The translations under genes and the position numbers were made by a program. This document shows, piece by piece, positions 1 through 64,000 of a DNA stretch of 64,000 bases (position 1 is its first letter; every line of letters begins with the position of its first letter). Origin of the DNA: Gracilariopsis chorda. Taxonomy: Eukaryota > Rhodophyta > Florideophyceae > Gracilariales > Gracilariaceae. The notes under the pieces are model-generated. The model worked only from the letters and a program-made list of their open reading frames with translations. It made no database searches and was not told where the DNA came from. Where the stretch lies: positions 248,001-312,000 of the forward strand of contig NBIV01000049.1 of NCBI GenBank assembly GCA_003194525.1, given 5' to 3'.

Positions 1-330
1 TTCACCACCGCTGGAGACGTCGATCAATTATTCACACGTTACTGTGTGCACCGTTACAAAGAAAGTAATGATCTGAAGTACTCGGGAGCAGCTCAGACGA
101 AGGCTGCGTTGGAGTTTTATATGCCGCAAATACAAGGAAAACTGACGTTTTCTGCGCTAAGCTTTCGCGGATGGGGTGCGAGTAGGCCTTGGTCACATCA
201 CGGAGTGTGCCCAGAAATTGTTGTGTAGGCACTTACATATGACATACTTAGTCATGGCCAGGCAGATGTTGGAATAGGACTGTTATTGCTTTTCGAAGAG
301 TACCTTAGATTAGGTCCTGAACGAGCGTAG
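1..330 (+). pseudogene. Tyrosine recombinase (DIRS/Crypton/XerD-like) fragment
   Basis: Reading frame 1 is open from the window edge to a TAG at 226-228 and continues in the same frame to about 330. The early part resembles the N-terminal SAM-like region of tyrosine recombinases: a D-x2-L-x2-Y start, a segment on transformation into a helix with LEFYMPQIQGKL, then a conserved Arg-Gly-Trp. After the stop the frame continues with GIGLLLLFEEYLRLG, which resembles the helix leading to the first catalytic-domain residues ('YLRxxEL'). The catalytic R-H-R-Y residues are not visible. The fragment is cut by the window edge on the left and decays on the right. Assignment rests on recall of the motif pattern; a degenerate copy of a YR retroelement or Crypton is the likeliest source. 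Confidence 0.45.
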
Positions 331-611
331 TGAGCTGGCCAAGGTCTTCAAGTGAGAAATATCAGATATAGTTCGTATATACGACTTTAAGAAAGCTATC
401 TAAACAAAGAGGTAGAAACCAGTTTGTAGGGCAATGCTAAACGGAAACAAATTTATTAAAGGGTTTTTGGTCGCTAGCTCCCAGCCACCTGCCAATGTTT
501 GACCCACAAGGCGACTTCCAGGAGTACTGGAAAGATGTTACGCGATGAAAAGAAACAGTGCAGGCAGCTGTAGGTCATGGAGAAGACAAAATGTACAAAA
601 CAGTGTAGGCT
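331..611. other. Unassigned spacer between recombinase fragment and copia gag
   Basis: No convincing ORF, RNA gene or repeat was seen. It may contain the lost 5' LTR boundary of the copia-like element that follows, but no TG...CA pair could be placed. Confidence 0.4.
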
Positions 612-1300
612 ATGATTGGTCGCCAATTAGACAATCGCGGTTTTCCCCGAGAGCAGAAACGTATTGTTAATGAATCACAAAGAAATACGCTCATCCATTA
701 CAAACAGGATGATCAACTTCAGGTGGTTAAGGAAATCCTTCAGCTCCTTGCTGTTAGCTCTCCCATCGCAGTAGTTACTCACCTCATCACCTCTTTCACT
801 CAGCTTATGCAGTGCAAGCGTCGCTGTAGTGAAGATTTGAAGTCTTTCGTCGCTCGTTTTCGAAGCCTTGCCACCGATCATTTGATGCACGTGGGTGTCT
901 CAAAGTCGTCTCAGGTTAGCGAAGTATTGGCCATTACAATCCCCAACGATGCCATGCTGAGCAAAGAAACATTGACGAATGCATGCGATACTTCAGTTGG
1001 TCGCTTTAGCTGAGTCTCGCAAGCAGGTGGACGCTAATCGTGAAATATCAATTACCTTTTCAACGCATGAGGCTCTCCTTCAACTGTTTGATAAGCTATC
1101 CGATCATGTGCAAAATGACGAAACCGTACCACAGCCAACGGTCAACGCTAATAACGATCATTGCGAAGCTGCTGACATGGTACATGGTGTTAGTCAACTC
1201 CTCGACTCAAACACGGCGCACATTCATGACCTTAGAACCAGAAGAAACGAAAAGTATACTAACGACAATATGTTCTCCACAACTCCTTGAAGTCGCTTGA
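612..1300 (+). pseudogene. Copia gag-like relic
   Basis: Two overlapping frames (612-1013 and 979-1290) carry a gag-like pattern: a helical segment followed by SFTQLMQCKR, then LKSFVARFRSLATDHLMH, which resembles the 'V.dFv.rFr.L...' core of UBN2-type gag. A frameshift near 985 moves the reading into the second frame. No zinc knuckle was found. Its position directly upstream of the protease relic supports the assignment. Confidence 0.4.
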
Positions 1301-1591
1301 ATCTCGATGAAGCAGGCACAGTAATAAGAAATCTAGCTTTAACTTTGAAGAAGATGGAAAAGCAGTAGACCAAGATCGAAATCGAGAACATTGCCAATCA
1401 GTGTTTCGATATTCTTATTAACAACCATATCCAAAGAGCTCTCGCTGCCTTCTAAAATCATTTCGATACCCATGGTCCTGCCTCGTCTCGCCGACCATGC
1501 AAGCCAAGCTCTTGTAATTGCTTGTGGAAAGGAAAACAAGCTCCAAACATGAATCACAGAACGGGCACCCAAGATACGTACTGCTACGGTT

Positions 1592-2176
1592 TTGGGAAGA
1601 GGAACCACATCAGAGGTGATCTGCAATGCACGGAATCGCGTTTCTAAAACAAAAGACTTAGAAAGGAAAAAGAGGCACGTCAAAAGCCATATGACACCCA
1701 CAACAAGTCTTTTTGTCAGGGAGTCAACCCCTCTCAATGCAGTCGTCTTTAACTGCGGGGAAGGAGCCAAGTCGGACATCATAACTTTTTTGAGGGATCC
1801 AAACCACACTATCGACCCTGGTTGCCGAAATAATGTTTGTGGACTCTACTTTATTGTCGAGCTTTGCCTGTTAATGGGGATAGAAATTGGTCTAGAAGAG
1901 CCAGACTGCTTGCCCTTCCTTCATAATTTTGGCAACGACTGCGCAGATGCCAAACCAACGTTCGCCAAGTGGACTCTCCACAGCAGAAATGAGAGAGAAA
2001 TTCATTTTCCATTCTTTTTTGCGTTGTGGAAAAACCCTGCCCCTTGCTCATTGGACTTTAAGTTCTTTCACCATGCGAAATTCTCTGCAAAGAAAACCAG
2101 ATCAAAGCCCAAGCAGGAACTGTTTCGAACTCTGTGCCGTTTGTTCTACCAACTTACCAAACTGGACGTGAATTGA
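1592..2176 (+). pseudogene. Copia protease-region relic
   Basis: The 194-codon frame contains TIDPGCRNNVCG, matching the copia aspartic-protease active-site region ('LDtGc.rsVcG') with the catalytic Asp followed by Pro instead of Thr or Ser. Later it has a NFGND segment, a hydrophobic IHFPFFFAL strand and PCSLDFKFF, matching the typical 'P.lLslDfm' end of the domain. The DTG-to-DPG change and the broken context make it non-functional. Confidence 0.45.
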
Positions 2177-2269
2177 AAAAGCGAATGCATATGCTGCTGG
2201 TTCCTTCTCACACAACTTAAGTGAGGTAAATTCTGTCTCAACATAGAACAGAATAGTTTACAAAGAAAG

Positions 2270-3215
2270 CATTCGAAAATGAGGAGCGATTCGCAAAGCT
2301 TTTCCACCTCTACATACAATTCAATCCTAGAGACATGAAGAGAATCTGTAGCCGTGCAGGAGTACTAACCATACCCTTCGAATCACTGCAATGTGCTTTT
2401 ATGCAGCGTCCTTGTGCCTCTCTCACACTGCGAAAGAATCGTCGAAGTGATTCAATACCCAATGGAATAGTACTAACGGACCAATCGTCCAACTATCAGC
2501 AGACCCCTAGTCTCTCAAGGACGAATTTTTACCCATGTGTGCCTCACAGAACATCCAGTACAAACCTCGGCCTGCACGACGGCACAAAAAGCAAGGCACT
2601 GCAGAATTACCTAATGAGGCTATTCGCTATTTTGTTCAAAGCCTCATTAAAGAAAGTTGCGTCGCTGCCGCTAGCAGTGTTCCAGCTCACTCTGATCAAC
2701 AGGTAGTCGCTCCACTTTCTTTTCCCAAGAACAGTCTAATTGGCTCGATATTCATCTCAAGTTTTGACTTTGCGCATGGATATTGTCCCGCATTGTCAGG
2801 AATCAATCACACCCAAGTCAGCAAGCATCTTCTCTCTTCATGCTACGAGAAAACTGCTCGCCATGCATTTCACCGCTTCATGCCTTGGAGGAATGTGAAA
2901 TGCCTCCACCAAACTGTCCTTAAGCCTAGCACCCCTGTGTACTTCTTCAAAAATGGAACTAAACGAGGACAATGGTATTCCGGATTTGCAAAGGAAGTAA
3001 ATAAAACCTATTTTATCGTATCGACGACAAAAAACCTTAAAGGATACAGTCATACGATAGCATATGGAGACTTTTGCGTCCAACCCAAGTCGAACCTACT
3101 TCGCGAGGTGGAAGAAATGGAACTTGGATGGAATGGACTTGTCCTTGACGAGGCCACAAAACGGACCTCAGAAATTCCAATGTCACTACCCGTTGACAAT
3201 ACACAACAAAAATAA
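2270..3215 (+). pseudogene. Copia integrase relic (C-terminal part)
   Basis: The frame 2535-3215 ends with a well-preserved integrase C-terminal region: VYFFKNGTKRGQWYSGF, then a strand-rich stretch, then LLREVEEMELGWNGL. This is the SH3-like/GKGY-type tail of copia integrases. Upstream pieces (2281-2500) keep a possible zinc-finger remnant with CAFMQRPCA, but most of the catalytic core is missing or unreadable, so the D,D-35-E residues cannot be placed. Confidence 0.5.
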
Positions 3216-3493
3216 TTAGTGACGGTGTCAGATGATCTACCAAGTATGTATCCATTCGATTCAGACCTCAACCAATCCGACTTTGCCGATTGGAATGATC
3301 AACCCTCTAGTGTTGCTTATCTTCCTCAAAGCGCATTGGTCACACCAGTCAACCAGTAGTTAGAGGATTTCCGTGAATAAGCCTCGGTTAATATCACTGT
3401 GCCTAAATCCGCTACCTGAACTTCCATAAAGCAGATATTTCTCCGAACCATTTATCAATGTCTTGGTAAGGAACTTTTGTCGGAGCATAAACT

Positions 3494-4580
3494 TTAATAT
3501 GCCTCACGTTGGTTGCTAGATGGGGCTATTGAAAAGGAAAAAGAAGTCATAATCCGGACGGAAGGCCTATGTACCCGTTTTAATACGCTCTCTCCCTCGT
3601 AATGCCAACTTGATTTCACCAAACTACTTTTTGGTAATCGACCAAGATGGTTAAAGCAACCAGTTGAACCTGAAAGGCCGTCTTGTTCCTCATGGTCACA
3701 AAGACAAGCAGGAGCACGATATGCGCTCTGATTCTTCAACGGCCCAGTTTCCTAATTTTAGATTGCTTCTTTCCGTTGTGACTCCGTTTCAATTCACCAT
3801 CACTGCCTTTGATGTAGAGTCTGCATAACTTTAAGCTGAAAACCTGAGTAGGGACATGTACATGAAACCTCCAAGAGGATGGACGTTGTTTGTCGATGAG
3901 GTATGGAGACTACTAGCCCCAGCCTACGGCCTCGTACAGTCAGGCCAGCTTGGCAACTCTTTGTCAAAAGCTGGCCCTCTGAGCAGGGATTTGTCGATCT
4001 TCCTGATGTTCCTCAGTTCTTTCTTTTGAGAAGGGGAAGTAAGCTCACACTTATCATTGCCAAAATTTTCGACGACATGAACTATGCTGGAAAGCCTAAA
4101 GCTCTCCAACAATTCCAGAACTTCGTCTCTGCGAAGTTTGATGTTGGAAGATTGAGCTCCGAGTCAGACATCGGGGTCAACCGTCTTTGTATTTGGCAAC
4201 ATCCGGACTTCTCCGTCTCCATCAACATGGATGAATTTATGAGTACAATTAGCCGTATTGATCTCATCTATTCGAGCAAGAACAACAACGACAAACCTTG
4301 CACACCACAGGAAATCAGGAACTATCAGAGACTTACTAGCAAAACTGAACTTCCTGGGAAATGGCATACCCCGGCAAGCTTCCCTTGTTGCTAGCAAGAT
4401 GCAACAATATGTCTCAAAACTTAAAGTGTCCACCATTCGCCAACTTAATGCTGCCCTGACACACATTCGTTCCCTAAAGTCTCACCTCTACTTAAAATCA
4501 CCGCAAGAACCACTTTCAAACCGACCCGAGCTACTCCAAGTACTCAGTTTGTGTGACGCAGCCTCTGGAACATCTTAGAA
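3494..4580 (+). pseudogene. Copia reverse transcriptase relic
   Basis: Joined only by eye across frameshifts, the region reads through the copia RT landmarks: a 'RGHKD' strand and SDSSTAQFPNFRLLLSV near 3690-3780, then DVESA (the first catalytic Asp, 3810s), YMKPPRGW and YGLVQSGQ, then in the 3903-4394 frame AKIFDDMNYAG, the catalytic double Asp. The thumb continues to about 4570. At least three frameshifts and several stops are present. Confidence 0.55.
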
Positions 4581-5054
4581 TGAAAAAACGGGTTCGCTAA
4601 CTGGTGTACTATTCGAATCGAAGAATGGCATCGTTTACAACCACTTTGATTGGTATAGCTCAAAGCAAACCCATGTTCATTCTCATTGGCTGTAGCAGAA
4701 ATTCTGGCTGCTACGTACACAGCTGATCGGGCAATCCACATGTCTGAGACCCTTGCATGAATTATATCAATGAATGGTGATCGAGCGCGCCATGACCTCA
4801 CACTGCTGGTCGACTCAAAAGGTCTTCTTACCACCATTTCCACTCTCCACGAGCAGAAAGTCTTTCGATTGAGACCCACTGTCCCTCGCCTACGTGATTC
4901 CTTTGAATCGAACGATATCAGCAAGTTGATTTGGATACTAAAACCTTTGAACCTAGCTGACGCATTGACAAAGGTGAACCCTCACGCCCTCAAGTACTTA
5001 GACCAATCGATGAGGGACGGATCCATTCCGGAATCATTGCAAGAGTTTTTCTAA
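4581..5054 (+). pseudogene. Copia RNase H relic
   Basis: A first part contains a LAVAEILAATYTADRAIHMS pattern (the 'AEilA...A' helix with the catalytic Glu). After a stop, the frame 4770-5054 holds LLVDSKGLLTTISTLHEQK (catalytic Asp) and ends with LNLADALTKVNP, the usual copia RNase H terminus. It is the last recognisable domain of the element. Confidence 0.6.
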
Positions 5055-6366
5055 ACTTCCTAATTGTGAAGTGAGTTTGTCTTTTGTTTAAGTTCTATCG
5101 CTAGCTGAGAGCTCTCTTTCGCATTGGATTTGCAGAGCCATTCCTAATCTTCTAGTGCGAGACCATTTGCTCCACTATCATGCGTATCTCGAGTACCTTC
5201 TGGAAAATCTTGGTATCTCCCACACAGAATCTCAACGACTCTTCGCTCAGCTGAAGCGGATATTGTTCGACAGCATCCAGGATATGTCTCAACCTCGCGT
5301 AAACACAGAAAACTTGATCTACATTCTTCCCTCGCAGTCAAACAAGGAACACTCCGTCGGTTTGGTCCAACAACTGACCAGTCCTGTGCGTCGACCGCTC
5401 TTTGCCGATGCGTACCTTATTCAGTGCCACCCTTTCGGCGTTTTCATTGATACATTTGCTTGCAGTAGTTAATGAAATCATGATTGGAATCTTTTCGTTG
5501 AGCATCACCTCCCGAGTATATTCGTGACCACTTGACTCGCAATTCTATGAACAAAAGATGCCTGCAAGCATAGTTCGCTTGTTCGGCAAATCTCCATACT
5601 CTCCTCCTTCAGTGCGAACATTTTTGATTCCTCAGTCACGGGTCGCGCCTTGCAACTAGAGACCCCAACTGGCACAAACGAATCTCGGACGCAGTAGTAG
5701 TCAAAGAATTCTACCCCATCCACACAATTGGTGGGATGTAGTTGTTAGATTTAGTTACTATTTTACATTTGCTTGAGTATATTTTGCTCCAGCGTCAGTT
5801 CTAACGTGTCCAAGTTTGTTATTTTTATTCTAGCCGATCTTTTGAAGAGATCGGTTACCTATTTGACATTTCTACTTGGCCTCAAAGCCGAGTTGAAATC
5901 ATTTGTGACATACTGTCAATATGACAGGACAACATGCTTATGTCAGAGAAGCCCCGACCGACCACATGGACAAATTTGGCTCCGAAATTCACGTCGCCTA
6001 CTACTTACAACATTGACAAACACCTCACATGGTACAGCAGTGATCAAACGGTCATAGAAGGTTCTCGAGAGATCCGTGCCAAGTCATAGTGAGCACCCTG
6101 GGGTCACGCCAGATCATCAAGACCTTTTCTTTTGAAGATCCTTACCAAGTCATAGAACACGTCATCAGCTAGTGAATTAGCCAAGTCATCAAACGCCTGG
6201 ATCTGGCATTGAACCCGGTAAACCACAGATATATAGAGGCCAAAGAGAAGACCCAGCATAATGCCAATAAACTTGGAAATTTTCTCATTGACTAGTGGCA
6301 CTCATAGAAGTAGGCTACATCCTCTATATAAACCCCGATAAATGCTCCGAAGTTCAAGTCGGATCA
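5055..6366. other. Unassigned region with one short ORF
   Basis: The only notable reading frame is 5155-5472 (105 codons, plus). It has no motif I recognise and ordinary composition, so it is not called as a gene. No LTR, RNA gene or transposon terminus could be placed. It may contain the 3' part of the copia-like element. Confidence 0.4.
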
Positions 6367-6915
6367 TCACCATCGACTTCCAACCATTCTCAACCATTGC
6401 ACCTCTGCTTCGAACAGTAGTCTGGTAGAGCGCGTCAAGTAATCGTGCTCAGTACTGAAGGGTATACCTGCACTCCAAATAGAGTGATGTGCCAACACTT
6501 TTAACAGTCTAACTCTACTAGGCGTATACAAGTTTACTTCATGCCAACCATAACGTGGTTCATCGTGATTTCTCCAATAGAATCGGGGACCAAATACTCT
6601 TTGCAAACCGTCCGAAACCTGCAGCACCGTACTGTGAGGTATAAACATGACCGTGTCGACACCCCACTCTTCCGCGCTTTCATCCTGTTCATACAATCCC
6701 ATGCACAGCGCCAGATCATGGTGCAAGTATTTGTCTGGCTGCTCGAAGCACCACTGCGGTATGGCACTACCTGCTATTTTCTTCATTTCTGCTCTTCTAA
6801 ATAGGCAATGGTCGCCACATCTATGCTCTAGCATGTACCTTTCACGCTCTAGAAGACATTTTTGCACTTTTAGGAGTGCAGTTGGAGTGCAATATCCAAG
6901 GGTCTTGCACTTCAT
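6367..6915 (-). CDS. Hypothetical protein, 182 codons
   Basis: An uninterrupted minus-strand frame with balanced, soluble-protein-like composition, rich in Trp, Tyr, His and Cys (for example QWCFEQPDKYLHHDLALCMG). The Cys/His spacing in the first third (CGDHC) could suggest metal binding, but no family is recognised. No signal peptide or membrane segment is seen. Surrounding DNA is transposon debris, so it may be an unrecognised element remnant or chance ORF. Confidence 0.3.
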   Translation of the reverse strand: MKCKTLGYCTPTALLKVQKCLLERERYMLEHRCGDHCLFRRAEMKKIAGSAIPQWCFEQPDKYLHHDLALCMGLYEQDESAEEWGVDTVMFIPHSTVLQVSDGLQRVFGPRFYWRNHDEPRYGWHEVNLYTPSRVRLLKVLAHHSIWSAGIPFSTEHDYLTRSTRLLFEAEVQWLRMVGSRW

Positions 6916-7885
6916 TTGGGTTCAGGCAGAGCTCCCTTTATCCTCCAAATCGACACCTACAGCACACAGAATTGCAATTTTTTCATTTCTTTGATGTCGC
7001 GGGGATTGCAAATGGCGTGCGGCCGCTTTCAAAGGATTGCAGTTGGAGTATAAATGGAACGCAAGGTGTAGGACGAACATTATATCTGCCTAGCACTTGC
7101 GCTCCTTTGCAACATTTAGATACATCGAGTCTGGGCCAGAAACCAAGATTCAGAGACCTCCGGATGGCCTCCATTTAGCTTCCGAACGCCATCCACAACG
7201 GCCACGCATGCTCCAAATGCACTCCTATTATTCTAAAAATTTCGTTTAGGGACGTCCACTGCAGCCTTGTCGTGCAATCCTAATTACTTCTTCCATGACC
7301 CATTTCCCGTCCGACGCTCTTATACACGGTCATCTCGACTAGTTACTAATGTGGCCTACATACAGCATCGCCCTGCTCTGGTCTCTAGCAGCGTTTGCCA
7401 TAAACATTTGAACACTTCTCGACTCTTCAAGTATGCCGAGTCGCGCATCCTCCCAGACCTTTCGGTTCTTTATCATGCGCTTTATTGTCACTCTGTTGCC
7501 TTGTATGGCTTTGAAGTCTCTGCTCCTTCTTTTACTTCGTGATCGCTCTGCTTCGCTACGCCGCATTCGCTTCGCCTTTGTAAACACGCCAAGTTGCCCA
7601 GCCACGCCTTCAAGCCCCTCCTAGTTACTCAAATAAAGGGCAACTCACTGGCGTCGCCACCTCAACTGCTACACTACTCGGCAGCGTTAGCTGCTTCATA
7701 TATATTGTTCAAACTGCTGCGCCGTGTAGGTCGACGCTGAATGCAGCTCGAATTTTTATTGTCGGTTATACCATTTTAGACGGCGTTGTGCTTCTAACAG
7801 CTTCTTTTATGTGTGTAATGCATAACTGTCCGTGCGCTTGTGTTCCCCTGCAAAATTATGGCCCGTTCCGTACAAAGAAAGGGGG
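6916..7885. other. Non-coding region ending in a polypurine tract
   Basis: No supported gene. Between about 6870 and 7060 short words such as 'gattgcagttggagt' and 'gcagttggagtgcaa' recur imperfectly. The stretch ends with AAAGAAAGGGGG (7874-7885) immediately before TGTAACAACC, which looks like a polypurine tract abutting an LTR start. Confidence 0.35.
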
Positions 7886-9300
7886 TGTAACAACCTGTCC
7901 TATTTGGTAGTCCTATTACTAAGATCGCGTACTACTCAGACGTAGCCCAGTGGGCTCGGCGCTGCTCGCGCTGCTGACGCAGGATACTTCAAGCATTTGA
8001 ATTTACTATACAATAAATTGGTCCGGGACCCAACGAGCCCGGGGAAGCAAAGGGAATAATCCCATAGAGATTCAATCGCTTCTCGTTCCTCTGTGTGCTC
8101 GAGAGCAAAGTCATCCGGCGCAGACATGTCCAACTCTACCCGAGGCAATGTTCTGGGGTGAGCCTGCGTTTACGTGGATGGGTATGATTAAGTACTAGAT
8201 GCCAGTTGTTTCCCTGGATTTGTCGGGTAGTGCATGGGGTTTGCTTGGTGTGGTTATAAAGATGTTTAAAATTTTGGGTGACATTCGGAAGAGAGCTGGT
8301 CTCCGCAGGGTAGTTGATACTGACTTAGTGCGGACGCGCTGTGGTGGGTTGCGTGCTGGATTAAATTGTGAGTGGTGATGAGTTGTGTTGTTTGTGGACA
8401 GGTTTGGATCGTATATGGGGTATAGAGCCATATTTGTAGGCGATGTATTTGTGTGGCACAGTGCCATGGAGTTTGTAATGTAGATTTTGTCTGATTGTTC
8501 GGCCAAGCCCGGTTGGAAAATAGTGCTTCTGCTCGCTAGGTATCTATGCTGGGTAGAGCCGTTCAGTATGCCGTAATAAATGGCAAGAGTGTGAGTGTCA
8601 TGTAGCACGTTGTCACGACACCGGACGATGACAGTCCTTTTTGTACCCTTGTTCACTGGAGAGCAGGTCAGAAATAGAATCGTAGCTCGAGAGTACAAGC
8701 ACAGGCGTGTAATGCCAATGTAGTAAGCAGAAACAAACTGCGTCAAATAACCAATGTATTACTTACGATGGGAACCAGGTAGTGATTGTATAACACAACA
8801 AGCTACCAATCTTGGGACAGTGTAGCGAAGAGACTGCACCAGTGGATAACCTACGAGATCAAAACCTTAGATCTAGCGTAATGCTGATGACCACTCCGAA
8901 TATAGCACCACGGCCAGCACGCACGAACAAGACTTTAGGTCTAGTACGCGGCCAAAGTGCACCGTGCCACGGATGATGAGCCCAAACAAGGGCGGTGTTA
9001 GTACAAGCACGTGCAAAGGTGGGGGAGACCAAGCCGCACGAATTGAAAGGGTAGGTAGGGAAAAGTGTGGTTGATGGCAGGAAGGAGCAAAGTGCTCTAA
9101 GAGAAAGTGGGGGTTGCCGAAGGGAGAAGAAGTGGTCTGCACCGTGTTGGCTTGGAGACCACCGACCCTGGGCTTTTATAGACAATCAGGCTGTGCGCAT
9201 AGTCTCTACTTATTCATACTAGGTCTAGATAATAACCCATAACAACCTGTCAGGGGACACTTTCCTGCCATGCAAAACCAGCTTGGCAATGGCACTGTTC
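7886..9300 (+). mobile_element. Possible LTR-like segment after a polypurine tract
   Basis: A purine run is followed at once by TGTAACAACCTGTC, the arrangement seen at the start of 3' LTRs. A similar word, CATAACAACCTGTC, recurs at about 9240. The 3' end (CA), a partner LTR and a primer site were not found, so the extent is a guess. A 183-codon minus-strand frame (8195-8746) lies inside but is low-complexity and is not called. Confidence 0.2.
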
Positions 9301-9321
9301 TGCTTAGGTTATTTTTGTGTC

Positions 9322-9330
9322 TATATAATA
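9322..9330 (+). promoter_or_regulatory. TATA box candidate
   Basis: TATATAATA lies about 60 bp before the ATG at 9382, which would place the transcription start some 30 bp ahead of that codon. It supports the small gene downstream. Confidence 0.45.
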
Positions 9331-9381
9331 TCTGGTGATCGCCGCAGATGATTCCAGCACCCTCGTGTCAACGAACTCGCT

Positions 9382-9807
9382 ATGTCCAAGCCTGCCACCA
9401 CTGCCATCATTTGCGACATGACTGACGATTCCAGTATATCAGGTCATTCCATTCCATATTATGCTTTCATCGATATGGAGGCGAAAGAACATGAAGAAAC
9501 GCATAACCTGGCGCCGGCGGCTACTGAACAAGACGCTACTAATGGATTCGCTTCCTACGTCAAAGGATTTGGTTGCTCTAAGGACTTATTATTGGAATTG
9601 GAGAAGATACTGCGCAGTATATTTGAAAGCGAAATGAAATGGGAAGAAGCTGCTGTGGTACTGAATGACCTCATTGCCCAGGCACCGAATCCTTATGTGC
9701 GTGGGCTACTTCATGGTGTGGTGTTCTCTGCAAACTGTCGTCTTCTGACTAACGTCGTCCCAATTCCACTCCTTCTCACTATGCTTGATACCCGTTTGGA
9801 CAAATAA
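9382..9807 (+). CDS. Hypothetical protein, 141 aa
   Basis: A complete ATG-to-TAA frame coding for an acidic protein. The N-terminal third is polar and probably disordered. Residues 55-140 look helical and amphipathic (KDLLLELEKILRSIFESEMK, then LNDLIAQAPNPYVRGLL). A TATA-like box lies 60 bp upstream, and an AATAAA signal overlaps the stop codon, so a very short 3' UTR is possible. The helical region recalls HEAT or MIF4G-like repeats only in general character; no family is recognised. It is isolated among repeats and could be a captured or species-specific gene. Confidence 0.45.
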   Translation: MSKPATTAIICDMTDDSSISGHSIPYYAFIDMEAKEHEETHNLAPAATEQDATNGFASYVKGFGCSKDLLLELEKILRSIFESEMKWEEAAVVLNDLIAQAPNPYVRGLLHGVVFSANCRLLTNVVPIPLLLTMLDTRLDK

Positions 9808-9808
9808 A
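9803..9808 (+). terminator. AATAAA polyadenylation signal candidate
   Basis: The hexamer AATAAA overlaps the stop codon of the 141-aa ORF, consistent with compact eukaryotic gene ends. Confidence 0.35.
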
Positions 9809-10321
9809 AGATATCTCATGTTCATTGTGATATTGGGGCTGCTGTGTTGTTGTTGTCGCTGTACTGCCGGCACATGGCCGTAGTTTGTAGTATCACCAGT
9901 CGTGGGATCCTAAGACACAAACAGGTCATGGTGCTCAACAACCCGCCTTCGCTTGACAGAGTCTCGTCCCATTTGTGGGGAGTCACTATCGTCGGTTGTC
10001 CAGCAGTATAGACCACATGTGCACCTGTAAGAACGCGTCCCTGTTGCTCAACATTGCTACAATTCGAGGCTGACACAGTCAGATGTGGAATGCCGTTTAT
10101 GCCGTCAGTTCACATGATGCCAAGGGGCTCGTGACGTGACAGTTCGTGCGTGGTGCCCGGCGGAAGAGGGTGCTTTTCATGTCCATTCAACATCATCAAG
10201 AAGTCGACAGCTGCCCTTTCCAAACCATCAGCAGTGTTTGCACCTCCCTCAAACCTAGTCCTCATAGCAGGAGCACGGATCAGCGAACTTCGCGCTTGGG
10301 TGGGTAGCACAGGCGGTTGGT

Positions 10322-10384
10322 GAGGAAGTGCAGGCTGCGGCTGAGGTAGTGCAGGCGGCGGATGAGGAAGTGCGGACGGTGATG
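10322..10384. repeat. 21-bp tandem repeat, three copies
   Basis: Three diverged copies begin with GAGGAAGTG, GAGGTAGTG and GAGGAAGTG at 10322, 10343 and 10364. The unit is a multiple of three; on the minus strand it would give a Leu-Pro-His-Pro heptad. A fourth, poorer copy may precede it. Confidence 0.6.
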
Positions 10385-10475
10385 TGGACGGCAGTCCTGG
10401 CCAGGGCGTCGGAAAGGCGCTGCCGGTGTGCGGTGGACTCGCCGGCTGCTTTGCATGTTTATGCAGATGCATGGC

Positions 10476-10533
10476 CTTGCCATGATGGCAGGGCATGGCA
10501 ATTTTGGGGTGCACGCCCTGCCATCATGGCAAG
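10476..10533. repeat. Perfect 19-bp inverted repeat with 20-nt loop
   Basis: Left arm 10476-10494 (CTTGCCATGATGGCAGGGC) is exactly complementary to 10515-10533. Pairing does not extend outward. It could be a small hairpin RNA, a MITE core or a recombination scar. Confidence 0.75.
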
Positions 10534-11619
10534 AACATACACCCAGATTCACAAAGAGCATACACTGAAAGCAGGATGTGCAATAGATGGTGGTTGGCGA
10601 CGGCGTACGCTTTAATTTGTTCGTGCTCTGATATGTGCGCACTTTAAGCAGTCCATGATGGCTCCAAGGTTTTTTCTGGGTGAATGTGGGACGGTCGAGA
10701 AATTGCAGGTTTGGTGTGGATGTGACGATGTGATTGGAATGGGTGCCACTTGTGGTAATGTGAGGGCAGACCACCACCAACTAATTGAACCTTGCGCCGA
10801 ATAACCCTTGACCACCTTGCGTGGACGTCTAATATGCCTAAACGGGGTAATGTGACTTGGCAAGCGGTGATTAGAACAAAGACGAGCCTGGTGCTGTACT
10901 GATCAGTGCGCCATGGCAAGGCGCACCGCCACAGCGGCAAGTTTTACACGTTTCACGCTAGATGAGCGCTTGGACACGCTTATCGGAAGCTGGCTACGTG
11001 GCTGGTTGCATTTGCACTATAGGGTCTACATAGTTTATTCAGTTTCCTGCGCGTAGTAGAAAGCCAGAATCCACAGCTAGGGTCGGGCTTTGGGTGGGGT
11101 ATTTAGCGCATTTCTTTCACCACTATCTTTGGAAAGTAAAGGGTAAGCACCAAAATCCCAAACTACAGAGCTTCTAAAGCAGAACTGATTCTCTACTGTC
11201 CGGTTACTACAGGTTTACGAGCCATGAGTCCTTAACTTTCATGCTCAAACGCATCTAATGGAACCCACTGCCTAGTCTCCTGACGACCGCTTGGTTCTAG
11301 AGCGTGCCTCTACGCGTCATCTGGTCTTCAGAACAAAGTACAGAGCCGGCTTGCCACGCTGTAAATTACATAACGTAATCCCGCTTTTAGGATTTCTTTT
11401 TGTGTGTAAACCTTCGTGCACTATTTCACACTGCTGTTCCATAGAAACGTTCCGTTCTTCTCTCCGCGTATGTGGGAGGGTGCCTCCGCTTTAAGGGACG
11501 GGGTGGTGTACCAAACCGTCTCTTAAAGTGGTATGTTGCCATTGTTTGTGAGATTTGGAGGAGGTAGGGGTATGGGTAATTCGAAAGAGAGTGAGTGGTA
11601 TGTACATGCAGAGCTTGAG

Positions 11620-12562
11620 CCTAGAGCAATGTGGCTGAGTATACCATCTATGCGATGTGGATGTTAAATGATTTAGTACCAATATGACATCGGTTCAACT
11701 CAGGTATGGGGGAAACCTCGGAGATTTAGGATGAAATTCAATATTAATATTATTTGGGATTCTTGGAACCTTCATGGATGATGTCTATGATATCTGGAAA
11801 AGATGGATGCATGGTAAGCGTACGGACTTTATTTATGGCTAGCATGATTCAAACGTGATTGGCACGTGTCGTGTTGCCCCGTGGCCGGCCATGCCTTTCA
11901 ATGACACAAAAGTGTGAGTCACACGTGTGGCACAATAGAGTAGTAGTATTTTTAGATTTATAATGGCTCCATAGTACTGAAGAGAAGACGGTCCTGTAGT
12001 TCCAATCTGGAATAAACCTAAGCTGTTAATGGGCTCTGAGTTTATCACCTGAGCAAAGTGACCAACTCCTTCTGAGTTCTCACCGCGTCCTGTGTCGCTA
12101 TAGTCACCCGCACAGTATCAACTAGACCCTCTGATCTGTGTTACCCCGTGGTTTTGCTCATTGTGATTTGTCATTACCGTTTTGGTTAATTTCTAGTTGT
12201 TCGAGTCAGTATTGAGTTTTGCTGTGCTGACTGAATAAGCAACACCCTTACCGTCAGGTCTCTTTGGGCTTTCCGCCTGACCCGCTGGCTTGTACCCCTC
12301 TTCTTGTTTTTTTCCCTCCTTTCCTCTTTTCTCTTTTGGATTCTTCGTGGATTGTAAAAATGCCTACAGGGGCCTTTGCAATAAGTTGCCCCACTGCTAA
12401 CCATATTCTTGGAAGCACTTCCGTAGGTATAACTAGAGTCAACCTTCGTTTCACACGTCAACACCGTTTGGTATGGAGAGCCCTGCCGCTGTACCTATCA
12501 CTCAAGAGAGCAAGGCTGCGAACATCTTAAGAGGATCTCTCGTCAAAGGATATTGCTTCAGA
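11620..12562 (+). repeat. 5' LTR of the old Ty3/gypsy element
   Basis: Aligns end to end with 23543-24488, sharing for example ATCGGTTCAACTCAGGTAT near its start. It ends GATATTGCTTCAGA where the 3' copy has GATATTGCTCCACA. The first two bases, TG in the 3' copy, are mutated here, so the left edge is set by alignment. Confidence 0.75.
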
Positions 12563-12564
12563 AG

Positions 12565-12585
12565 TAGACTCCCAACCAAGAATCA
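12565..12585 (+). promoter_or_regulatory. Degenerate tRNA primer-binding site
   Basis: TAGACTCCCAACCAAGAATC lies just after the 5' LTR and corresponds to TGGTCTCCCGACCTAGAATC in the younger elements, four changes apart. Confidence 0.65.
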
Positions 12586-12898
12586 TTTGAGCTACATTTA
12601 GTCTGATCAGTTTGTTAGTTTTCGTGCTGTTCCACTTCTTGAAAGAACCTTCAAGGTCATTCGGCTGTCACAGGTCTTTGTACACCTTTGCTTTGAGTTT
12701 TTTGGGGTTCCAGCCGCTCTGTTGACTGGCCTGCAGTATGTCACCAATGGTCTCTAATCCACGGACTGGTTCTACTGATTCTGTTGGTATACCCCCGCAG
12801 GGTGCACCGCGCATGCGAAATCCGTCCGAGAACATTGGGACAACAATGAAGTAGATTGGAATACCCGAAGAGCAAACTCAGTTGCTTCTGCTGTACAG

Positions 12899-15800
12899 GT
12901 GGAACCCGTGGTCGAAGTACCGTCTGCATCCTACCCTCTTAGGGACACAGCTGAGTTTGCTGGGCTAAAGTCGATGATCCACATCTCTAAATTGGCTTAT
13001 AGGTCTCTCCTCGAAGAGGTGAACGAACTTCGTCAAGAAAACAAATGTGCCCATGTTTGGGCTGTCTTGGGATATATCCAACTATTACGCAGAGACGCAA
13101 ACTCCATTTGGTAATTTATGAGTGCCCCAAGTGTCATTGTAAAGGACTACAAGAAGGTTGCCAATGATGGTCACGAGGGCTTGGAACATGTGCACGTTCG
13201 TCTGGATACGCTTGCAGCGACCATCTGTGAGAATACGCGCGTATCCACGGAAGCGGTAACAGAGGTCGTCTCTATCGGTTCAATTCGCCGGTGGAACAAA
13301 AGACAGGCTGGGAAATCCAAGAAACATGTTCACTACGTCGACTCGGATTCGTCAGATTCTGATTCTGATCGCCGGTCTGCGGATTCCTCGTCAGACTCAT
13401 CAGATTCCAATAACGAATGGAGGAAATACTGTGAGACGAAGTTTAAGGCGAGTGACACTACTCAGGGAGTCATTGGCTGTCGCGACAAAGATAAACGTCA
13501 CCTGGGACTCAAGGAGCTAAAAACTAAGAATCCGACTTGCCATAAATGGTTTTTGTATCGTTATTATCGATTGGATGATTCCTCATCTACTTGGTCTGCA
13601 CGAGGTACCGGCAAGACTAGCGATTGCATCAAACGCATGAATAGTACTCTTCAATCGAATCGTTTCTCACAAGCAGAATCAATTCTGGTGCTTCACTTCC
13701 TCCCCAGGTTCGTTCTGGATGCTCATATACTCTGCATGAGTGAAGCCCGAGCGTAACTCCCGTTACCGTATTTCCAAACCAGTATACCTAAAGATCAGTT
13801 CTCTGCTCGAGGAACATCGAGAGCCTTAGAAGGAGCGGTAGCCTGCTGGCCGGAAGCTTTTCATTACCTTCTAACGTCATATGGTACAGGAAAAAAGCCA
13901 TTCCTACGGCGATACTCGCACTCCGCAATAAGAAACAGAAGTCTGCGGAAAATGAAATGGTGTAGTCAACTCACCTCGATAAAGAGTTACACCATTCTAT
14001 GAATGTGTACTCCGCACCGGAGCGGTGTGTGATGAAATGGCCGTGAGACGGAGAACACTGAAAGACCATCAGGATCTTTTCTCGTTATAGATGAATCCAG
14101 TTGGGTAGAGCCCTCCCAGAGATGGCAAACTATGAGTTGTAAAACTGACGCCGCCTGTTCCGACTTGCGCAGTGAGGTTCAGGCAAGCATTGGGTGTCCG
14201 CGGAAGCAGTGTGTGTGGGTGGGTGTGCTCGGGAGAGGTAAGGTTTCCACGTAAGTGGCACGTGCAAACATGCGCCACGGGCAGCAAGAAAGGCATCGTG
14301 CAAAGGGAAGAAGAAAAGAAGGAACTGAGTCACAAGATTAGTGACGGAGGTAAATGGCAATGCCTGTAAAGAACCCTCATTACAAGGAGAACATCAAAGC
14401 AGTGGGAATACAACTCCATATTTTGGGGTTCTTTGGACGGGCAATGGAGGTGTACTTTCCGTAGGCTACAGAACGTACCCCCAAGGAGGAATAGAGAGCA
14501 CGTGAAGGCGGCGAAATATAGAGAAAACTCCCCAGGATAGGATCCCTTGTTGGTGAAGGTTTACTGGTGCGCGAGCAACTCGCCGGGGCACTAAGTACTA
14601 ACCATCCCATAAATGGGCGTAAAATAATAAAATAGATTAACTAAAAGTACTCCTTATTGCTGGTTCATGCCCACTAGTGTGGCCGACCACAAATTGACTC
14701 TTCCGTGTTCCCCGTATCCAGTCCACTATTAGTGGTTGTAGTTCATCCACTGAATACATTGCCGAAACATTCCAGATATCAACCTAGTGCGAAAAAGAAC
14801 CTCATTGAAGGCTTCGCACTTTACAGTGTACAATGTTCGTTGATGGATAAGATTCCACAATATGAGCGCTCGTTGTAGGACATCGTGAGGATATATGGAA
14901 GATTTCATACCTTCAACTGGTCCAGTATGCCAAAGCAGAGGGGGAACCTCACCGTTGATGGAAACAGTGCGAGCTTCAGGATATGGTACTTATATTGAAA
15001 TGATATCTCATGAGGACATAAGTATGCTAAAAAGCAGTATAAAGGGTTGATAAGGTAAAGATTTGGTAGTTATAAAATATTCTTATTACTAGATATTCGC
15101 TAGATGTGTGTACGCCCTATCATTCATATTGAACCAAGGGGATTACGAAAGCTTCTGATATAGTTCCGATATATTTTGGAATTTCCGGTACCAGAAACTT
15201 TTGAAAAACACTTCAGGAATATATGAAAGTTTTATCGACATCTAGCCCGAAAATAGGAGCATCGTAGTGTCTGATTCAATAATATACCGAGAAGATATCT
15301 GATATACGCGTAAACTTTATCAGTTATGCGTTCAAACTATCAGATTCATATAAAAATTATATCTCAGATTTTCGCTAGGTGGAGTCAGCAGAAACGCCAG
15401 TCGGCAAGAGCTCTTCTATTGTAAGAAAAGTTATAATCGATGTGTTCGCTTAAGGGCAAAACCGCGAACGCAGATATGGACAGCCTCCATTATCCTGGCA
15501 GTCACTTTGATTCGCTTAAAACTGCGGAGCTGCCGTCAACCTCGGCCCCAATTTCGGAGAAAGACTGCGCTTTTTAAGCTATTAAGGCACGAATGCAGGC
15601 CTTTCTGCTTGTTCACGCGTCCAACAGATCCCGCTTTACCCGTCGGAGATGGGTAGTACCGAAACCACACGTTCAAATGGATAGCCATCGTCAATACGGT
15701 AAAGCGGCACCGGCTATCTGTCATATATGTCACCATCATGGTCATATCGCCCGAAAATATGACTTGAAGTTACAGGAGGTGCCCAAAAGTATCGTGAATC

Positions 15801-15988
15801 ACGAAATGCTGACCTCAACTGATCGGGCCCGAATGCCGATTGCTTCTTATGAAGAGTGGAAGGCATTGCTCGCTCACCCTGCACTGGTACGAACGAATAT
15901 TCCGGTAGTTAAACCAGCCCCTGTTCAACCAATAGACATGGTCGTACCCACGAATGGGATTAATTCTGCTTCCCACCATGGGATGTGA
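12899..15988 (+). pseudogene. Gag relic of the old Ty3/gypsy element
   Basis: Pieces in several frames match the 724-aa gag at 37633-39807. They include a helical segment ending LLRRDANSI (cf. ILRSDVNSV), a basic patch followed by the Ser/Asp-rich DSDSSDSDSD run, then KELKTKNP, YYRLDDSSS and GTGKTSDCIKRM (cf. GTGKVRECIKRM), and finally the zinc knuckle ICHICHHHGHIARKY at about 15715-15760. The fourth knuckle ligand has changed from Cys to Tyr. The frame is broken at 13754, by the solo LTR, and through an AT-rich, heavily mutated stretch at 14826-15590. Confidence 0.8.
14030..14825 (-). repeat. Reversed solo LTR nested in gag
   Basis: Read on the minus strand, this 796-bp segment aligns over its whole length with the LTRs at 52285-53079 and 62442-63237 (795 and 796 bp). 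It shares for example GGGAGGGCTCTACCCAACTGG and the AGAGTCAATT and GTGGGCATGAACCA blocks. It begins TGTAAAGTGC and ends TCATCA. It is flanked by GTGTG (14025-14029) and GTGTA (14826-14830), a near-perfect 5-bp target duplication. Across it the host gag reads GAGCG-GTGTA-CAATGTTC as expected for an empty site. A solo LTR results from LTR-LTR recombination removing the body of the element. Confidence 0.85.
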
Positions 15989-16199
15989 TACCGCTTCCGG
16001 TGAACCCGTTCTCAAAAAGCTACAATCTGGAGTCTCCCCCGCAGGAGGGTCGTCTTCTGGGCCAATTTTTCACGCTCGAGGCGGTAAAGCTTTGCTCCCC
16101 AGTCGTCAGGATGCTTACCAGGAAATTAGCTGCAACTGACGTGAGCTCGGAAACAATCCCAGTACTACGTAGTCCGTAGATACGGTCGCCTAATTTCCG

Positions 16200-19100
16200 T
16201 ATTCCGGATAGAGCTCTGGTAATGGCGCAAGAGAAATTACATCGTTTATGTCGACCTTGGTCTGTCCAAACAGTATATGGATCGCCAGTTATCTGTTTTG
16301 GATACAGGGGATGCGCCCAAACTTATCAAATCTGAAATAGTAAATCTCGGCTCTTCGGGATCACATTCGTTTGAATGAGGCTTGCATATCGCTGAGGCAA
16401 ATAATAATTCCCTAAAGACCATGGGATACATTCCTCTCTTCGTGAGATTAAGTACCTGTTCAACTGGACTTTGTCCTTTGCAATGCACTGGCGGCAGCAG
16501 TAATTCTTGATTGCGACTTCTATGATCGGTCTATCGAGGCAATTTACCCTCGTGCAAAAACCATGGTAACGGTAAGCGGTCGTACCGTATGTACTGTCCA
16601 GAAACCGCTCAAGCGTGCTACACAGAATCGTGTACTGATACAAGCTGCCAAGGAAGTGCAGAACAAAGATTATGTTTCCGCGAAGCTTCGTATTGCCCAT
16701 TCAGTAGCTTTACCACTAGAGTTCCACGTCTGGGCCACATTCACTTCCAAACAGTTTAGATGCCATGTGTTTCAACCGCTTTCATCGTTATATGACTATG
16801 TTCAACTTGCAGTTGGCAACGGGTTCATTTCTATCAACTCTGTTGTTTCTTTTAAGGTATTGGGAGCCAAAGTTGGCATAACAACTTTATGGCTGATCAA
16901 AGACCAAGTCCTAAGTTCGATTACCTCACAACCACCGGCAATCTTGACAACGAATATTTCAGTAGCTTCCATCCTTGCACTGGAAGACTCTGAGGAGGGG
17001 GACAACAACACCGTAAACGCTGAGCGTAATTCATATCCCGACTTCGAAAGTGAACGAAATACGGAAACCATTGCGGTACCATCCGCTTCAAGACAAGCCA
17101 ATCATATAGAGGAACTCGAGAAGCTCGAATTGGATCATTTCACTGATTCTCACTGCGAGAAGCTACGAGATATGCTTCGTGAGTTTGCCACCATGTGGGA
17201 TGGGCCCCTTGGAACAGTATGAAGAACGGAGGCCCGTAGTGGTTTGTTACCAGACACTCGGACAGTTGCACAGCGTCCCTATCGAGCTGGACTGAAAGCC
17301 CGTAGAGAGGAAAAATCTGAAGTTGAGAAGATGTTATACGCTGGTGTCATTGAAACCGCTTGAGCAGCCTGGGCATCTCCAGTCGTTCTTGTCGCGAGAT
17401 CAGATGCATCGTGAAGACTTTATATCGATTACAGACGTTTTAGTGCATTTACCGTCAAAGACGGGTACCGGATCCCTCCGGGGGACGAGTACGTTGACTC
17501 AGTTGGGGAGGATACGGTGTTCATCACTATTGACGTCAACTGGGGTTATTGGCAAGTCTCTATCCGAAAGTAGGACCACGATAAAAACGAGTTTATGTGT
17601 CATCAAGGACTTTATCGCCTTAAATGAATGCCCATTGCGCTGGAAAATGCACTTTCTACCATTCAACATGTCATAGGTATTCTATTGACCAGGTTAAAAT
17701 GGACAACCTGCTTGGTACACCTCGATGACATAATCGTGTCCTCCAGCAACTTGCAGGATATAATTCACATGAGGAACGTCATGCGTGTCCTGCAAGATGC
17801 AGGAACTACGCTGCAACCCAAGAAGTGCAAATTCCGTACCGATTCGGTGACGTATCTTGGATATATAATTCGCCCCGGACAGATTTCGATAGAAGAGGTA
17901 AGATTTAAGTCGCAGAAGAACGCGAGACATTCGAATACGGAAACGGAACTCTGATCATTTCTCGTACGTTGTAACGTATATCGTCGGTTTGTTCCGAATA
18001 CCGCGGAGCGTGCGACACCTCTGAATGTTTTCTTAAAGAAAGGACAACCAGTTAAACTGGAAACGTTTAGCAACGCAGAAGCGTCTGTCCTCACGGCTCT
18101 CATCAATTCCCTGACGTCTCCACCAATATTGCCGAGGCGAAGTCTTGGTTTACCTTTGGAAGTGGATACTGATGCCATTGATAACCAGGTGAGTTGTGCG
18201 TTATTTCAATTGAATGAAGACGGTGAAAGATTTCCAATCACATATTGGTCTTGGACATTGAAAATGCACGAAAGTAACTACTCGGTTTCTGAAAAAGAGT
18301 GTCTCGCAGTTGTTTGGCCGCTCGCCACTCTTCGACCATATCTTATGGGAACCCATTCTAAGGTACATAAGGATCACTCCTGCCTCCGTTGGCTCATGGA
18401 GATTGCCAAACCATCGCGATGCCTCATGCGTTGGCGCCTCCAACTCTCGGAGTTCAATTTCGAAGTAATTTACTAAAAGGAAACAGTTACCGCGCAAGCC
18501 GACGCGTTATCCTGCCTGGGAACCACTGCAGAAGCAGAACAGGTCGATGATCTCGGGATACCATGTTTTGTGGTTGAGAACGATGAATGGAATACCAAGG
18601 ATTGGTCAGACGACATTTGTGATGATATTCTATCTTCTGAAACTTTGAAGCCCCGAATGAAGGCTCCTTTACGCCTATCACTCCTAAAGAGTTGATTCGC
18701 CAGCAACAGTACGACCCTTTATGTACGCAGCCTCGCGCTCGCCTCAATGGAGGATATGACTTACCTTTTTCGACGAACGATCAGGGATACCTTGTCAGAT
18801 TGGCTAATTCATCTCCACAGATCGTGGTACCCCACTCTTTACAAAAATGGGTTCTCCACCTTTCTCATTATGTGAAGCTCGGAGCACACCCAGGGGGTAG
18901 GAAGTTATATTTAAATCTCCGCAGAGATTTCTACTGGCTTACTATGGCGTTTGACCGTTATGCAGTTCGCTGCTCTTGTATGGAATTCGCGAAGAACACC
19001 GTGAAGTTACGGAAATACTGTAGGACGTTAACGCTGTTCCCAGCTCGCGCTCCGCTGGAATTCGTGGCCATCGATATACTCGGAGAGTTGATTCGGATAC

Positions 19101-20212
19101 CTCGAGGAAGCCGCTACCTGCTGGTAGTACTGGACTGGTTTTCTAAACTTGTGCGGACAGTGCCGCTTAAAATAATTACGGCAGCCGGGGTAGCACAAGC
19201 CTTCGTCACACACTGGGTATTCGTTTACGGTCCACCCCTTGATTTGTTATCCGATAATAGCCCCCAGTTTACGTCAAAGCTCTTTCAAGACGTTTGTCGT
19301 ATTCTCGATGTTCGAAAAATGTTCTTCACAACATATCACCCGCAGGGTAATGGACAAATATAACACTTTAATCGTACGGTACTTAACGCATTACGATCTT
19401 ATGTTGGGGATCATTTTAGGGATTGGGACCTGTATACCGATGGGGTTACGTATGCTCAGAATACCCAGGTACAGGTTGCTTCGCTTTCACATTTTGAGTT
19501 GGTGCTGCCACAAATCCCACCCCCGGGGGAAACCGATGCTCAACCGACTTTCTTGGCGTACTATTCACCGTGGTTACACAGGAATAACTGGAAAGAATGG
19601 TTAAAGAAGATGATACTGGCTGCCCGGAAAGCTACGGAAGAAGCTCAACTTGCGTACAATCGTAATTTCGATGGCAAGCTCCGTCAACCGCTACTGCAGG
19701 TTAACACAAATGAATTTGTTTTCATTCGTAAGGAGTATTATAATCCTGAAAAGGAAAAGCGTCATAAGCTTTCTCTAATCGTGGACGGACCCTATTGCAT
19801 GGGTTCTTCTGCCAATGACACAGTCGTCTTTGACAGTAACGACCAACACGAACGGGTGTCACGCGACGGCGTTACTGTATCTCCTCACCCTCTCCCAGCC
19901 CCTGATACCGGGCATACCTCCGACGGTAATCTGTACTCAGACGACCCGCTCGTGGTTCATTCTCCATCGCGGCAAGCGATTCTACCGCATCCAGATCGTG
20001 GTTTGTCGGATGTACTGAAGGAAATGGATCTCCGTCTTCAAGAAAAGTCCGCGGATATCCCGGCTCACTCCATTCGATTCCACCCGCCAACCACCCTTAT
20101 CACCCCCCAGGCTCCGTCTAAGGAGTGGGAGGGGAGTGCAATAGCTGTCGATTTACCGACGTCGCCAAGAAAAATTATTCGTGAGCACCAAACGGTTAAT
20201 TGCACAGTGTGA
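16200..20212 (+). pseudogene. Pol relic (protease, RT, RNase H, integrase)
   Basis: Protease: VLDTGDAP near 16295, matching VLDTGAGP of the younger copies. Linker: 16563-17222, ending LREFATMWDGPLGTV. RT: 17225-17950 with YIDYRRF, DVNWGYWQVS and HLDDIIV, where the YxDD motif has Tyr replaced by His. RNase H: 18129-18476 with VDTDAIDNQV, YSVSEKECLAVVW and KDHSCLRWL. Integrase: 18692-19363 with a Cys-containing zinc region, FVAIDILG, LLSDNSPQF and TYHPQGNGQ followed by a stop where Val-Glu is expected. Post-integrase region: 19499-20212. Stops and frameshifts occur between nearly all domains. Confidence 0.85.
20117..20130 (+). promoter_or_regulatory. Internal polypurine motif
   Basis: TCTAAGGAGTGGGA follows CCG at the integrase/linker boundary, at the same place as the TCTAAGGAGGGGGA of the 48.6-kb copy, with one change. 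Confidence 0.45.
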
Positions 20213-21159
20213 GAGGTTGACGTGGGACCCCGAAAGGTATATGGGAACCCCACTAGGTAAAGCCTTCAACGGGAAGACACCTCTGTAACAACGCCAATGA
20301 CTGTGGCTCGCCTGTTGAAAACAGGACTTCGCAGTAGCGATAACACGCAAGGCGTTGCTCCTCGGACTAGTGGGGAACCGTGCCCGGTGATGGCCGACCC
20401 TGACTTCGGCTACCTCGACGAAGAAGACGACCCCTATCCGTTGTATACCACGCTTTGGTGCTTGTAATCCCTGCTCGCTGGGAAGAACGAGGCTTTCGTG
20501 GAACTCGTGAAGAGGTAGAAAGTTGAGACGTGCGCCACGGCGTGTGGGAAGTCCACGCGCCACGTGCGTCACACGGCGCACATCCGGTATACGCACCTGG
20601 ACGTAACACGACTACAGCGTCGCAGAGCACTGAGATGCAGAAGTAACGGACACCGTACCCGTGTACAAGACAACCCTTCGCACCCATCGGCAAGGGTTTA
20701 CTTAAAATGGCACCGACAATTTGTGGACGTCCGGTGGTGACGGTCATCCAATCAGGATCTAGTTTGCAAGCACCGTAGCTGGTCGAACCGCCTCCATAGG
20801 GTGTGTGGCACACGAGTATCTTCGTAAAAAGGTAGTCTCGAAACTGTAAGGCGCTAACCGAATCTTGAATATTACCGTGCGCCGGTTAACGGATCTTGGG
20901 AGCTCACGTGAAGACAAATTACTCTAAATCGCGAGTCCTATCTGGGCACACTTTCATATTTGCGCTACGACGCGTATCACGGAAGTTACCGTTCGGCCGA
21001 GTCGACGGACCTACGGAAAGCCAATTCCAAGTCCCTGGTCTCCGAGAATCAGAATACTCTCGATCAAGGTTGGAAACGAGTCTCTTGGTACTTTTGAAGG
21101 GTTCACCTTTACGGGAATCCGTCATGGGAGACCTGAAATCGGACACTTACTCCCGATAA
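20213..21159. other. Degenerate integrase-chromodomain linker
   Basis: By position this matches the long proline-rich linker of the younger elements. No frame survives for any length; the overlapping frames on both strands are products of GC-rich sequence and are not called. Confidence 0.4.
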
Positions 21160-21315
21160 TTCATTATCAAACGCATCGTGCGTCACGAATATGACCCACA
21201 AGGGTTGGTTTATATCCAAATCCGTTGGTATGGATACCCCCCACAATTGGAAACGATGGAACCCATCGAACACATACCTAGATCTAACGTTCTACCATAT
21301 CACCGAAGGACTCGG
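21160..21315 (+). pseudogene. Chromodomain relic
   Basis: One frame reads FIIKRIVRHEYDPQGLVYIQ then IRWYGYPP, METMEPIEHIPRS-like and LPYHR. This matches the chromodomain at about 49800-49960 (FVVDRLVGHTW, YRVRWYGYDP, WEPIEHLPRSQVV). The aromatic-cage Trp before EP is Met here. The remainder of the ORF is unreadable upstream. Confidence 0.75.
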
Positions 21316-21674
21316 ACATCCATACCGGCAACGGTGGATAAAGCCCAAGCACGGTAGAACCGTACCAGGTCCCCGAAGGGTATGAAGTGACCGCGACGCG
21401 GAGAAGCTCGAAGAAGAGGGGAAGAAGAAGAAGATCCTCACGGGTGAAACAAGAAGTTGATGAACTGTAGCAAATAGAGTACTACCGAATTACCGTTTAT
21501 ACCAGATTAAATTTTTAAAGAAGAAACGGCATGATGATGAAGAACACTATGAAATGGAGAATGCAGAAGACGCATGAAGAAATAATTACCAAAAACCATA
21601 AGTTTGGTTTACTCCAGAAGCTATCGCAAGATTTATCACCGATAAGTTAAGGTCAGAATACTGAGTACAAGTTA

Positions 21675-23460
21675 TCATGACGAAGGGCCCGCACCAGAGT
21701 GATTGGTTGACTGAGGATAGTTTGCCGCGGCGAGAGCCAGAACCTGTCCATCATCTTCTATGTCTGGAGGTACCGGGATTCCAAGGTTTTGGAGGTTCTC
21801 GCGCAACGCGATGACGTGAGGGTCCGGTACAACCGTGAGTGGCTCGTCTGCTAGAGGTGGCGGCTCCATAATCTGAGCTATAAAGCCCTACCCCTTGGGA
21901 GCACTCGATTGGTTGGGCGCACCAGCGTTGTTCGGAAGAACCGAATCCATGACCGGTCCATGGTAAAGGCCGCCACTCTCGTTGGCCTTTTCATCCATCA
22001 TCGGATCATCAAAGTCAACCGACGGCTCCAAATCGTCCTGAAATACGACTCCTGTCAGATGAACCGCTGGTATGGTCCGCGGAAGACTGCGTTGCTCAAA
22101 TTCATCAGCACGGGACACCGTTGCACCCACATACGGGTCGTAATAGACGAATTCCACAGCAGTTGGATGCCGGCGACCCGGAGGTTTGTCACGAAGATTT
22201 CTTGGACCCTGACCACGGTTACCCGACGGAACGGTATCCCACTTGACCTGGTCGATGACATCCACAATGTATAAGACTTCGTCGAAGTTTACTTGGCATC
22301 CCAATGGGATTGTCAAGTCGAGCTGTTTGATGATATTCCTTACTATTGGCGGAATGGACCAAAGACAGTAGTTGTCATACACTTCCCAGAGATGGAAAAC
22401 CGCTACGAGAGTAGCCCACTCTGTGGAAATAGGCGACCAATAACCGGATTTTGGATCATCAGTGAAGTGGGAACTATATAAGTTGAACGGGGAGGACGTT
22501 CCGGCAAACATCCCTTGGGTACCTCAACCTGACACCACCACGGTGGTAGCGCTGCGAAGCGACCGCTGAAAGTTTGCGGGAGATACAGTTTGGTTTCGAT
22601 ATTGGTGTATGGAATCAAATACTCATGTCGGGAACGCGCCTTGCGCTCAGACCGATCTTCTCGGAGAACGCCGCTTTCGTTTCAGAAATTCAAAGGAACT
22701 GAAACCCCAGAGATGATAGGCCTCGCACAATTGACCATATTGGAATTGATGGTTACCTGCGTTGCGGTTTCGGGGTGTGCCGTATCGAACTGGGCCTGGT
22801 TATCCCCATAGGATACTTCGCCATAGGTGCGATACATCGATACGTCGAAGTCGTATTCACTGGGAATCACATGTTGAATTGGAGTACGCATGAGCCGTTG
22901 ATACGCGAGTCGCGTCATTTATTCTTGGGCCCAATCGAGGTTCTCCTCACAGCGGGGGTCTATCCTTAAAAGGTTAGGATCCAACGCAATGCCTCCCTGC
23001 CAATCGCGTGAAGTGACCACCTCAAGTCGAAGCCCACCAGGGAGAACGCCGTCGTGTGCCTAGGACTGGAGCAGTGGCAGATTGAGAACCTCGACGGGTA
23101 AAACCAAGGAACGCGGGCATAGATCAAAGGATTCTGTAGCGGATCCCGTGCTTCCAGGGTTACCATAGGGACCCTCCCGAGTTGGTTTATGACAACCGGA
23201 GTACCCTGAGAGGAGTGCCACGCGCAGACGTGTACCAGAACGGTTATCGGAGCGTTACTCTGAGGCAATGAAGCCGTAGGAGACCGGCTCAGTGCGGAGG
23301 ATGAAGGAGCTATACTCCCAGACTGGGAAGTACCCTCTCCGGGGTTGTGTTGGTTGAGATTCTCTAGGTTCATTAACCGAGATGAAGAATCGGTTTGGAT
23401 GTTATTAGTATTCGTTGGTGGCATTACTTGTTGAACCGGAGGAAGTTCTGTATCACTCAT
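21675..23460 (-). pseudogene. Antisense accessory ORF, old copy
   Basis: The minus strand between the chromodomain and the 3' LTR holds collinear pieces of one protein of about 590 codons in three frames: 23460-22966 (ATG start, Ser/Asn/Pro-rich), 22918-22682, 22618-22403, 22511-21888 and 21869-21675. They align with the antisense ORF at 60559-62385. Matches include RLAYQRLMRTP / RIAHERQSRAP, FDVSMYRTYGEVSYGDN / FDVNLFLTRAEIGYGES, PYTNIETKL / PYQNLEIER, and KQLDLTIPLG / RNLDLSVPVG. An acidic stretch containing DDPMMDE also aligns. The ATG lies 83 bp from the 3' LTR. No known domain, membrane segment or catalytic motif is recognised. Its conservation against a sense strand with no open frame suggests it was once translated. 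Confidence 0.75.
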
Positions 23461-23526
23461 GCTGAGTTGGATCCTTTATACCCGTTTTCGTGTGCGGGTC
23501 ACTCGCTTTCGTTGCGATGTTCCTGG

Positions 23527-23542
23527 TCTAAGGAGGGGGATG
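23527..23542 (+). promoter_or_regulatory. 3' polypurine tract
   Basis: TCTAAGGAGGGGGATG directly precedes the TG of the 3' LTR. This is the expected plus-strand primer for reverse transcription. Confidence 0.8.
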
Positions 23543-24488
23543 TGTAGAGCAAGTCGTGCGCGCATACCCTCTAGGCGGGTTGGATCATGAATGATTCAAT
23601 ACTGACGTGGCATCGGTTCAACTCAGGTATGAGTGGACCCTCGAAAATATTGGGTGAAATTCGATATGAATTTTAATTGGTATTTTTGGAACCTTCGTGG
23701 GTGAGTTTTGTGGTATCTGGAACAGATGGACGCGTCGCAAGCGTACGGGTATTATTCATGGTTTGCATGATTCATACTTGTCGTGTTGTGCTGTGGTCGG
23801 CAGTGCCGCCAAGTGACATAAGTGTGTGGATAATAAGTGTGACACACTATAGTAGTAGTATTATCAGTTTAATGTGCCGCAATAGTACCTAAAAAAGGAC
23901 GGACTTGCCGCTTCACCCTGAACTAAAGACAAGCTGTGAATCAGATCTGAGTTTATCTCCTGCGCAAAGTGAGCAACTTCTGTTGGGATTTCACTGCAGT
24001 CGGTCTCGTTATACTAACCTGCAAAGTTTCACCAAAGACCATTTATCTGTCTTTTCCCATGGGTTCGCCCATTGTTCACTGTTTTTACCGTTTCGGTTAC
24101 TTTTTATTGTGGGAACAGATAGCCGTTCGACTCAGTATATAGTTTTGCCATGCTGAATGAACAAGCAGCACCCCTCACCGCCGGGTCTGTTTCGGCTTTC
24201 CGCACGACTCACCGGGTTGTACCTTCCCTTTTTGTTTCTCATTTTTATATATTTTCCTTTCGTGGATTCTTGGTGGACTGGAACACCGCTCAAAAGGGTC
24301 TGTCTACTACTTTAACCAACTCATAACCAGATTCTTGGCATCATGTTCGTCGGTATAGCCGAAAGACACCTCGGGTGTACACTCGAACACCATTTAATAC
24401 GATGAGCGATGTCAATGCACCTAACTGACATGTCAGCATGGCTGCTAACAACCTGGGAGGACTTGTCGCCTAGAGATATTGCTCCACA
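23543..24488 (+). repeat. 3' LTR of the old Ty3/gypsy element
   Basis: Begins TGTAGAGCAA after the polypurine tract and ends GCTCCACA. It aligns with 11620-12562 along its full length. Confidence 0.8.
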
Positions 24489-25046
24489 GCATCATTTCAA
24501 CTCAGGTATGAGTGAAACATCGGCAATTATGGGTATACGTTGATATAAATCTTATATGGTAGTTTTGGAACCTTTTTAGGTAGTTTCTAAGATATCTGGA
24601 ATAGATAGACACATGTTAAGCATACAGAAGTTATTAATGGCTGACATGATCCACATTTGTTGTGCTGTGCCGTGGCAGGCCGTGCCACTCAGTGACAAAA
24701 CATGTGGACAACACGCGTGAGACACTCCACTACTAGTATTCTTAGATTTATTATGACTCTGTAGTTCGTAAGACAGGACGGCTCTGCCGTCTCATCTTAA
24801 GGCAAAGCTGACCTGTGATTCGGCTCTGATTTTATCGCCAAAAACAACTGACCAACTTGTTTTGGAGATTGATCGCGTTTTGTATCGATATACTCACCCG
24901 CACAGTACCAAAAATAACCACTGATCTTTTTCACCCCGTAGGTGTGCATAGTTCATTATTATTACTATTCCTGTTGTAGGGAAAGATATTTATTGAACTC
25001 AGTATCCAGTTTGGCTGTGCTGGATTATTAAGCAACACGCTCACTT
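24489..25046 (+). repeat. Truncated LTR of the same family
   Basis: Immediately after the 3' LTR the sequence resumes at about base 70 of the same LTR (GCATCATTTCAACTCAGGTA) and stays alignable to about AAGCAACACGCTCAC. It lacks both ends. It may be the remains of an LTR into which the old element inserted, or of a third LTR left by recombination. Confidence 0.7.
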
Positions 25047-26640
25047 TTGGTTATTATAGTTCTATACTTAATAATTGCAAAACAGCATCGTGCGTAGTTG
25101 AGTGCGTCAAGTTCTGGTATACGCTGTGTTTTGTTAGATGTATTGAAAATACTCGTGAATAGACGGTTATGTGAAAAATTAAGAACTTGGTCGTAAATAA
25201 CAAGTGCTAATAGAAAGGAATAAAGGTGATAAAGATTCTTTTGTGTTGCGTATATAATGAGAGTGCTGCTGAGTTTTTTGTACTATCTTTGTGAACGTTT
25301 TTGTTGGTGGCTGTTTGGGTGGCGTTGTCCTAAATTTTTTTGCTCGTAAGAGCTTGGCAAAGGGCCCTTCCAAGGCGGCGGGAGGTTTGTGTGGCCTCCG
25401 TTGTGGATGTTTGAAGAGTTGGTAAGGGGGTGGGTGGGAGGAATGTGCTACGATAGTATCGATCGCTGCGTGAGGCCCACAACCTGTGAGTGAAAGGTCC
25501 TGCTTTTTGTTGTCTTGGAATTACTGCTGCCTTGACATAAGTATTTAGTCTCCACTGTAATGCCCTTCGACACAGATCAGGGCAAATTTTGCTCTGGTAT
25601 GGAAGTGTAGATGTCAAAATGTGCGTGACACGGCGCACTCGTAGAAACTTGCTCGACTGATATATATTTTTCGATTTGAACGAATGTAAACTAGTTCTGT
25701 TGCATAGAACGCGGATTTCTGCTCTTTTTCTCTCCCTCGTGATTCACTCTTCCTTCACTATCTTGTGTACTTATATTAAACTTGCCGGGATTGCAAAGTA
25801 TCGAGAGAGCAGCAACGACCTGTTTCAACGATGCGATGTGTACACTCCCTGCCGTTTAAAGGAGGGAGAGGATTGAAGGGAATTTAAACCTCGACCTGCC
25901 GCGTTGTGAAGCTATCATCATCTGATTCTATTATTGCCTCATATGATCTTCTTGTGAGAAGATATGATGTGCACAGCAAGGAAATGTTGCCTTACATCAC
26001 CCAGAGATCACAAACTGGTATGGGAATCACTGCCTAAGCATTTGAACTATACTTAAAATGATTGGAGGTATCCATACGCGGAAGGTCCTGAACGAATGGT
26101 AATTAGAGAAATATTAGCCGGTATAAGAAGCGAAGCTGCTACGTGCAAAGAATTTCACACCGGAGTCTTTCTCGATCGATGGCTCTCTCTTCTGAAACAT
26201 GCTGACCTAGCACTCTAGTACGGTACCATGGGCAGATAGAGCATTGAATATAGGAAGAAAGGGTGGGGTTTCCAGGGCAGCACTGACATGGGCCTTATCT
26301 TATTGCGGCATGCATCCTACTTTGCGGCATGCATCCTCTACTACTGCCCCGCGCGTCTTCGTTCTGAGGCTGGCCACATCGGCCTAGAGGTAGAGCTAAG
26401 CACGCGGCTTGCAGAGCTACAAAAATATTAAAGCTCTTGGAATGGGGGTCACTTGTTCTCGTAATGATGGCACACAGTTCAGTAGAGCGAAAGAGAGCGA
26501 CTGAAAGAGTGCCCCGAAATTGATGCTGACTTTGAGCAAAACTTTTCTGCTTCTGAAATATCGATAACGAAATGCTAGCACGTACCATGGCCGAGAAGCT
26601 TACATAAACACTTATTGGTTATAAGCTTTCTAGTCTACGC
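25047..26640. other. Intergenic region upstream of the flavin oxidase
   Basis: No supported gene. Short frames on both strands (for example 25330-25638 minus) lack recognisable features. A 16-bp direct repeat, TTGCGGCATGCATCCT, occurs at 26303-26318 and 26322-26337, each with a GCATGC palindrome, some 450 bp before the oxidase start codon. Confidence 0.5.
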
Positions 26641-26644
26641 TTGC

Positions 26645-26650
26645 TATAAA
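26645..26650 (+). promoter_or_regulatory. TATA box of the flavin oxidase gene
   Basis: TATAAA lies 138 bp before the ATG, giving a 5' UTR of roughly 110 nt. Confidence 0.55.
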
Positions 26651-26782
26651 GGCTTGTATTCTCTTCACATCAGCACACCAAACCTGCTGTGAGCATTCGT
26701 TCGCTGCTCTTGTATTCAGAACTTTCAATAACTGAGCTTAAGAAGTAATACATTTTGGTCTCAAAGAACCACGTCTGCCACA

Positions 26783-29689
26783 ATGGCCCAATCTAACTCC
26801 ACCGGGATTATGAAAATTGATCCGAGATTGAACCAAAGTGAACCCACCTACTTTCCTTCTAGTGAACAGGATCTAGCCAAAGTGCTACCTAGTATCTCCG
26901 GAGGCGGGTTTCCAGCTCAAATCGTTTATCCGGGGACCGAAGCGCCTGCCACATTTCCTGCAGCTGCAGGTGTTGTCATCAACGTTAGCAATCTGAAGCA
27001 AATTAGTATTAACGAAACCAAGGTTCAGGTTGGAGTATCCGCAAGCTTTGGCTCTCTTGCGAAGTTACTGAAAGCTCATGATCTGTTTCTACCGTTATCT
27101 GATGCACCTTCAAACACCGTATTGGAATCTTTGAGCGAGGAAACTTCGGGGTACTTTGACAATACGATCGGCCGTTTACGTTCGTTCCTCTCTGAGATAC
27201 AGGTTATAACCTTGAAAGGAGTAGTGCAAAGTCTTAAAGTTGGTTCAGATGGTCCAGCGATTGAATCGATACTTAATGGTACCGACAGGTCTTTGATTGC
27301 AACAAGTGTGGTGTTTGAAGCTATCCCTGCGAGGCGAATATCCGATGTGTGGCTTGGGCGCTTGGTTTTTCCCTACTCGAAACCTGGCTGGGATGCTTTA
27401 ATTGAGCGCGTGTTTAGTGCAGGTATTCCTACCAATATCGATGTCACTGTACAAACGGCTAAGGTCTTTGGAGGCTTAGCTGTCATGTTTATGACGGTAG
27501 TTTCCCGAGACTCGCTGCATGAGTCTACGGACATAATTTCCAAGCTTACGCAGTTGCCCGAGGAAAATTTAAAAGTCGCCAAGGAGTCTGTAGTGCATGG
27601 TGGTGCTGTTTTGGGCGCGGCACAGATCGCCCAGAGCATGGGCCACCGTACGTGGAACCGTGAAGCGTCTTCCGGAAACATCGTCATTACTGCCTCAGAA
27701 CGTGCTGAGAAGCTCCATCAAATCTCCGATTTAGTTCATGACGCTTTTGGCGTGACAGATACGCATGTGCGTCTCCAGTCACGTCTCAGCCTGTCGCTTC
27801 GTCTGTCGAATGCTGATCAAGAGCTCAATGTCTACGGCCAGTTGCTTATGCCCAAGACGACAATCAGACCAGAGGAATCTCAGTATGAAACCAAGTTCAA
27901 CTCGTTCTTCCCCAGCTCAAATGTGTTAACTACATTGTCTGTAACCCTCACTCCAGAGAGCGGTGCAGCACACGCACCCAAACCGGATGTCACTGTTCTT
28001 ACTTCACTAATCTCACAGAAGGAGGCTCACATCCCGGGCTTCTCAGGACCGACGTTCATGCAAGGAGATGAGTACTACACAGAAGCAGCAACGCAGTACG
28101 CCACGACCTCCTACCCTCCTGAGCGCTCCAAACCGTTTATTGTGGGCTATCCTCAAACTGTGCAGGATATTAAGACCGCAGTTGAGTTCGCAAAAGCGAA
28201 TAACAAGAGCATAGTGGCCAGGAGTGGTGGTCATCAATACTCGTGTTTGTCTGGTGGAGACCAATCTGTAATTGTCCTCAGCATGGAACGATTCAGCTAC
28301 GCCAGCGCTGTAGACGGGGATGTACCGAACCTGTGTGTAGTGGGAAGTGGTACACCACTGACTCATATCTCTGAATTCCTGACGGTGAACAATCTTACTG
28401 TTCCCCACGGCGAGTGTCCCCTGGTTAATGCTGGTGGACACACGCAAAGTGGTGGTTATGGACACACGTTACGCAGCTATGGTTTGTTGGTTGACTACGT
28501 GCGATCGTTCAGAATCGTTTTGGCAGATTCTAGTTACATACAAGTTTACCGACCGAACGTGAGTGCTACTGGTAAGCATGAGCATAACGACGATATCTAC
28601 TATGGAGTACTCGGAGGCAGTCCTGGTTCGTTTGGTGTCGTCACCGAATACACGTTTGAAGGTACACATGATGACGATCACCCCTATTCTACTGGACTCA
28701 GCGGTGTTTACATGTACAGCAGAAGTCGTTTCCTGAACATCATGCGAGAAGTGAAAGACTGGACTGAGGGCATCAAAGACGGTACATTGCAAGGAGATAT
28801 GGACTTGATGGCCTCGGCCATATCATTCGATTGGGAGAACATGCTCCCGGCTGACTGGCATGATCCTGGTGCAATTCCAGGTGCACCACCTCCGGACGCG
28901 CAGCCTTCGGAGCAGAGTTTGTCAGCGGTGCAGTCCTCACCAGGACGATTTGGCGGTGATAGGCCTTCCCTCTTCGATGCCGGTTTCTTGCTATTGGAGC
29001 TCTTGTATGGCAATCAGTCCGGACAGCCGGACACGACGGATCCGCCAACCAAAGACCGTTTCCATCAAATCCACGAACGCGTCATCTCCGACGACCCCTT
29101 CCTTATTTTGCCATCATATGTGCTGGAATTCGATAGTGACCAGCATCATGATTTGTCGTTTATGTGTGATTCGTGGGTGCGCAGGTGGGGAACCACCTTG
29201 GATGGACGGGAGTTCGTTTATCCGTACAAAAAGCGACTGAACGGAACGTTCGAACCACTGTCAGATGCGTTCATTAACGGGTTTGCGGACTTGGTAACCA
29301 CAGCGATTTTTGATCGCAAAGTGCGAATCGTCTACCAGATGGTTCTAGGAGGTGGAATGCATAGCGGACACGTGAACAGGCAGTACACATCTTGTTCTCG
29401 ACGAGATGTGACTATAGCGGTAGTGTTTGATGTGTTCTACACGGATGGAAATGAGGCGGTTGCTGTCGGGTACCAGGATGCGATGAAGGAGCTGTTGAAC
29501 AATACTGTGGCGGAAAAGGACCAAGTGCGTCTCTTCTGGGGTTCTTTCGGTGACACCGACCTCAACAATGTGTGGGTCAACTACTATGACAGTGAGGACC
29601 AGTACAAACGTTTGCAAGGCATCAAGAGCGCAGTGGACGGTATGGACGTGTTCCACACCGAATTCACGGTGCAGTTACCTTCATCGTGA
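26783..29689 (+). CDS. Two-module FAD-dependent oxidase (BBE/hexose-oxidase superfamily), 968 aa
   Basis: The C-terminal module (about 435-968) is a complete berberine-bridge/hexose-oxidase-type flavoprotein. An FAD_binding_4 domain has RSGGHQYS with His484, and GECPLVNAGGHTQSGG with Cys545. A BBE-type tail ends VWVNYYDSEDQYKRL and KSAVDGMDVFH. The 61-residue His-Cys spacing fits the bicovalent FAD linkage of this family, which oxidises sugars or alcohols with O2 and releases H2O2. Residues 20-400 look like a second, degenerate FAD-binding module: NVSNLKQISINE, LPLSDAPSNTVLE and a substrate-domain-like segment, but without the GGH and Cys motifs. The usual family length is 500-600 aa, so this is a tandem fusion. 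The ATG is preceded by a TATA box. No clear signal peptide is seen. The substrate is unknown. Confidence 0.85.
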   Translation: MAQSNSTGIMKIDPRLNQSEPTYFPSSEQDLAKVLPSISGGGFPAQIVYPGTEAPATFPAAAGVVINVSNLKQISINETKVQVGVSASFGSLAKLLKAHDLFLPLSDAPSNTVLESLSEETSGYFDNTIGRLRSFLSEIQVITLKGVVQSLKVGSDGPAIESILNGTDRSLIATSVVFEAIPARRISDVWLGRLVFPYSKPGWDALIERVFSAGIPTNIDVTVQTAKVFGGLAVMFMTVVSRDSLHESTDIISKLTQLPEENLKVAKESVVHGGAVLGAAQIAQSMGHRTWNREASSGNIVITASERAEKLHQISDLVHDAFGVTDTHVRLQSRLSLSLRLSNADQELNVYGQLLMPKTTIRPEESQYETKFNSFFPSSNVLTTLSVTLTPESGAAHAPKPDVTVLTSLISQKEAHIPGFSGPTFMQGDEYYTEAATQYATTSYPPERSKPFIVGYPQTVQDIKTAVEFAKANNKSIVARSGGHQYSCLSGGDQSVIVLSMERFSYASAVDGDVPNLCVVGSGTPLTHISEFLTVNNLTVPHGECPLVNAGGHTQSGGYGHTLRSYGLLVDYVRSFRIVLADSSYIQVYRPNVSATGKHEHNDDIYYGVLGGSPGSFGVVTEYTFEGTHDDDHPYSTGLSGVYMYSRSRFLNIMREVKDWTEGIKDGTLQGDMDLMASAISFDWENMLPADWHDPGAIPGAPPPDAQPSEQSLSAVQSSPGRFGGDRPSLFDAGFLLLELLYGNQSGQPDTTDPPTKDRFHQIHERVISDDPFLILPSYVLEFDSDQHHDLSFMCDSWVRRWGTTLDGREFVYPYKKRLNGTFEPLSDAFINGFADLVTTAIFDRKVRIVYQMVLGGGMHSGHVNRQYTSCSRRDVTIAVVFDVFYTDGNEAVAVGYQDAMKELLNNTVAEKDQVRLFWGSFGDTDLNNVWVNYYDSEDQYKRLQGIKSAVDGMDVFHTEFTVQLPSS

Positions 29690-30094
29690 TGAAGATGCGA
29701 CTGATAGGGTTGTGCTTGTAGTTAGACTGGGGTAAGGGTTACCCCTTTAACCCTAGAAGAGCAGAGGATACCGGCAGTATCCCCGGGATCACTTAAAAAG
29801 TGGAGTAAATTGATCCTGCACATTTTTAATTATCGTCGACGGTTGCACTCCGGCTCTTGTCGGCGGGGGTTCGGTGAATCTACTTTATGGCCGAACCCTT
29901 CTTACAGAAGCTCTTCAGATGCGCACAACGAGATCTCAACGAACGCAGCGTGGCCAATGATGATGGCATCACAGAAGAGAAGACTGAAAATCGAGCTGTA
30001 TCCGCGTCTGCACCAACCTGCCCGTGCGCGCCACTCGATCGACGCCTCCCCTTGTCCTATCCATAGCTTCGTCGGCGCCCTTTCTTCAACAACG

Positions 30095-30889
30095 ATGGTT
30101 TCACCCGCGTTCGTCTCCTCATTCCTCCCCCGTCTATCCCCCACCACCGTACCAACTGCCTTCCGACACAATGCCAAGCCGCTCCGACTGTGCCGCGCTC
30201 CACGCGCGCCATTGCGAATGAACACCGATCCAGACAAACCCGAGTCAAATCCCGCCAACCAAACCACTTCGGCCTTCGAAGCACCGTCCTTCGACACAGA
30301 CGTTTTCTCCAAGTTTGTCGACTCCGCTCAGCAGAAAATCGACTCTTTCCAACAATCCGTGCAGGAGATCGACGCCACTGAGATTGTGGACAACACCAAA
30401 CAGGCGTCGCTCGGCCTAGTGGACAACTTCATTGCGGGAGACTGGCTTAACCGTGGCGAGTTATACGGCGCTATTCAACTTGCATTTGTAGTGTTTCTGC
30501 TGCGTGGAGGTGGGGCGTTAGACTTTCTGGTCAACTTCCTGGCTGGTCCGGCTTTGTTTTTCGTCGGAGCGCTTATTTCAGGAAAGGCAGTATTTGATCT
30601 GGGACTGAAACAACTTTCCATCTGGCCTGCACCAGTGCCCAATGGCGAATTGCAAACGAGCGGGGCGTATGAATATGTGAGACACCCGATGTATTCCGGT
30701 GTTGTTCTGGCTAGCGTGGGCTTTGCAGTGGCTACAGGCTCACCGGCTAGACTGGCGCTTTCGATTGCGTTTGCGGCATTCTTGTCGAAAAAGATTGATG
30801 TGGAAGAGCAGTTCTTAAAGGATGCGTATCCGGGTTATGAGGAGTATTCCGAGGAAGTGCCGTACAAGATGATTCCGACTATTCTGTAA
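30095..30889 (+). CDS. Plastid-targeted isoprenylcysteine/phospholipid methyltransferase-like protein, 264 aa
   Basis: The start is placed at ATG 30095 (ACGATGG context). The frame is open further upstream, but the product from here begins MVSPAFVSSF and has an Arg/Ser/Thr/Pro-rich, acid-poor leader of about 40 residues typical of a red-algal plastid transit peptide. A polar helical stretch follows (60-115), then hydrophobic segments at about 123-138 and 142-163, and then the ICMT/PEMT signature: RHPMYSG (196-202), another hydrophobic helix (203-230) and EEQFL with YPGYEEYSEEV (237-255). The family binds S-adenosylmethionine through the RHP and EE motifs and methylates lipophilic substrates in membranes. 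The true substrate is not evident. It lies 405 bp after the flavin oxidase, same strand. Confidence 0.8.
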   Translation: MVSPAFVSSFLPRLSPTTVPTAFRHNAKPLRLCRAPRAPLRMNTDPDKPESNPANQTTSAFEAPSFDTDVFSKFVDSAQQKIDSFQQSVQEIDATEIVDNTKQASLGLVDNFIAGDWLNRGELYGAIQLAFVVFLLRGGGALDFLVNFLAGPALFFVGALISGKAVFDLGLKQLSIWPAPVPNGELQTSGAYEYVRHPMYSGVVLASVGFAVATGSPARLALSIAFAAFLSKKIDVEEQFLKDAYPGYEEYSEEVPYKMIPTIL

Positions 30890-31371
30890 CGGGGATCAGG
30901 ACGATGATGGCCTACTGCTGCGGCTTAACTCGGGGCAAACTGTTGACGGAAGGTAGCGATGGTAGAGCAGTGATAGGTGGCGTAGGGTTATCCATGTTGT
31001 ATGTTAAAGTCAGTGGCTCTGCATGTGTCCAACAGATTCTGGCGCGAGCGAGCTTTTACAATTGAGAAAACAAAGCGTTTCGGTTTGCTAGATGGCAAAA
31101 TGTTGAGCTGGTTCGTGTTTATGCATTTTTACGAGATGGGTGCAAGCAACAACAGTTGAGACACGTTACTGGCGACATGGTGACGAGGTTTTAGGAATCG
31201 TTCGTGGATACGCACTTGAAGAGCTGCGCACGAATGCATAGCACGGACGTGAAGGTGAGTAAGTTAGGGGCAGAGTATGCGGTACAGGATGGTAACAATG
31301 CACTGCAAATCGACTCAAGCTGTGACGGAGCAAGATTGGCAACACTTGTGCGGAGACGGTGCTCTGCAATC
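30890..31371. other. Convergent intergenic spacer
   Basis: Separates the 3' ends of the methyltransferase-like gene (plus) and the PSMG4-like gene (minus). Nothing else is recognised. Confidence 0.6.
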
Positions 31372-31755
31372 TCACGACGCGTGATTATGGGCAGGGACGA
31401 AGTTTCGGGTTTGAAGCTGAGTCAAGACGCGTGTGAAGATGGTATTCTCCAAAACGGCGGCGTCATCAGGAAGATCAACGCACGCATACACGGCCAGAGA
31501 GGTGCGCTTGGCGAGTTTCTGAGCAAAGGCACGGCTCTTCGCCGCGGCGGTGGGCGCGGCGGCGAAAATAGTGGTGGCGGATGGTAGCGACTCGTTTTGA
31601 AGGGCCTGACCGAGGCTGATGGACAGGTTGGGAAGCGATCCTTGTGACGAATCCGTTGTGGGCTGCACCCATACAAAAACGGAGTCATTCATGAGGGTTA
31701 ACTGGTAGCGCATTCGTAGATCGGCCATTTGCTCGGTGAAGGCTATCACCTCCAT
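31372..31755 (-). CDS. PSMG4: Proteasome assembly chaperone 4-like protein, 127 aa
   Basis: A small protein of the size of PSMG4/PAC4 (about 120 aa), which with PSMG3 helps assemble the alpha ring of the 20S proteasome in the cytosol. The family landmarks are visible: LMNDSVFVWVQ (21-31, cf. the 'lTDSlFLWVG' strand), a central loop with ATTIFAAAPT, then AFAQKLAKRTSLAVYACVDL (76-95, cf. 'GLAqrLarktgkqVfvSynL') and a C-terminal helix. The start MEVIAF is the only reasonable Met. The gene is transcribed divergently from the UBA-domain gene, 933 bp apart. The assignment is by motif pattern; PSMG3-like proteins share the fold and are the main alternative. Confidence 0.75.
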   Translation of the reverse strand: MEVIAFTEQMADLRMRYQLTLMNDSVFVWVQPTTDSSQGSLPNLSISLGQALQNESLPSATTIFAAAPTAAAKSRAFAQKLAKRTSLAVYACVDLPDDAAVLENTIFTRVLTQLQTRNFVPAHNHAS

Positions 31756-32688
31756 GGGTGGCTGATTGGATTACGCGGACGCCTGGCAGAACGGCGGGGG
31801 GAGACGGCGGTTGCTTGCGGGAGACGTGGATGGCATGTGTGTGTGTAAGGGTGAGAAGGGTAAGCAGCGCCGCGTTGAATTCGTCGCCAGCGGACCACGG
31901 AGATGGATAACGTTGGTGGGCTGCATAGACCGACTAGCGAGGGGCACAAACGCGCAACAAGCGTGAAGAGGAAGGACGTCGATTGGCGCAGCGAAGAGGC
32001 TTGCAGCAGAAAGCTGTGACGCGTGTACACGTGCGCCGAAATGAGAGCGACACAAGTTGTCCGGCAACGGTGCAAACGACAGCGCGTGTCGCGTCTGCGC
32101 TCGCTCGCACACAACGCCACCAATTTTCATGTGTAAATGAAACTGACACTTGGCTGCGGCTGTCAGCGCGGCGGTCGTCGAACCTCCGGCACCAGTTCTC
32201 TGCCATGCAGTTACGGATCGCGAAACGTCTGTGGCGCGCACGCCCGCAAACTGGGAGAGCGGGACACGCCCTCCCGCCGCTGCGTGTTGCGACTGCTGGC
32301 GCTTTGCTTGGAGCAAGACGCCGTTTCCTTGCCGCCTTACGTCGCAGACTTCAGCCCTTGGTACTGTGCCCTCCCATATTGGCGTAATGCAGAGAACTTA
32401 GATACTGTGCTCGGCAGAACGCCTTCTTTGTCCGATTCCCAGACCTTTCCCGCCCCACCCCCCCCCCCCCCCCTCCCCAGTCCATTCTCAGTTCTTCGCA
32501 CTGCACTTGCCAGTCCACCTCCGTGTCGTGCCAACCATTACACATCTTCACAGTCTGTTTCACTCACTCACCCTTTACGCCCTGTACTTACACACTTTCC
32601 ACTCTTCGTTCTTCTCCTCACCGCCCCCACCCCGCCTCAGCGCCTCTGATCATCCTTCTCTCCCTCACCCCCGACTCGCTCCGCCTCC
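31756..32688. other. Divergent promoter region with a C16 tract
   Basis: Lies between the start codons of the minus-strand PSMG4-like gene and the plus-strand UBA gene. Frames on both strands (up to 181 codons) are GC-rich, low-information and mutually overlapping, so none is called. The last 250 bp before 32689 are pyrimidine-rich on the plus strand, including a run of 16 C. Confidence 0.55.
32458..32473. repeat. Homopolymer run of 16 C
   Basis: Uninterrupted C16 preceded by CCCGCCCCA and followed by TCCCC, within the divergent promoter region. Length may vary between individuals or be a sequencing estimate. Confidence 0.85.
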
Positions 32689-33852
32689 ATGGCGCTCACA
32701 GAAACCATACTGCCGCGTCCCATTCTTTTCAATGGCGCGCTGTACGCCTGTCTCGCCCTCATTTACACCGTCGTCATCTTCTCGTTAGAAGCCGCCCGAC
32801 CTGGCGAATACGTCTTCTCCGACTCGGATGAATCCAAATGGCGCACCGTCTTCAACAACACGGCCATCGTTTCCTGGCCCGTTCTACTCTTCGGCGCTCT
32901 CATTCTCATTGCCGTTCGCGCTGGCGCTAACGTCAGACGTCGTAGACGGAAGCGCTCCAAGAGGAAGAAGAGCAAGAAAAAGAGCAATTCCCATCGTTCC
33001 ACCAGCACACTCTCAAATCGTAATAACAGCGATAACACCATTCCTAACCAGCCACTTCCGCCTTCTACCACACCCCCTCCCGTCGCACTGCGTGCGGAGA
33101 GCGCCCATCGACATGAAAGCGCCCCGGATCTTGTTCATACTCTCACCCTCAACGACGATGAGGAGAACCCAGATTTACTTCGCGTCAAGTCGTCCAGAAG
33201 AGTGAAGCGCTCTCGTAGTGAGACGTCTCACGTACCGCGAGGCTATGTGTCCGTCACGCGCGCGCAACGTTTGTACGCAGCGTTCGGATTTCTTTGGGTC
33301 GCCGTTGGTTTGGCTGTCACTGCCGCTGCCGCCGCTATTGTATTCGTCGGTCAAAGAGAGCATTTCGACGATGTGGCAAGAATTCTTGGTAGTGAGAATC
33401 CGGTCTGGAAGACCTGGGTCATCCCCCTACTCACCAGTGGTATTCTCATACCCGTGTTTGGCGTCTTGGCGATTACTACCTCGTTCAAGTTCTTCTCGAC
33501 GCTGACTGCTCGATATACTGTTGCCATGCCCACGCCGGCAGCGTCTGAAGGTTCAGTCAGAGAGGTGGAAGATATTGATCTCTTGTATAAGATGGACAAC
33601 GAGATAGGCGAAGATGACGTGGATGACGATTTTGTGGCAGCTGATTCACCGTCCGCGAATCTTGGGGAATATACACGAATCATTGATTCTGCTATACTGC
33701 CAACTGTACCGGATCAAAGCACGGTCGATCGGTTAATGCGCCAATTGCGCGATATGGGCTTTCGTAATCCGGACCAAAACATGGCTGCATTGCAGGCTTC
33801 TTCATTTGACCTGGAAAAGGCAAGCGAAAAGCTTGCCAACACCGCTACGTAA
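32689..33852 (+). CDS. Four-helix membrane protein with C-terminal UBA domain, 387 aa
   Basis: Hydrophobic segments lie at about 14-34, 59-79, 198-220 and 243-264. Between the second and third is a 120-residue polar loop starting with a very basic stretch (RRRRRKRSKRKKSKKK, 83-98) and rich in Ser/Asn/Pro. After the fourth segment comes an acidic tail, then a UBA domain at about 344-384 with the hallmark MGF (356-358) and FDLEKASEKL. UBA domains bind ubiquitin, so a role in membrane-linked ubiquitin handling (for example ER-associated degradation) is possible but inferred. The start is ATG 32689 in CTCCATGGC context. No known ortholog is recognised. Confidence 0.75.
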   Translation: MALTETILPRPILFNGALYACLALIYTVVIFSLEAARPGEYVFSDSDESKWRTVFNNTAIVSWPVLLFGALILIAVRAGANVRRRRRKRSKRKKSKKKSNSHRSTSTLSNRNNSDNTIPNQPLPPSTTPPPVALRAESAHRHESAPDLVHTLTLNDDEENPDLLRVKSSRRVKRSRSETSHVPRGYVSVTRAQRLYAAFGFLWVAVGLAVTAAAAAIVFVGQREHFDDVARILGSENPVWKTWVIPLLTSGILIPVFGVLAITTSFKFFSTLTARYTVAMPTPAASEGSVREVEDIDLLYKMDNEIGEDDVDDDFVAADSPSANLGEYTRIIDSAILPTVPDQSTVDRLMRQLRDMGFRNPDQNMAALQASSFDLEKASEKLANTAT

Positions 33853-33940
33853 CGTTTTCACGCCCCTTGTGTGTATCTTTCCTTCGTCGCATCAATTTGT
33901 ACAAAGATATTTATGCGCTACTTGGCAGAGGGTAGAGACG

Positions 33941-33954
33941 AGAGAGAGAGAGAG
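33941..33954. repeat. (AG)7 microsatellite
   Basis: Perfect dinucleotide run about 90 bp after the UBA gene stop codon. Confidence 0.8.
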
Positions 33955-35020
33955 AAAGCCACGGAGTCCGCTGTACATTCTTCTCTGCAAAGGTGCTATT
34001 GATTACAAGGACAAAAGGGTATGCCTGAACAGCTTTTCGAGGATGGGAGCCATTCGCGTCGTTTTTTGGCACCGTGCCGGCGTAGAAATGGTAGATAAGT
34101 TAATCCGCCTTCCTGAGGGCAGGGACATATCGATATGCACTGCCTGTGCTTCAGGTTGAACTTTGGATGTGCCCCGGAGCACGTCACACTTGTTTTGGCA
34201 CAGCGGCTTTGGCTGCCGGGAAAGCACCCGTTCTTCTTTCGGGTTCACTGTCAGCCTGAAATAGGAACAGCTCCGATGTACATGTTTTCCTTTCAAGTGT
34301 CTACTTACCTGCGGCAAGTTTACGACACTATCCTGTGTAGAGCACACTTTGCCGCCATTGGCTCATGTCACGTTCTTCTTTACAGGCAGACGCAGCTCGC
34401 TTGTTACCGCAAGTATCTGCAACCGCGTAAAGCTCTGACAATATGAATAACATGCGCAACATTGCCCTAGCTGGGGCAACCAAAAACTTCCAATGCGAGT
34501 GGATGTCATGTCGTTCTACTTGTATCGTCAAACCTTCGACTCTTGTCCTCACAAGCGCCTCTTGTTTTTAGCTTGAGGAAGAGCGGGCGGGAATCTATTG
34601 TGCATCGGATTATTCCTGTCAACTCGGTGTTTTCGCGGCGAGACTCTACCTCTGTAAAGCCAAACTCAAGCTTTGCGTTTCATTGGAACATACCATCGCC
34701 GCCGGGAACACATGTCTCCACATGAAGCGTCCATGTAGGACACAGTGAACGTTCTTCAACGTTTACAAACTGAAGCTTCTATCACATGATCATTATCTGA
34801 AAGCACAACAGCCTCTCGTCCCATGCTGCAACTCTAATTCTAGTTGTTAATTCTCCTTCGTTGGGTTGTTGTAGGCCGTTGAGGCTGAGGCAAATTTCAA
34901 AGTGATTCTCCATGAGCAACGTTGCCGCATGCTCAGACACAGAGGAGGATATGAACTCGCGAGATCATGAGCCAAATGTGGTGGCAATGACACTTCTGCT
35001 GCCAGGACCGTTGTCTGAAG

Positions 35021-35053
35021 GGTTCTTGTGGTTCTTGTGGTTCTTGTGGTTCT
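35021..35053. repeat. 9-bp tandem repeat GGTTCTTGT, 3.7 copies
   Basis: Three full and one partial perfect copies in non-coding DNA. Confidence 0.85.
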
Positions 35054-36694
35054 GTACTAAACTGAATGACGTTAAAAGAGGGGTACACAACTCTCGAGAG
35101 CGGTAGACGAGGCAACGGACCACGGGAATCGGCAGAGCTTGGCCAACTGCATGTTCTTGGCTGACAGGACCTGTCTTAATGTGGGCGCCATCACGAGACG
35201 GTGACGCAGGGGGCCAAAATAAATGACAAATTAGCCTAGAAAGGGTGTTCCTCGTAGCTCGAAGCCCCAACAAAATGAAACGACACGAACAAAAGATCAA
35301 ACGAACAACCAATGCAGGGACAAAAAGGACTCAACCTGCAACGATAACAACAAATACAAAAGAAGAGCATAAGGCTCAATCCAAATAAAAAATTCTTGAT
35401 AGTTCCTGAAACGGCGCATAACCCAAGAATTATTTCAAGGGTCACTAGGAGTCAAACTCCCAATTTCCAGTAATACACTCCGGATGTGAATTAATTTTTG
35501 CAGCCTACCTAGTTCTGCACCAACTAGAAGCAGATGCGTACAATCTTTACAGGGCTTCTAATAAAGGAGAGCTACTAAAAGCGTCACATGCTTTCACTCC
35601 ATACCCACTCTGGCCCTTTTCAGGAGAGTTTGCATAGTAAGTCACCTGCAGACAGCTTCCTGTCAAGCACCTCCGTCCGCAAACCACCAGGTCTTTCGAC
35701 AATCACCACTATCCGAGGAAAGCTTCAGTAGGGGCTCAAAGACGACGAAAGTGCCTTTGGAACACACTGCTCGTCTTCCGTCCACGCCGGGGGCACTTCA
35801 ATCGGTCTTGGAGACGGTAATACTCCACGAAAAGTATGCATAAAGAAGCAAGCGCCTCAATAAGTGCGGTTGAGAGTTGATAGTAAAAGTTGAAAAAGTT
35901 GTTGGAGTGAGAACGTTGAGATTTTGTTCTTGAGATGAGTCCAGACTGAAGTCCGAGTCTCAATTCGCATTTTTATAGAGTCCAAAAGCACGCAAAACAA
36001 CACAAAAACGCATTTCTACTTTTTACTTACTCATGTGTGCGTCTAGGTTACTTCATTGGCTTCCCGAACCCTCTGGAGGTGCACACTAACCAATAGTAAT
36101 TTAGCAACTGGCGCATGCATCACCGAAATACAGTGGTAGTGCTGGGACAGCGAAGCTTAGAATGCTCCAGACACTGCTGGAGCACTCTACACGTGTGCTA
36201 CAGCAGTAATGGAACATTCTACCAATTTCGCGACCGACACTTAACAAGCGTTGACGACAGTAGTCATTCTACGCACTGCAGCTTCACTAGACTGTGAGAC
36301 AAAATTCTGATACAGGTCTTACAGATTGTATCAGTGTAAAGAAATGGCATGCAAAGGCGTAAGTACCTTTCCTGAAATGTGTCAAAATATTGAAGCCGCG
36401 TGAGACCCGTTTTGGCGCGTATAACGGAACTCAGGGGAAAACTGCATTCCCTATCCTCAGAAAGAAGCGCCAGCGCCTGCGAGAGTTGCGTGCATTTCAC
36501 TTCGTGTGATGCGCTAAGGTAGAGCGTCGAGGCATCTTGGAGGTGGGGGTCGTCCAGGATGCCTCGAAGCTCGGAGAAGTGGGTTGCAGTACAAGGGGTG
36601 GGACTGTATTACTCATATCGAAACGAATTCTGGGAGTGCATAAGTTATTCACCAATCACAATTCTGATGCCGATTCCGGTAGATCACATAGTGA

Positions 36695-37527
36695 TGTATT
36701 GCAACGCCCTCAGGGAGGGATTCTTGGTAATTGAACGCTTTCCCGATATTATCGGTTGTGTAGTGTGTATAGGAACTACGCCCCATTATGGTGGATATGG
36801 ACACGTGGGACACGGTTTTGAGTAAATTGGCGGTTGGCCACAGTAGTGGATGTTGCCACGAAATGTGGAGTATTTTAGTTGATTTTATTTATTATTTTCA
36901 CACCCATCTCTGGGAAGCTAGTACTTAGTGTCACGGTGCACTGCCGTCGCACCAGTAAACATTCCCCAACAAGGGACCCCAACCTGGGGAATTGGCTCTA
37001 GTTGTTACCGCTTGTGCGCGTGCTCTACTCCTCCTTGGAGGGACGCGCCGTGAACCACGGGACATCTAACCCCCTTGCACATCTAAAGAGGCCCATCCTT
37101 GGGAATATAATTTTTCCAATCACATTGTTGTTTCGCCCTGTATAGAGAGTCCTGTCCACGGGCATTGCCGTATTTGTTCGTCGCTCTCGCGACTCACCTT
37201 CGCCCACTCGTCCTCCTTTCCCTTCACTCTCCTCCTTTCCCCCTTTCAGGGTAGTACATCCCGCTACCCGTGGCCCCTCCTGTGTGCACCCGCTCACACT
37301 TCCCCACTTACGTGGAAACATACCTCTACTGAGGGTCACACCCCGCTCACGCGGCTACCGATTCTTCGCCTTCACCTCCCTGCGCAAGTCGCGACACGTG
37401 TCCCTGGTCTTACAAACCGGCTTCGCCGTGACCCCTCTGGGAGGGCTCTACCCAACTGGGTTCACCTCGTGAGAGGAAGATCCCGAAAGTCTTTCGGTGT
37501 TTTTCCCCTTTGGGGCATTGCACCACA
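36695..37527 (+). repeat. Outer 5' LTR (copy 1)
   Basis: 833 bp, TGTATTGCAACG...GCATTGCACCACA. Preceded by target duplication AGTGA. It pairs with the LTR at 50259, not with the one at 41478. Confidence 0.9.
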
Positions 37528-37530
37528 AAG

Positions 37531-37551
37531 TGGTCTCCCGACCTAGAATCG
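37531..37551 (+). promoter_or_regulatory. tRNA primer-binding site
   Basis: Starts TGGTCTCCCGACC three bases after the LTR and continues TAGAATCG. The complement ends GGTCGGGAGACCA, as a tRNA with an A discriminator and CCA would. The following bases match a T-arm (stem CTAGG, loop end CGATT). Confidence 0.7.
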
Positions 37552-37632
37552 GTTTTTGTTTTCCCTCTTACGAGGTTTGTTTTCATTCACCGGAAGTTCT
37601 GTGATCGTTTCCCGTCGTAACGGTATTTTCTC

Positions 37633-39807
37633 ATGTTGAGAAATCCCTCCGATGCGGAGCCAGTGGTTACGCGTAGTCGCTCCAGCGACAACGCGGACAC
37701 TTCCGAAGTTCGGTTCGTACCCCGTATCCCTATACGGAAACGTTCCAGCCGTGCTGGCGCCGCTTCATTGCGGAATGATACCCCCGACCGGGAACCCGGG
37801 AACCTCCTTTTGCCCTCGTTATCACCCCCGCAGGGGAATGCAGCATCGACTCCGGCTGTTGCCGCAGTGCCCCAGGCACCCCCGCCCGCTCCCGCTGTCG
37901 CGGCTTCAAACCCCCGTGGAACGGGCGATAACACTCCCCAGGGGACTTCCCTGGAATCCCAGGTCCGCGCTCTGTGGACCGCCCATGACACCCTTGTAGG
38001 GGAACTAAAATCCCTCCAAGAGGTGGTCTTGGCAACCCCCGTAAAGGAGGTTGCCGAGGAACTCCGTATTTTACGGTCCGACGTCAACTCCGTGTTGGAG
38101 AGTTTGGGACAACCCGCCACCTACATCGAAGGAGTTGAAGCCCGATTTGATCGGATTGGTGCCCGCCTGGAGATGCTGGAGCAGTTCGTCCTCATGGACA
38201 AACCATCCCCGGATGATCCAGTAAACGAGGCATCGCACAACGACCAGCTTGCTGGGAAGAAGAAACGCCGTCATCGACGGAAACACCACCGAAAATATTC
38301 GGACTCTGATTCTTCGACATCCTCGGACTCATCCCGAAACCATCCGGTTAGCTCGAGCTCCTCGGACTCCGACTCGGAGGACGAGAAGCGAGGCTACTCC
38401 TCGCGCTCGAAGCGGTCATCGGCCACTGAAGGTGTGATCCGAACCCGCCAAAAGGGGAGAAGGCACCCCGGTCTCTGGGAATTGAAACCGACAAACCCGG
38501 ATTACCGGAAGCTTTTATCATCCCAGTACTACCGGCTCGAAGATTCGTCACTTGGACGTACGACCTGTGGTACGGGAAAGGTGCGAGAATGCATTAAGCG
38601 AATGCAGCTCTCGCTCCGCAACCAGTATTTTACTGGAGAGGACCCAGTCCTAGTACTGGATTTCCTATCCCGCTTTGTAGCGGAGGCCGATATCCTCGGT
38701 ATGAATGAGGGACAAGCCTATTTGGCTTTACCGTATTTCTTACGGGGAGTGGCGGAGGACCAATACAACTCTGTCAGAGGATCTTCTCGCGCCTCCGAGG
38801 GAGGGGTTACTTGCTGGCCGGAGGCTGTGCAGTATCTTCTGCGCTCCTACGCCACAAACACTGCTATTCAGCAGGCTATCCTTGCTTTGCGAGATACACG
38901 CCAGCGTGCTGGAGAGACCGAGACCGATTACTCGGTAGGCCTTAACAAGGCTTTCCACAGATGTGGTAACGTATACCCCGCTGGGGAGCGCAGTACCATG
39001 TTCATCGATGGTCTTGACAAGGCAATCCGGAGTTTCGTTACCCGTTATCGGGAGAACAAGCGGAGGATCACTTATCTCGAGCTGTTCCAACACGCTCGAG
39101 TGGAAGGGGATGCACTTCGTGCAAGAACTCCGAACAATCGGTCTAAATCCGCGAAGGCGTTGATGATGGAGAGTGATTCCTCATCGCTCCCGCTCACTGC
39201 AGATGGGAACCCTAGACAGGGATTTGATACCATGCATTTAGTGCAGGGGGATGGTGTGTCGATTCCAACCACCGATTTACCGTCAAAGACGGAGATGACC
39301 CGTGATACGGGAACAGAAGATCTCGTTCTATACGGTGGTAACAGTCGGGTCCAACCCCAACGACTCCCGCTTTCAAACGGTCAAACCCGTTATCAACGGC
39401 CTGGATGGACTGACACCCGCTATGCGGTTCGCTTCCCCGATACTCGGAATAACAATCTGCGTGTCGCGGTGTTGGCTCTCATTTGCCACCTTTGTTATGC
39501 CCATGGCCATACCTCGCCTCAGTGTATCTGCTCACTGAAGGATATGGCCAAGGTGGTGGCAAACTACGAGGCCTTCACTCCAGAGGAGAAACGTTCCGTC
39601 CCGACGGCTTCCTACCTCCGTGCTAAAACGGACTTTTCCCATGCCCTACCGCAGACCCCGCGTGCGCGGCAAGCTTCATACACCCCGATTCGGGAGATCA
39701 CGCAACCATCCGTTGCAACCCCCGCTTATGCGGATAGAAACCCCCGTCAACGGGATGAAGCACTCGTTGTCGAGGAAACCAACCCACCGCCGAAGGCGGA
39801 AAACTAA
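37633..39807 (+). CDS. Gag polyprotein, intact, 724 aa
   Basis: The only gag in the window with a complete frame. It has an N-terminal Pro/Ala/Arg-rich region, a predicted coiled coil at about 95-190, a basic patch (KKKRRHRRKHHRK, about 208-221) and a Ser/Asp-rich stretch with SDSDSSTSSDSS. A capsid-like core (about 265-520) has CIKRMQLSLRNQY and YLALPYFLRG. A CCHC zinc knuckle CHLCYAHGHTSPQC (Cys618 to Cys631, CX2CX4HX4C) is the nucleic-acid-binding nucleocapsid. It forms the particle that packages element RNA. The stop at 39805-39807 abuts the hairpin at 39808, with pol in the -1 frame. Confidence 0.9.
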   Translation: MLRNPSDAEPVVTRSRSSDNADTSEVRFVPRIPIRKRSSRAGAASLRNDTPDREPGNLLLPSLSPPQGNAASTPAVAAVPQAPPPAPAVAASNPRGTGDNTPQGTSLESQVRALWTAHDTLVGELKSLQEVVLATPVKEVAEELRILRSDVNSVLESLGQPATYIEGVEARFDRIGARLEMLEQFVLMDKPSPDDPVNEASHNDQLAGKKKRRHRRKHHRKYSDSDSSTSSDSSRNHPVSSSSSDSDSEDEKRGYSSRSKRSSATEGVIRTRQKGRRHPGLWELKPTNPDYRKLLSSQYYRLEDSSLGRTTCGTGKVRECIKRMQLSLRNQYFTGEDPVLVLDFLSRFVAEADILGMNEGQAYLALPYFLRGVAEDQYNSVRGSSRASEGGVTCWPEAVQYLLRSYATNTAIQQAILALRDTRQRAGETETDYSVGLNKAFHRCGNVYPAGERSTMFIDGLDKAIRSFVTRYRENKRRITYLELFQHARVEGDALRARTPNNRSKSAKALMMESDSSSLPLTADGNPRQGFDTMHLVQGDGVSIPTTDLPSKTEMTRDTGTEDLVLYGGNSRVQPQRLPLSNGQTRYQRPGWTDTRYAVRFPDTRNNNLRVAVLALICHLCYAHGHTSPQCICSLKDMAKVVANYEAFTPEEKRSVPTASYLRAKTDFSHALPQTPRARQASYTPIREITQPSVATPAYADRNPRQRDEALVVEETNPPPKAEN

Positions 39808-39843
39808 CTGAGGGAGTCTCCCCTTTGGGAGAGGCGTCCTCAG
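39808..39843 (+). promoter_or_regulatory. Gag-pol junction hairpin (copy 1)
   Basis: CTGAGG and TCTCCC pair with GGGAGA and CCTCAG around a CTTT loop, starting right after the gag stop codon. It is identical at 44583-44618 and near-identical at 54726-54761, and is a likely stimulator of -1 frameshifting or readthrough. Confidence 0.65.
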
Positions 39844-40811
39844 ACAAGAGGCTGTTGGCGCCCGAGGCGTCCTCGCCTCGCTCCCAGGTGAAAGTCCTCT
39901 CGAGGAAAGACACCGCTGACGCGGACCCTGCGCACCTCGGTGTGTTGCGTCGCCCGTAGATACGGAGTAAAAATCCCCGGATTCCCGATAGATTCTTGGT
40001 CTTGGCCAAGCGCAATTATAAGGTCTATGCCGACCTTGGCCTTGACCCCCAGTTTATGGTGAGGTTTCTCACCGTCCTGGATACGGGTGCAGGTCCCAAC
40101 TTTGTTGTGGAATCATTGTTACCCCCGCTTGTGCGGTCTCGTATCCGCTCTGACGCGGTCCCCGACATTTTGGATGCGAACAACAATCCGTTACAAACGG
40201 TGGGCACAGTGGACCTCGTCGTGAGACTTGGTACCTCTGTGGTGAAGTTGGATTTAATCGTTTGCCGTTCATTGGCAGCACCAGTCATACTGGGATGTGA
40301 TTACTGCGACAGATTTGTCGACTCAATCAGGCCCCGCCTCAGGCGTGTAGAACTTGACGACGGATCGTCGGTTCCGATTGTTCGCCGCCCGCTAAAGCGG
40401 TCCTCTCGGAAACAAGTTCCACTCCCTGCTGCGCAGGAACCACCGCCCGCGTCCCGCGAGTCAACCAAGCTCCGCGTCGCCCCCTCGGTTTCTATACCAC
40501 CTGAGTCCCAAGTCTGGGTGCAGGTAAATTCCCGTCAACACGGTCTTCGGGTTATACAACCCCTCGCCTCGTTGTATGAGAAATCCCAGCTGGCGCTGGC
40601 TAATGGAATTGTCTCCATTTCCCCTGATGTCCCTTTCCGGATATTGGTTGCGAACCTTGGCAAACACCCCCAGTATCTGGTCAAACACCAAGTAATTGGG
40701 AGTGTAACCCCCCATCCTATGGGAATGCTGCCAACAAAGATGACAGCCGCCAATGTACTCGGAGTTACCACCTCTTCTGAGGAGTTCGCCCCGCCGTCCG
40801 AAGACGTCAAG

Positions 40812-40825
40812 TCTAAGGAGGGGGA
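40812..40825 (+). promoter_or_regulatory. Internal polypurine motif, copy 1
   Basis: TCTAAGGAGGGGGA inside the protease-RT linker, the same word as the 3' polypurine tract of the element at 11.6-24.5 kb. Confidence 0.5.
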
Positions 40826-41477
40826 GGAAACCGCTACTTCAGCGTCGAACATACCGAATAACTCGGAATTGGAATTGCGAACCACACCTGTTCCACAGGA
40901 CAATGCTCCATCGAGCAACGACCGGATTGATCCGGAAAAGGCACTGGAAGCGCTGGACTTCAGCCACGAGCCAGAGTCGCACCGCGACAAACTCCGTACC
41001 ATGTTACGGGAATTCACCACAATGTGGGATGGCTCGCTTGGCGAGATTAATGCAACGGAACACCGGATCGATTTAATCCCCGGTGCGCGACCGGTTGCAC
41101 AACCCCCTTACAGGGCAGGTCCCAAAGCTCGGGAAGAGGAACAGTCCCAAGTGGACAAGATGCTCCGCGTAGGTGTGATTGAGCCCGCTCAATCACCCTG
41201 GGCATCCCCAGTTGTACTAACTTTGAAGGCCGACGGAACCTGGAGGTTCTGTGTCGACTACCGCCGGCTCAACGCCGTGACTGTTAGGGACACGTACCCT
41301 ATCCCTCGTATGGACGAGTGTATTGACTCCCTCGGAGACGCCACCATTTTCACGGCTCTCGATGCCAATTGGGGATATTCGCAAGTACCTGTCAGACAGG
41401 AGGATCGCGACAAAACCGCATTCACCTGCCACGCAGGAACGTACCGCTTCAAGCGGATGCCATTTGGGTTAGCCAAC

Positions 41478-42303
41478 TGAAGTGCAACGCCCTCAGAGAG
41501 GGATTCTGGGTACTTGAACGCTTTCCCGATATTATCGGTTGTGTAGTGTGTATATGAATTACGCCCCACTATGGTGGATATGGACACGTGGGAAACGGTT
41601 TTGGGTCAATTGGCGGTTGGCCTCAGTAGTGGATGTTGCCACGAAATGTGGAGTATTTTAGTTAATATTATTTATTATTTTCACACCCATTTCTGGGAAG
41701 CTAGTACTTAGTGCGACGGCACACTGCCGTCGCACCAGTAAACCTTCCCCAACAAGGGACCCCAACCTGGGGAATTGGCTCTAGTTGTTGCCGCTTGCGC
41801 GCGTACTCTACTCCTCCTTGGAGGGAAACGCCGTAAACCACGGGACATCTAACCCCCTTGCACATCTAAAGGGACCCATCACTGGGAGTATAATTGTTCC
41901 AATTGCATTGGTGTTTCGCCCTGTATAGGGATATTGTTACTGGCATCACCGTTCGTCCCCGTCACTCTCGCAACTCACTTCGCCCTCTTTTTCTCCTCTT
42001 CGCCCTTCCTTTTACCCCTTTTTAGGGTAGCACCTCCCGCTATCCGCGGCCCTCGTGTCCGCATCCGCTCACACACCCCCACTTACGTGGAAACATACCT
42101 CTAGTGAGGACCACACCCCGCTCACGCGGATACCGATTCTTCGCCCTCACCTCCCTGCGCGAGTCGCGACAGGTGTCCCTGGTCTTACAAACCGGCTTCG
42201 CCGTGACCCCTCTGGGAGGGCTCTACCCAACTGGGCTCACCTCGTGAGAGGAAGATCCCGAACGTCTTTCGGTGTTTTTCCCCCTTTGGGGCATTGCACC
42301 ACA
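41478..42303 (+). repeat. Middle LTR: 5' LTR of inner element (copy 2)
   Basis: 826 bp, TGAAGTGCAACG...GCATTGCACCACA, inserted after GCCAAC of the copy-1 RT. It differs from both outer LTRs at shared sites and in its pyrimidine-rich block near 41960-42030. Confidence 0.9.
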
Positions 42304-42306
42304 AAG

Positions 42307-42327
42307 TGGTCTCCCGACCTAGAATCG
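42307..42327 (+). promoter_or_regulatory. tRNA primer-binding site, copy 2
   Basis: TGGTCTCCCGACCTAGAATC, three bases after the middle LTR, identical to copy 1. Confidence 0.7.
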
Positions 42328-42408
42328 GTTTTTGTTTTCCCTCTTACGAGGTTTGTTTTTATTTACCGGAAGTTCCGTGATCGTTTCCCGTCGTAACGGT
42401 ATTTTCTC

Positions 42409-44582
42409 ATGTCGAGAAATCCCTCCGACGCGGAGCCAGTGGTTATGCGTAGTCGCTCCCGCGACAACGCGGACACATCCGAAGTTCGGTTCGTACCCCG
42501 TATCCCTATACGGACAAGTTCCAGCCGTACTGGCGCCGCTTCATTGCGGAATGATACCCCCGACCGGGAACCCGGGAACCTCCTTTTGCCCTCGTTATCA
42601 CCCCCGCAGGGGAATGCAGCATCGACTCCGGCTGTTGCCGCAGTGCCCCAGGCACCCCGGCCTGCTCCCGCTGTCGCGGCTTCAAGCCCCCGTGGAACGG
42701 GCGATAACACCCCCCAGGGGACTTCCCTGGAATCCCAGGTCCGCGCTCTGTGGACCGCCCATGACACCCTTGTAGGGGAACTAAAATCCCACCAAGAGGT
42801 GGTCTTGGCAACCCCCGTAAAGGAGGTCGCCAAGGAACTCCGTATTTTACGGTCTGACGTCAACTCCGTGTTGGAGAGTTTGGGACAACCCGCCACCTTC
42901 ATCGAAGGAGTTGAAGCCCGATTTGATCGGATTGGTGCCCGCCTGGAGACGCTGGAGCAGTTCGTCCTCATGGACAAACCATCTCCGGATGATCCGGTAA
43001 ACGAGGCATCGCACAACGACCAGCTTGCTGGGAAGAAGAAACGCCGTCATCGACGGAAACACCACCGAAAATATTCGGACTCCGATTCTTCGACATCTTC
43101 GGACTCATCCCGAAACCATTCGGTTAGCTCGAGCTCCTCGGACTCCGACTCGGAGGACGAGAAGCGAGGCTACTCCTCCGCTCGAAGCGGTCATCGGCCA
43201 CTAAAGGTGTGGTCCGAACCCGCCAGAAGGGGAGAAGACACTCCGGTCTCCGGGAATTGAAACCGACAAACCCGGATTACCGGAAGCTTTTATCATACCG
43301 GTACTACCGGCTCGAAGATTCGTCACTTGGACCTACGCCCCGTGGTACGGGAAAGGTGCGAGAATGCATTAAGCGAATGCAGCTCTCGCTCCGCAACCAG
43401 TATTTTACTGGAGAGGACCCAGTCCTAGTACTGGATTTCCTATCCCGCTTTGTAGCGGAGGCCAATATCCTCGGTATGAATGAGGGACAAGCCTATTTGG
43501 CTTTACCGTATTTCTTACGGGGAGTGGCGGAGGACCAATACAACTCTGTCAGAGGATCTTCTCGCGCCTCCGAGGGAGGGGTTACTTGCTGGCCGGAGGC
43601 TGTGCAGTATCTTCTGCGCTCCTACGCCACAAACACTGCTATTCAGCAGGCTATCCTTGCTTTGCGAGATACACGCCAGCGTGCTGGAGAGACCGAGACC
43701 GATTACTCGGTAGGCCTTAACAAGGCTTTCCACAGATGTGGTAACGTATACCCCGCTGGGGAGCGCAGTACCATGTTCATCGATGGTCTTGACAAGGCAA
43801 TCCGGAGTTTCGTTACCCGTTATCGGGAGAACAAGCGGAGGATCACTTATCTCGAGCTGTTCCAACACGCTCGAGTGGAAGGGGATGCACTTCGTGCAAG
43901 AACTCCGAACAATCGGTCTAAATCCGCGAAGGCGTTGATGATGGAGAGTGATTCCTCATCGCTCCCGCTCACTGCAGATGGGAACCCTAGACAGGGATTT
44001 GATACCATGCATTTAGTGCAGGGGGATGGTGTGTCGATTCCAACCACCGATTTACCGTCAAAGACGGAGATGACCCGTGATACGGGAACAGAAGATCTCG
44101 TTCTATACGGTGGTAACAGTCGGGTCCAACCCCAACGACTCCCGCTTTCAAACGGTCAAACCCGTTATCAACGGCCTGGATGGACTGACACCCGCTATGC
44201 GGTTCGCTTCCCCGATACTCGGAATAACAATCTGCGTGTCGCGGTGTTGGCTCTCATTTGCCACCTTTGTTATGCCCATGGCCATACCTCGCCTCAGTGT
44301 ATCTGCTCACTGAAGGATATGGCCAAGGTGGTGGCAAACTACGAGGCCTTCACTCCAGAGGAGAAACGTTCCGTCCCGACGGCTTCCTACCTCCGTGCTA
44401 AAACGGACTTTTCCCATGCCCTACCGCAGACCCCGCGTGCGCGGCAAGCTTCATACACCCCGATTCGGGAGATCACGCAACCATCCGTTGCAACCCCCGC
44501 TTATGCGGATAGAAACCCCCGTCAACGGGATGAAGCACTCGTTGTCGAGGAAACCAACCCACCGCCGAAGGCGGAAAACTAA
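42409..44582 (+). pseudogene. Gag of copy 2, one frameshift
   Basis: Same layout as the 724-aa gag. The frame starting MSRNPSDAEP runs to 43260, and the rest continues in another frame (43209-44582). Compared with copy 1, CTCCTCGCGCTCG has become CTCCTCCGCTCG near 43175: one G is lost just after the Ser/Asp-rich stretch. From about 43480 to 44582 the DNA is essentially identical to copy 1, including the zinc knuckle, whereas the N-terminal half differs at scattered sites. Confidence 0.9.
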
Positions 44583-44618
44583 CTGAGGGAGTCTCCCCTT
44601 TGGGAGAGGCGTCCTCAG
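44583..44618 (+). promoter_or_regulatory. Gag-pol junction hairpin (copy 2)
   Basis: Same two-part stem as copy 1, starting three bases after a GGAAAAC heptamer (44573-44579). Pol is open in the -1 frame from 44534, overlapping gag by about 49 nt. Confidence 0.65.
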
Positions 44619-45586
44619 ACAAGAGGCTGTTGGCGCCCGAGGCGTCCTCGCCTCGCTCCCCGGTGAAAGTCCTCTCGAGGAAAGACACCGCAGACGCGGA
44701 CTCTGCGCACCTCGGTGTGTTGCGTCGCCCGTGGATACGGAGTAAAAATCCCCGGATTCCCGGTAGAGTCTTGGTCTTGGCCAAGCGCAATTATAAGGTC
44801 TATGCCGACCTTGGCCTTGACCCCCAGTTTATGGTGAGGTTTCTCACCGTCCTGGATACAGGTGCAGGCCCCAACTTTGTTGTGGAATCATTGTTACCCC
44901 CGCTTGTGCGGTCGCGTATCCGCTCTGACGCGGTCCCCGACATTTCGGATGCGAACAACAATCCGTTACAAACGGTGGGCACAGTGGACCTCGTCGTGAG
45001 ACTTGGTACCTCTGTGGTGAAGTTGGACTTCATCGTTTGCCGTTCATTGGCAGCACCAGTCATACTGGGATGTGATTACTGCGACAGATTTATCGACGCA
45101 ATCAGGCCCCGCCTCAGGCGTGTAGAACTTGAAGACGGATCGTCGGTTCCAATTGTTCGCCGCCCGCTAAAGCGGTCCTCTCGGAAACAAGTTCCGCTCC
45201 CTGCTGCGCAGGAACCACCGCCCGCGTCCTGCGAGTCCACCAAGCTCCGCGTCGCCCCCTCGGTTTCTATACCACCTGAGTCCCAAGTCTGGGTGCAGGT
45301 AAATTCCCGTCAACACGGTCTTCGGGTTATAAAACCCCTCGCCTCGTTGTACGAGAAATCCCAGCTGGCGCTGGCTAATGGAATTGTCTCCATTTCCCCG
45401 GATGTTCCTTTCCGGATATTGGTTGCGAACCTTGGCAAACACCCCCAGTATCTGGTCAAACACCAAGTAATTGGGAGTGTAACCCCCCATCCTATGGGAA
45501 TGCTGCCAACAAAGATGACAGCCGCCGATGTACTCGGAGTTACCACCTCTTCTGAGGAGTTCGCCCCGCCGTCCGAAGACGTCAAG

Positions 45587-45600
45587 TCTAAGGAGGGGGA
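45587..45600 (+). promoter_or_regulatory. Internal polypurine motif, copy 2 (protease-RT linker)
   Basis: TCTAAGGAGGGGGA, at the same place as 40812-40825. It encodes the SKEGEE segment. Confidence 0.5.
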
Positions 45601-46702
45601 GGAAACCGCTACTTCAGCGTCGAACATACCGAGTAACTCGGAATTGCGAACCACACCTGTTCCACAGGACAATGCTCCATCGAGCAACGACCGGATTGAT
45701 CCGGAAAAAGCACTGGAAGCGCTGGACTTCAGCCACGTTCCAGAGTCGCACCGCGACAAACTCCGTACCATGTTACGGGAATTCACCACAATGTGGGATG
45801 GCTCGCTTGGCGAGATTAATGCAACGGAACACCGGATCGATTTAATCCCCGGTGCGCGACCGGTTGCACAACCCCCTTACAGGGCAGGTCCCAAAGCTCG
45901 GGAAGAGGAGCAGTCCCAAGTGGACAAGATGCTCCGCGCAGGTGTGCTTGAGCCCGCTCAATCACCCTGGGCATCCCCAGTTGTACTGGCTTTAAAGGCC
46001 GACGGAACCTGGAGGTTCTGTGTCGACTACCGCGGGCTCAATGCCGTGAATGTTAGGGACACGTACCCTATCCCTCGTATGGACGAGTGCATTGACTCCC
46101 TTGGAGACGCCACCGTGTTCACGGCCCTTGATGCCAATTGGGGATATTGGCAAGTACCTGTCAGACAGGAGGATCGCGACAAAACTGCATTCACCTGCCA
46201 TGCAGGAACGTACCGCTTCAAGCGGATGCCATTTGGGTTAACCAACGCCCCCGCCACCTTTCAGCGTGCCGTAGATATTCTACTCAACCGCTGTAAGTGG
46301 CGGAGTTGTCTGGTCTACCTTGATGATATTATCATCTTCTCCAACTCGTTGGACGACCATCTCACTCATGTCCGAGACGTGCTGACCGTACTCTGCGATG
46401 CGGGAATTACCCTCAAGTTGAGGAAATGCGAGTTTTTCACAGATACTGTGAAGTATCTGGGTCACATTATCCGTCCTGGACGGTTAGCGATCGAGAAAGC
46501 TCGAGTCAAATCCCTCGTTGAGGCGAAAGAACCCCGTACTCAAACGGAACTGCGCTCCTTTTTGGGGCTGGTCAACGTCTATCGACGGTTTATCCCGAAC
46601 TTTTCGGATACTGCGGCGCCCCTAAACGCGTTGTTGCGAAAGGGGAACCCCCAAAACTGGGAACATTTACGCCCGAGCAATCGGAAGCTTTTAACTCCTT
46701 AA

Positions 46703-47493
46703 AGGAGGCTGTCACATCAGCACCAATCCTACATCTCCCAAAACTTGGGTTGCCATACTCCGTAGATACGGACTCGAGCGACTACCAAGTCGGGTGTGCT
46801 CTTTTTCAAACCACCCCCGAGGGGGAACGACATCCAATTGGTTATTGGTCACGTTCGCTCAATGTTCATGAGCGGAACTACTCCGTATCGGAGAAAGAGT
46901 GCCTTGCCGTCGTATGGGCGATGACCACTCTGCGCCCCTACCTTATGGGAATTCACTTCACCGTGTACACGGATCATTCCTCATTGAGGTGGTTGATGAA
47001 TATCTCCGACCCGTCGGGACGCCTCATGCGCTGGAGACTCCGCCTCGCGGAATATGACTTTCAAGTCATTTATAAAAAGGGTGCGCAGAACACCCAGGCC
47101 GACGCTTTGTCGCGGTTACCCACAAGTGGGGAAGCACTCCCAATGGAGGATGATGAAGTCCCATGTTTCATGGCTATAGACCGGGACGATCCGGAACATG
47201 CCGTCGAGGCTAGGCCAGAAACCTGGGACGAGGATGCTGATTTTGACGAACTACTCGCATCGCGAGATAAATCTGAGAACCCGTTACCGGGAAACTTTGT
47301 ACCGGTATCACCGGAAGAAATGATCCGAGAACAATTGGGCGACCCATTCTGTACGAGAATTCGTGCCCGTATCAACGGTGGTGAAGATCTCCCTTTCGGG
47401 GTAAACGACAAAGGCTACCTCGTAAGAAAGGTCGAAGCCCCCCCACAGATTGTGGTACCACATTCCCTGCAATCGCGGGTGTTACATCTATAA
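46703..47493 (+). pseudogene. Pol of copy 2: RNase H
   Basis: The frame 46750-47493 carries the Ty3-type RNase H: YSVDTDSSDYQVGCALF (Asp), NYSVSEKECLAVVW (Glu), TVYTDHSSLRWLM (Asp) and KKGAQNTQADALSRL. It then continues through the tether toward the integrase zinc finger and stops at a TAA in what is LHLSHYAK in the 52-63 kb element. Confidence 0.85.
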
Positions 47494-48679
47494 CACTACG
47501 CCCCCATTGGAGGTCACCCAGGTGGGAGGAAACTCTACCTAACCCTGCGAAGGGATTTCTATTGGCCCACAATGGCGGTGGATTGCTACGCAACTGTGCG
47601 GTTTTGTAGCGAATGCGCGAAGAATCGCGTGAAACTCCGCAAAAATGCGAAGAAGATGAAACTATTCCCGCAAGGGCGCCGCTCGAGTTTATCGCGATCG
47701 ATATTCTCGGACCACTACTCGCCACGAAACGTGGAAACAAGTTTCTACTTGTCATTACCGACCGCTTTTCTAAGCTGGTACGGACTGTCCCTCTTCGTAG
47801 GATAATACGGTGGCCCAGGCTCTGGTGACGCACTGGATTTTCGTCTATGCTCCCCCTGTGGAGGTGCTCTCCGATAACGGGAAACAATTCGCGAGCAAGT
47901 TCTTCCAGGATGTTTGTCGCATCCTGGATGTCAAGAACTTGTTCACGACTACCTACCACCCCCAGTGTAATGGGCAAGTTGAACGGTTTAACCGGACGTT
48001 ACTCGCGGCGTTACGTTCCTACGTCGCTGACCACCCAGAGAACTGGGACATGTACGCTGATGCGTTAACCTACGCGTACAACACGCAGGTACACCGGACT
48101 ACCGGAGTTTCGCCATTCGAGTTGGTTCTATCTAGAACACCCCCGCCTGTGGCGCTGAACCCCAAGCTACCCTGGACAATTTCCCATCAGTGGGTATCCC
48201 CGATTCGGGCAAATAACTACGTCTTCATCAGGAAGGAGTACTACAACCCGGAACAGGAGAAGCGCCGTAAACTCTCGCCTGTGGCGGATGGACTATTCAA
48301 GGTCATCTCTGTAAACACCGACACTGTCGTGGTAGAGATGGGCGACACGCACGAACGGATTTCCCGTGATCGTGTTGTGCTTGCCCCTCCTCCCTCGTCA
48401 GAGGTAGTCCTGGATCCAGGCAACCACGTTTCTACGGACTCTGCAACACCGGAATCATCCGGGAGTACTAGGCCTACGGTACTACCACACCCCAGCCGGG
48501 GACTCTCAGACCTACTGACCCTGTCGGACTCACCGGCTCAGCCGGATAATTCGGGCCTCTCAGAGCCCGTCCCTACAACGCCCCCCCCCCTGGCGCGAAT
48601 TTATACCTGCCAGGCGGGGAATGTTATCCCTGATCTCGCCGCTCCGTCTAAGGAGGGGGAGGAGAACACTCGTTTTTGA
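47494..48679 (+). pseudogene. Pol of copy 2: integrase
   Basis: Zinc-binding HHCC remnant: GGHPGG, then FCSEC at about 47600. Core: FIAIDILGPLL (first Asp), VEVLSDNGKQFASKFF (second Asp), TYHPQCNGQVERFNRTL (Glu). The 47494-47820 part is split by frameshifts. Compared with the element at 52-63 kb, about eight bases are missing at 47808 and roughly 120 bp at about 48190. The frame from 47810 ends with SKEGEENTRF and a TGA. Confidence 0.85.
48647..48660 (+). promoter_or_regulatory. Internal polypurine motif at the integrase-linker boundary
   Basis: TCTAAGGAGGGGGA followed by GGAG, identical to the core 3' polypurine tract of sister elements. Confidence 0.5.
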
Positions 48680-50002
48680 GCAACGATATCGCCGTCGCAA
48701 CGGGAAACACGTAACATACGGAACACTGACTGTAGAGCACGGAGTATGTCACACGACACTAATCCCCCGTTCTCTGGCAGTGCTGCGCAACTACCGCACA
48801 CCCCTGTCAGGGAAGGATCCCCGGTACGGGAGTATGGTGACGATCGACCCCAATCCCGTGAGCAGAGCGATGCATCGAAGCCGCCATTGGCGGAAGCCCC
48901 CGCAGAACCGGTCCAATTAGGTCCAGCAGACCCGCGCCCCGCGGAGAAGAGGCGCCCAGATACGCCAGTGCCACTGGGAAATACCCACACCCCTCTTGGG
49001 GAAAAAGGCAGCCAAGCCGCAGTCGAAGCTTCAGGCCCTGGCGCGCAAGCGCCGGAAACGCCTCCCGTCGTCGACGGAATCGAAGCCCCCGCTCCGGGGA
49101 ATAATTTGCGCCAACTTCCGCAACGCTGCGGCGAAGAACCGAGGAACTCGGGAAAAACGCGCGCCATCGCACGCTCGAAACCGGTCGTACCGGACGCTGC
49201 CCCTCCTCATGGAGACGGTGCACCCCGCTCAGCAGCAAGGTCCCTGAAAAGGGTGTCATCGGCAACTGCCCGGCACCCCCCAAAGGGGAATTTTAACCAC
49301 AATGCCGGTGTACCGGATATAGCCTTACGCAACCCCCCTGTAGCCGGGGACACCACGGCACAGCCGGAACGTATGGCAGAGAACGCTCGTGACCCCCCAG
49401 GGGAGGCGGAAAGCTTACCAATCACCGTGTCGCACGGGACCCCACAGGGGATGTCGCAAACACCGTTCCCGCATACGCGGCAAAGACCCCGCAAGCTCGC
49501 GGTTCGTGAAGAAGACCGCACTCGCGGATTTCAAGTCCCCTGCCGGTTGGCGGTTCGCCCGGCCTACCGTGATGACGGGAACAACGACGCCCCTCTGGGG
49601 AATAACTTGGCGGTGAAAACCATGACGCCTAACACCCTCTTGAGGGATATCCTCCAGCACGAGCAGCGGCCGCTACCACAGCGCACGGCAACGCCGGAGT
49701 TATCGCCGACAACCCTGATGGGGGGCCACATACCGCACAGCGGGCAACCCTCGCAAGGGAGTATAACCACCACCCGGCACGGCCAGCAGGTCTACGAACG
49801 AGAGTTCGTAGTAGACCGACTTGTTGGACACACCTGGGACCAGGATGGTATTCTACAATACCGGGTCCGCTGGTACGGGTATGACCCCAGTGGGGATATG
49901 TGGGAGCCAATCGAACACCTCCCACGGTCGCAGGTCGTGCGATACCACCGTCAAACGGGACCTGCAGCCCCAGCTACGCTGGTTAATGCCCAAGTCGGGT
50001 AA
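48680..50002 (+). CDS. Linker plus chromodomain ORF of copy 2
   Basis: A frame of 418 codons (from ATG 48746), in the same frame as integrase but separated by one TGA (48677-48679). The first 340 residues are Pro/Arg/Ala-rich and likely disordered, with a basic LAVR motif repeated (RKLAVREEDR, RLAVRPAYRD). A chromodomain follows at about 350-405: EFVVDRLVGHTWDQDGILQY, YRVRWYGYDPSGDMWEPIEH. Its aromatic residues (F/V, W-Y, W) are in place. Chromodomains on Ty3-type integrases steer insertion by reading histone marks. The sister element has no stop here, so this was probably the C-terminus of pol. Confidence 0.8.
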   Translation, partial: ATISPSQRETRNIRNTDCRARSMSHDTNPPFSGSAAQLPHTPVREGSPVREYGDDRPQSREQSDASKPPLAEAPAEPVQLGPADPRPAEKRRPDTPVPLGNTHTPLGEKGSQAAVEASGPGAQAPETPPVVDGIEAPAPGNNLRQLPQRCGEEPRNSGKTRAIARSKPVVPDAAPPHGDGAPRSAARSLKRVSSATARHPPKGNFNHNAGVPDIALRNPPVAGDTTAQPERMAENARDPPGEAESLPITVSHGTPQGMSQTPFPHTRQRPRKLAVREEDRTRGFQVPCRLAVRPAYRDDGNNDAPLGNNLAVKTMTPNTLLRDILQHEQRPLPQRTATPELSPTTLMGGHIPHSGQPSQGSITTTRHGQQVYEREFVVDRLVGHTWDQDGILQYRVRWYGYDPSGDMWEPIEHLPRSQVVRYHRQTGPAAPATLVNAQVG

Positions 50003-50243
50003 CGTCGCCGCGCGAGCGGAGGGCGATAGGAAAGGATAACAAGGCAAGGTCCGTTGAAGACGGGGAACTCAAACGAGAATCACCGTTCTAAACGGGAACG
50101 TTTATTCAAGAGAGCAGCTAGCTCCCCACAACACTATACTAAAATAGCTGGCTATGCCAGGAAAGAAGAACCGGAGACGGCGCACGCGCTTTTATCACCC
50201 ATTTTCGTCTGGGAACCCTCCGCGTCCGCGGTCCTTTTCCCGT

Positions 50244-50258
50244 CTTAGGGGGGGGATA
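50244..50258 (+). promoter_or_regulatory. 3' polypurine tract of the composite element
   Basis: TTAGGGGGGGGATA precedes the TG of the 3' LTR. Confidence 0.75.
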
Positions 50259-51088
50259 TGTAGTGCAACGCCCTCAGGGAGGGATTCTTGGTACTTGAAC
50301 GCTTTCCCGATATCATCGGTTGTGTAGTGTGTATATGAACTAGGCCCCATTATGGTGGATATGGACACGTGGGACACGGTTTTGGGTCAATTGGCGGTCA
50401 GCCACAGTAGTGGATGTTCCCACGAAATGTGGAGTATTTTAGTTGATTTTATTTATTATTTTCACACCCATCTCTGGGAAGCTAGTACTTAGTGTCACGG
50501 TGCACTGCCGTCGCACCAGTAAACCTTCCCCAACAAGGGACCCCAACCTGGGTAATTGGCTCTAGTTGTTACCGCTTGTGCGCGTGCTCTACTCCTCCTT
50601 GGAGGGAAGCGCCGTGAACCACACATCTAACCCCCTTGCACATCTAAAGAGGCCCATCCTTGGGAATATAATTGTTCCAATCACATTGGTGTCTCGCCCT
50701 GTATAGGGAGTCCTGTCCACCGGCATTGCCGTACTTGTTCGTCGCTCTCGCGACTCACCTTCGCACACTCGTCCTCCTTTCCCTTCACTCTCCTCCTTTC
50801 CCCCTTTAAGGGTAGTACATCCCGCTACCCGCGGCCTCTCCTGTGTGCACCCGCTCACACTTCCCCACTTACGTGGAAACATACCTCTACTGAGGGTCAC
50901 ACCCCGCTCACGCGGATACCGATTCTTCGCCTTCACCTCCCTGCGCAAGTCGCGACACGTGTCCCTGGTCTTAGAAACCGGCTTCGCCGTGACACCTCTG
51001 GGAGGGCTCTACCCAACTGGGTTCACCTCGTGAGAGGAAGATCCCGAAAGTCTTTCGGTGTTTTTCCCCTTTGGGGCATTGCACCACA
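50259..51088 (+). repeat. Outer 3' LTR
   Basis: 830 bp, TGTAGTGCAACG...GCATTGCACCACA, followed by the target duplication AGTGA. It shares block differences with the LTR at 36695 rather than the one at 41478. Confidence 0.9.
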
Positions 51089-51093
51089 AGTGA

Positions 51094-51468
51094 AGAAGTT
51101 CAGAATTTTTGTGTAAAGTCGCCTGTGCGTGAATTCTTTAGTGTAGCTATCGTACATGCACAGTCTGTACGTTTTCGTTCAACTCGGCCACAGTGGAGCA
51201 AACTAGGATGGAATGTGTGGCCCATCGCACGTTCCATTCGATGACTCTTACGCCTTCATTCAACGCACTCTACACAGTCCCTCGTAAAGCCAGTAACCAT
51301 CAGAAGGGCTCAATTTGGCAAAAGGCTTAATTTGGCAGATGCCCCTCCAGGTTTGGTCGGTCGGTTGCAGCTCATAGGCCACTCACAGAGAGGCTCCCAA
51401 ACCCACTGCGGTAGTTTAGCTTCACCCCTTGAGAACTTAGGTAGCGTCCCAAGAGACCACAATCCACC
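51094..51468. other. Sequence before the pogo-like transposase
   Basis: No gene seen. The words GGCTCAATTTGGCA and GGCTTAATTTGGCA occur at about 51307 and 51325. They may be subterminal repeats of the DNA transposon, but its right terminus lies beyond the window. Confidence 0.35.
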
Positions 51469-52279
51469 ATGCCATTATCAATGCGACGCCAGACGACCAA
51501 AGTAAAGGCCGACCACATACGGCGAGGAGATTTGGAGGCACGCCGCCGTGAAGAAGCAAACTTAATCCGACAGAACCGTACTGTTGTAGACGTTTCTGCA
51601 GCAACTTCAATTACCAAACATACTATCCATCGCACCAAAAAGCAATAATAGAAAGCGAAAACCAGACACCCGACCGGCTTCGTGCCCTAAGAAAGCACTA
51701 TGCTGGACGCAAACCAGTTCTGAATTTTTCAAAAGAGAATGTGCTAGTAAAACACGCGATTTTTGCGTCTGAGCAAGCTTTCACCATCAGAGAGCATGTA
51801 ATGCCTTCCATGATGGCGCAAGTTGCTAACGATGGCCGTGAAACTTCCAAAAACAAACAGCTATTCATTTGGGCTCTGTGCTCCTTTCGGTAAAGAAACC
51901 AGCCACTCACTATGCGCAAGACAGAAAAAGTAGTACTCAAGCGCATTAATGCGCAAAACACAGAACATTTCCACACTTTGGTTCATGTGATAAATAACGT
52001 CAAGAATAAGATGTCATAGATCTTTACATATCCGCTAAAAATCTGAAACAGTAGTGAAACAGGTATATCGGCCTCATAAGGACGTCGCTATAGGGAGTGT
52101 AGTGCAGCGAGCCGGAGAAACAGCGGTCTGCGAATGAAAATCAAAGAATATGGGAAGCATCTCACGTCCGTTATAATAGATTGTGCTGCAGGGCACATAG
52201 CACCAATATTTCTCATTTCACAAGGGAATAAACAAGTGGAGACCTGGATGAACCCGGTACCAGAACAGGTAATCGGAAC
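51469..52279 (+). pseudogene. Pogo/CENP-B-type DDE transposase, left part
   Basis: An ATG at 51469 opens a 59-codon frame with an N-terminal helix-turn-helix (RRREEANLIRQNRTVVDVSA, then ITKHTIHR). After a frameshift a second DNA-binding-like region reads KHYAGRKPVLNFSKENVLVK, and a relic of the 'N.DETGI' strand appears as NSSETGIS near 52050. The catalytic-core strand VIIDCAAGHIAPIFLISQG follows at 52167-52226, resembling the 'vSaaGe.lpPlvIfkG' of DDE_1. It is interrupted at 52279 by the LTR element and resumes at 63243. Several frameshifts and stops make it inactive. Confidence 0.65.
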
Positions 52280-52284
52280 GCTGC

Positions 52285-53079
52285 TGAAGTGCAATGCCCT
52301 CAGAGAGGGATTCTTGGTACTTGGTCGATTTCGCGAATGTTTCGGTAATGTAGTCATTGCATGAACTACGACCGCTAATAGTGGATTTGACACGTGAGAC
52401 ACGGAAGAGTCAATTGGCGGTTGGCCACAGTAGTGGGCATGAACCACCAAAGTGGAGTAATTTAGTTAATTCTATTTATTATTTTTACACCCATTTCTGG
52501 GATTGGTAGTCTTTAGTGCGTCAGCAGGTTGCGGTCGCACCAGTAAACCTTCCCCAACAAGGGACTCTAACCTGGGGAATGGGCTCTAGACCTCTCCGCC
52601 TTCGCGTGTTCTCTACTCCCTCTTGGAGGGAAGCACCGTCGCGTACGGGAAGTCTAACGACCTTGCCTATCTAAAGGACCCGAGTATTCGGATTATTATT
52701 ACAGCTGTCTTGGTGTCCGCCTGTATAAGGTTTATTTACAGGCACTGCCGTTAGTCTTCGTCACGACACTCGTGACTCCGCTCCCCCTTATTTTTCCCTT
52801 TACAGGGTGGCTTTCCCGCTACCCACGGCTCGTGTTTGCACGTGTCACTAACGTGGAAACCTCACCTCTTTATAGGACGACCACCCCCATACACCGCTCC
52901 TGCGGATACCCAATTCTTGCCTCAACCTCCCTGCGCAAGTCGCGACGGGTGGCCTCGGCCTTACAACCCGACATAGTCGTGCCACTCCTAGGAGGGCTCT
53001 ACCCAACTGGGCTCAGCTCGAACGAGGAAAGATCCCGAACGTCTTTCGGTGCACTCCCGCTTCCGGGCATTGCACTACA
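52285..53079 (+). repeat. 5' LTR of the 10.95-kb element
   Basis: TGAAGTGCAATG...GCATTGCACTACA. A TATAAGG word at 52724, in the second half of the LTR, is a candidate promoter. The partner LTR lies at 62442. Confidence 0.9.
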
Positions 53080-53082
53080 AAG

Positions 53083-53103
53083 TGGTCTCCCGACCTAGAA
53101 TCG
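53083..53103 (+). promoter_or_regulatory. tRNA primer-binding site
   Basis: TGGTCTCCCGACCTAGAATC three bases after the LTR, identical to the composite element. Confidence 0.7.
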
Positions 53104-53195
53104 GTTTTGGTGTTTGGTTCCCTCTTTCGAGGTTTTGTTTCTTTTGTTTGTTTTCCGGAAGTTACGTTATTTTCCCATCGTAACGGTTGGCCCTC

Positions 53196-54729
53196 ATGTC
53201 TAGGAAGCCCTCCTCTGCGGAGCCTGCCACTACGCGCAGTCGCTCCCACAATGGTGGAGATAACCCCGAAGTTCGGTTCGTTTCTCGGATCCCGACTAGG
53301 GCTAAATCCAGCCATGCTGGGGGTGCCTCGTCTAGGACTCCAAACCCTTCCCGGGATCCCCGGAACTCCACGTCAACCCCGTTATCGAATGCCATGGATG
53401 GTGCTCATCTGGCTCCGGCCGTGTCCGCCGCCGCACCTGAACCCCGTCTGACGGGCGATAACACGTACAGCCCGTGGCATGGAGAAGGTGAAACAGTGCT
53501 TAAAACGTATGCAACTCTCACTGCGTAACCAGTAGTTTACTGGAGAACACCCAATTATGGTGTCGGGCTTTCTTTCCCGCTTTGTAGCGGAAGTGGATAT
53601 CCTCGGAATGAACGAGAGACAACCCTATTTGGCATCACCGTATTTCTTACGGGGAGTGGCAGAGGACCAGTAAACCTCTGTCAGAGGATCATCTTGCGCC
53701 TCACAGGGAGGAGTAACCTGCTGGGCGGAGGCGGTGCAATATTTATTGCCGTCCTATGCCACCAATACCGCCATTCAGGGGGTAATCCTCGCTTTGCGAG
53801 ATACTCGTCAGCCTTCAGGCGAGATTGAAACCGATTACTCCGTGCGCCTTAGCCAGGCCTTCCACCGTTGTGGGAATGTATACCCCGCTGGGGAAAGTTG
53901 TACCATGTTCATCGATGGACTTGACCCGGCAATCCGGAGTCTTGTCACTCGTTACCGCCAGGACAGGCGGAGGGTCACCTACCTCGAGCTTGTTCAACAC
54001 GCTCGAGCGGAAGGGGAAGCACTTCGTGCAAGAACTCCGAATCCTCGGTCTAGGCCCGCCAAGGCGTTGGTACTGGAGAGTGACTCCTCATTGCCCTTGC
54101 TTTTTGTGGGTAGAACCCCCCAACAGGAATACGACACCGTGCATTTTGCACAGGGACATGGTGTGTCTATACCAACCACGGAATTGCCGTCAACGACGGA
54201 GGACACCTTCAAAACGGCGCAAGACAACCCCGTATTTTACGTGGGGAACAATCGCATTCAGCCGCCACTAGTCCCGTTTATGAACGGCCAATCCCGTTAT
54301 CAACGGCCTGGATGGAATGACACCCGCCCGGCAGTACGCTTCTCCGATGCTCGGGATATTAACCGGCGCGTCGCCTTCTTGGCTCTAGTTTGCCACCTTT
54401 GCTACACCCATGGCCATACATCCCTTCAGTTTCTTTGCTCACTGCAGGATAAGGCCACGGTGGTGGCAAATTACGAGGCCCTCACTGCAGAGGAGAAACG
54501 TTGCGCTCCGACGGCTTCCTACCTCCGTGCTAAAACGGACTTCTCGCATGCCTTGCCACATATCCCGCGTGCGCGGCTAGCTTCAACTAACCCGAAACGG
54601 GATGTCGCGCAAACGTCCCACGCAACCACAGCTCATGCAGATAAAAACCCCGGCCCCGGAACGAAGTTCTCGTGGTCAAGGATCCTGGACTACCGCCTAC
54701 GGCGGGTACCTCCCAGGAAAACAAATTGA
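53196..54729 (+). pseudogene. Gag with a large internal deletion
   Basis: Starts MSRKPSSAEP like the other gags but jumps after TGDNT straight to sequence matching GTGKVRECIKRM. The coiled coil, basic patch and Ser/Asp-rich region (about 600 bp) are gone. The frame is then disrupted until 53734-54729, where the capsid C-terminal part and the zinc knuckle region follow (CHLCYTHGHTSLQF: the fourth ligand Cys has become Phe). A one-base loss near 54655 shifts the last 25 codons. Confidence 0.85.
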
Positions 54730-54761
54730 GGGAGTCTCCCCTTTGGGAGAGGCGTCCTCAG
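54726..54761 (+). promoter_or_regulatory. Gag-pol junction hairpin
   Basis: TTGAGG and TCTCCC pair with GGGAGA and CCTCAG, with one C-to-T change giving a G-T pair. It retains the GGAAAAC word just upstream. Confidence 0.6.
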
Positions 54762-55759
54762 AGATGAGGCTGTTGATGCCCGAGGCGTCGCCGCCTCGCT
54801 CCCCGGTGAAAATCCTTTCAAGGAAGGACACCGCAGACGCGGACTCTGCACACCTTTCTGTGCTGTGTCTCCCGCAGATACGGAGTAAAAACCCCCGGAT
54901 CCCGGATAGAGTCTTGGTCATGGCCAAGCGCAACTACAAAGTTTACGCCGACCTTGGCCTTTACACCCATTTTATGGTGAGATTTCTAACAGTCCTGGAC
55001 ACAGGTGCAGGCCCCAACTTCATCTTTGAATCACTGCTACCCCCACAGGTGCGGTCTCGTATCCGTTCCGAAACGGTCCCTGACGTCGCAGCTGCGAACA
55101 AAAATCTGTTAAAAACGGTGGGTACCGTCGACTTAGTCGTGCGGTTGGGCACCTCCGTGGTGAAGCTCGACTTTATTGTTTTTCTGTCATTGGCCGCTCC
55201 CGTCATACTGGGATGTAATTACTGCGACAGATTTGTCGACACAATCAGGCCCTGCCTTAGGCGTGTGGAACTCGACGACGGATCGTCAGTCCCGATCGTT
55301 CGTCGCCCGCTGAAGCGTGCTTTGGCGAAGCAAGTCCCACTACCTGCTGCGCAGGAACCACCGCCCGCGTCTCGCGAGTCCATCATACTTCGAGTCGCAG
55401 CCTCGGTTTCTATACCGCCTGAGTCCCAAGTCCGGGTGCAAGTCAATTGCCGTCAACACGGTCTTCGGGTTTTTCAACCTCTGTGCTCGTTATACGAGAA
55501 CTACCACCTCGCGCTGGCAAACGGAATTGTTCACGTTACCCTGGATGCTCCTTTCCGGATACTCGTTGCCAATCTTGGCCAACGCCCCCAGTATCTGGTA
55601 AAGAACCAAGTAATTGGAAGCGTCACTCCACACCCCCTTGGGATGCTCCCGACGAAGATGACGACCGTCGATCTTCTCGGAATAGCCGCCTCTTCTGAGG
55701 AGCCACCCCCTTCACTGACAAACTATCGTCAAAAGAGGGAGAGGAAACCGTTGTTTTAA
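54731..55759 (+). pseudogene. Pol: protease region
   Basis: VLDTGAGPNFIFE (catalytic Asp) and ILGCNYCDRF, then the linker SIPPESQVRVQVN. The frame is lost near 55745 in the purine-rich stretch equivalent to the internal polypurine motif of the other copies, which has been altered here (CAAAAGAGGGAGAGG). Confidence 0.8.
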
Positions 55760-55836
55760 CGTCGAACACCCCGAATAACTCGGAACCGACGGCCACAACT
55801 GTATCACATGACAATGTTACAGCGCGTTCTGACCGA

Positions 55837-57340
55837 GTGGACCCCATAAAGGCACTCGAGGCTATAGACCTCGGCCATGTGCTGGAGTCACATTGCGACA
55901 AACTCCGTGCAATGCTACGGGAATTTACCACAATGTGGGATGGCTCGCTCTGCGAGATTAATGCTACGGAACACCGAATAGATTTGTTACCGTTCACGTC
56001 CGATGGCACAACCCTCTTACAGGGCAGGACCGAACGCTCGGGAAGAGGAGCAGTCCCAAGTGGACAAAATGCCCCGCGCAGGTGTGATAGAGCCCGCTCA
56101 ATCACCCTGGGCATCTCCAGTTGTACTGGTTTTGAAGGCCGAAGGAACCTGGAGGTTCTGTGTCGACTATCGCCGGCTCAATGCCGTGACTGTTAGGGAC
56201 ACATATCTCATCCCTCGTATGGACGAGTGCATCGACTTCCTTGGAGACGCTACCATGTTCACGGCTTTGGACGCCAATTGGGGTTATTGGCAGGTCCCTG
56301 TTAGACAGGAGGATCTTGATAATACAGCGTTCACCTGCCACGCAGGATCGTACCGCTTCAAGCGGATGCCGTTTGGTTTGTCCAACGCTCCCGCCACCTT
56401 TCAGCGTGCAATAGACATTCTATTGAACCGCTTCAAGTGGCGGAGCTGCCTTGTCTACCTGGATGATATTATCATCTTCTCCAATAATTTGGACGACCAT
56501 CTAACCCATGTCAGGGACGTTCTGACCGTGCTCCGCGATGCGGGAATCACCCTCAAGTTGAGAAAGTGCGAGTTCTTCACAGATACTGTCAAGTATCTGG
56601 GACATATCATCCGTCTGGCACGGTCAATGATCGAGGAGGCTCGAGTCAAGTCTCTCGTTGGGGCTAAGGAACCCTGCACTTAAACGGAACTCCGCTCGTT
56701 TTTAGGGCTGTTCAACGTCTACCGACGGTTTATCCCGAACTTCTCGGATATCGCGGCACCGTTGAACGCGTTCTTACGCAAACGAATTCCCCCACAATTG
56801 GGACAATTGACGCCCGAGCAATCGGAAGCGTTTAACTCCTTAAAGAAGGCTGTCACGTCAGCACCTGTCTTATCTTTAACCAAACTGGGACTCCCGTACT
56901 CCGTGGACACAGACTCGAGCGACTACCAAGTTGGTTGTGCTCTTTTCCAAACCACCCAAGAGGGGGACCAAAGGCCAATTGGTTATTGGTCACGCTGGCT
57001 CAATTTACACGAGCAGAATTACTCTGTGTCGGAGAAAGAGTGTCTCGCCGTCGTGTGGGCGCTTTCCACCCTACGCCCCTCTCTTATGAGAGTTCAGTTT
57101 ACCATATTCACGGATCATTCCTCGTTGAGGTGGTTAATGAACATATCCAACCCCTCGGGCAGCCTTATGCGCTGGAGACTCTGCCTTGCGGAATATGACT
57201 TCCAAGTCATATATAAAAAGGGGGCGCTCAACGACGAGGCTGACGCTTTTTCGCATTTACCCACAAATGGCGAAGCAATCCCAATGGAGGATGACGACAT
57301 TCCATGCTTCATGGCTGAAGAACCGGATGACCCGGAGTGA
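55837..57340 (+). pseudogene. Pol: reverse transcriptase and RNase H
   Basis: RT is open at 56003-56683 with VLKAEGTWRFCVDYRRL, FTALDANWGYWQVPV, FKRMPFGLSNAPATFQ and YLDDIIIFSNN, so its catalytic residues are intact. A CAA-to-TAA change ends it at EPCT, where copy 2 reads EPRTQTEL. RNase H is open at 56762-57340 with YSVDTDSSDYQVG, YSVSEKECLAVVW and TDHSSLRWL. ADAFSHL replaces the usual ADALSRL. Confidence 0.85.
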
Positions 57341-57493
57341 AAGTTCGAGGAATGAACAGAAGACTGGGATGAAGATGCTGACTTTCACAACTTACTTGCA
57401 TCCCACAAGACCCCTTAAAACCCCTTCCCGGGAAGTTTTGTACCGGTTTCACCGGAGGAATTGATCTGAGAGCAATCCGGTGACCCCTTCTGT

Positions 57494-58680
57494 ATGAGTA
57501 TTCGTGCCCGTTTAAACGGTGGCGAAGACCTCCCGTTCGAGATGAACGATAAAGGCTACCTCGTTCGGTTGGTCGACGCTCGCCCACAGATTGTGGTACC
57601 TCATTCCCTGCAGTCGCGGGTGTTACATCTCTCGCACTATGCGAAGCTCGGTGGCCACGTAGGTGGGAGGAAGCTCTACGTCACCCTGCGAAGGGCTTTT
57701 TACTGGCCCGCCATGGCGGTTGATTGCTACGCAACTGTGCAGTTTTGCACAGAATGCTCGAAGAACCGGGTGAAGCTCCGCAGGAACGCGATGAAAATGA
57801 AGTTATTCCCTGCTAGGGCGCCACTCTAGTTTATCGCAATCGATATTCTAGGACCTCTTCTCACTACAAAGAGAGGCAACAAGTTCTTACTTGTGATCAC
57901 CGATCGCTTTTCAAAGCTTGTTCGGACTGTCCCTCTTCGGAGGATAACCGCTTTCACGTTGGCCCAGGCTCTGGTAACGCACTGGATTTTTGTCTACGGT
58001 CCCCCTGTGGACGTGCTCTCCGATAACGGACGGCAGTTCGCGTCCAAGTTCTTCCAGGATGTTTGTCGCATCCTGGACGTGAAGAACTTGTTCACGACTA
58101 CCTACCATCCCCACTGTAGTGGGCAAGTCAAACGGTTCAACCGGACTTTGTTGGCCTCTCTCGGTTCCTAAGTTGCTGATCACTCCAAAACTTGGGACTT
58201 GTATGCAGATGCTTTGACATTTGCATGCGATGCACAAGTTCACCGGACTACCGGAGTGTCACCGTTCGAATTGGTTCTATCTCGTCCACCCCCGCCTGCG
58301 GCGTTAGACTCCCAAGCCACCTTGGACAATTTCCCATCTGTGGGTCGCTACCGCCAGTAATGGAAGCAATGGCTTACTAAACTGTTCCTCGCAGCGCGGA
58401 AGTCTATGGAACGCGCACAGCCGCGTACAAGCGGGATTTCGACGCTCGTTTACGAGATAATGCTCCCCGCATACGGGCTAATACCTACGTCTTTATACGT
58501 AAGGAATATTGTAACCCGGAACGGGAGAAGCGTCACAAGCTTTCGCCTGTGGCGGATGGACCGTTTAAAGTGGTATCCGTTAGCTGCGACACTGTCGTAG
58601 TGGAAATGGGCAAGGCACACGAGCGGATTTCCCGCGATCGTGTTGTATGTGCCCCTCCTCCCTCGTCTGAGTTCGTCCTG
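57494..58680 (+). pseudogene. Pol: integrase
   Basis: The zinc finger is well kept: LSHYAKLGGHVGG and FCTECSKNRVK. A GAG-to-TAG change at about 57827 interrupts the strand before the first catalytic Asp (IAIDILG). The frame resumes at 57893 with VDVLSDNGRQFASKFF (second Asp) and TYHPHCSGQVKRFNRTL, where the expected catalytic Glu is Lys. Either lesion alone would inactivate it. The downstream region to 58680 keeps a stretch that is deleted in copy 2. Confidence 0.85.
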
Positions 58681-58920
58681 TAAACAGGGAAACACGTCTC
58701 TACGGACTCAGCAACGCCGGAAACCCCGGGACTAAATAGACCGACTACTCTACCACAACCTACTCGGGGTCTCTCAGATTTACTGACTTTGTCGGAACCC
58801 CCAGCTCGGCCGGATCGTTCAGGTCCAAACGGACCTTTCTCTACTCCTAACACTACCGCCCCTTCGGCTCGCATTTACACCCGCCATGCGGGATATCTTA
58901 CTATTACTCCCCTTGCTCCG

Positions 58921-58934
58921 TCTAAAGAGAGGGA
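58921..58934 (+). promoter_or_regulatory. Altered internal polypurine motif
   Basis: TCTAAAGAGAGGGA follows CTCCG at the integrase/linker boundary, the position of TCTAAGGAGGGGGA in copy 2. Confidence 0.4.
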
Positions 58935-59860
58935 GGGGACCTATCTCCACGCTGGAAATTTATTACCGTCGCAACGGGATTTGAGCTGTGAAACACGGAA
59001 GGTCGATGAAGCCTCGCAATCCCCCACACAGGGTTCCGGCACGACGCAGTTACACTGTATGATACGGGAGAGTTAACCGACATCGCAGTCCGTACCCCTA
59101 AACCAGGGAAATTCCCTGAATCAGGATAGCGATGTGGTTTCGCAGACCCCTCACCAGGGTGTAGTTGCAGAACCCTCGTCGACGGAATTTCCCTCCAAAA
59201 CGGATTCCTCAGCACCATCCACACCACTAGTAGCAGGCAGCTCATGCCTTGGAAAACCAGCAACGCCGGAAAATGAAAGACCCTCTTGAGGGAGGAAGGC
59301 AGTAATGCACATCTTGCCACTCAAGTCCCTGTCTCTACAGCCCCGGACTTGAGAACCGTTCATAACGGGAATGTTGTCCGAACTTCGGAGATAGAAGTGC
59401 CAAAGTATCTGCACAATCGCGGTAATATACCGAGGGTCTCGAAAAAATCCGGCGTCGTCGCCAGGGATAAACCGGTCATCCCGGATGATGCACCTCTTGA
59501 GGAAGACATCACACCTCAATTAGAGGCAAAGTGCCCGAACAGGGTGTCCACGGCGCCAGCTGTCCACGCCCCATCAGGGAGTTTAAGGCAACACACTGGA
59601 GCACCGGAAGTAACCGCCGGATACCGGGTGCCAACACAAAAGTGCACGGCTCACCCGGACAGTGTAAGGCCCAAGCCAAGGGAGGCAAAACGCAAGGAGG
59701 CGGTTCAGAGCCACATGCCGTGGGAGTCACGTGAAAGCACGGAGATTGTGCGCCCCGCACCTATCACCGCGCGACGCGGAAAGCCCCACCAGGGAGTGAT
59801 CTCCACAACTCCGCCAAAGTGGCAAGATGCCCGCAAGCTCGCGGTTCGACCGGACTACCG

Positions 59861-59994
59861 TCAACATGGGATGGAGGATCCCCGCAAACTAGCGGTACGA
59901 CCCAATTACCGTGGTACGCGGCAACCGTCAACATGGGATGGAGGAACCCCGCAAACTAGCGGTACGATCCAATTACCGCGGTACGCGGCAACCG
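59861..59994. repeat. 67-bp tandem duplication in the linker
   Basis: Two copies starting TCAACATGGGATGGAGGA at 59861 and 59928 differ at only a few bases. Since 67 is not a multiple of three, the duplication shifts the linker frame. Confidence 0.85.
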
Positions 59995-60558
59995 CTCCAC
60001 GAAGACACCCTTTTGAGGGATATTATTCCACACTCTGCGCCGCATACTCCGAGTGAAACCGGCACGTTGCATCCTGACGCACCTCTGAGGGGAAATATCC
60101 CGTCCCTCGGGCAACCCCTGACAAGCGAGGTCACAATAACACGGCAAGGCTGGCAGGTATACAAACAAGAGTTTGTGATTGAACGAATCGTAGGGCACAC
60201 CTAGAATCAGGAAGGCATTCTAAGATACCGCGTCCGTTGGTACACGGATATGACCGAAGCTGGGACACCATGGAACCCATCGAACACCTCCCTCGTTTGA
60301 AGGTGGTCCAATATCACCGCAGCGCGGGTAGCGCAAATCCAGCTACGCTGTGCAACGCCCGCGTGGGATAAAAACGCCACGAAGCCAGGGAATGTAAGAA
60401 AGAAGGAGTACAGCCCCTTTTGTATGGACTCCGTCAAGGACGGGAATGAAAGAGAAAACGCGGTTCCAAACGGGAAAGTTTACTCAGGAGCCTCGCGCTC
60501 CTGTGTGATGCTAAGCTACATTACTGGCTAAGCCAGGGAAAGAGACCAGGATACTGGA

Positions 60559-62385
60559 TTAGAGTTTCGACCCCTCCCCATCATCCGCGGCGTGACCACC
60601 CGCAAGGCGGTAAGCCAAGGCATCTGCCGTTGCGGTGACGTCACCCGAAACCTCGGCAGCGCTTAAACCCGCTCCGCGGAGGAAGCGGGCAATGACATCG
60701 CTTTCATTGACTGTACCCCCGCTGGGGAGTGAAGGCCCAGTGCTCGTCGTCGGAGGACTGGGAACCGGAGGCACCCCTTCAGGGGATTCGTCTACGACCA
60801 TGTCGGAAACGTCTAGTTCCATGTCCCCCGGCTCTTCGGGTTCGTTATCGACCATCGGGTCATCCTCGCTATACGCGCAGTAGTAATCTTCGGATTCGAC
60901 GTACCAAATCAGGTGGTCGTCCAGCACGTGCCGCGGTGCATCGCGGAGTTCCCTCGCCTCCTCGGAGGAAATTTCCCGGAACTCCCAGGGATAGAAGTAG
61001 ATGAAGTCCCCCGCAAGGGCGGTGTTTCTACCAAGTCCCGGAACACTGGTACCGCCACCGCTGCCGTCAAGCCGACCGCTCTGTTCCAGCGGGACCTCGC
61101 GCCAGTCAATACTGTCAATCAAACCAAGTAATTGAAGTACTTAGTCATTATTGGCAATAGCCCCAACGGGGACGCTGAGGTCCAGATTGCGAATAGCGGC
61201 CCGCACACGCGGTTGGATGAGCTACAGTCGATACTGGTCATAAAGCTCAGCGAGGATATACGCTGCAGTGCGGGCAGCCCACCCGGTTACAATTACCGAC
61301 CAAAGCCCCGACCGGGGATCCTGAATCAAAAAGGAACCGAGGTACGTGAGTGCCGGCGGGAGTTCAACGTAGCAACCCCGGCAGGCTTCATGGAACCTCC
61401 ACCACTCGGGGAGTGCGACGTACCGACCGTGTCGGTGAGGCAGAGCAATCCGCTCAATCTCCAAGTTTTGATACGGTACAAAGTATACGAATTGGGATCG
61501 CCAGCGCCGTTCATAACGGATGAAGTTTTGGAGGAAGTTGGACCGGGACAGCCGGGGAAGGTACCGGAGTTCAGCCCAAAGTAACGGTCGTTCCCAACAC
61601 AGGGCTTCTTGCCGCACAGCGGGAAGGTTCCTCCACGCGAGGGTTTCGTAGCTGGCCAGGCTTTCGCCGTAACCGATTTCAGCGCGCGTTAGGAATAGGT
61701 TGACGTCGAAGCCAAAGCCGGTAGGCACCGGGAATTCGAAAGGCGCCCGGCTCTGCCGTTCATGTGCAATCCGCACCAGCGCCGCATGAGCCGCAATCGT
61801 GGATTCTCCCGAGTTTCTTCGGATATGGGGCACCGGGATGGCGATTCGATGCTGCCAGTCCCACGAAGAGGTGACGAGGCTGGGTAGATCCCCGGGAAAA
61901 GTACCGGAACCATCCGCGTAGGCCGTAATTAAATCCTCGTTGAAGGCAGCGATGGGATGGAACCACGACGCAAGCTGGAGCCGAGAGGCGTGACTCTGAT
62001 TCATCAGATCAAACCCTACAAGGGCGTTATAAGAAGGCCAAGTTTCCGCCGGGATCAGTCCGGAAGGAGCCACCACTGGTGGAAGTTGAAACCCATGCTG
62101 GGACGCTGCGCCAATGTTGGCCGGCTGTGCAGGAGTTCGCCTCCCTTGTGGCAAGGGTACCGACCGGAACCCGGTTGTGAAGTTCCCGACTGGAGTCGGT
62201 TTTGGAGGCTGGTTGTTGTTAATGTTCATATTCCCCTTCGAAAGGGCGTGATCTGACTGAGTTGAGCAGGAAGAGGACGAGCGTGCACTTGTGGAAGGCT
62301 GGTTCGCTGCTTTTGCAGGAGGTTGTTTCTCTGAGGCAGAGGCTTGACCCGGTGACCTGGAGAGGTTTGGACTTTTATGACCCAT
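60559..62385 (-). pseudogene. Antisense accessory ORF, about 608 codons, two stops
   Basis: Read from ATG 62385 on the minus strand, one frame runs to a TAA at 60559. It is broken only by TAG at 61222-61224 and TAA at 61141-61143. The first matches a Trp and the second a Glu in the 21.7-23.5 kb homolog. Residues 1-75 are Ser/Pro/Asn-rich. A globular, aromatic-rich part follows (for example FGFDVNLFLTRAEIGYGES, FVYFVPYQNLEIERI, LPEWWRFHEACRGCYVEL, LYDQYRL), then an acidic stretch (SEDDPMVDNEPEEPGDMELD) and a 45-residue helical C-terminus. No known domain is recognised. The start lies 56 bp from the 3' LTR, so an antisense promoter in or beyond that LTR would be needed. An in-frame ATG at 62607 inside the LTR is less likely. 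Confidence 0.8.
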
Positions 62386-62426
62386 TTTACGCGGGGATTC
62401 GCCCGCGTTCGAGGTTGCTTTCCCGA

Positions 62427-62441
62427 CTAAGGAGGGGGATA
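62427..62441 (+). promoter_or_regulatory. 3' polypurine tract
   Basis: CTAAGGAGGGGGATA immediately before the TG of the 3' LTR. Confidence 0.8.
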
Positions 62442-63237
62442 TGAAGTGCAATGCCCTCAGAAAGGGATTCTTGGTACTTGGTTGATTTCCCGAATGTTTC
62501 GGTAATGTAGTCATTGCATGAATTACGACCACTAATATTGAATTTGACTCGTGGGACACGGAAGAGTCAATTGGCGTTTGGCCACAGTAGTGGGCATGAA
62601 CCACCAAAGTGGAGTAATTTAGTTAATTCTATTTATTATTTGTACACCCATTTCTGGGATGGGTAGTCCTTAGTGCGTCAGCAGGTTGCGGTCGCACCAG
62701 TAAACCTTCCCCAACAAGGGACCCTAACCTGGGGAATTGGCTCTAGACCTCTCCGCCTTCGCGTGTTCTCTACTCTCTCTTGGAGGGAAGCACCGTCGCA
62801 TACGGGAAGTCTAACGCCCTTGCCTATCTAAAGGACCCAAGTATTCGGATTATTATTAAAGCTGTCTTGGTGTCCGCCTTGTATAAGGTTTATTTACAGG
62901 CACTGCCGTTAGTCTTCGTCACGACACTCGTGACTCCGCTCCCCCTTATTTTTCCCTTTACAGGGTGGCTTTCCCGCTACCCACGGCTCGTGTTTGCACG
63001 TGTCACTAACGTGGAAACCTCACCTCTTTATAGGACGACCACCCCCATACACCGCTCCTGCGGATACCCAATTCTTGCCTCAACCTCCCTGCGCAAGTCG
63101 CGACGGGTGGCCTCGGCCTTACAACCCGACATAGTCGTGCCACTCCTAGGAGGGCTCTACCCAACTGCGCTCACCTCTAACGAGGAAAGATCTCGAACGT
63201 CTTTCAATGCACTCCCGCTTCCGGGCATTGCACTACA
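62442..63237 (+). repeat. 3' LTR of the 10.95-kb element
   Basis: 796 bp, TGAAGTGCAATG...GCATTGCACTACA, followed by the duplication GCTGC. Confidence 0.9.
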
Positions 63238-63242
63238 GCTGC

Positions 63243-64000
63243 CAGAAGATTAGCAATGGCTAGGTGAAAAAGATTGGCTTTCCAAAAACACTAAAATCGT
63301 TTGCAACACAAAAGGCTTGTTCACCAAAGAGTTACAATCAGAATTCGATATCCACTTCAACTCTTTTGCAAGCAAGTTTGTTCCCCAAGAAGAAAACATT
63401 CTTCTGTACATTGATGGCCATAGTTCACAAAATAAATTGGAGTGGATCGACACTGCGCTCGCCAAACATATTGAAGTGGTTCAAATCCCTTCCAACACTT
63501 TTCACTGTCTCCAACCCTGTGAAGATCGCATAAAAAAAAGTTCAAAGATTGAGTCAAAAATGCATTAAATGTGTTCCTGTATACTGGTGCTCACCGTACT
63601 GTAACTTGTTTGTGAAAATACAACTGGCTGCCTCTGTACATAGGTCCTTGGATGCGGTTTTTGCTGTAAGGAGCTTTTATAACTGCAAATTATACCCCTT
63701 AGATGCGGAGAAGATTATGAGTGTTGCCAAACCTTCAACGTCAAAACCAAATGAGAACACGAATGTTGACCTTCTGGCCACAGGACTTTTACGAATTTCC
63801 AACCCCATCATTGCACAGAGAGTGCGCAAAATAGCGCGGAAGGTGAGAGATTTTAGTGAATTTATCCGTCAAATCGAGAATCATACTGCAATAGAATCCT
63901 TCTGCAAATTGTGTTATATGGCGCCCGGATCATTTCATAACGCCAATCAAATCAAAACCAGTCGCCAGCCCGGCGGTGCTTTTGCTCTCAGACTCACGAA
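63243..64000 (+). pseudogene. Pogo/CENP-B-type DDE transposase, right part
   Basis: Continues the transposase cut at 52279. It has EKDWLSKNTKIV, LFTKELQSEFDIHF, then the DDE_1 hallmark ILLYIDGHSSQNKLEWIDTA (second catalytic Asp), and VVQIPSNTFHCLQPCED, like 'LPphTtHlLQPLDvg' with the last acidic residue. A frameshift at the A8 run (63532-63539) moves the C-terminal part to the next frame, which stays open from there to the window edge (for example SLDAVFAVRSFYNCKLYPLD, LLATGLLRISNP). The gene continues past 64000. Confidence 0.75.

Follow-up and report, generated by a model that had tools for sequence, protein, structure and literature searches.

The stretch of DNA analysed here, a 64,000-nucleotide window of the Gracilariopsis chorda genome, holds a young Ty3 LTR retrotransposon in which a long reading frame runs against gag and pol. 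We detected the following features in this element:

52285..53079, plus strand: 5' LTR, with the target-site duplication GCTGC at 52280-52284
53674..55756, plus strand: gag and protease region, decayed and in several frames, named from their position and their resemblance to other elements of the window
55982..56680, plus strand: reverse transcriptase (RT) fragment (Pfam RVT_1, E 1.6e-34)
56684..57337, plus strand: RNase H (Pfam RT_RNaseH, E 1.9e-33)
57470..58680, plus strand: integrase, with Pfam Integrase_H2C2 (zinc-binding) and rve core, then an integrase-C-terminus-like stretch
about 60160..60335, plus strand: decayed chromodomain, read by eye from the frames, with a stop and a frame shift in this copy
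60559..62229, minus strand: antisense gene, from the putative start ATG (MNINNN...) to the stop, with two internal nonsense codons
62230..62385, minus strand: in-frame 5' extension beginning at the first ATG (MGHK), lacking third-position excess between subfamilies
62372..62379, minus strand: degenerate TATA-like element, CATAAAAG, at the place of TATAAA or TATATAA in other lineages
62431..62439, plus strand: polypurine tract, GGAGGGGGA, adjoining the 3' LTR
62442..63237, plus strand: 3' LTR, with the target-site duplication GCTGC at 63238-63242

The two LTRs are 96.6% identical. No Pfam match was obtained for the gag stretch (53674-54726) or for the integrase-C-terminus-like stretch (58381-58680). 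Directly after the 5' LTR, a stretch complementary to TTCTAGGTCGGGAGACCA is shared by the window (53066-53110) and the C17 element described below (L041, 1971-2010), and is likely the tRNA primer site of both. The sense stretch between integrase and chromodomain contains two head-to-tail copies of a 67-base unit (59857-59990).

The minus-strand frame from 62385 to 60559 comprises 609 codons interrupted by two internal stops and lies between the decayed chromodomain and the 3' LTR, in agreement with the preliminary description, which had reported about 608 codons and two nonsense changes at this place. The three frames of the antisense strand contain 2, 15 and 26 stops over this ORF and those of the sense strand 13, 26 and 17, and in 2000 mononucleotide shuffles the number of stops averaged 20.2 and never fell below 7, versus the 2 observed. 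Codons 1-52 (62385-62230) carry no coding signal between subfamilies. The window copy is one decayed member of a large family.

Two further elements of the window bear on this gene, one carrying a homolog and one lacking the gene:

21888..23459, minus strand: homologous antisense gene of the old element, in pieces, with TATAAAGG upstream at 23480-23473
41478..51092, plus strand: element B, a related deletion derivative without the antisense gene

In the old element (11.6-24.5 kb), tblastn with five homologs aligned collinear pieces at 23157-21966 on the minus strand with 30-40% identity (best E 2.8e-46), which confirms the earlier suggestion of a homolog at the same place and in the same orientation. 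In element B, whose two LTRs share about 89% identity, the chromodomain, polypurine tract and promoter-like stretch are still present, as is the beginning of the probable leader with the first ATG; the rest of the gene is gone. A 731-base query across this junction was searched against the host genome and the best 40 of 1920 candidates were scored, the window itself included. All 39 other scored matches span the ORF-less junction at 93-96% identity, either in full length or in all but 2-5 bases. Derivatives with this junction thus exist in at least 40 genome copies, element B included, at 93% identity or more, and the antisense gene is therefore not required in cis. Either its product acts in trans or the gene is dispensable in some settings.

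Copies of the antisense ORF were then sought in the whole host genome (91.3 Mb, 1081 contigs). When L005, a copy that is naturally open, served as query, the best 72 of 1842 candidates were scored and the matched stretch was free of stops in 22 of them; in some other matches the single TGA listed is where a slightly shorter protein normally ends, as seen in L031 and L033-L037. Two remote-homolog queries returned at least 83 matches (66 stop-free) and at least 98 matches (86 stop-free); since both queries fall short of the gene's full length, a match without stops does not prove that the whole gene is open. Merging the three overlapping match lists gave at least 219 distinct loci, with amino-acid identity between subfamilies down to 32%.

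The position of these loci relative to pol was assessed with the RT of the C17 element as genome query, scoring the best 150 of 3720 candidates and pairing their coordinates with the ORF loci. A scored Ty3 RT match lies within 6 kb of 70 of the 219 loci and is on the opposite strand in 69, at 3226-5014 bases past the 3' end of the ORF. None of the 70 has a same-strand RT within 6 kb, and the one exceptional locus has no RT on the 3' side of the ORF. The remaining 149 loci have no RT nearby among the best 150 of 3720 RT candidates, a gap that the limit on scored candidates can account for. An antisense placing after pol, as the window had indicated, thus holds in 69 of the 70 scorable loci. The full layout from LTR to LTR, with the antisense ORF between pol and the 3' LTR, was read in the window element and in C17. 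The C17 LTRs are 98.6% identical over 563 bases and flanked by the duplication GAAAC, gag and pol lie in long open frames, and the antisense frame is open over 645 codons from stop to stop. Its Pfam domains are RVT_1, RT_RNaseH, Integrase_H2C2 and rve, followed by Chromo (E 1.2e-8) at the end of pol. By this domain order the host elements are chromodomain-bearing Ty3 (chromovirus-like) elements, the window copy itself showing only RT, RNase H and integrase pieces. Intact homologs in related elements, which the preliminary description had named as a check, are thus present as naturally open copies, stop-free matches and the open C17 frame.

Selection on the antisense frame was estimated by the Nei-Gojobori method. 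Between L005 and eight intact copies (L031-L038), dS was 0.855-0.878 and dN 0.183-0.198, giving a dN/dS of 0.21-0.23. Among the eight copies themselves, dN/dS was 0.20-0.44 in the 22 pairs whose dS reached 0.04 or more, and 0.35-1.74 in the six pairs with dS below 0.01, which carry too few changes to judge. The near-identical pair C948/C310 gave 0.61. Distant subfamilies gave 0.14-0.31 with pS of 0.69-0.75, near saturation (no ratio could be computed for three pairs), and pairs involving C17 or C948, which have longer aligned frames, gave 0.28-0.41 near dS saturation (not computable for L005). Changes between L005 and L032 at codon positions 1, 2 and 3 number 106, 79 and 259 over 586 codons, and the other five frames of this pair carry 19-42 stops. 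Five copies of the window's subfamily that bear stops served as a control; their differences from L005 are nearly even by codon position (49/42/49 for the window copy; 52/38/70 for L015, the least even). Together with the low dN/dS between lineages, this indicates that dead copies decay near-neutrally and that the source lineages are constrained. One sense frame shows a dN/dS of 0.36-0.57 over five pairs; it shares third positions with the antisense frame and holds 38-41 stops.

The antisense gene is under purifying selection and occupies a fixed place and orientation in several subfamilies, and we regard it as almost certainly a real, selected protein gene. The past selection proposed from the window is borne out by dN/dS values far below 1 between lineages. 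Of the outcomes that would have spoken against it, values near or above 1 were confined to some near-identical pairs that hold too few changes to judge, and a sense-strand gene as the cause of the similarity was not found, all five other frames carrying stops.

The most probable start is an internal methionine within an Asn-rich stretch, residue 53 of the first frame (window position 62229). Between subfamilies, changes before this ATG are near even over codon positions (17/12/20 of 35 codons; 25/20/26 of 52), and after it they are concentrated at the third position (89/67/239 and 88/71/241, each of 551 codons). A methionine within the Asn-rich stretch is found in L005, L032, C948, C575 and P0003. 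The segment 62230-62385 has no third-position excess between subfamilies and is therefore probably a leader rather than protein. These comparisons partly show that the gene starts some 210 bases inward of the 3' LTR.

In three of five lineages (the old element, C17 and C948) a TATAWA box is located 30-75 bases past the polypurine tract; L032 and C575, which include the lineage of the window copy, have none there. Near the same place we found GATAAAA in L005, L032 and element B, and CATAAAA in the window copy. For this count C310 was merged with C948, and C725, whose polypurine tract is unrecognisable in the stretch fetched, was left out. Markov resampling puts the chance of finding TATAWA in three of five lineages at about 1e-5, for an interval chosen after the data were seen. 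The TATA box, immediately inward of the 3' LTR edge, suggests that the gene has a candidate promoter of its own in these three lineages. The preliminary description had expected the transcript to start in or beyond the LTR; the TATA position, a sequence motif, points to an internal promoter instead, though not in the window's lineage.

Homologs of the protein were searched among 5.8 billion proteins, with about the best 8000 candidates scored per search. The named homologs are BWQ96_03215, BWQ96_10156 and BWQ96_05177 of Gracilariopsis chorda, FGB62_50g12 of Gracilaria domingensis and a partial protein of Agarophyton chilense; others among these candidates come from unnamed sources. Homologs that share about 35% identity retain the frame. 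None of the candidates scored was a named cellular relative from outside Gracilariales, and no relatives were found in Pfam, NCBIfam, PHROGs or PDB, the best Pfam match of 29 members (hmmscan) reaching only E 0.045. Duplication of gag or pol as the source of the gene was rejected by profile comparison (hhalign), with a probability of at most 1.04% in six comparisons and 99.9-100% in two positive controls.

An AlphaFold2 model of one member (the second model, P0005) is confident over residues 20-395, where most ten-residue blocks score above 90; beyond them come an acidic linker, which is disordered, and a pair of C-terminal helices. The predicted layout is thus an Asn/Ser/Pro-rich N-terminus, a mostly helical core of about 370 residues, an acidic linker and a short C-terminal helix pair. 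In three proteins the net charge of the linker is -11 to -15 and that of the core near zero (-2 to +4), so that charge does not indicate nucleic-acid binding by the core. The highest 19-residue hydropathy is 0.90-1.85 in 11 proteins; ten have no clear membrane span, and the value of 1.85 belongs to one borderline stretch in P0006. A search with the predicted model found no relative among solved structures, or among viral structures at a threshold of E 0.001. The function of the protein therefore rests on analogy and anatomy, and a new fold is not established by the lack of a PDB match.

What antisense accessory ORFs do in LTR retrotransposons is a known puzzle; PMC7264820 describes their functions as unknown. 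According to the same paper, plant elements with antisense ORFs between pol and the 3' LTR (aORF-3R) include Grande (gene23), RIRE2, Retand and PvRetro13, the ORF is kept in most copies of some families, and GENE23 of Grande is nuclear, with transcription initiated from a promoter that lies upstream of gene23. The red-algal ORF is like these in position and orientation. Transposase_28 (PF04195) is the domain of most Retand antisense ORFs, and Retand belongs to a non-chromovirus lineage (PMC11963269), whereas the red-algal elements carry a chromodomain. The Boty element of the fungus Botrytis also has an additional antisense gene, brtn, and is likened here by its description (PMC7264820).

Membership in the TRP28 group of Retand and Grande was rejected, no PF04195 being found in the 29 red-algal members (hmmscan, E up to 1). 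HBZ of HTLV-1 contains a bZIP domain, and an HBZ-like protein was likewise rejected, the same scan yielding no bZIP. HBZ is an antisense retroviral gene with a nuclear product (PMC11963269), and the red-algal ORF is likewise antisense. The HTLV antisense promoter lies inside the 3' LTR (PMC7264820), whereas the red-algal candidate lies in the internal region, just inside the LTR edge. LTR elements of bdelloid rotifers carry an extra ORF3 beside gag and pol, of env, DEDDy, GDSL, CC and TM types (PMC5408684); the red-algal ORF shares the status of an extra ORF but is antisense and without Pfam domain or clear membrane span. The env-like class, defined by sense orientation and a transmembrane segment, does not accommodate it, as the ORF is antisense and ten of 11 proteins lack a clear span. 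In the literature as far as covered, including part of PMC12477816, we found no description of an antisense ORF in red-algal LTR elements. What appears to be new is the protein family, the host group, the presence in chromodomain elements and the measured selection together with the internal start and promoter candidates. Since an alignable family under purifying selection, a confidently predicted core, start and promoter candidates and elements with and without the gene occur in one genome, the question of function can be tested outside land plants.

Our preferred, still tentative reading is that a chromodomain-bearing Ty3 lineage of this red alga, with homologs in Gracilariales, carries antisense to gag-pol a gene for a trans-acting accessory protein with a regulatory role. 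The gene sits between pol and the 3' LTR, in some lineages with a TATA box between LTR and start codon, and its product would act in trans for the element family. The protein would most likely be nuclear and regulate element or host expression, for example against silencing, in a mode like that of the antisense accessory proteins of plant Retand and Grande elements and of HTLV. This reading draws on the strand, the promoter candidate, the absence of the gene from amplified derivatives, a protein with neither gag likeness nor a clear membrane span, and the plant and HTLV analogy; no homology to the Retand/Grande or HTLV antisense proteins was found in the tests run. A bolder version, in which a PDB-novel fold expressed from its own promoter inside the 3' LTR edge licenses in trans a red-algal Ty3 network, high-copy gene-less derivatives included, by countering host silencing, is conceivable and rather doubtful.

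A protein that instead dampens the copy number of its element, with antisense RNA that also pairs with genomic RNA, is unlikely. An antisense transcript would run across the 3' part of the genomic RNA, effects of antisense RNA have been discussed for plant elements (PMC7264820) and ORF-less derivatives are numerous, but an RNA effect needs no strong protein-level selection and a self-restrictor would be harder to keep under element-level selection. A structural or envelope-like protein that becomes part of the virus-like particle or helps movement, a role proposed for env-like sense-strand ORFs of plant elements, would fit the place between pol and 3' LTR, which is that of env, and evolution faster than that of RT (pN 0.46-0.51 among L005, C948 and C17, against 0.16-0.25 for RT of the window, C948 and C17). 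The opposite strand, the hydropathy profiles and the lack of any gag match by profile comparison or viral structural match at E 0.001 or better speak against it, and we hold it to be distinctly unlikely.

Capture of a host gene by the ancestral element, with its host function kept (for example as a chromatin protein), would explain a confidently modelled globular core unrelated to gag and pol. It is nevertheless improbable given that the protein searches, with about 8000 candidates scored in each, gave no named cellular relative outside Gracilariales, that no Pfam match of the 29 members was better than E 0.045 and that PDB yielded none. That the antisense frame is no gene and stays open through codon bias of a sense gene or by chance can be given practically no credence, even though several copies have a sense frame of some 188 codons overlapping the ORF. 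In five pairs of copies the sense frames contain 12-42 stops per pair, the third-position excess falls in the antisense frame and distant homologs keep that frame, which refutes this explanation.

The window offers some further observations on its elements. The segment 36700-41477 recurs at 41483-46246 (96.3% identity over 4780 columns), forming a tandem of LTR, gag and part of pol; recombination between LTRs, or an assembly effect, may perhaps account for it. Inside the old element, the minus strand at 14050-14788 carries a solitary LTR-like copy with 76% identity to the LTR of the young element. Just past the 3' LTR of the old element, a third LTR-like copy of that element is found at 24489-24947.
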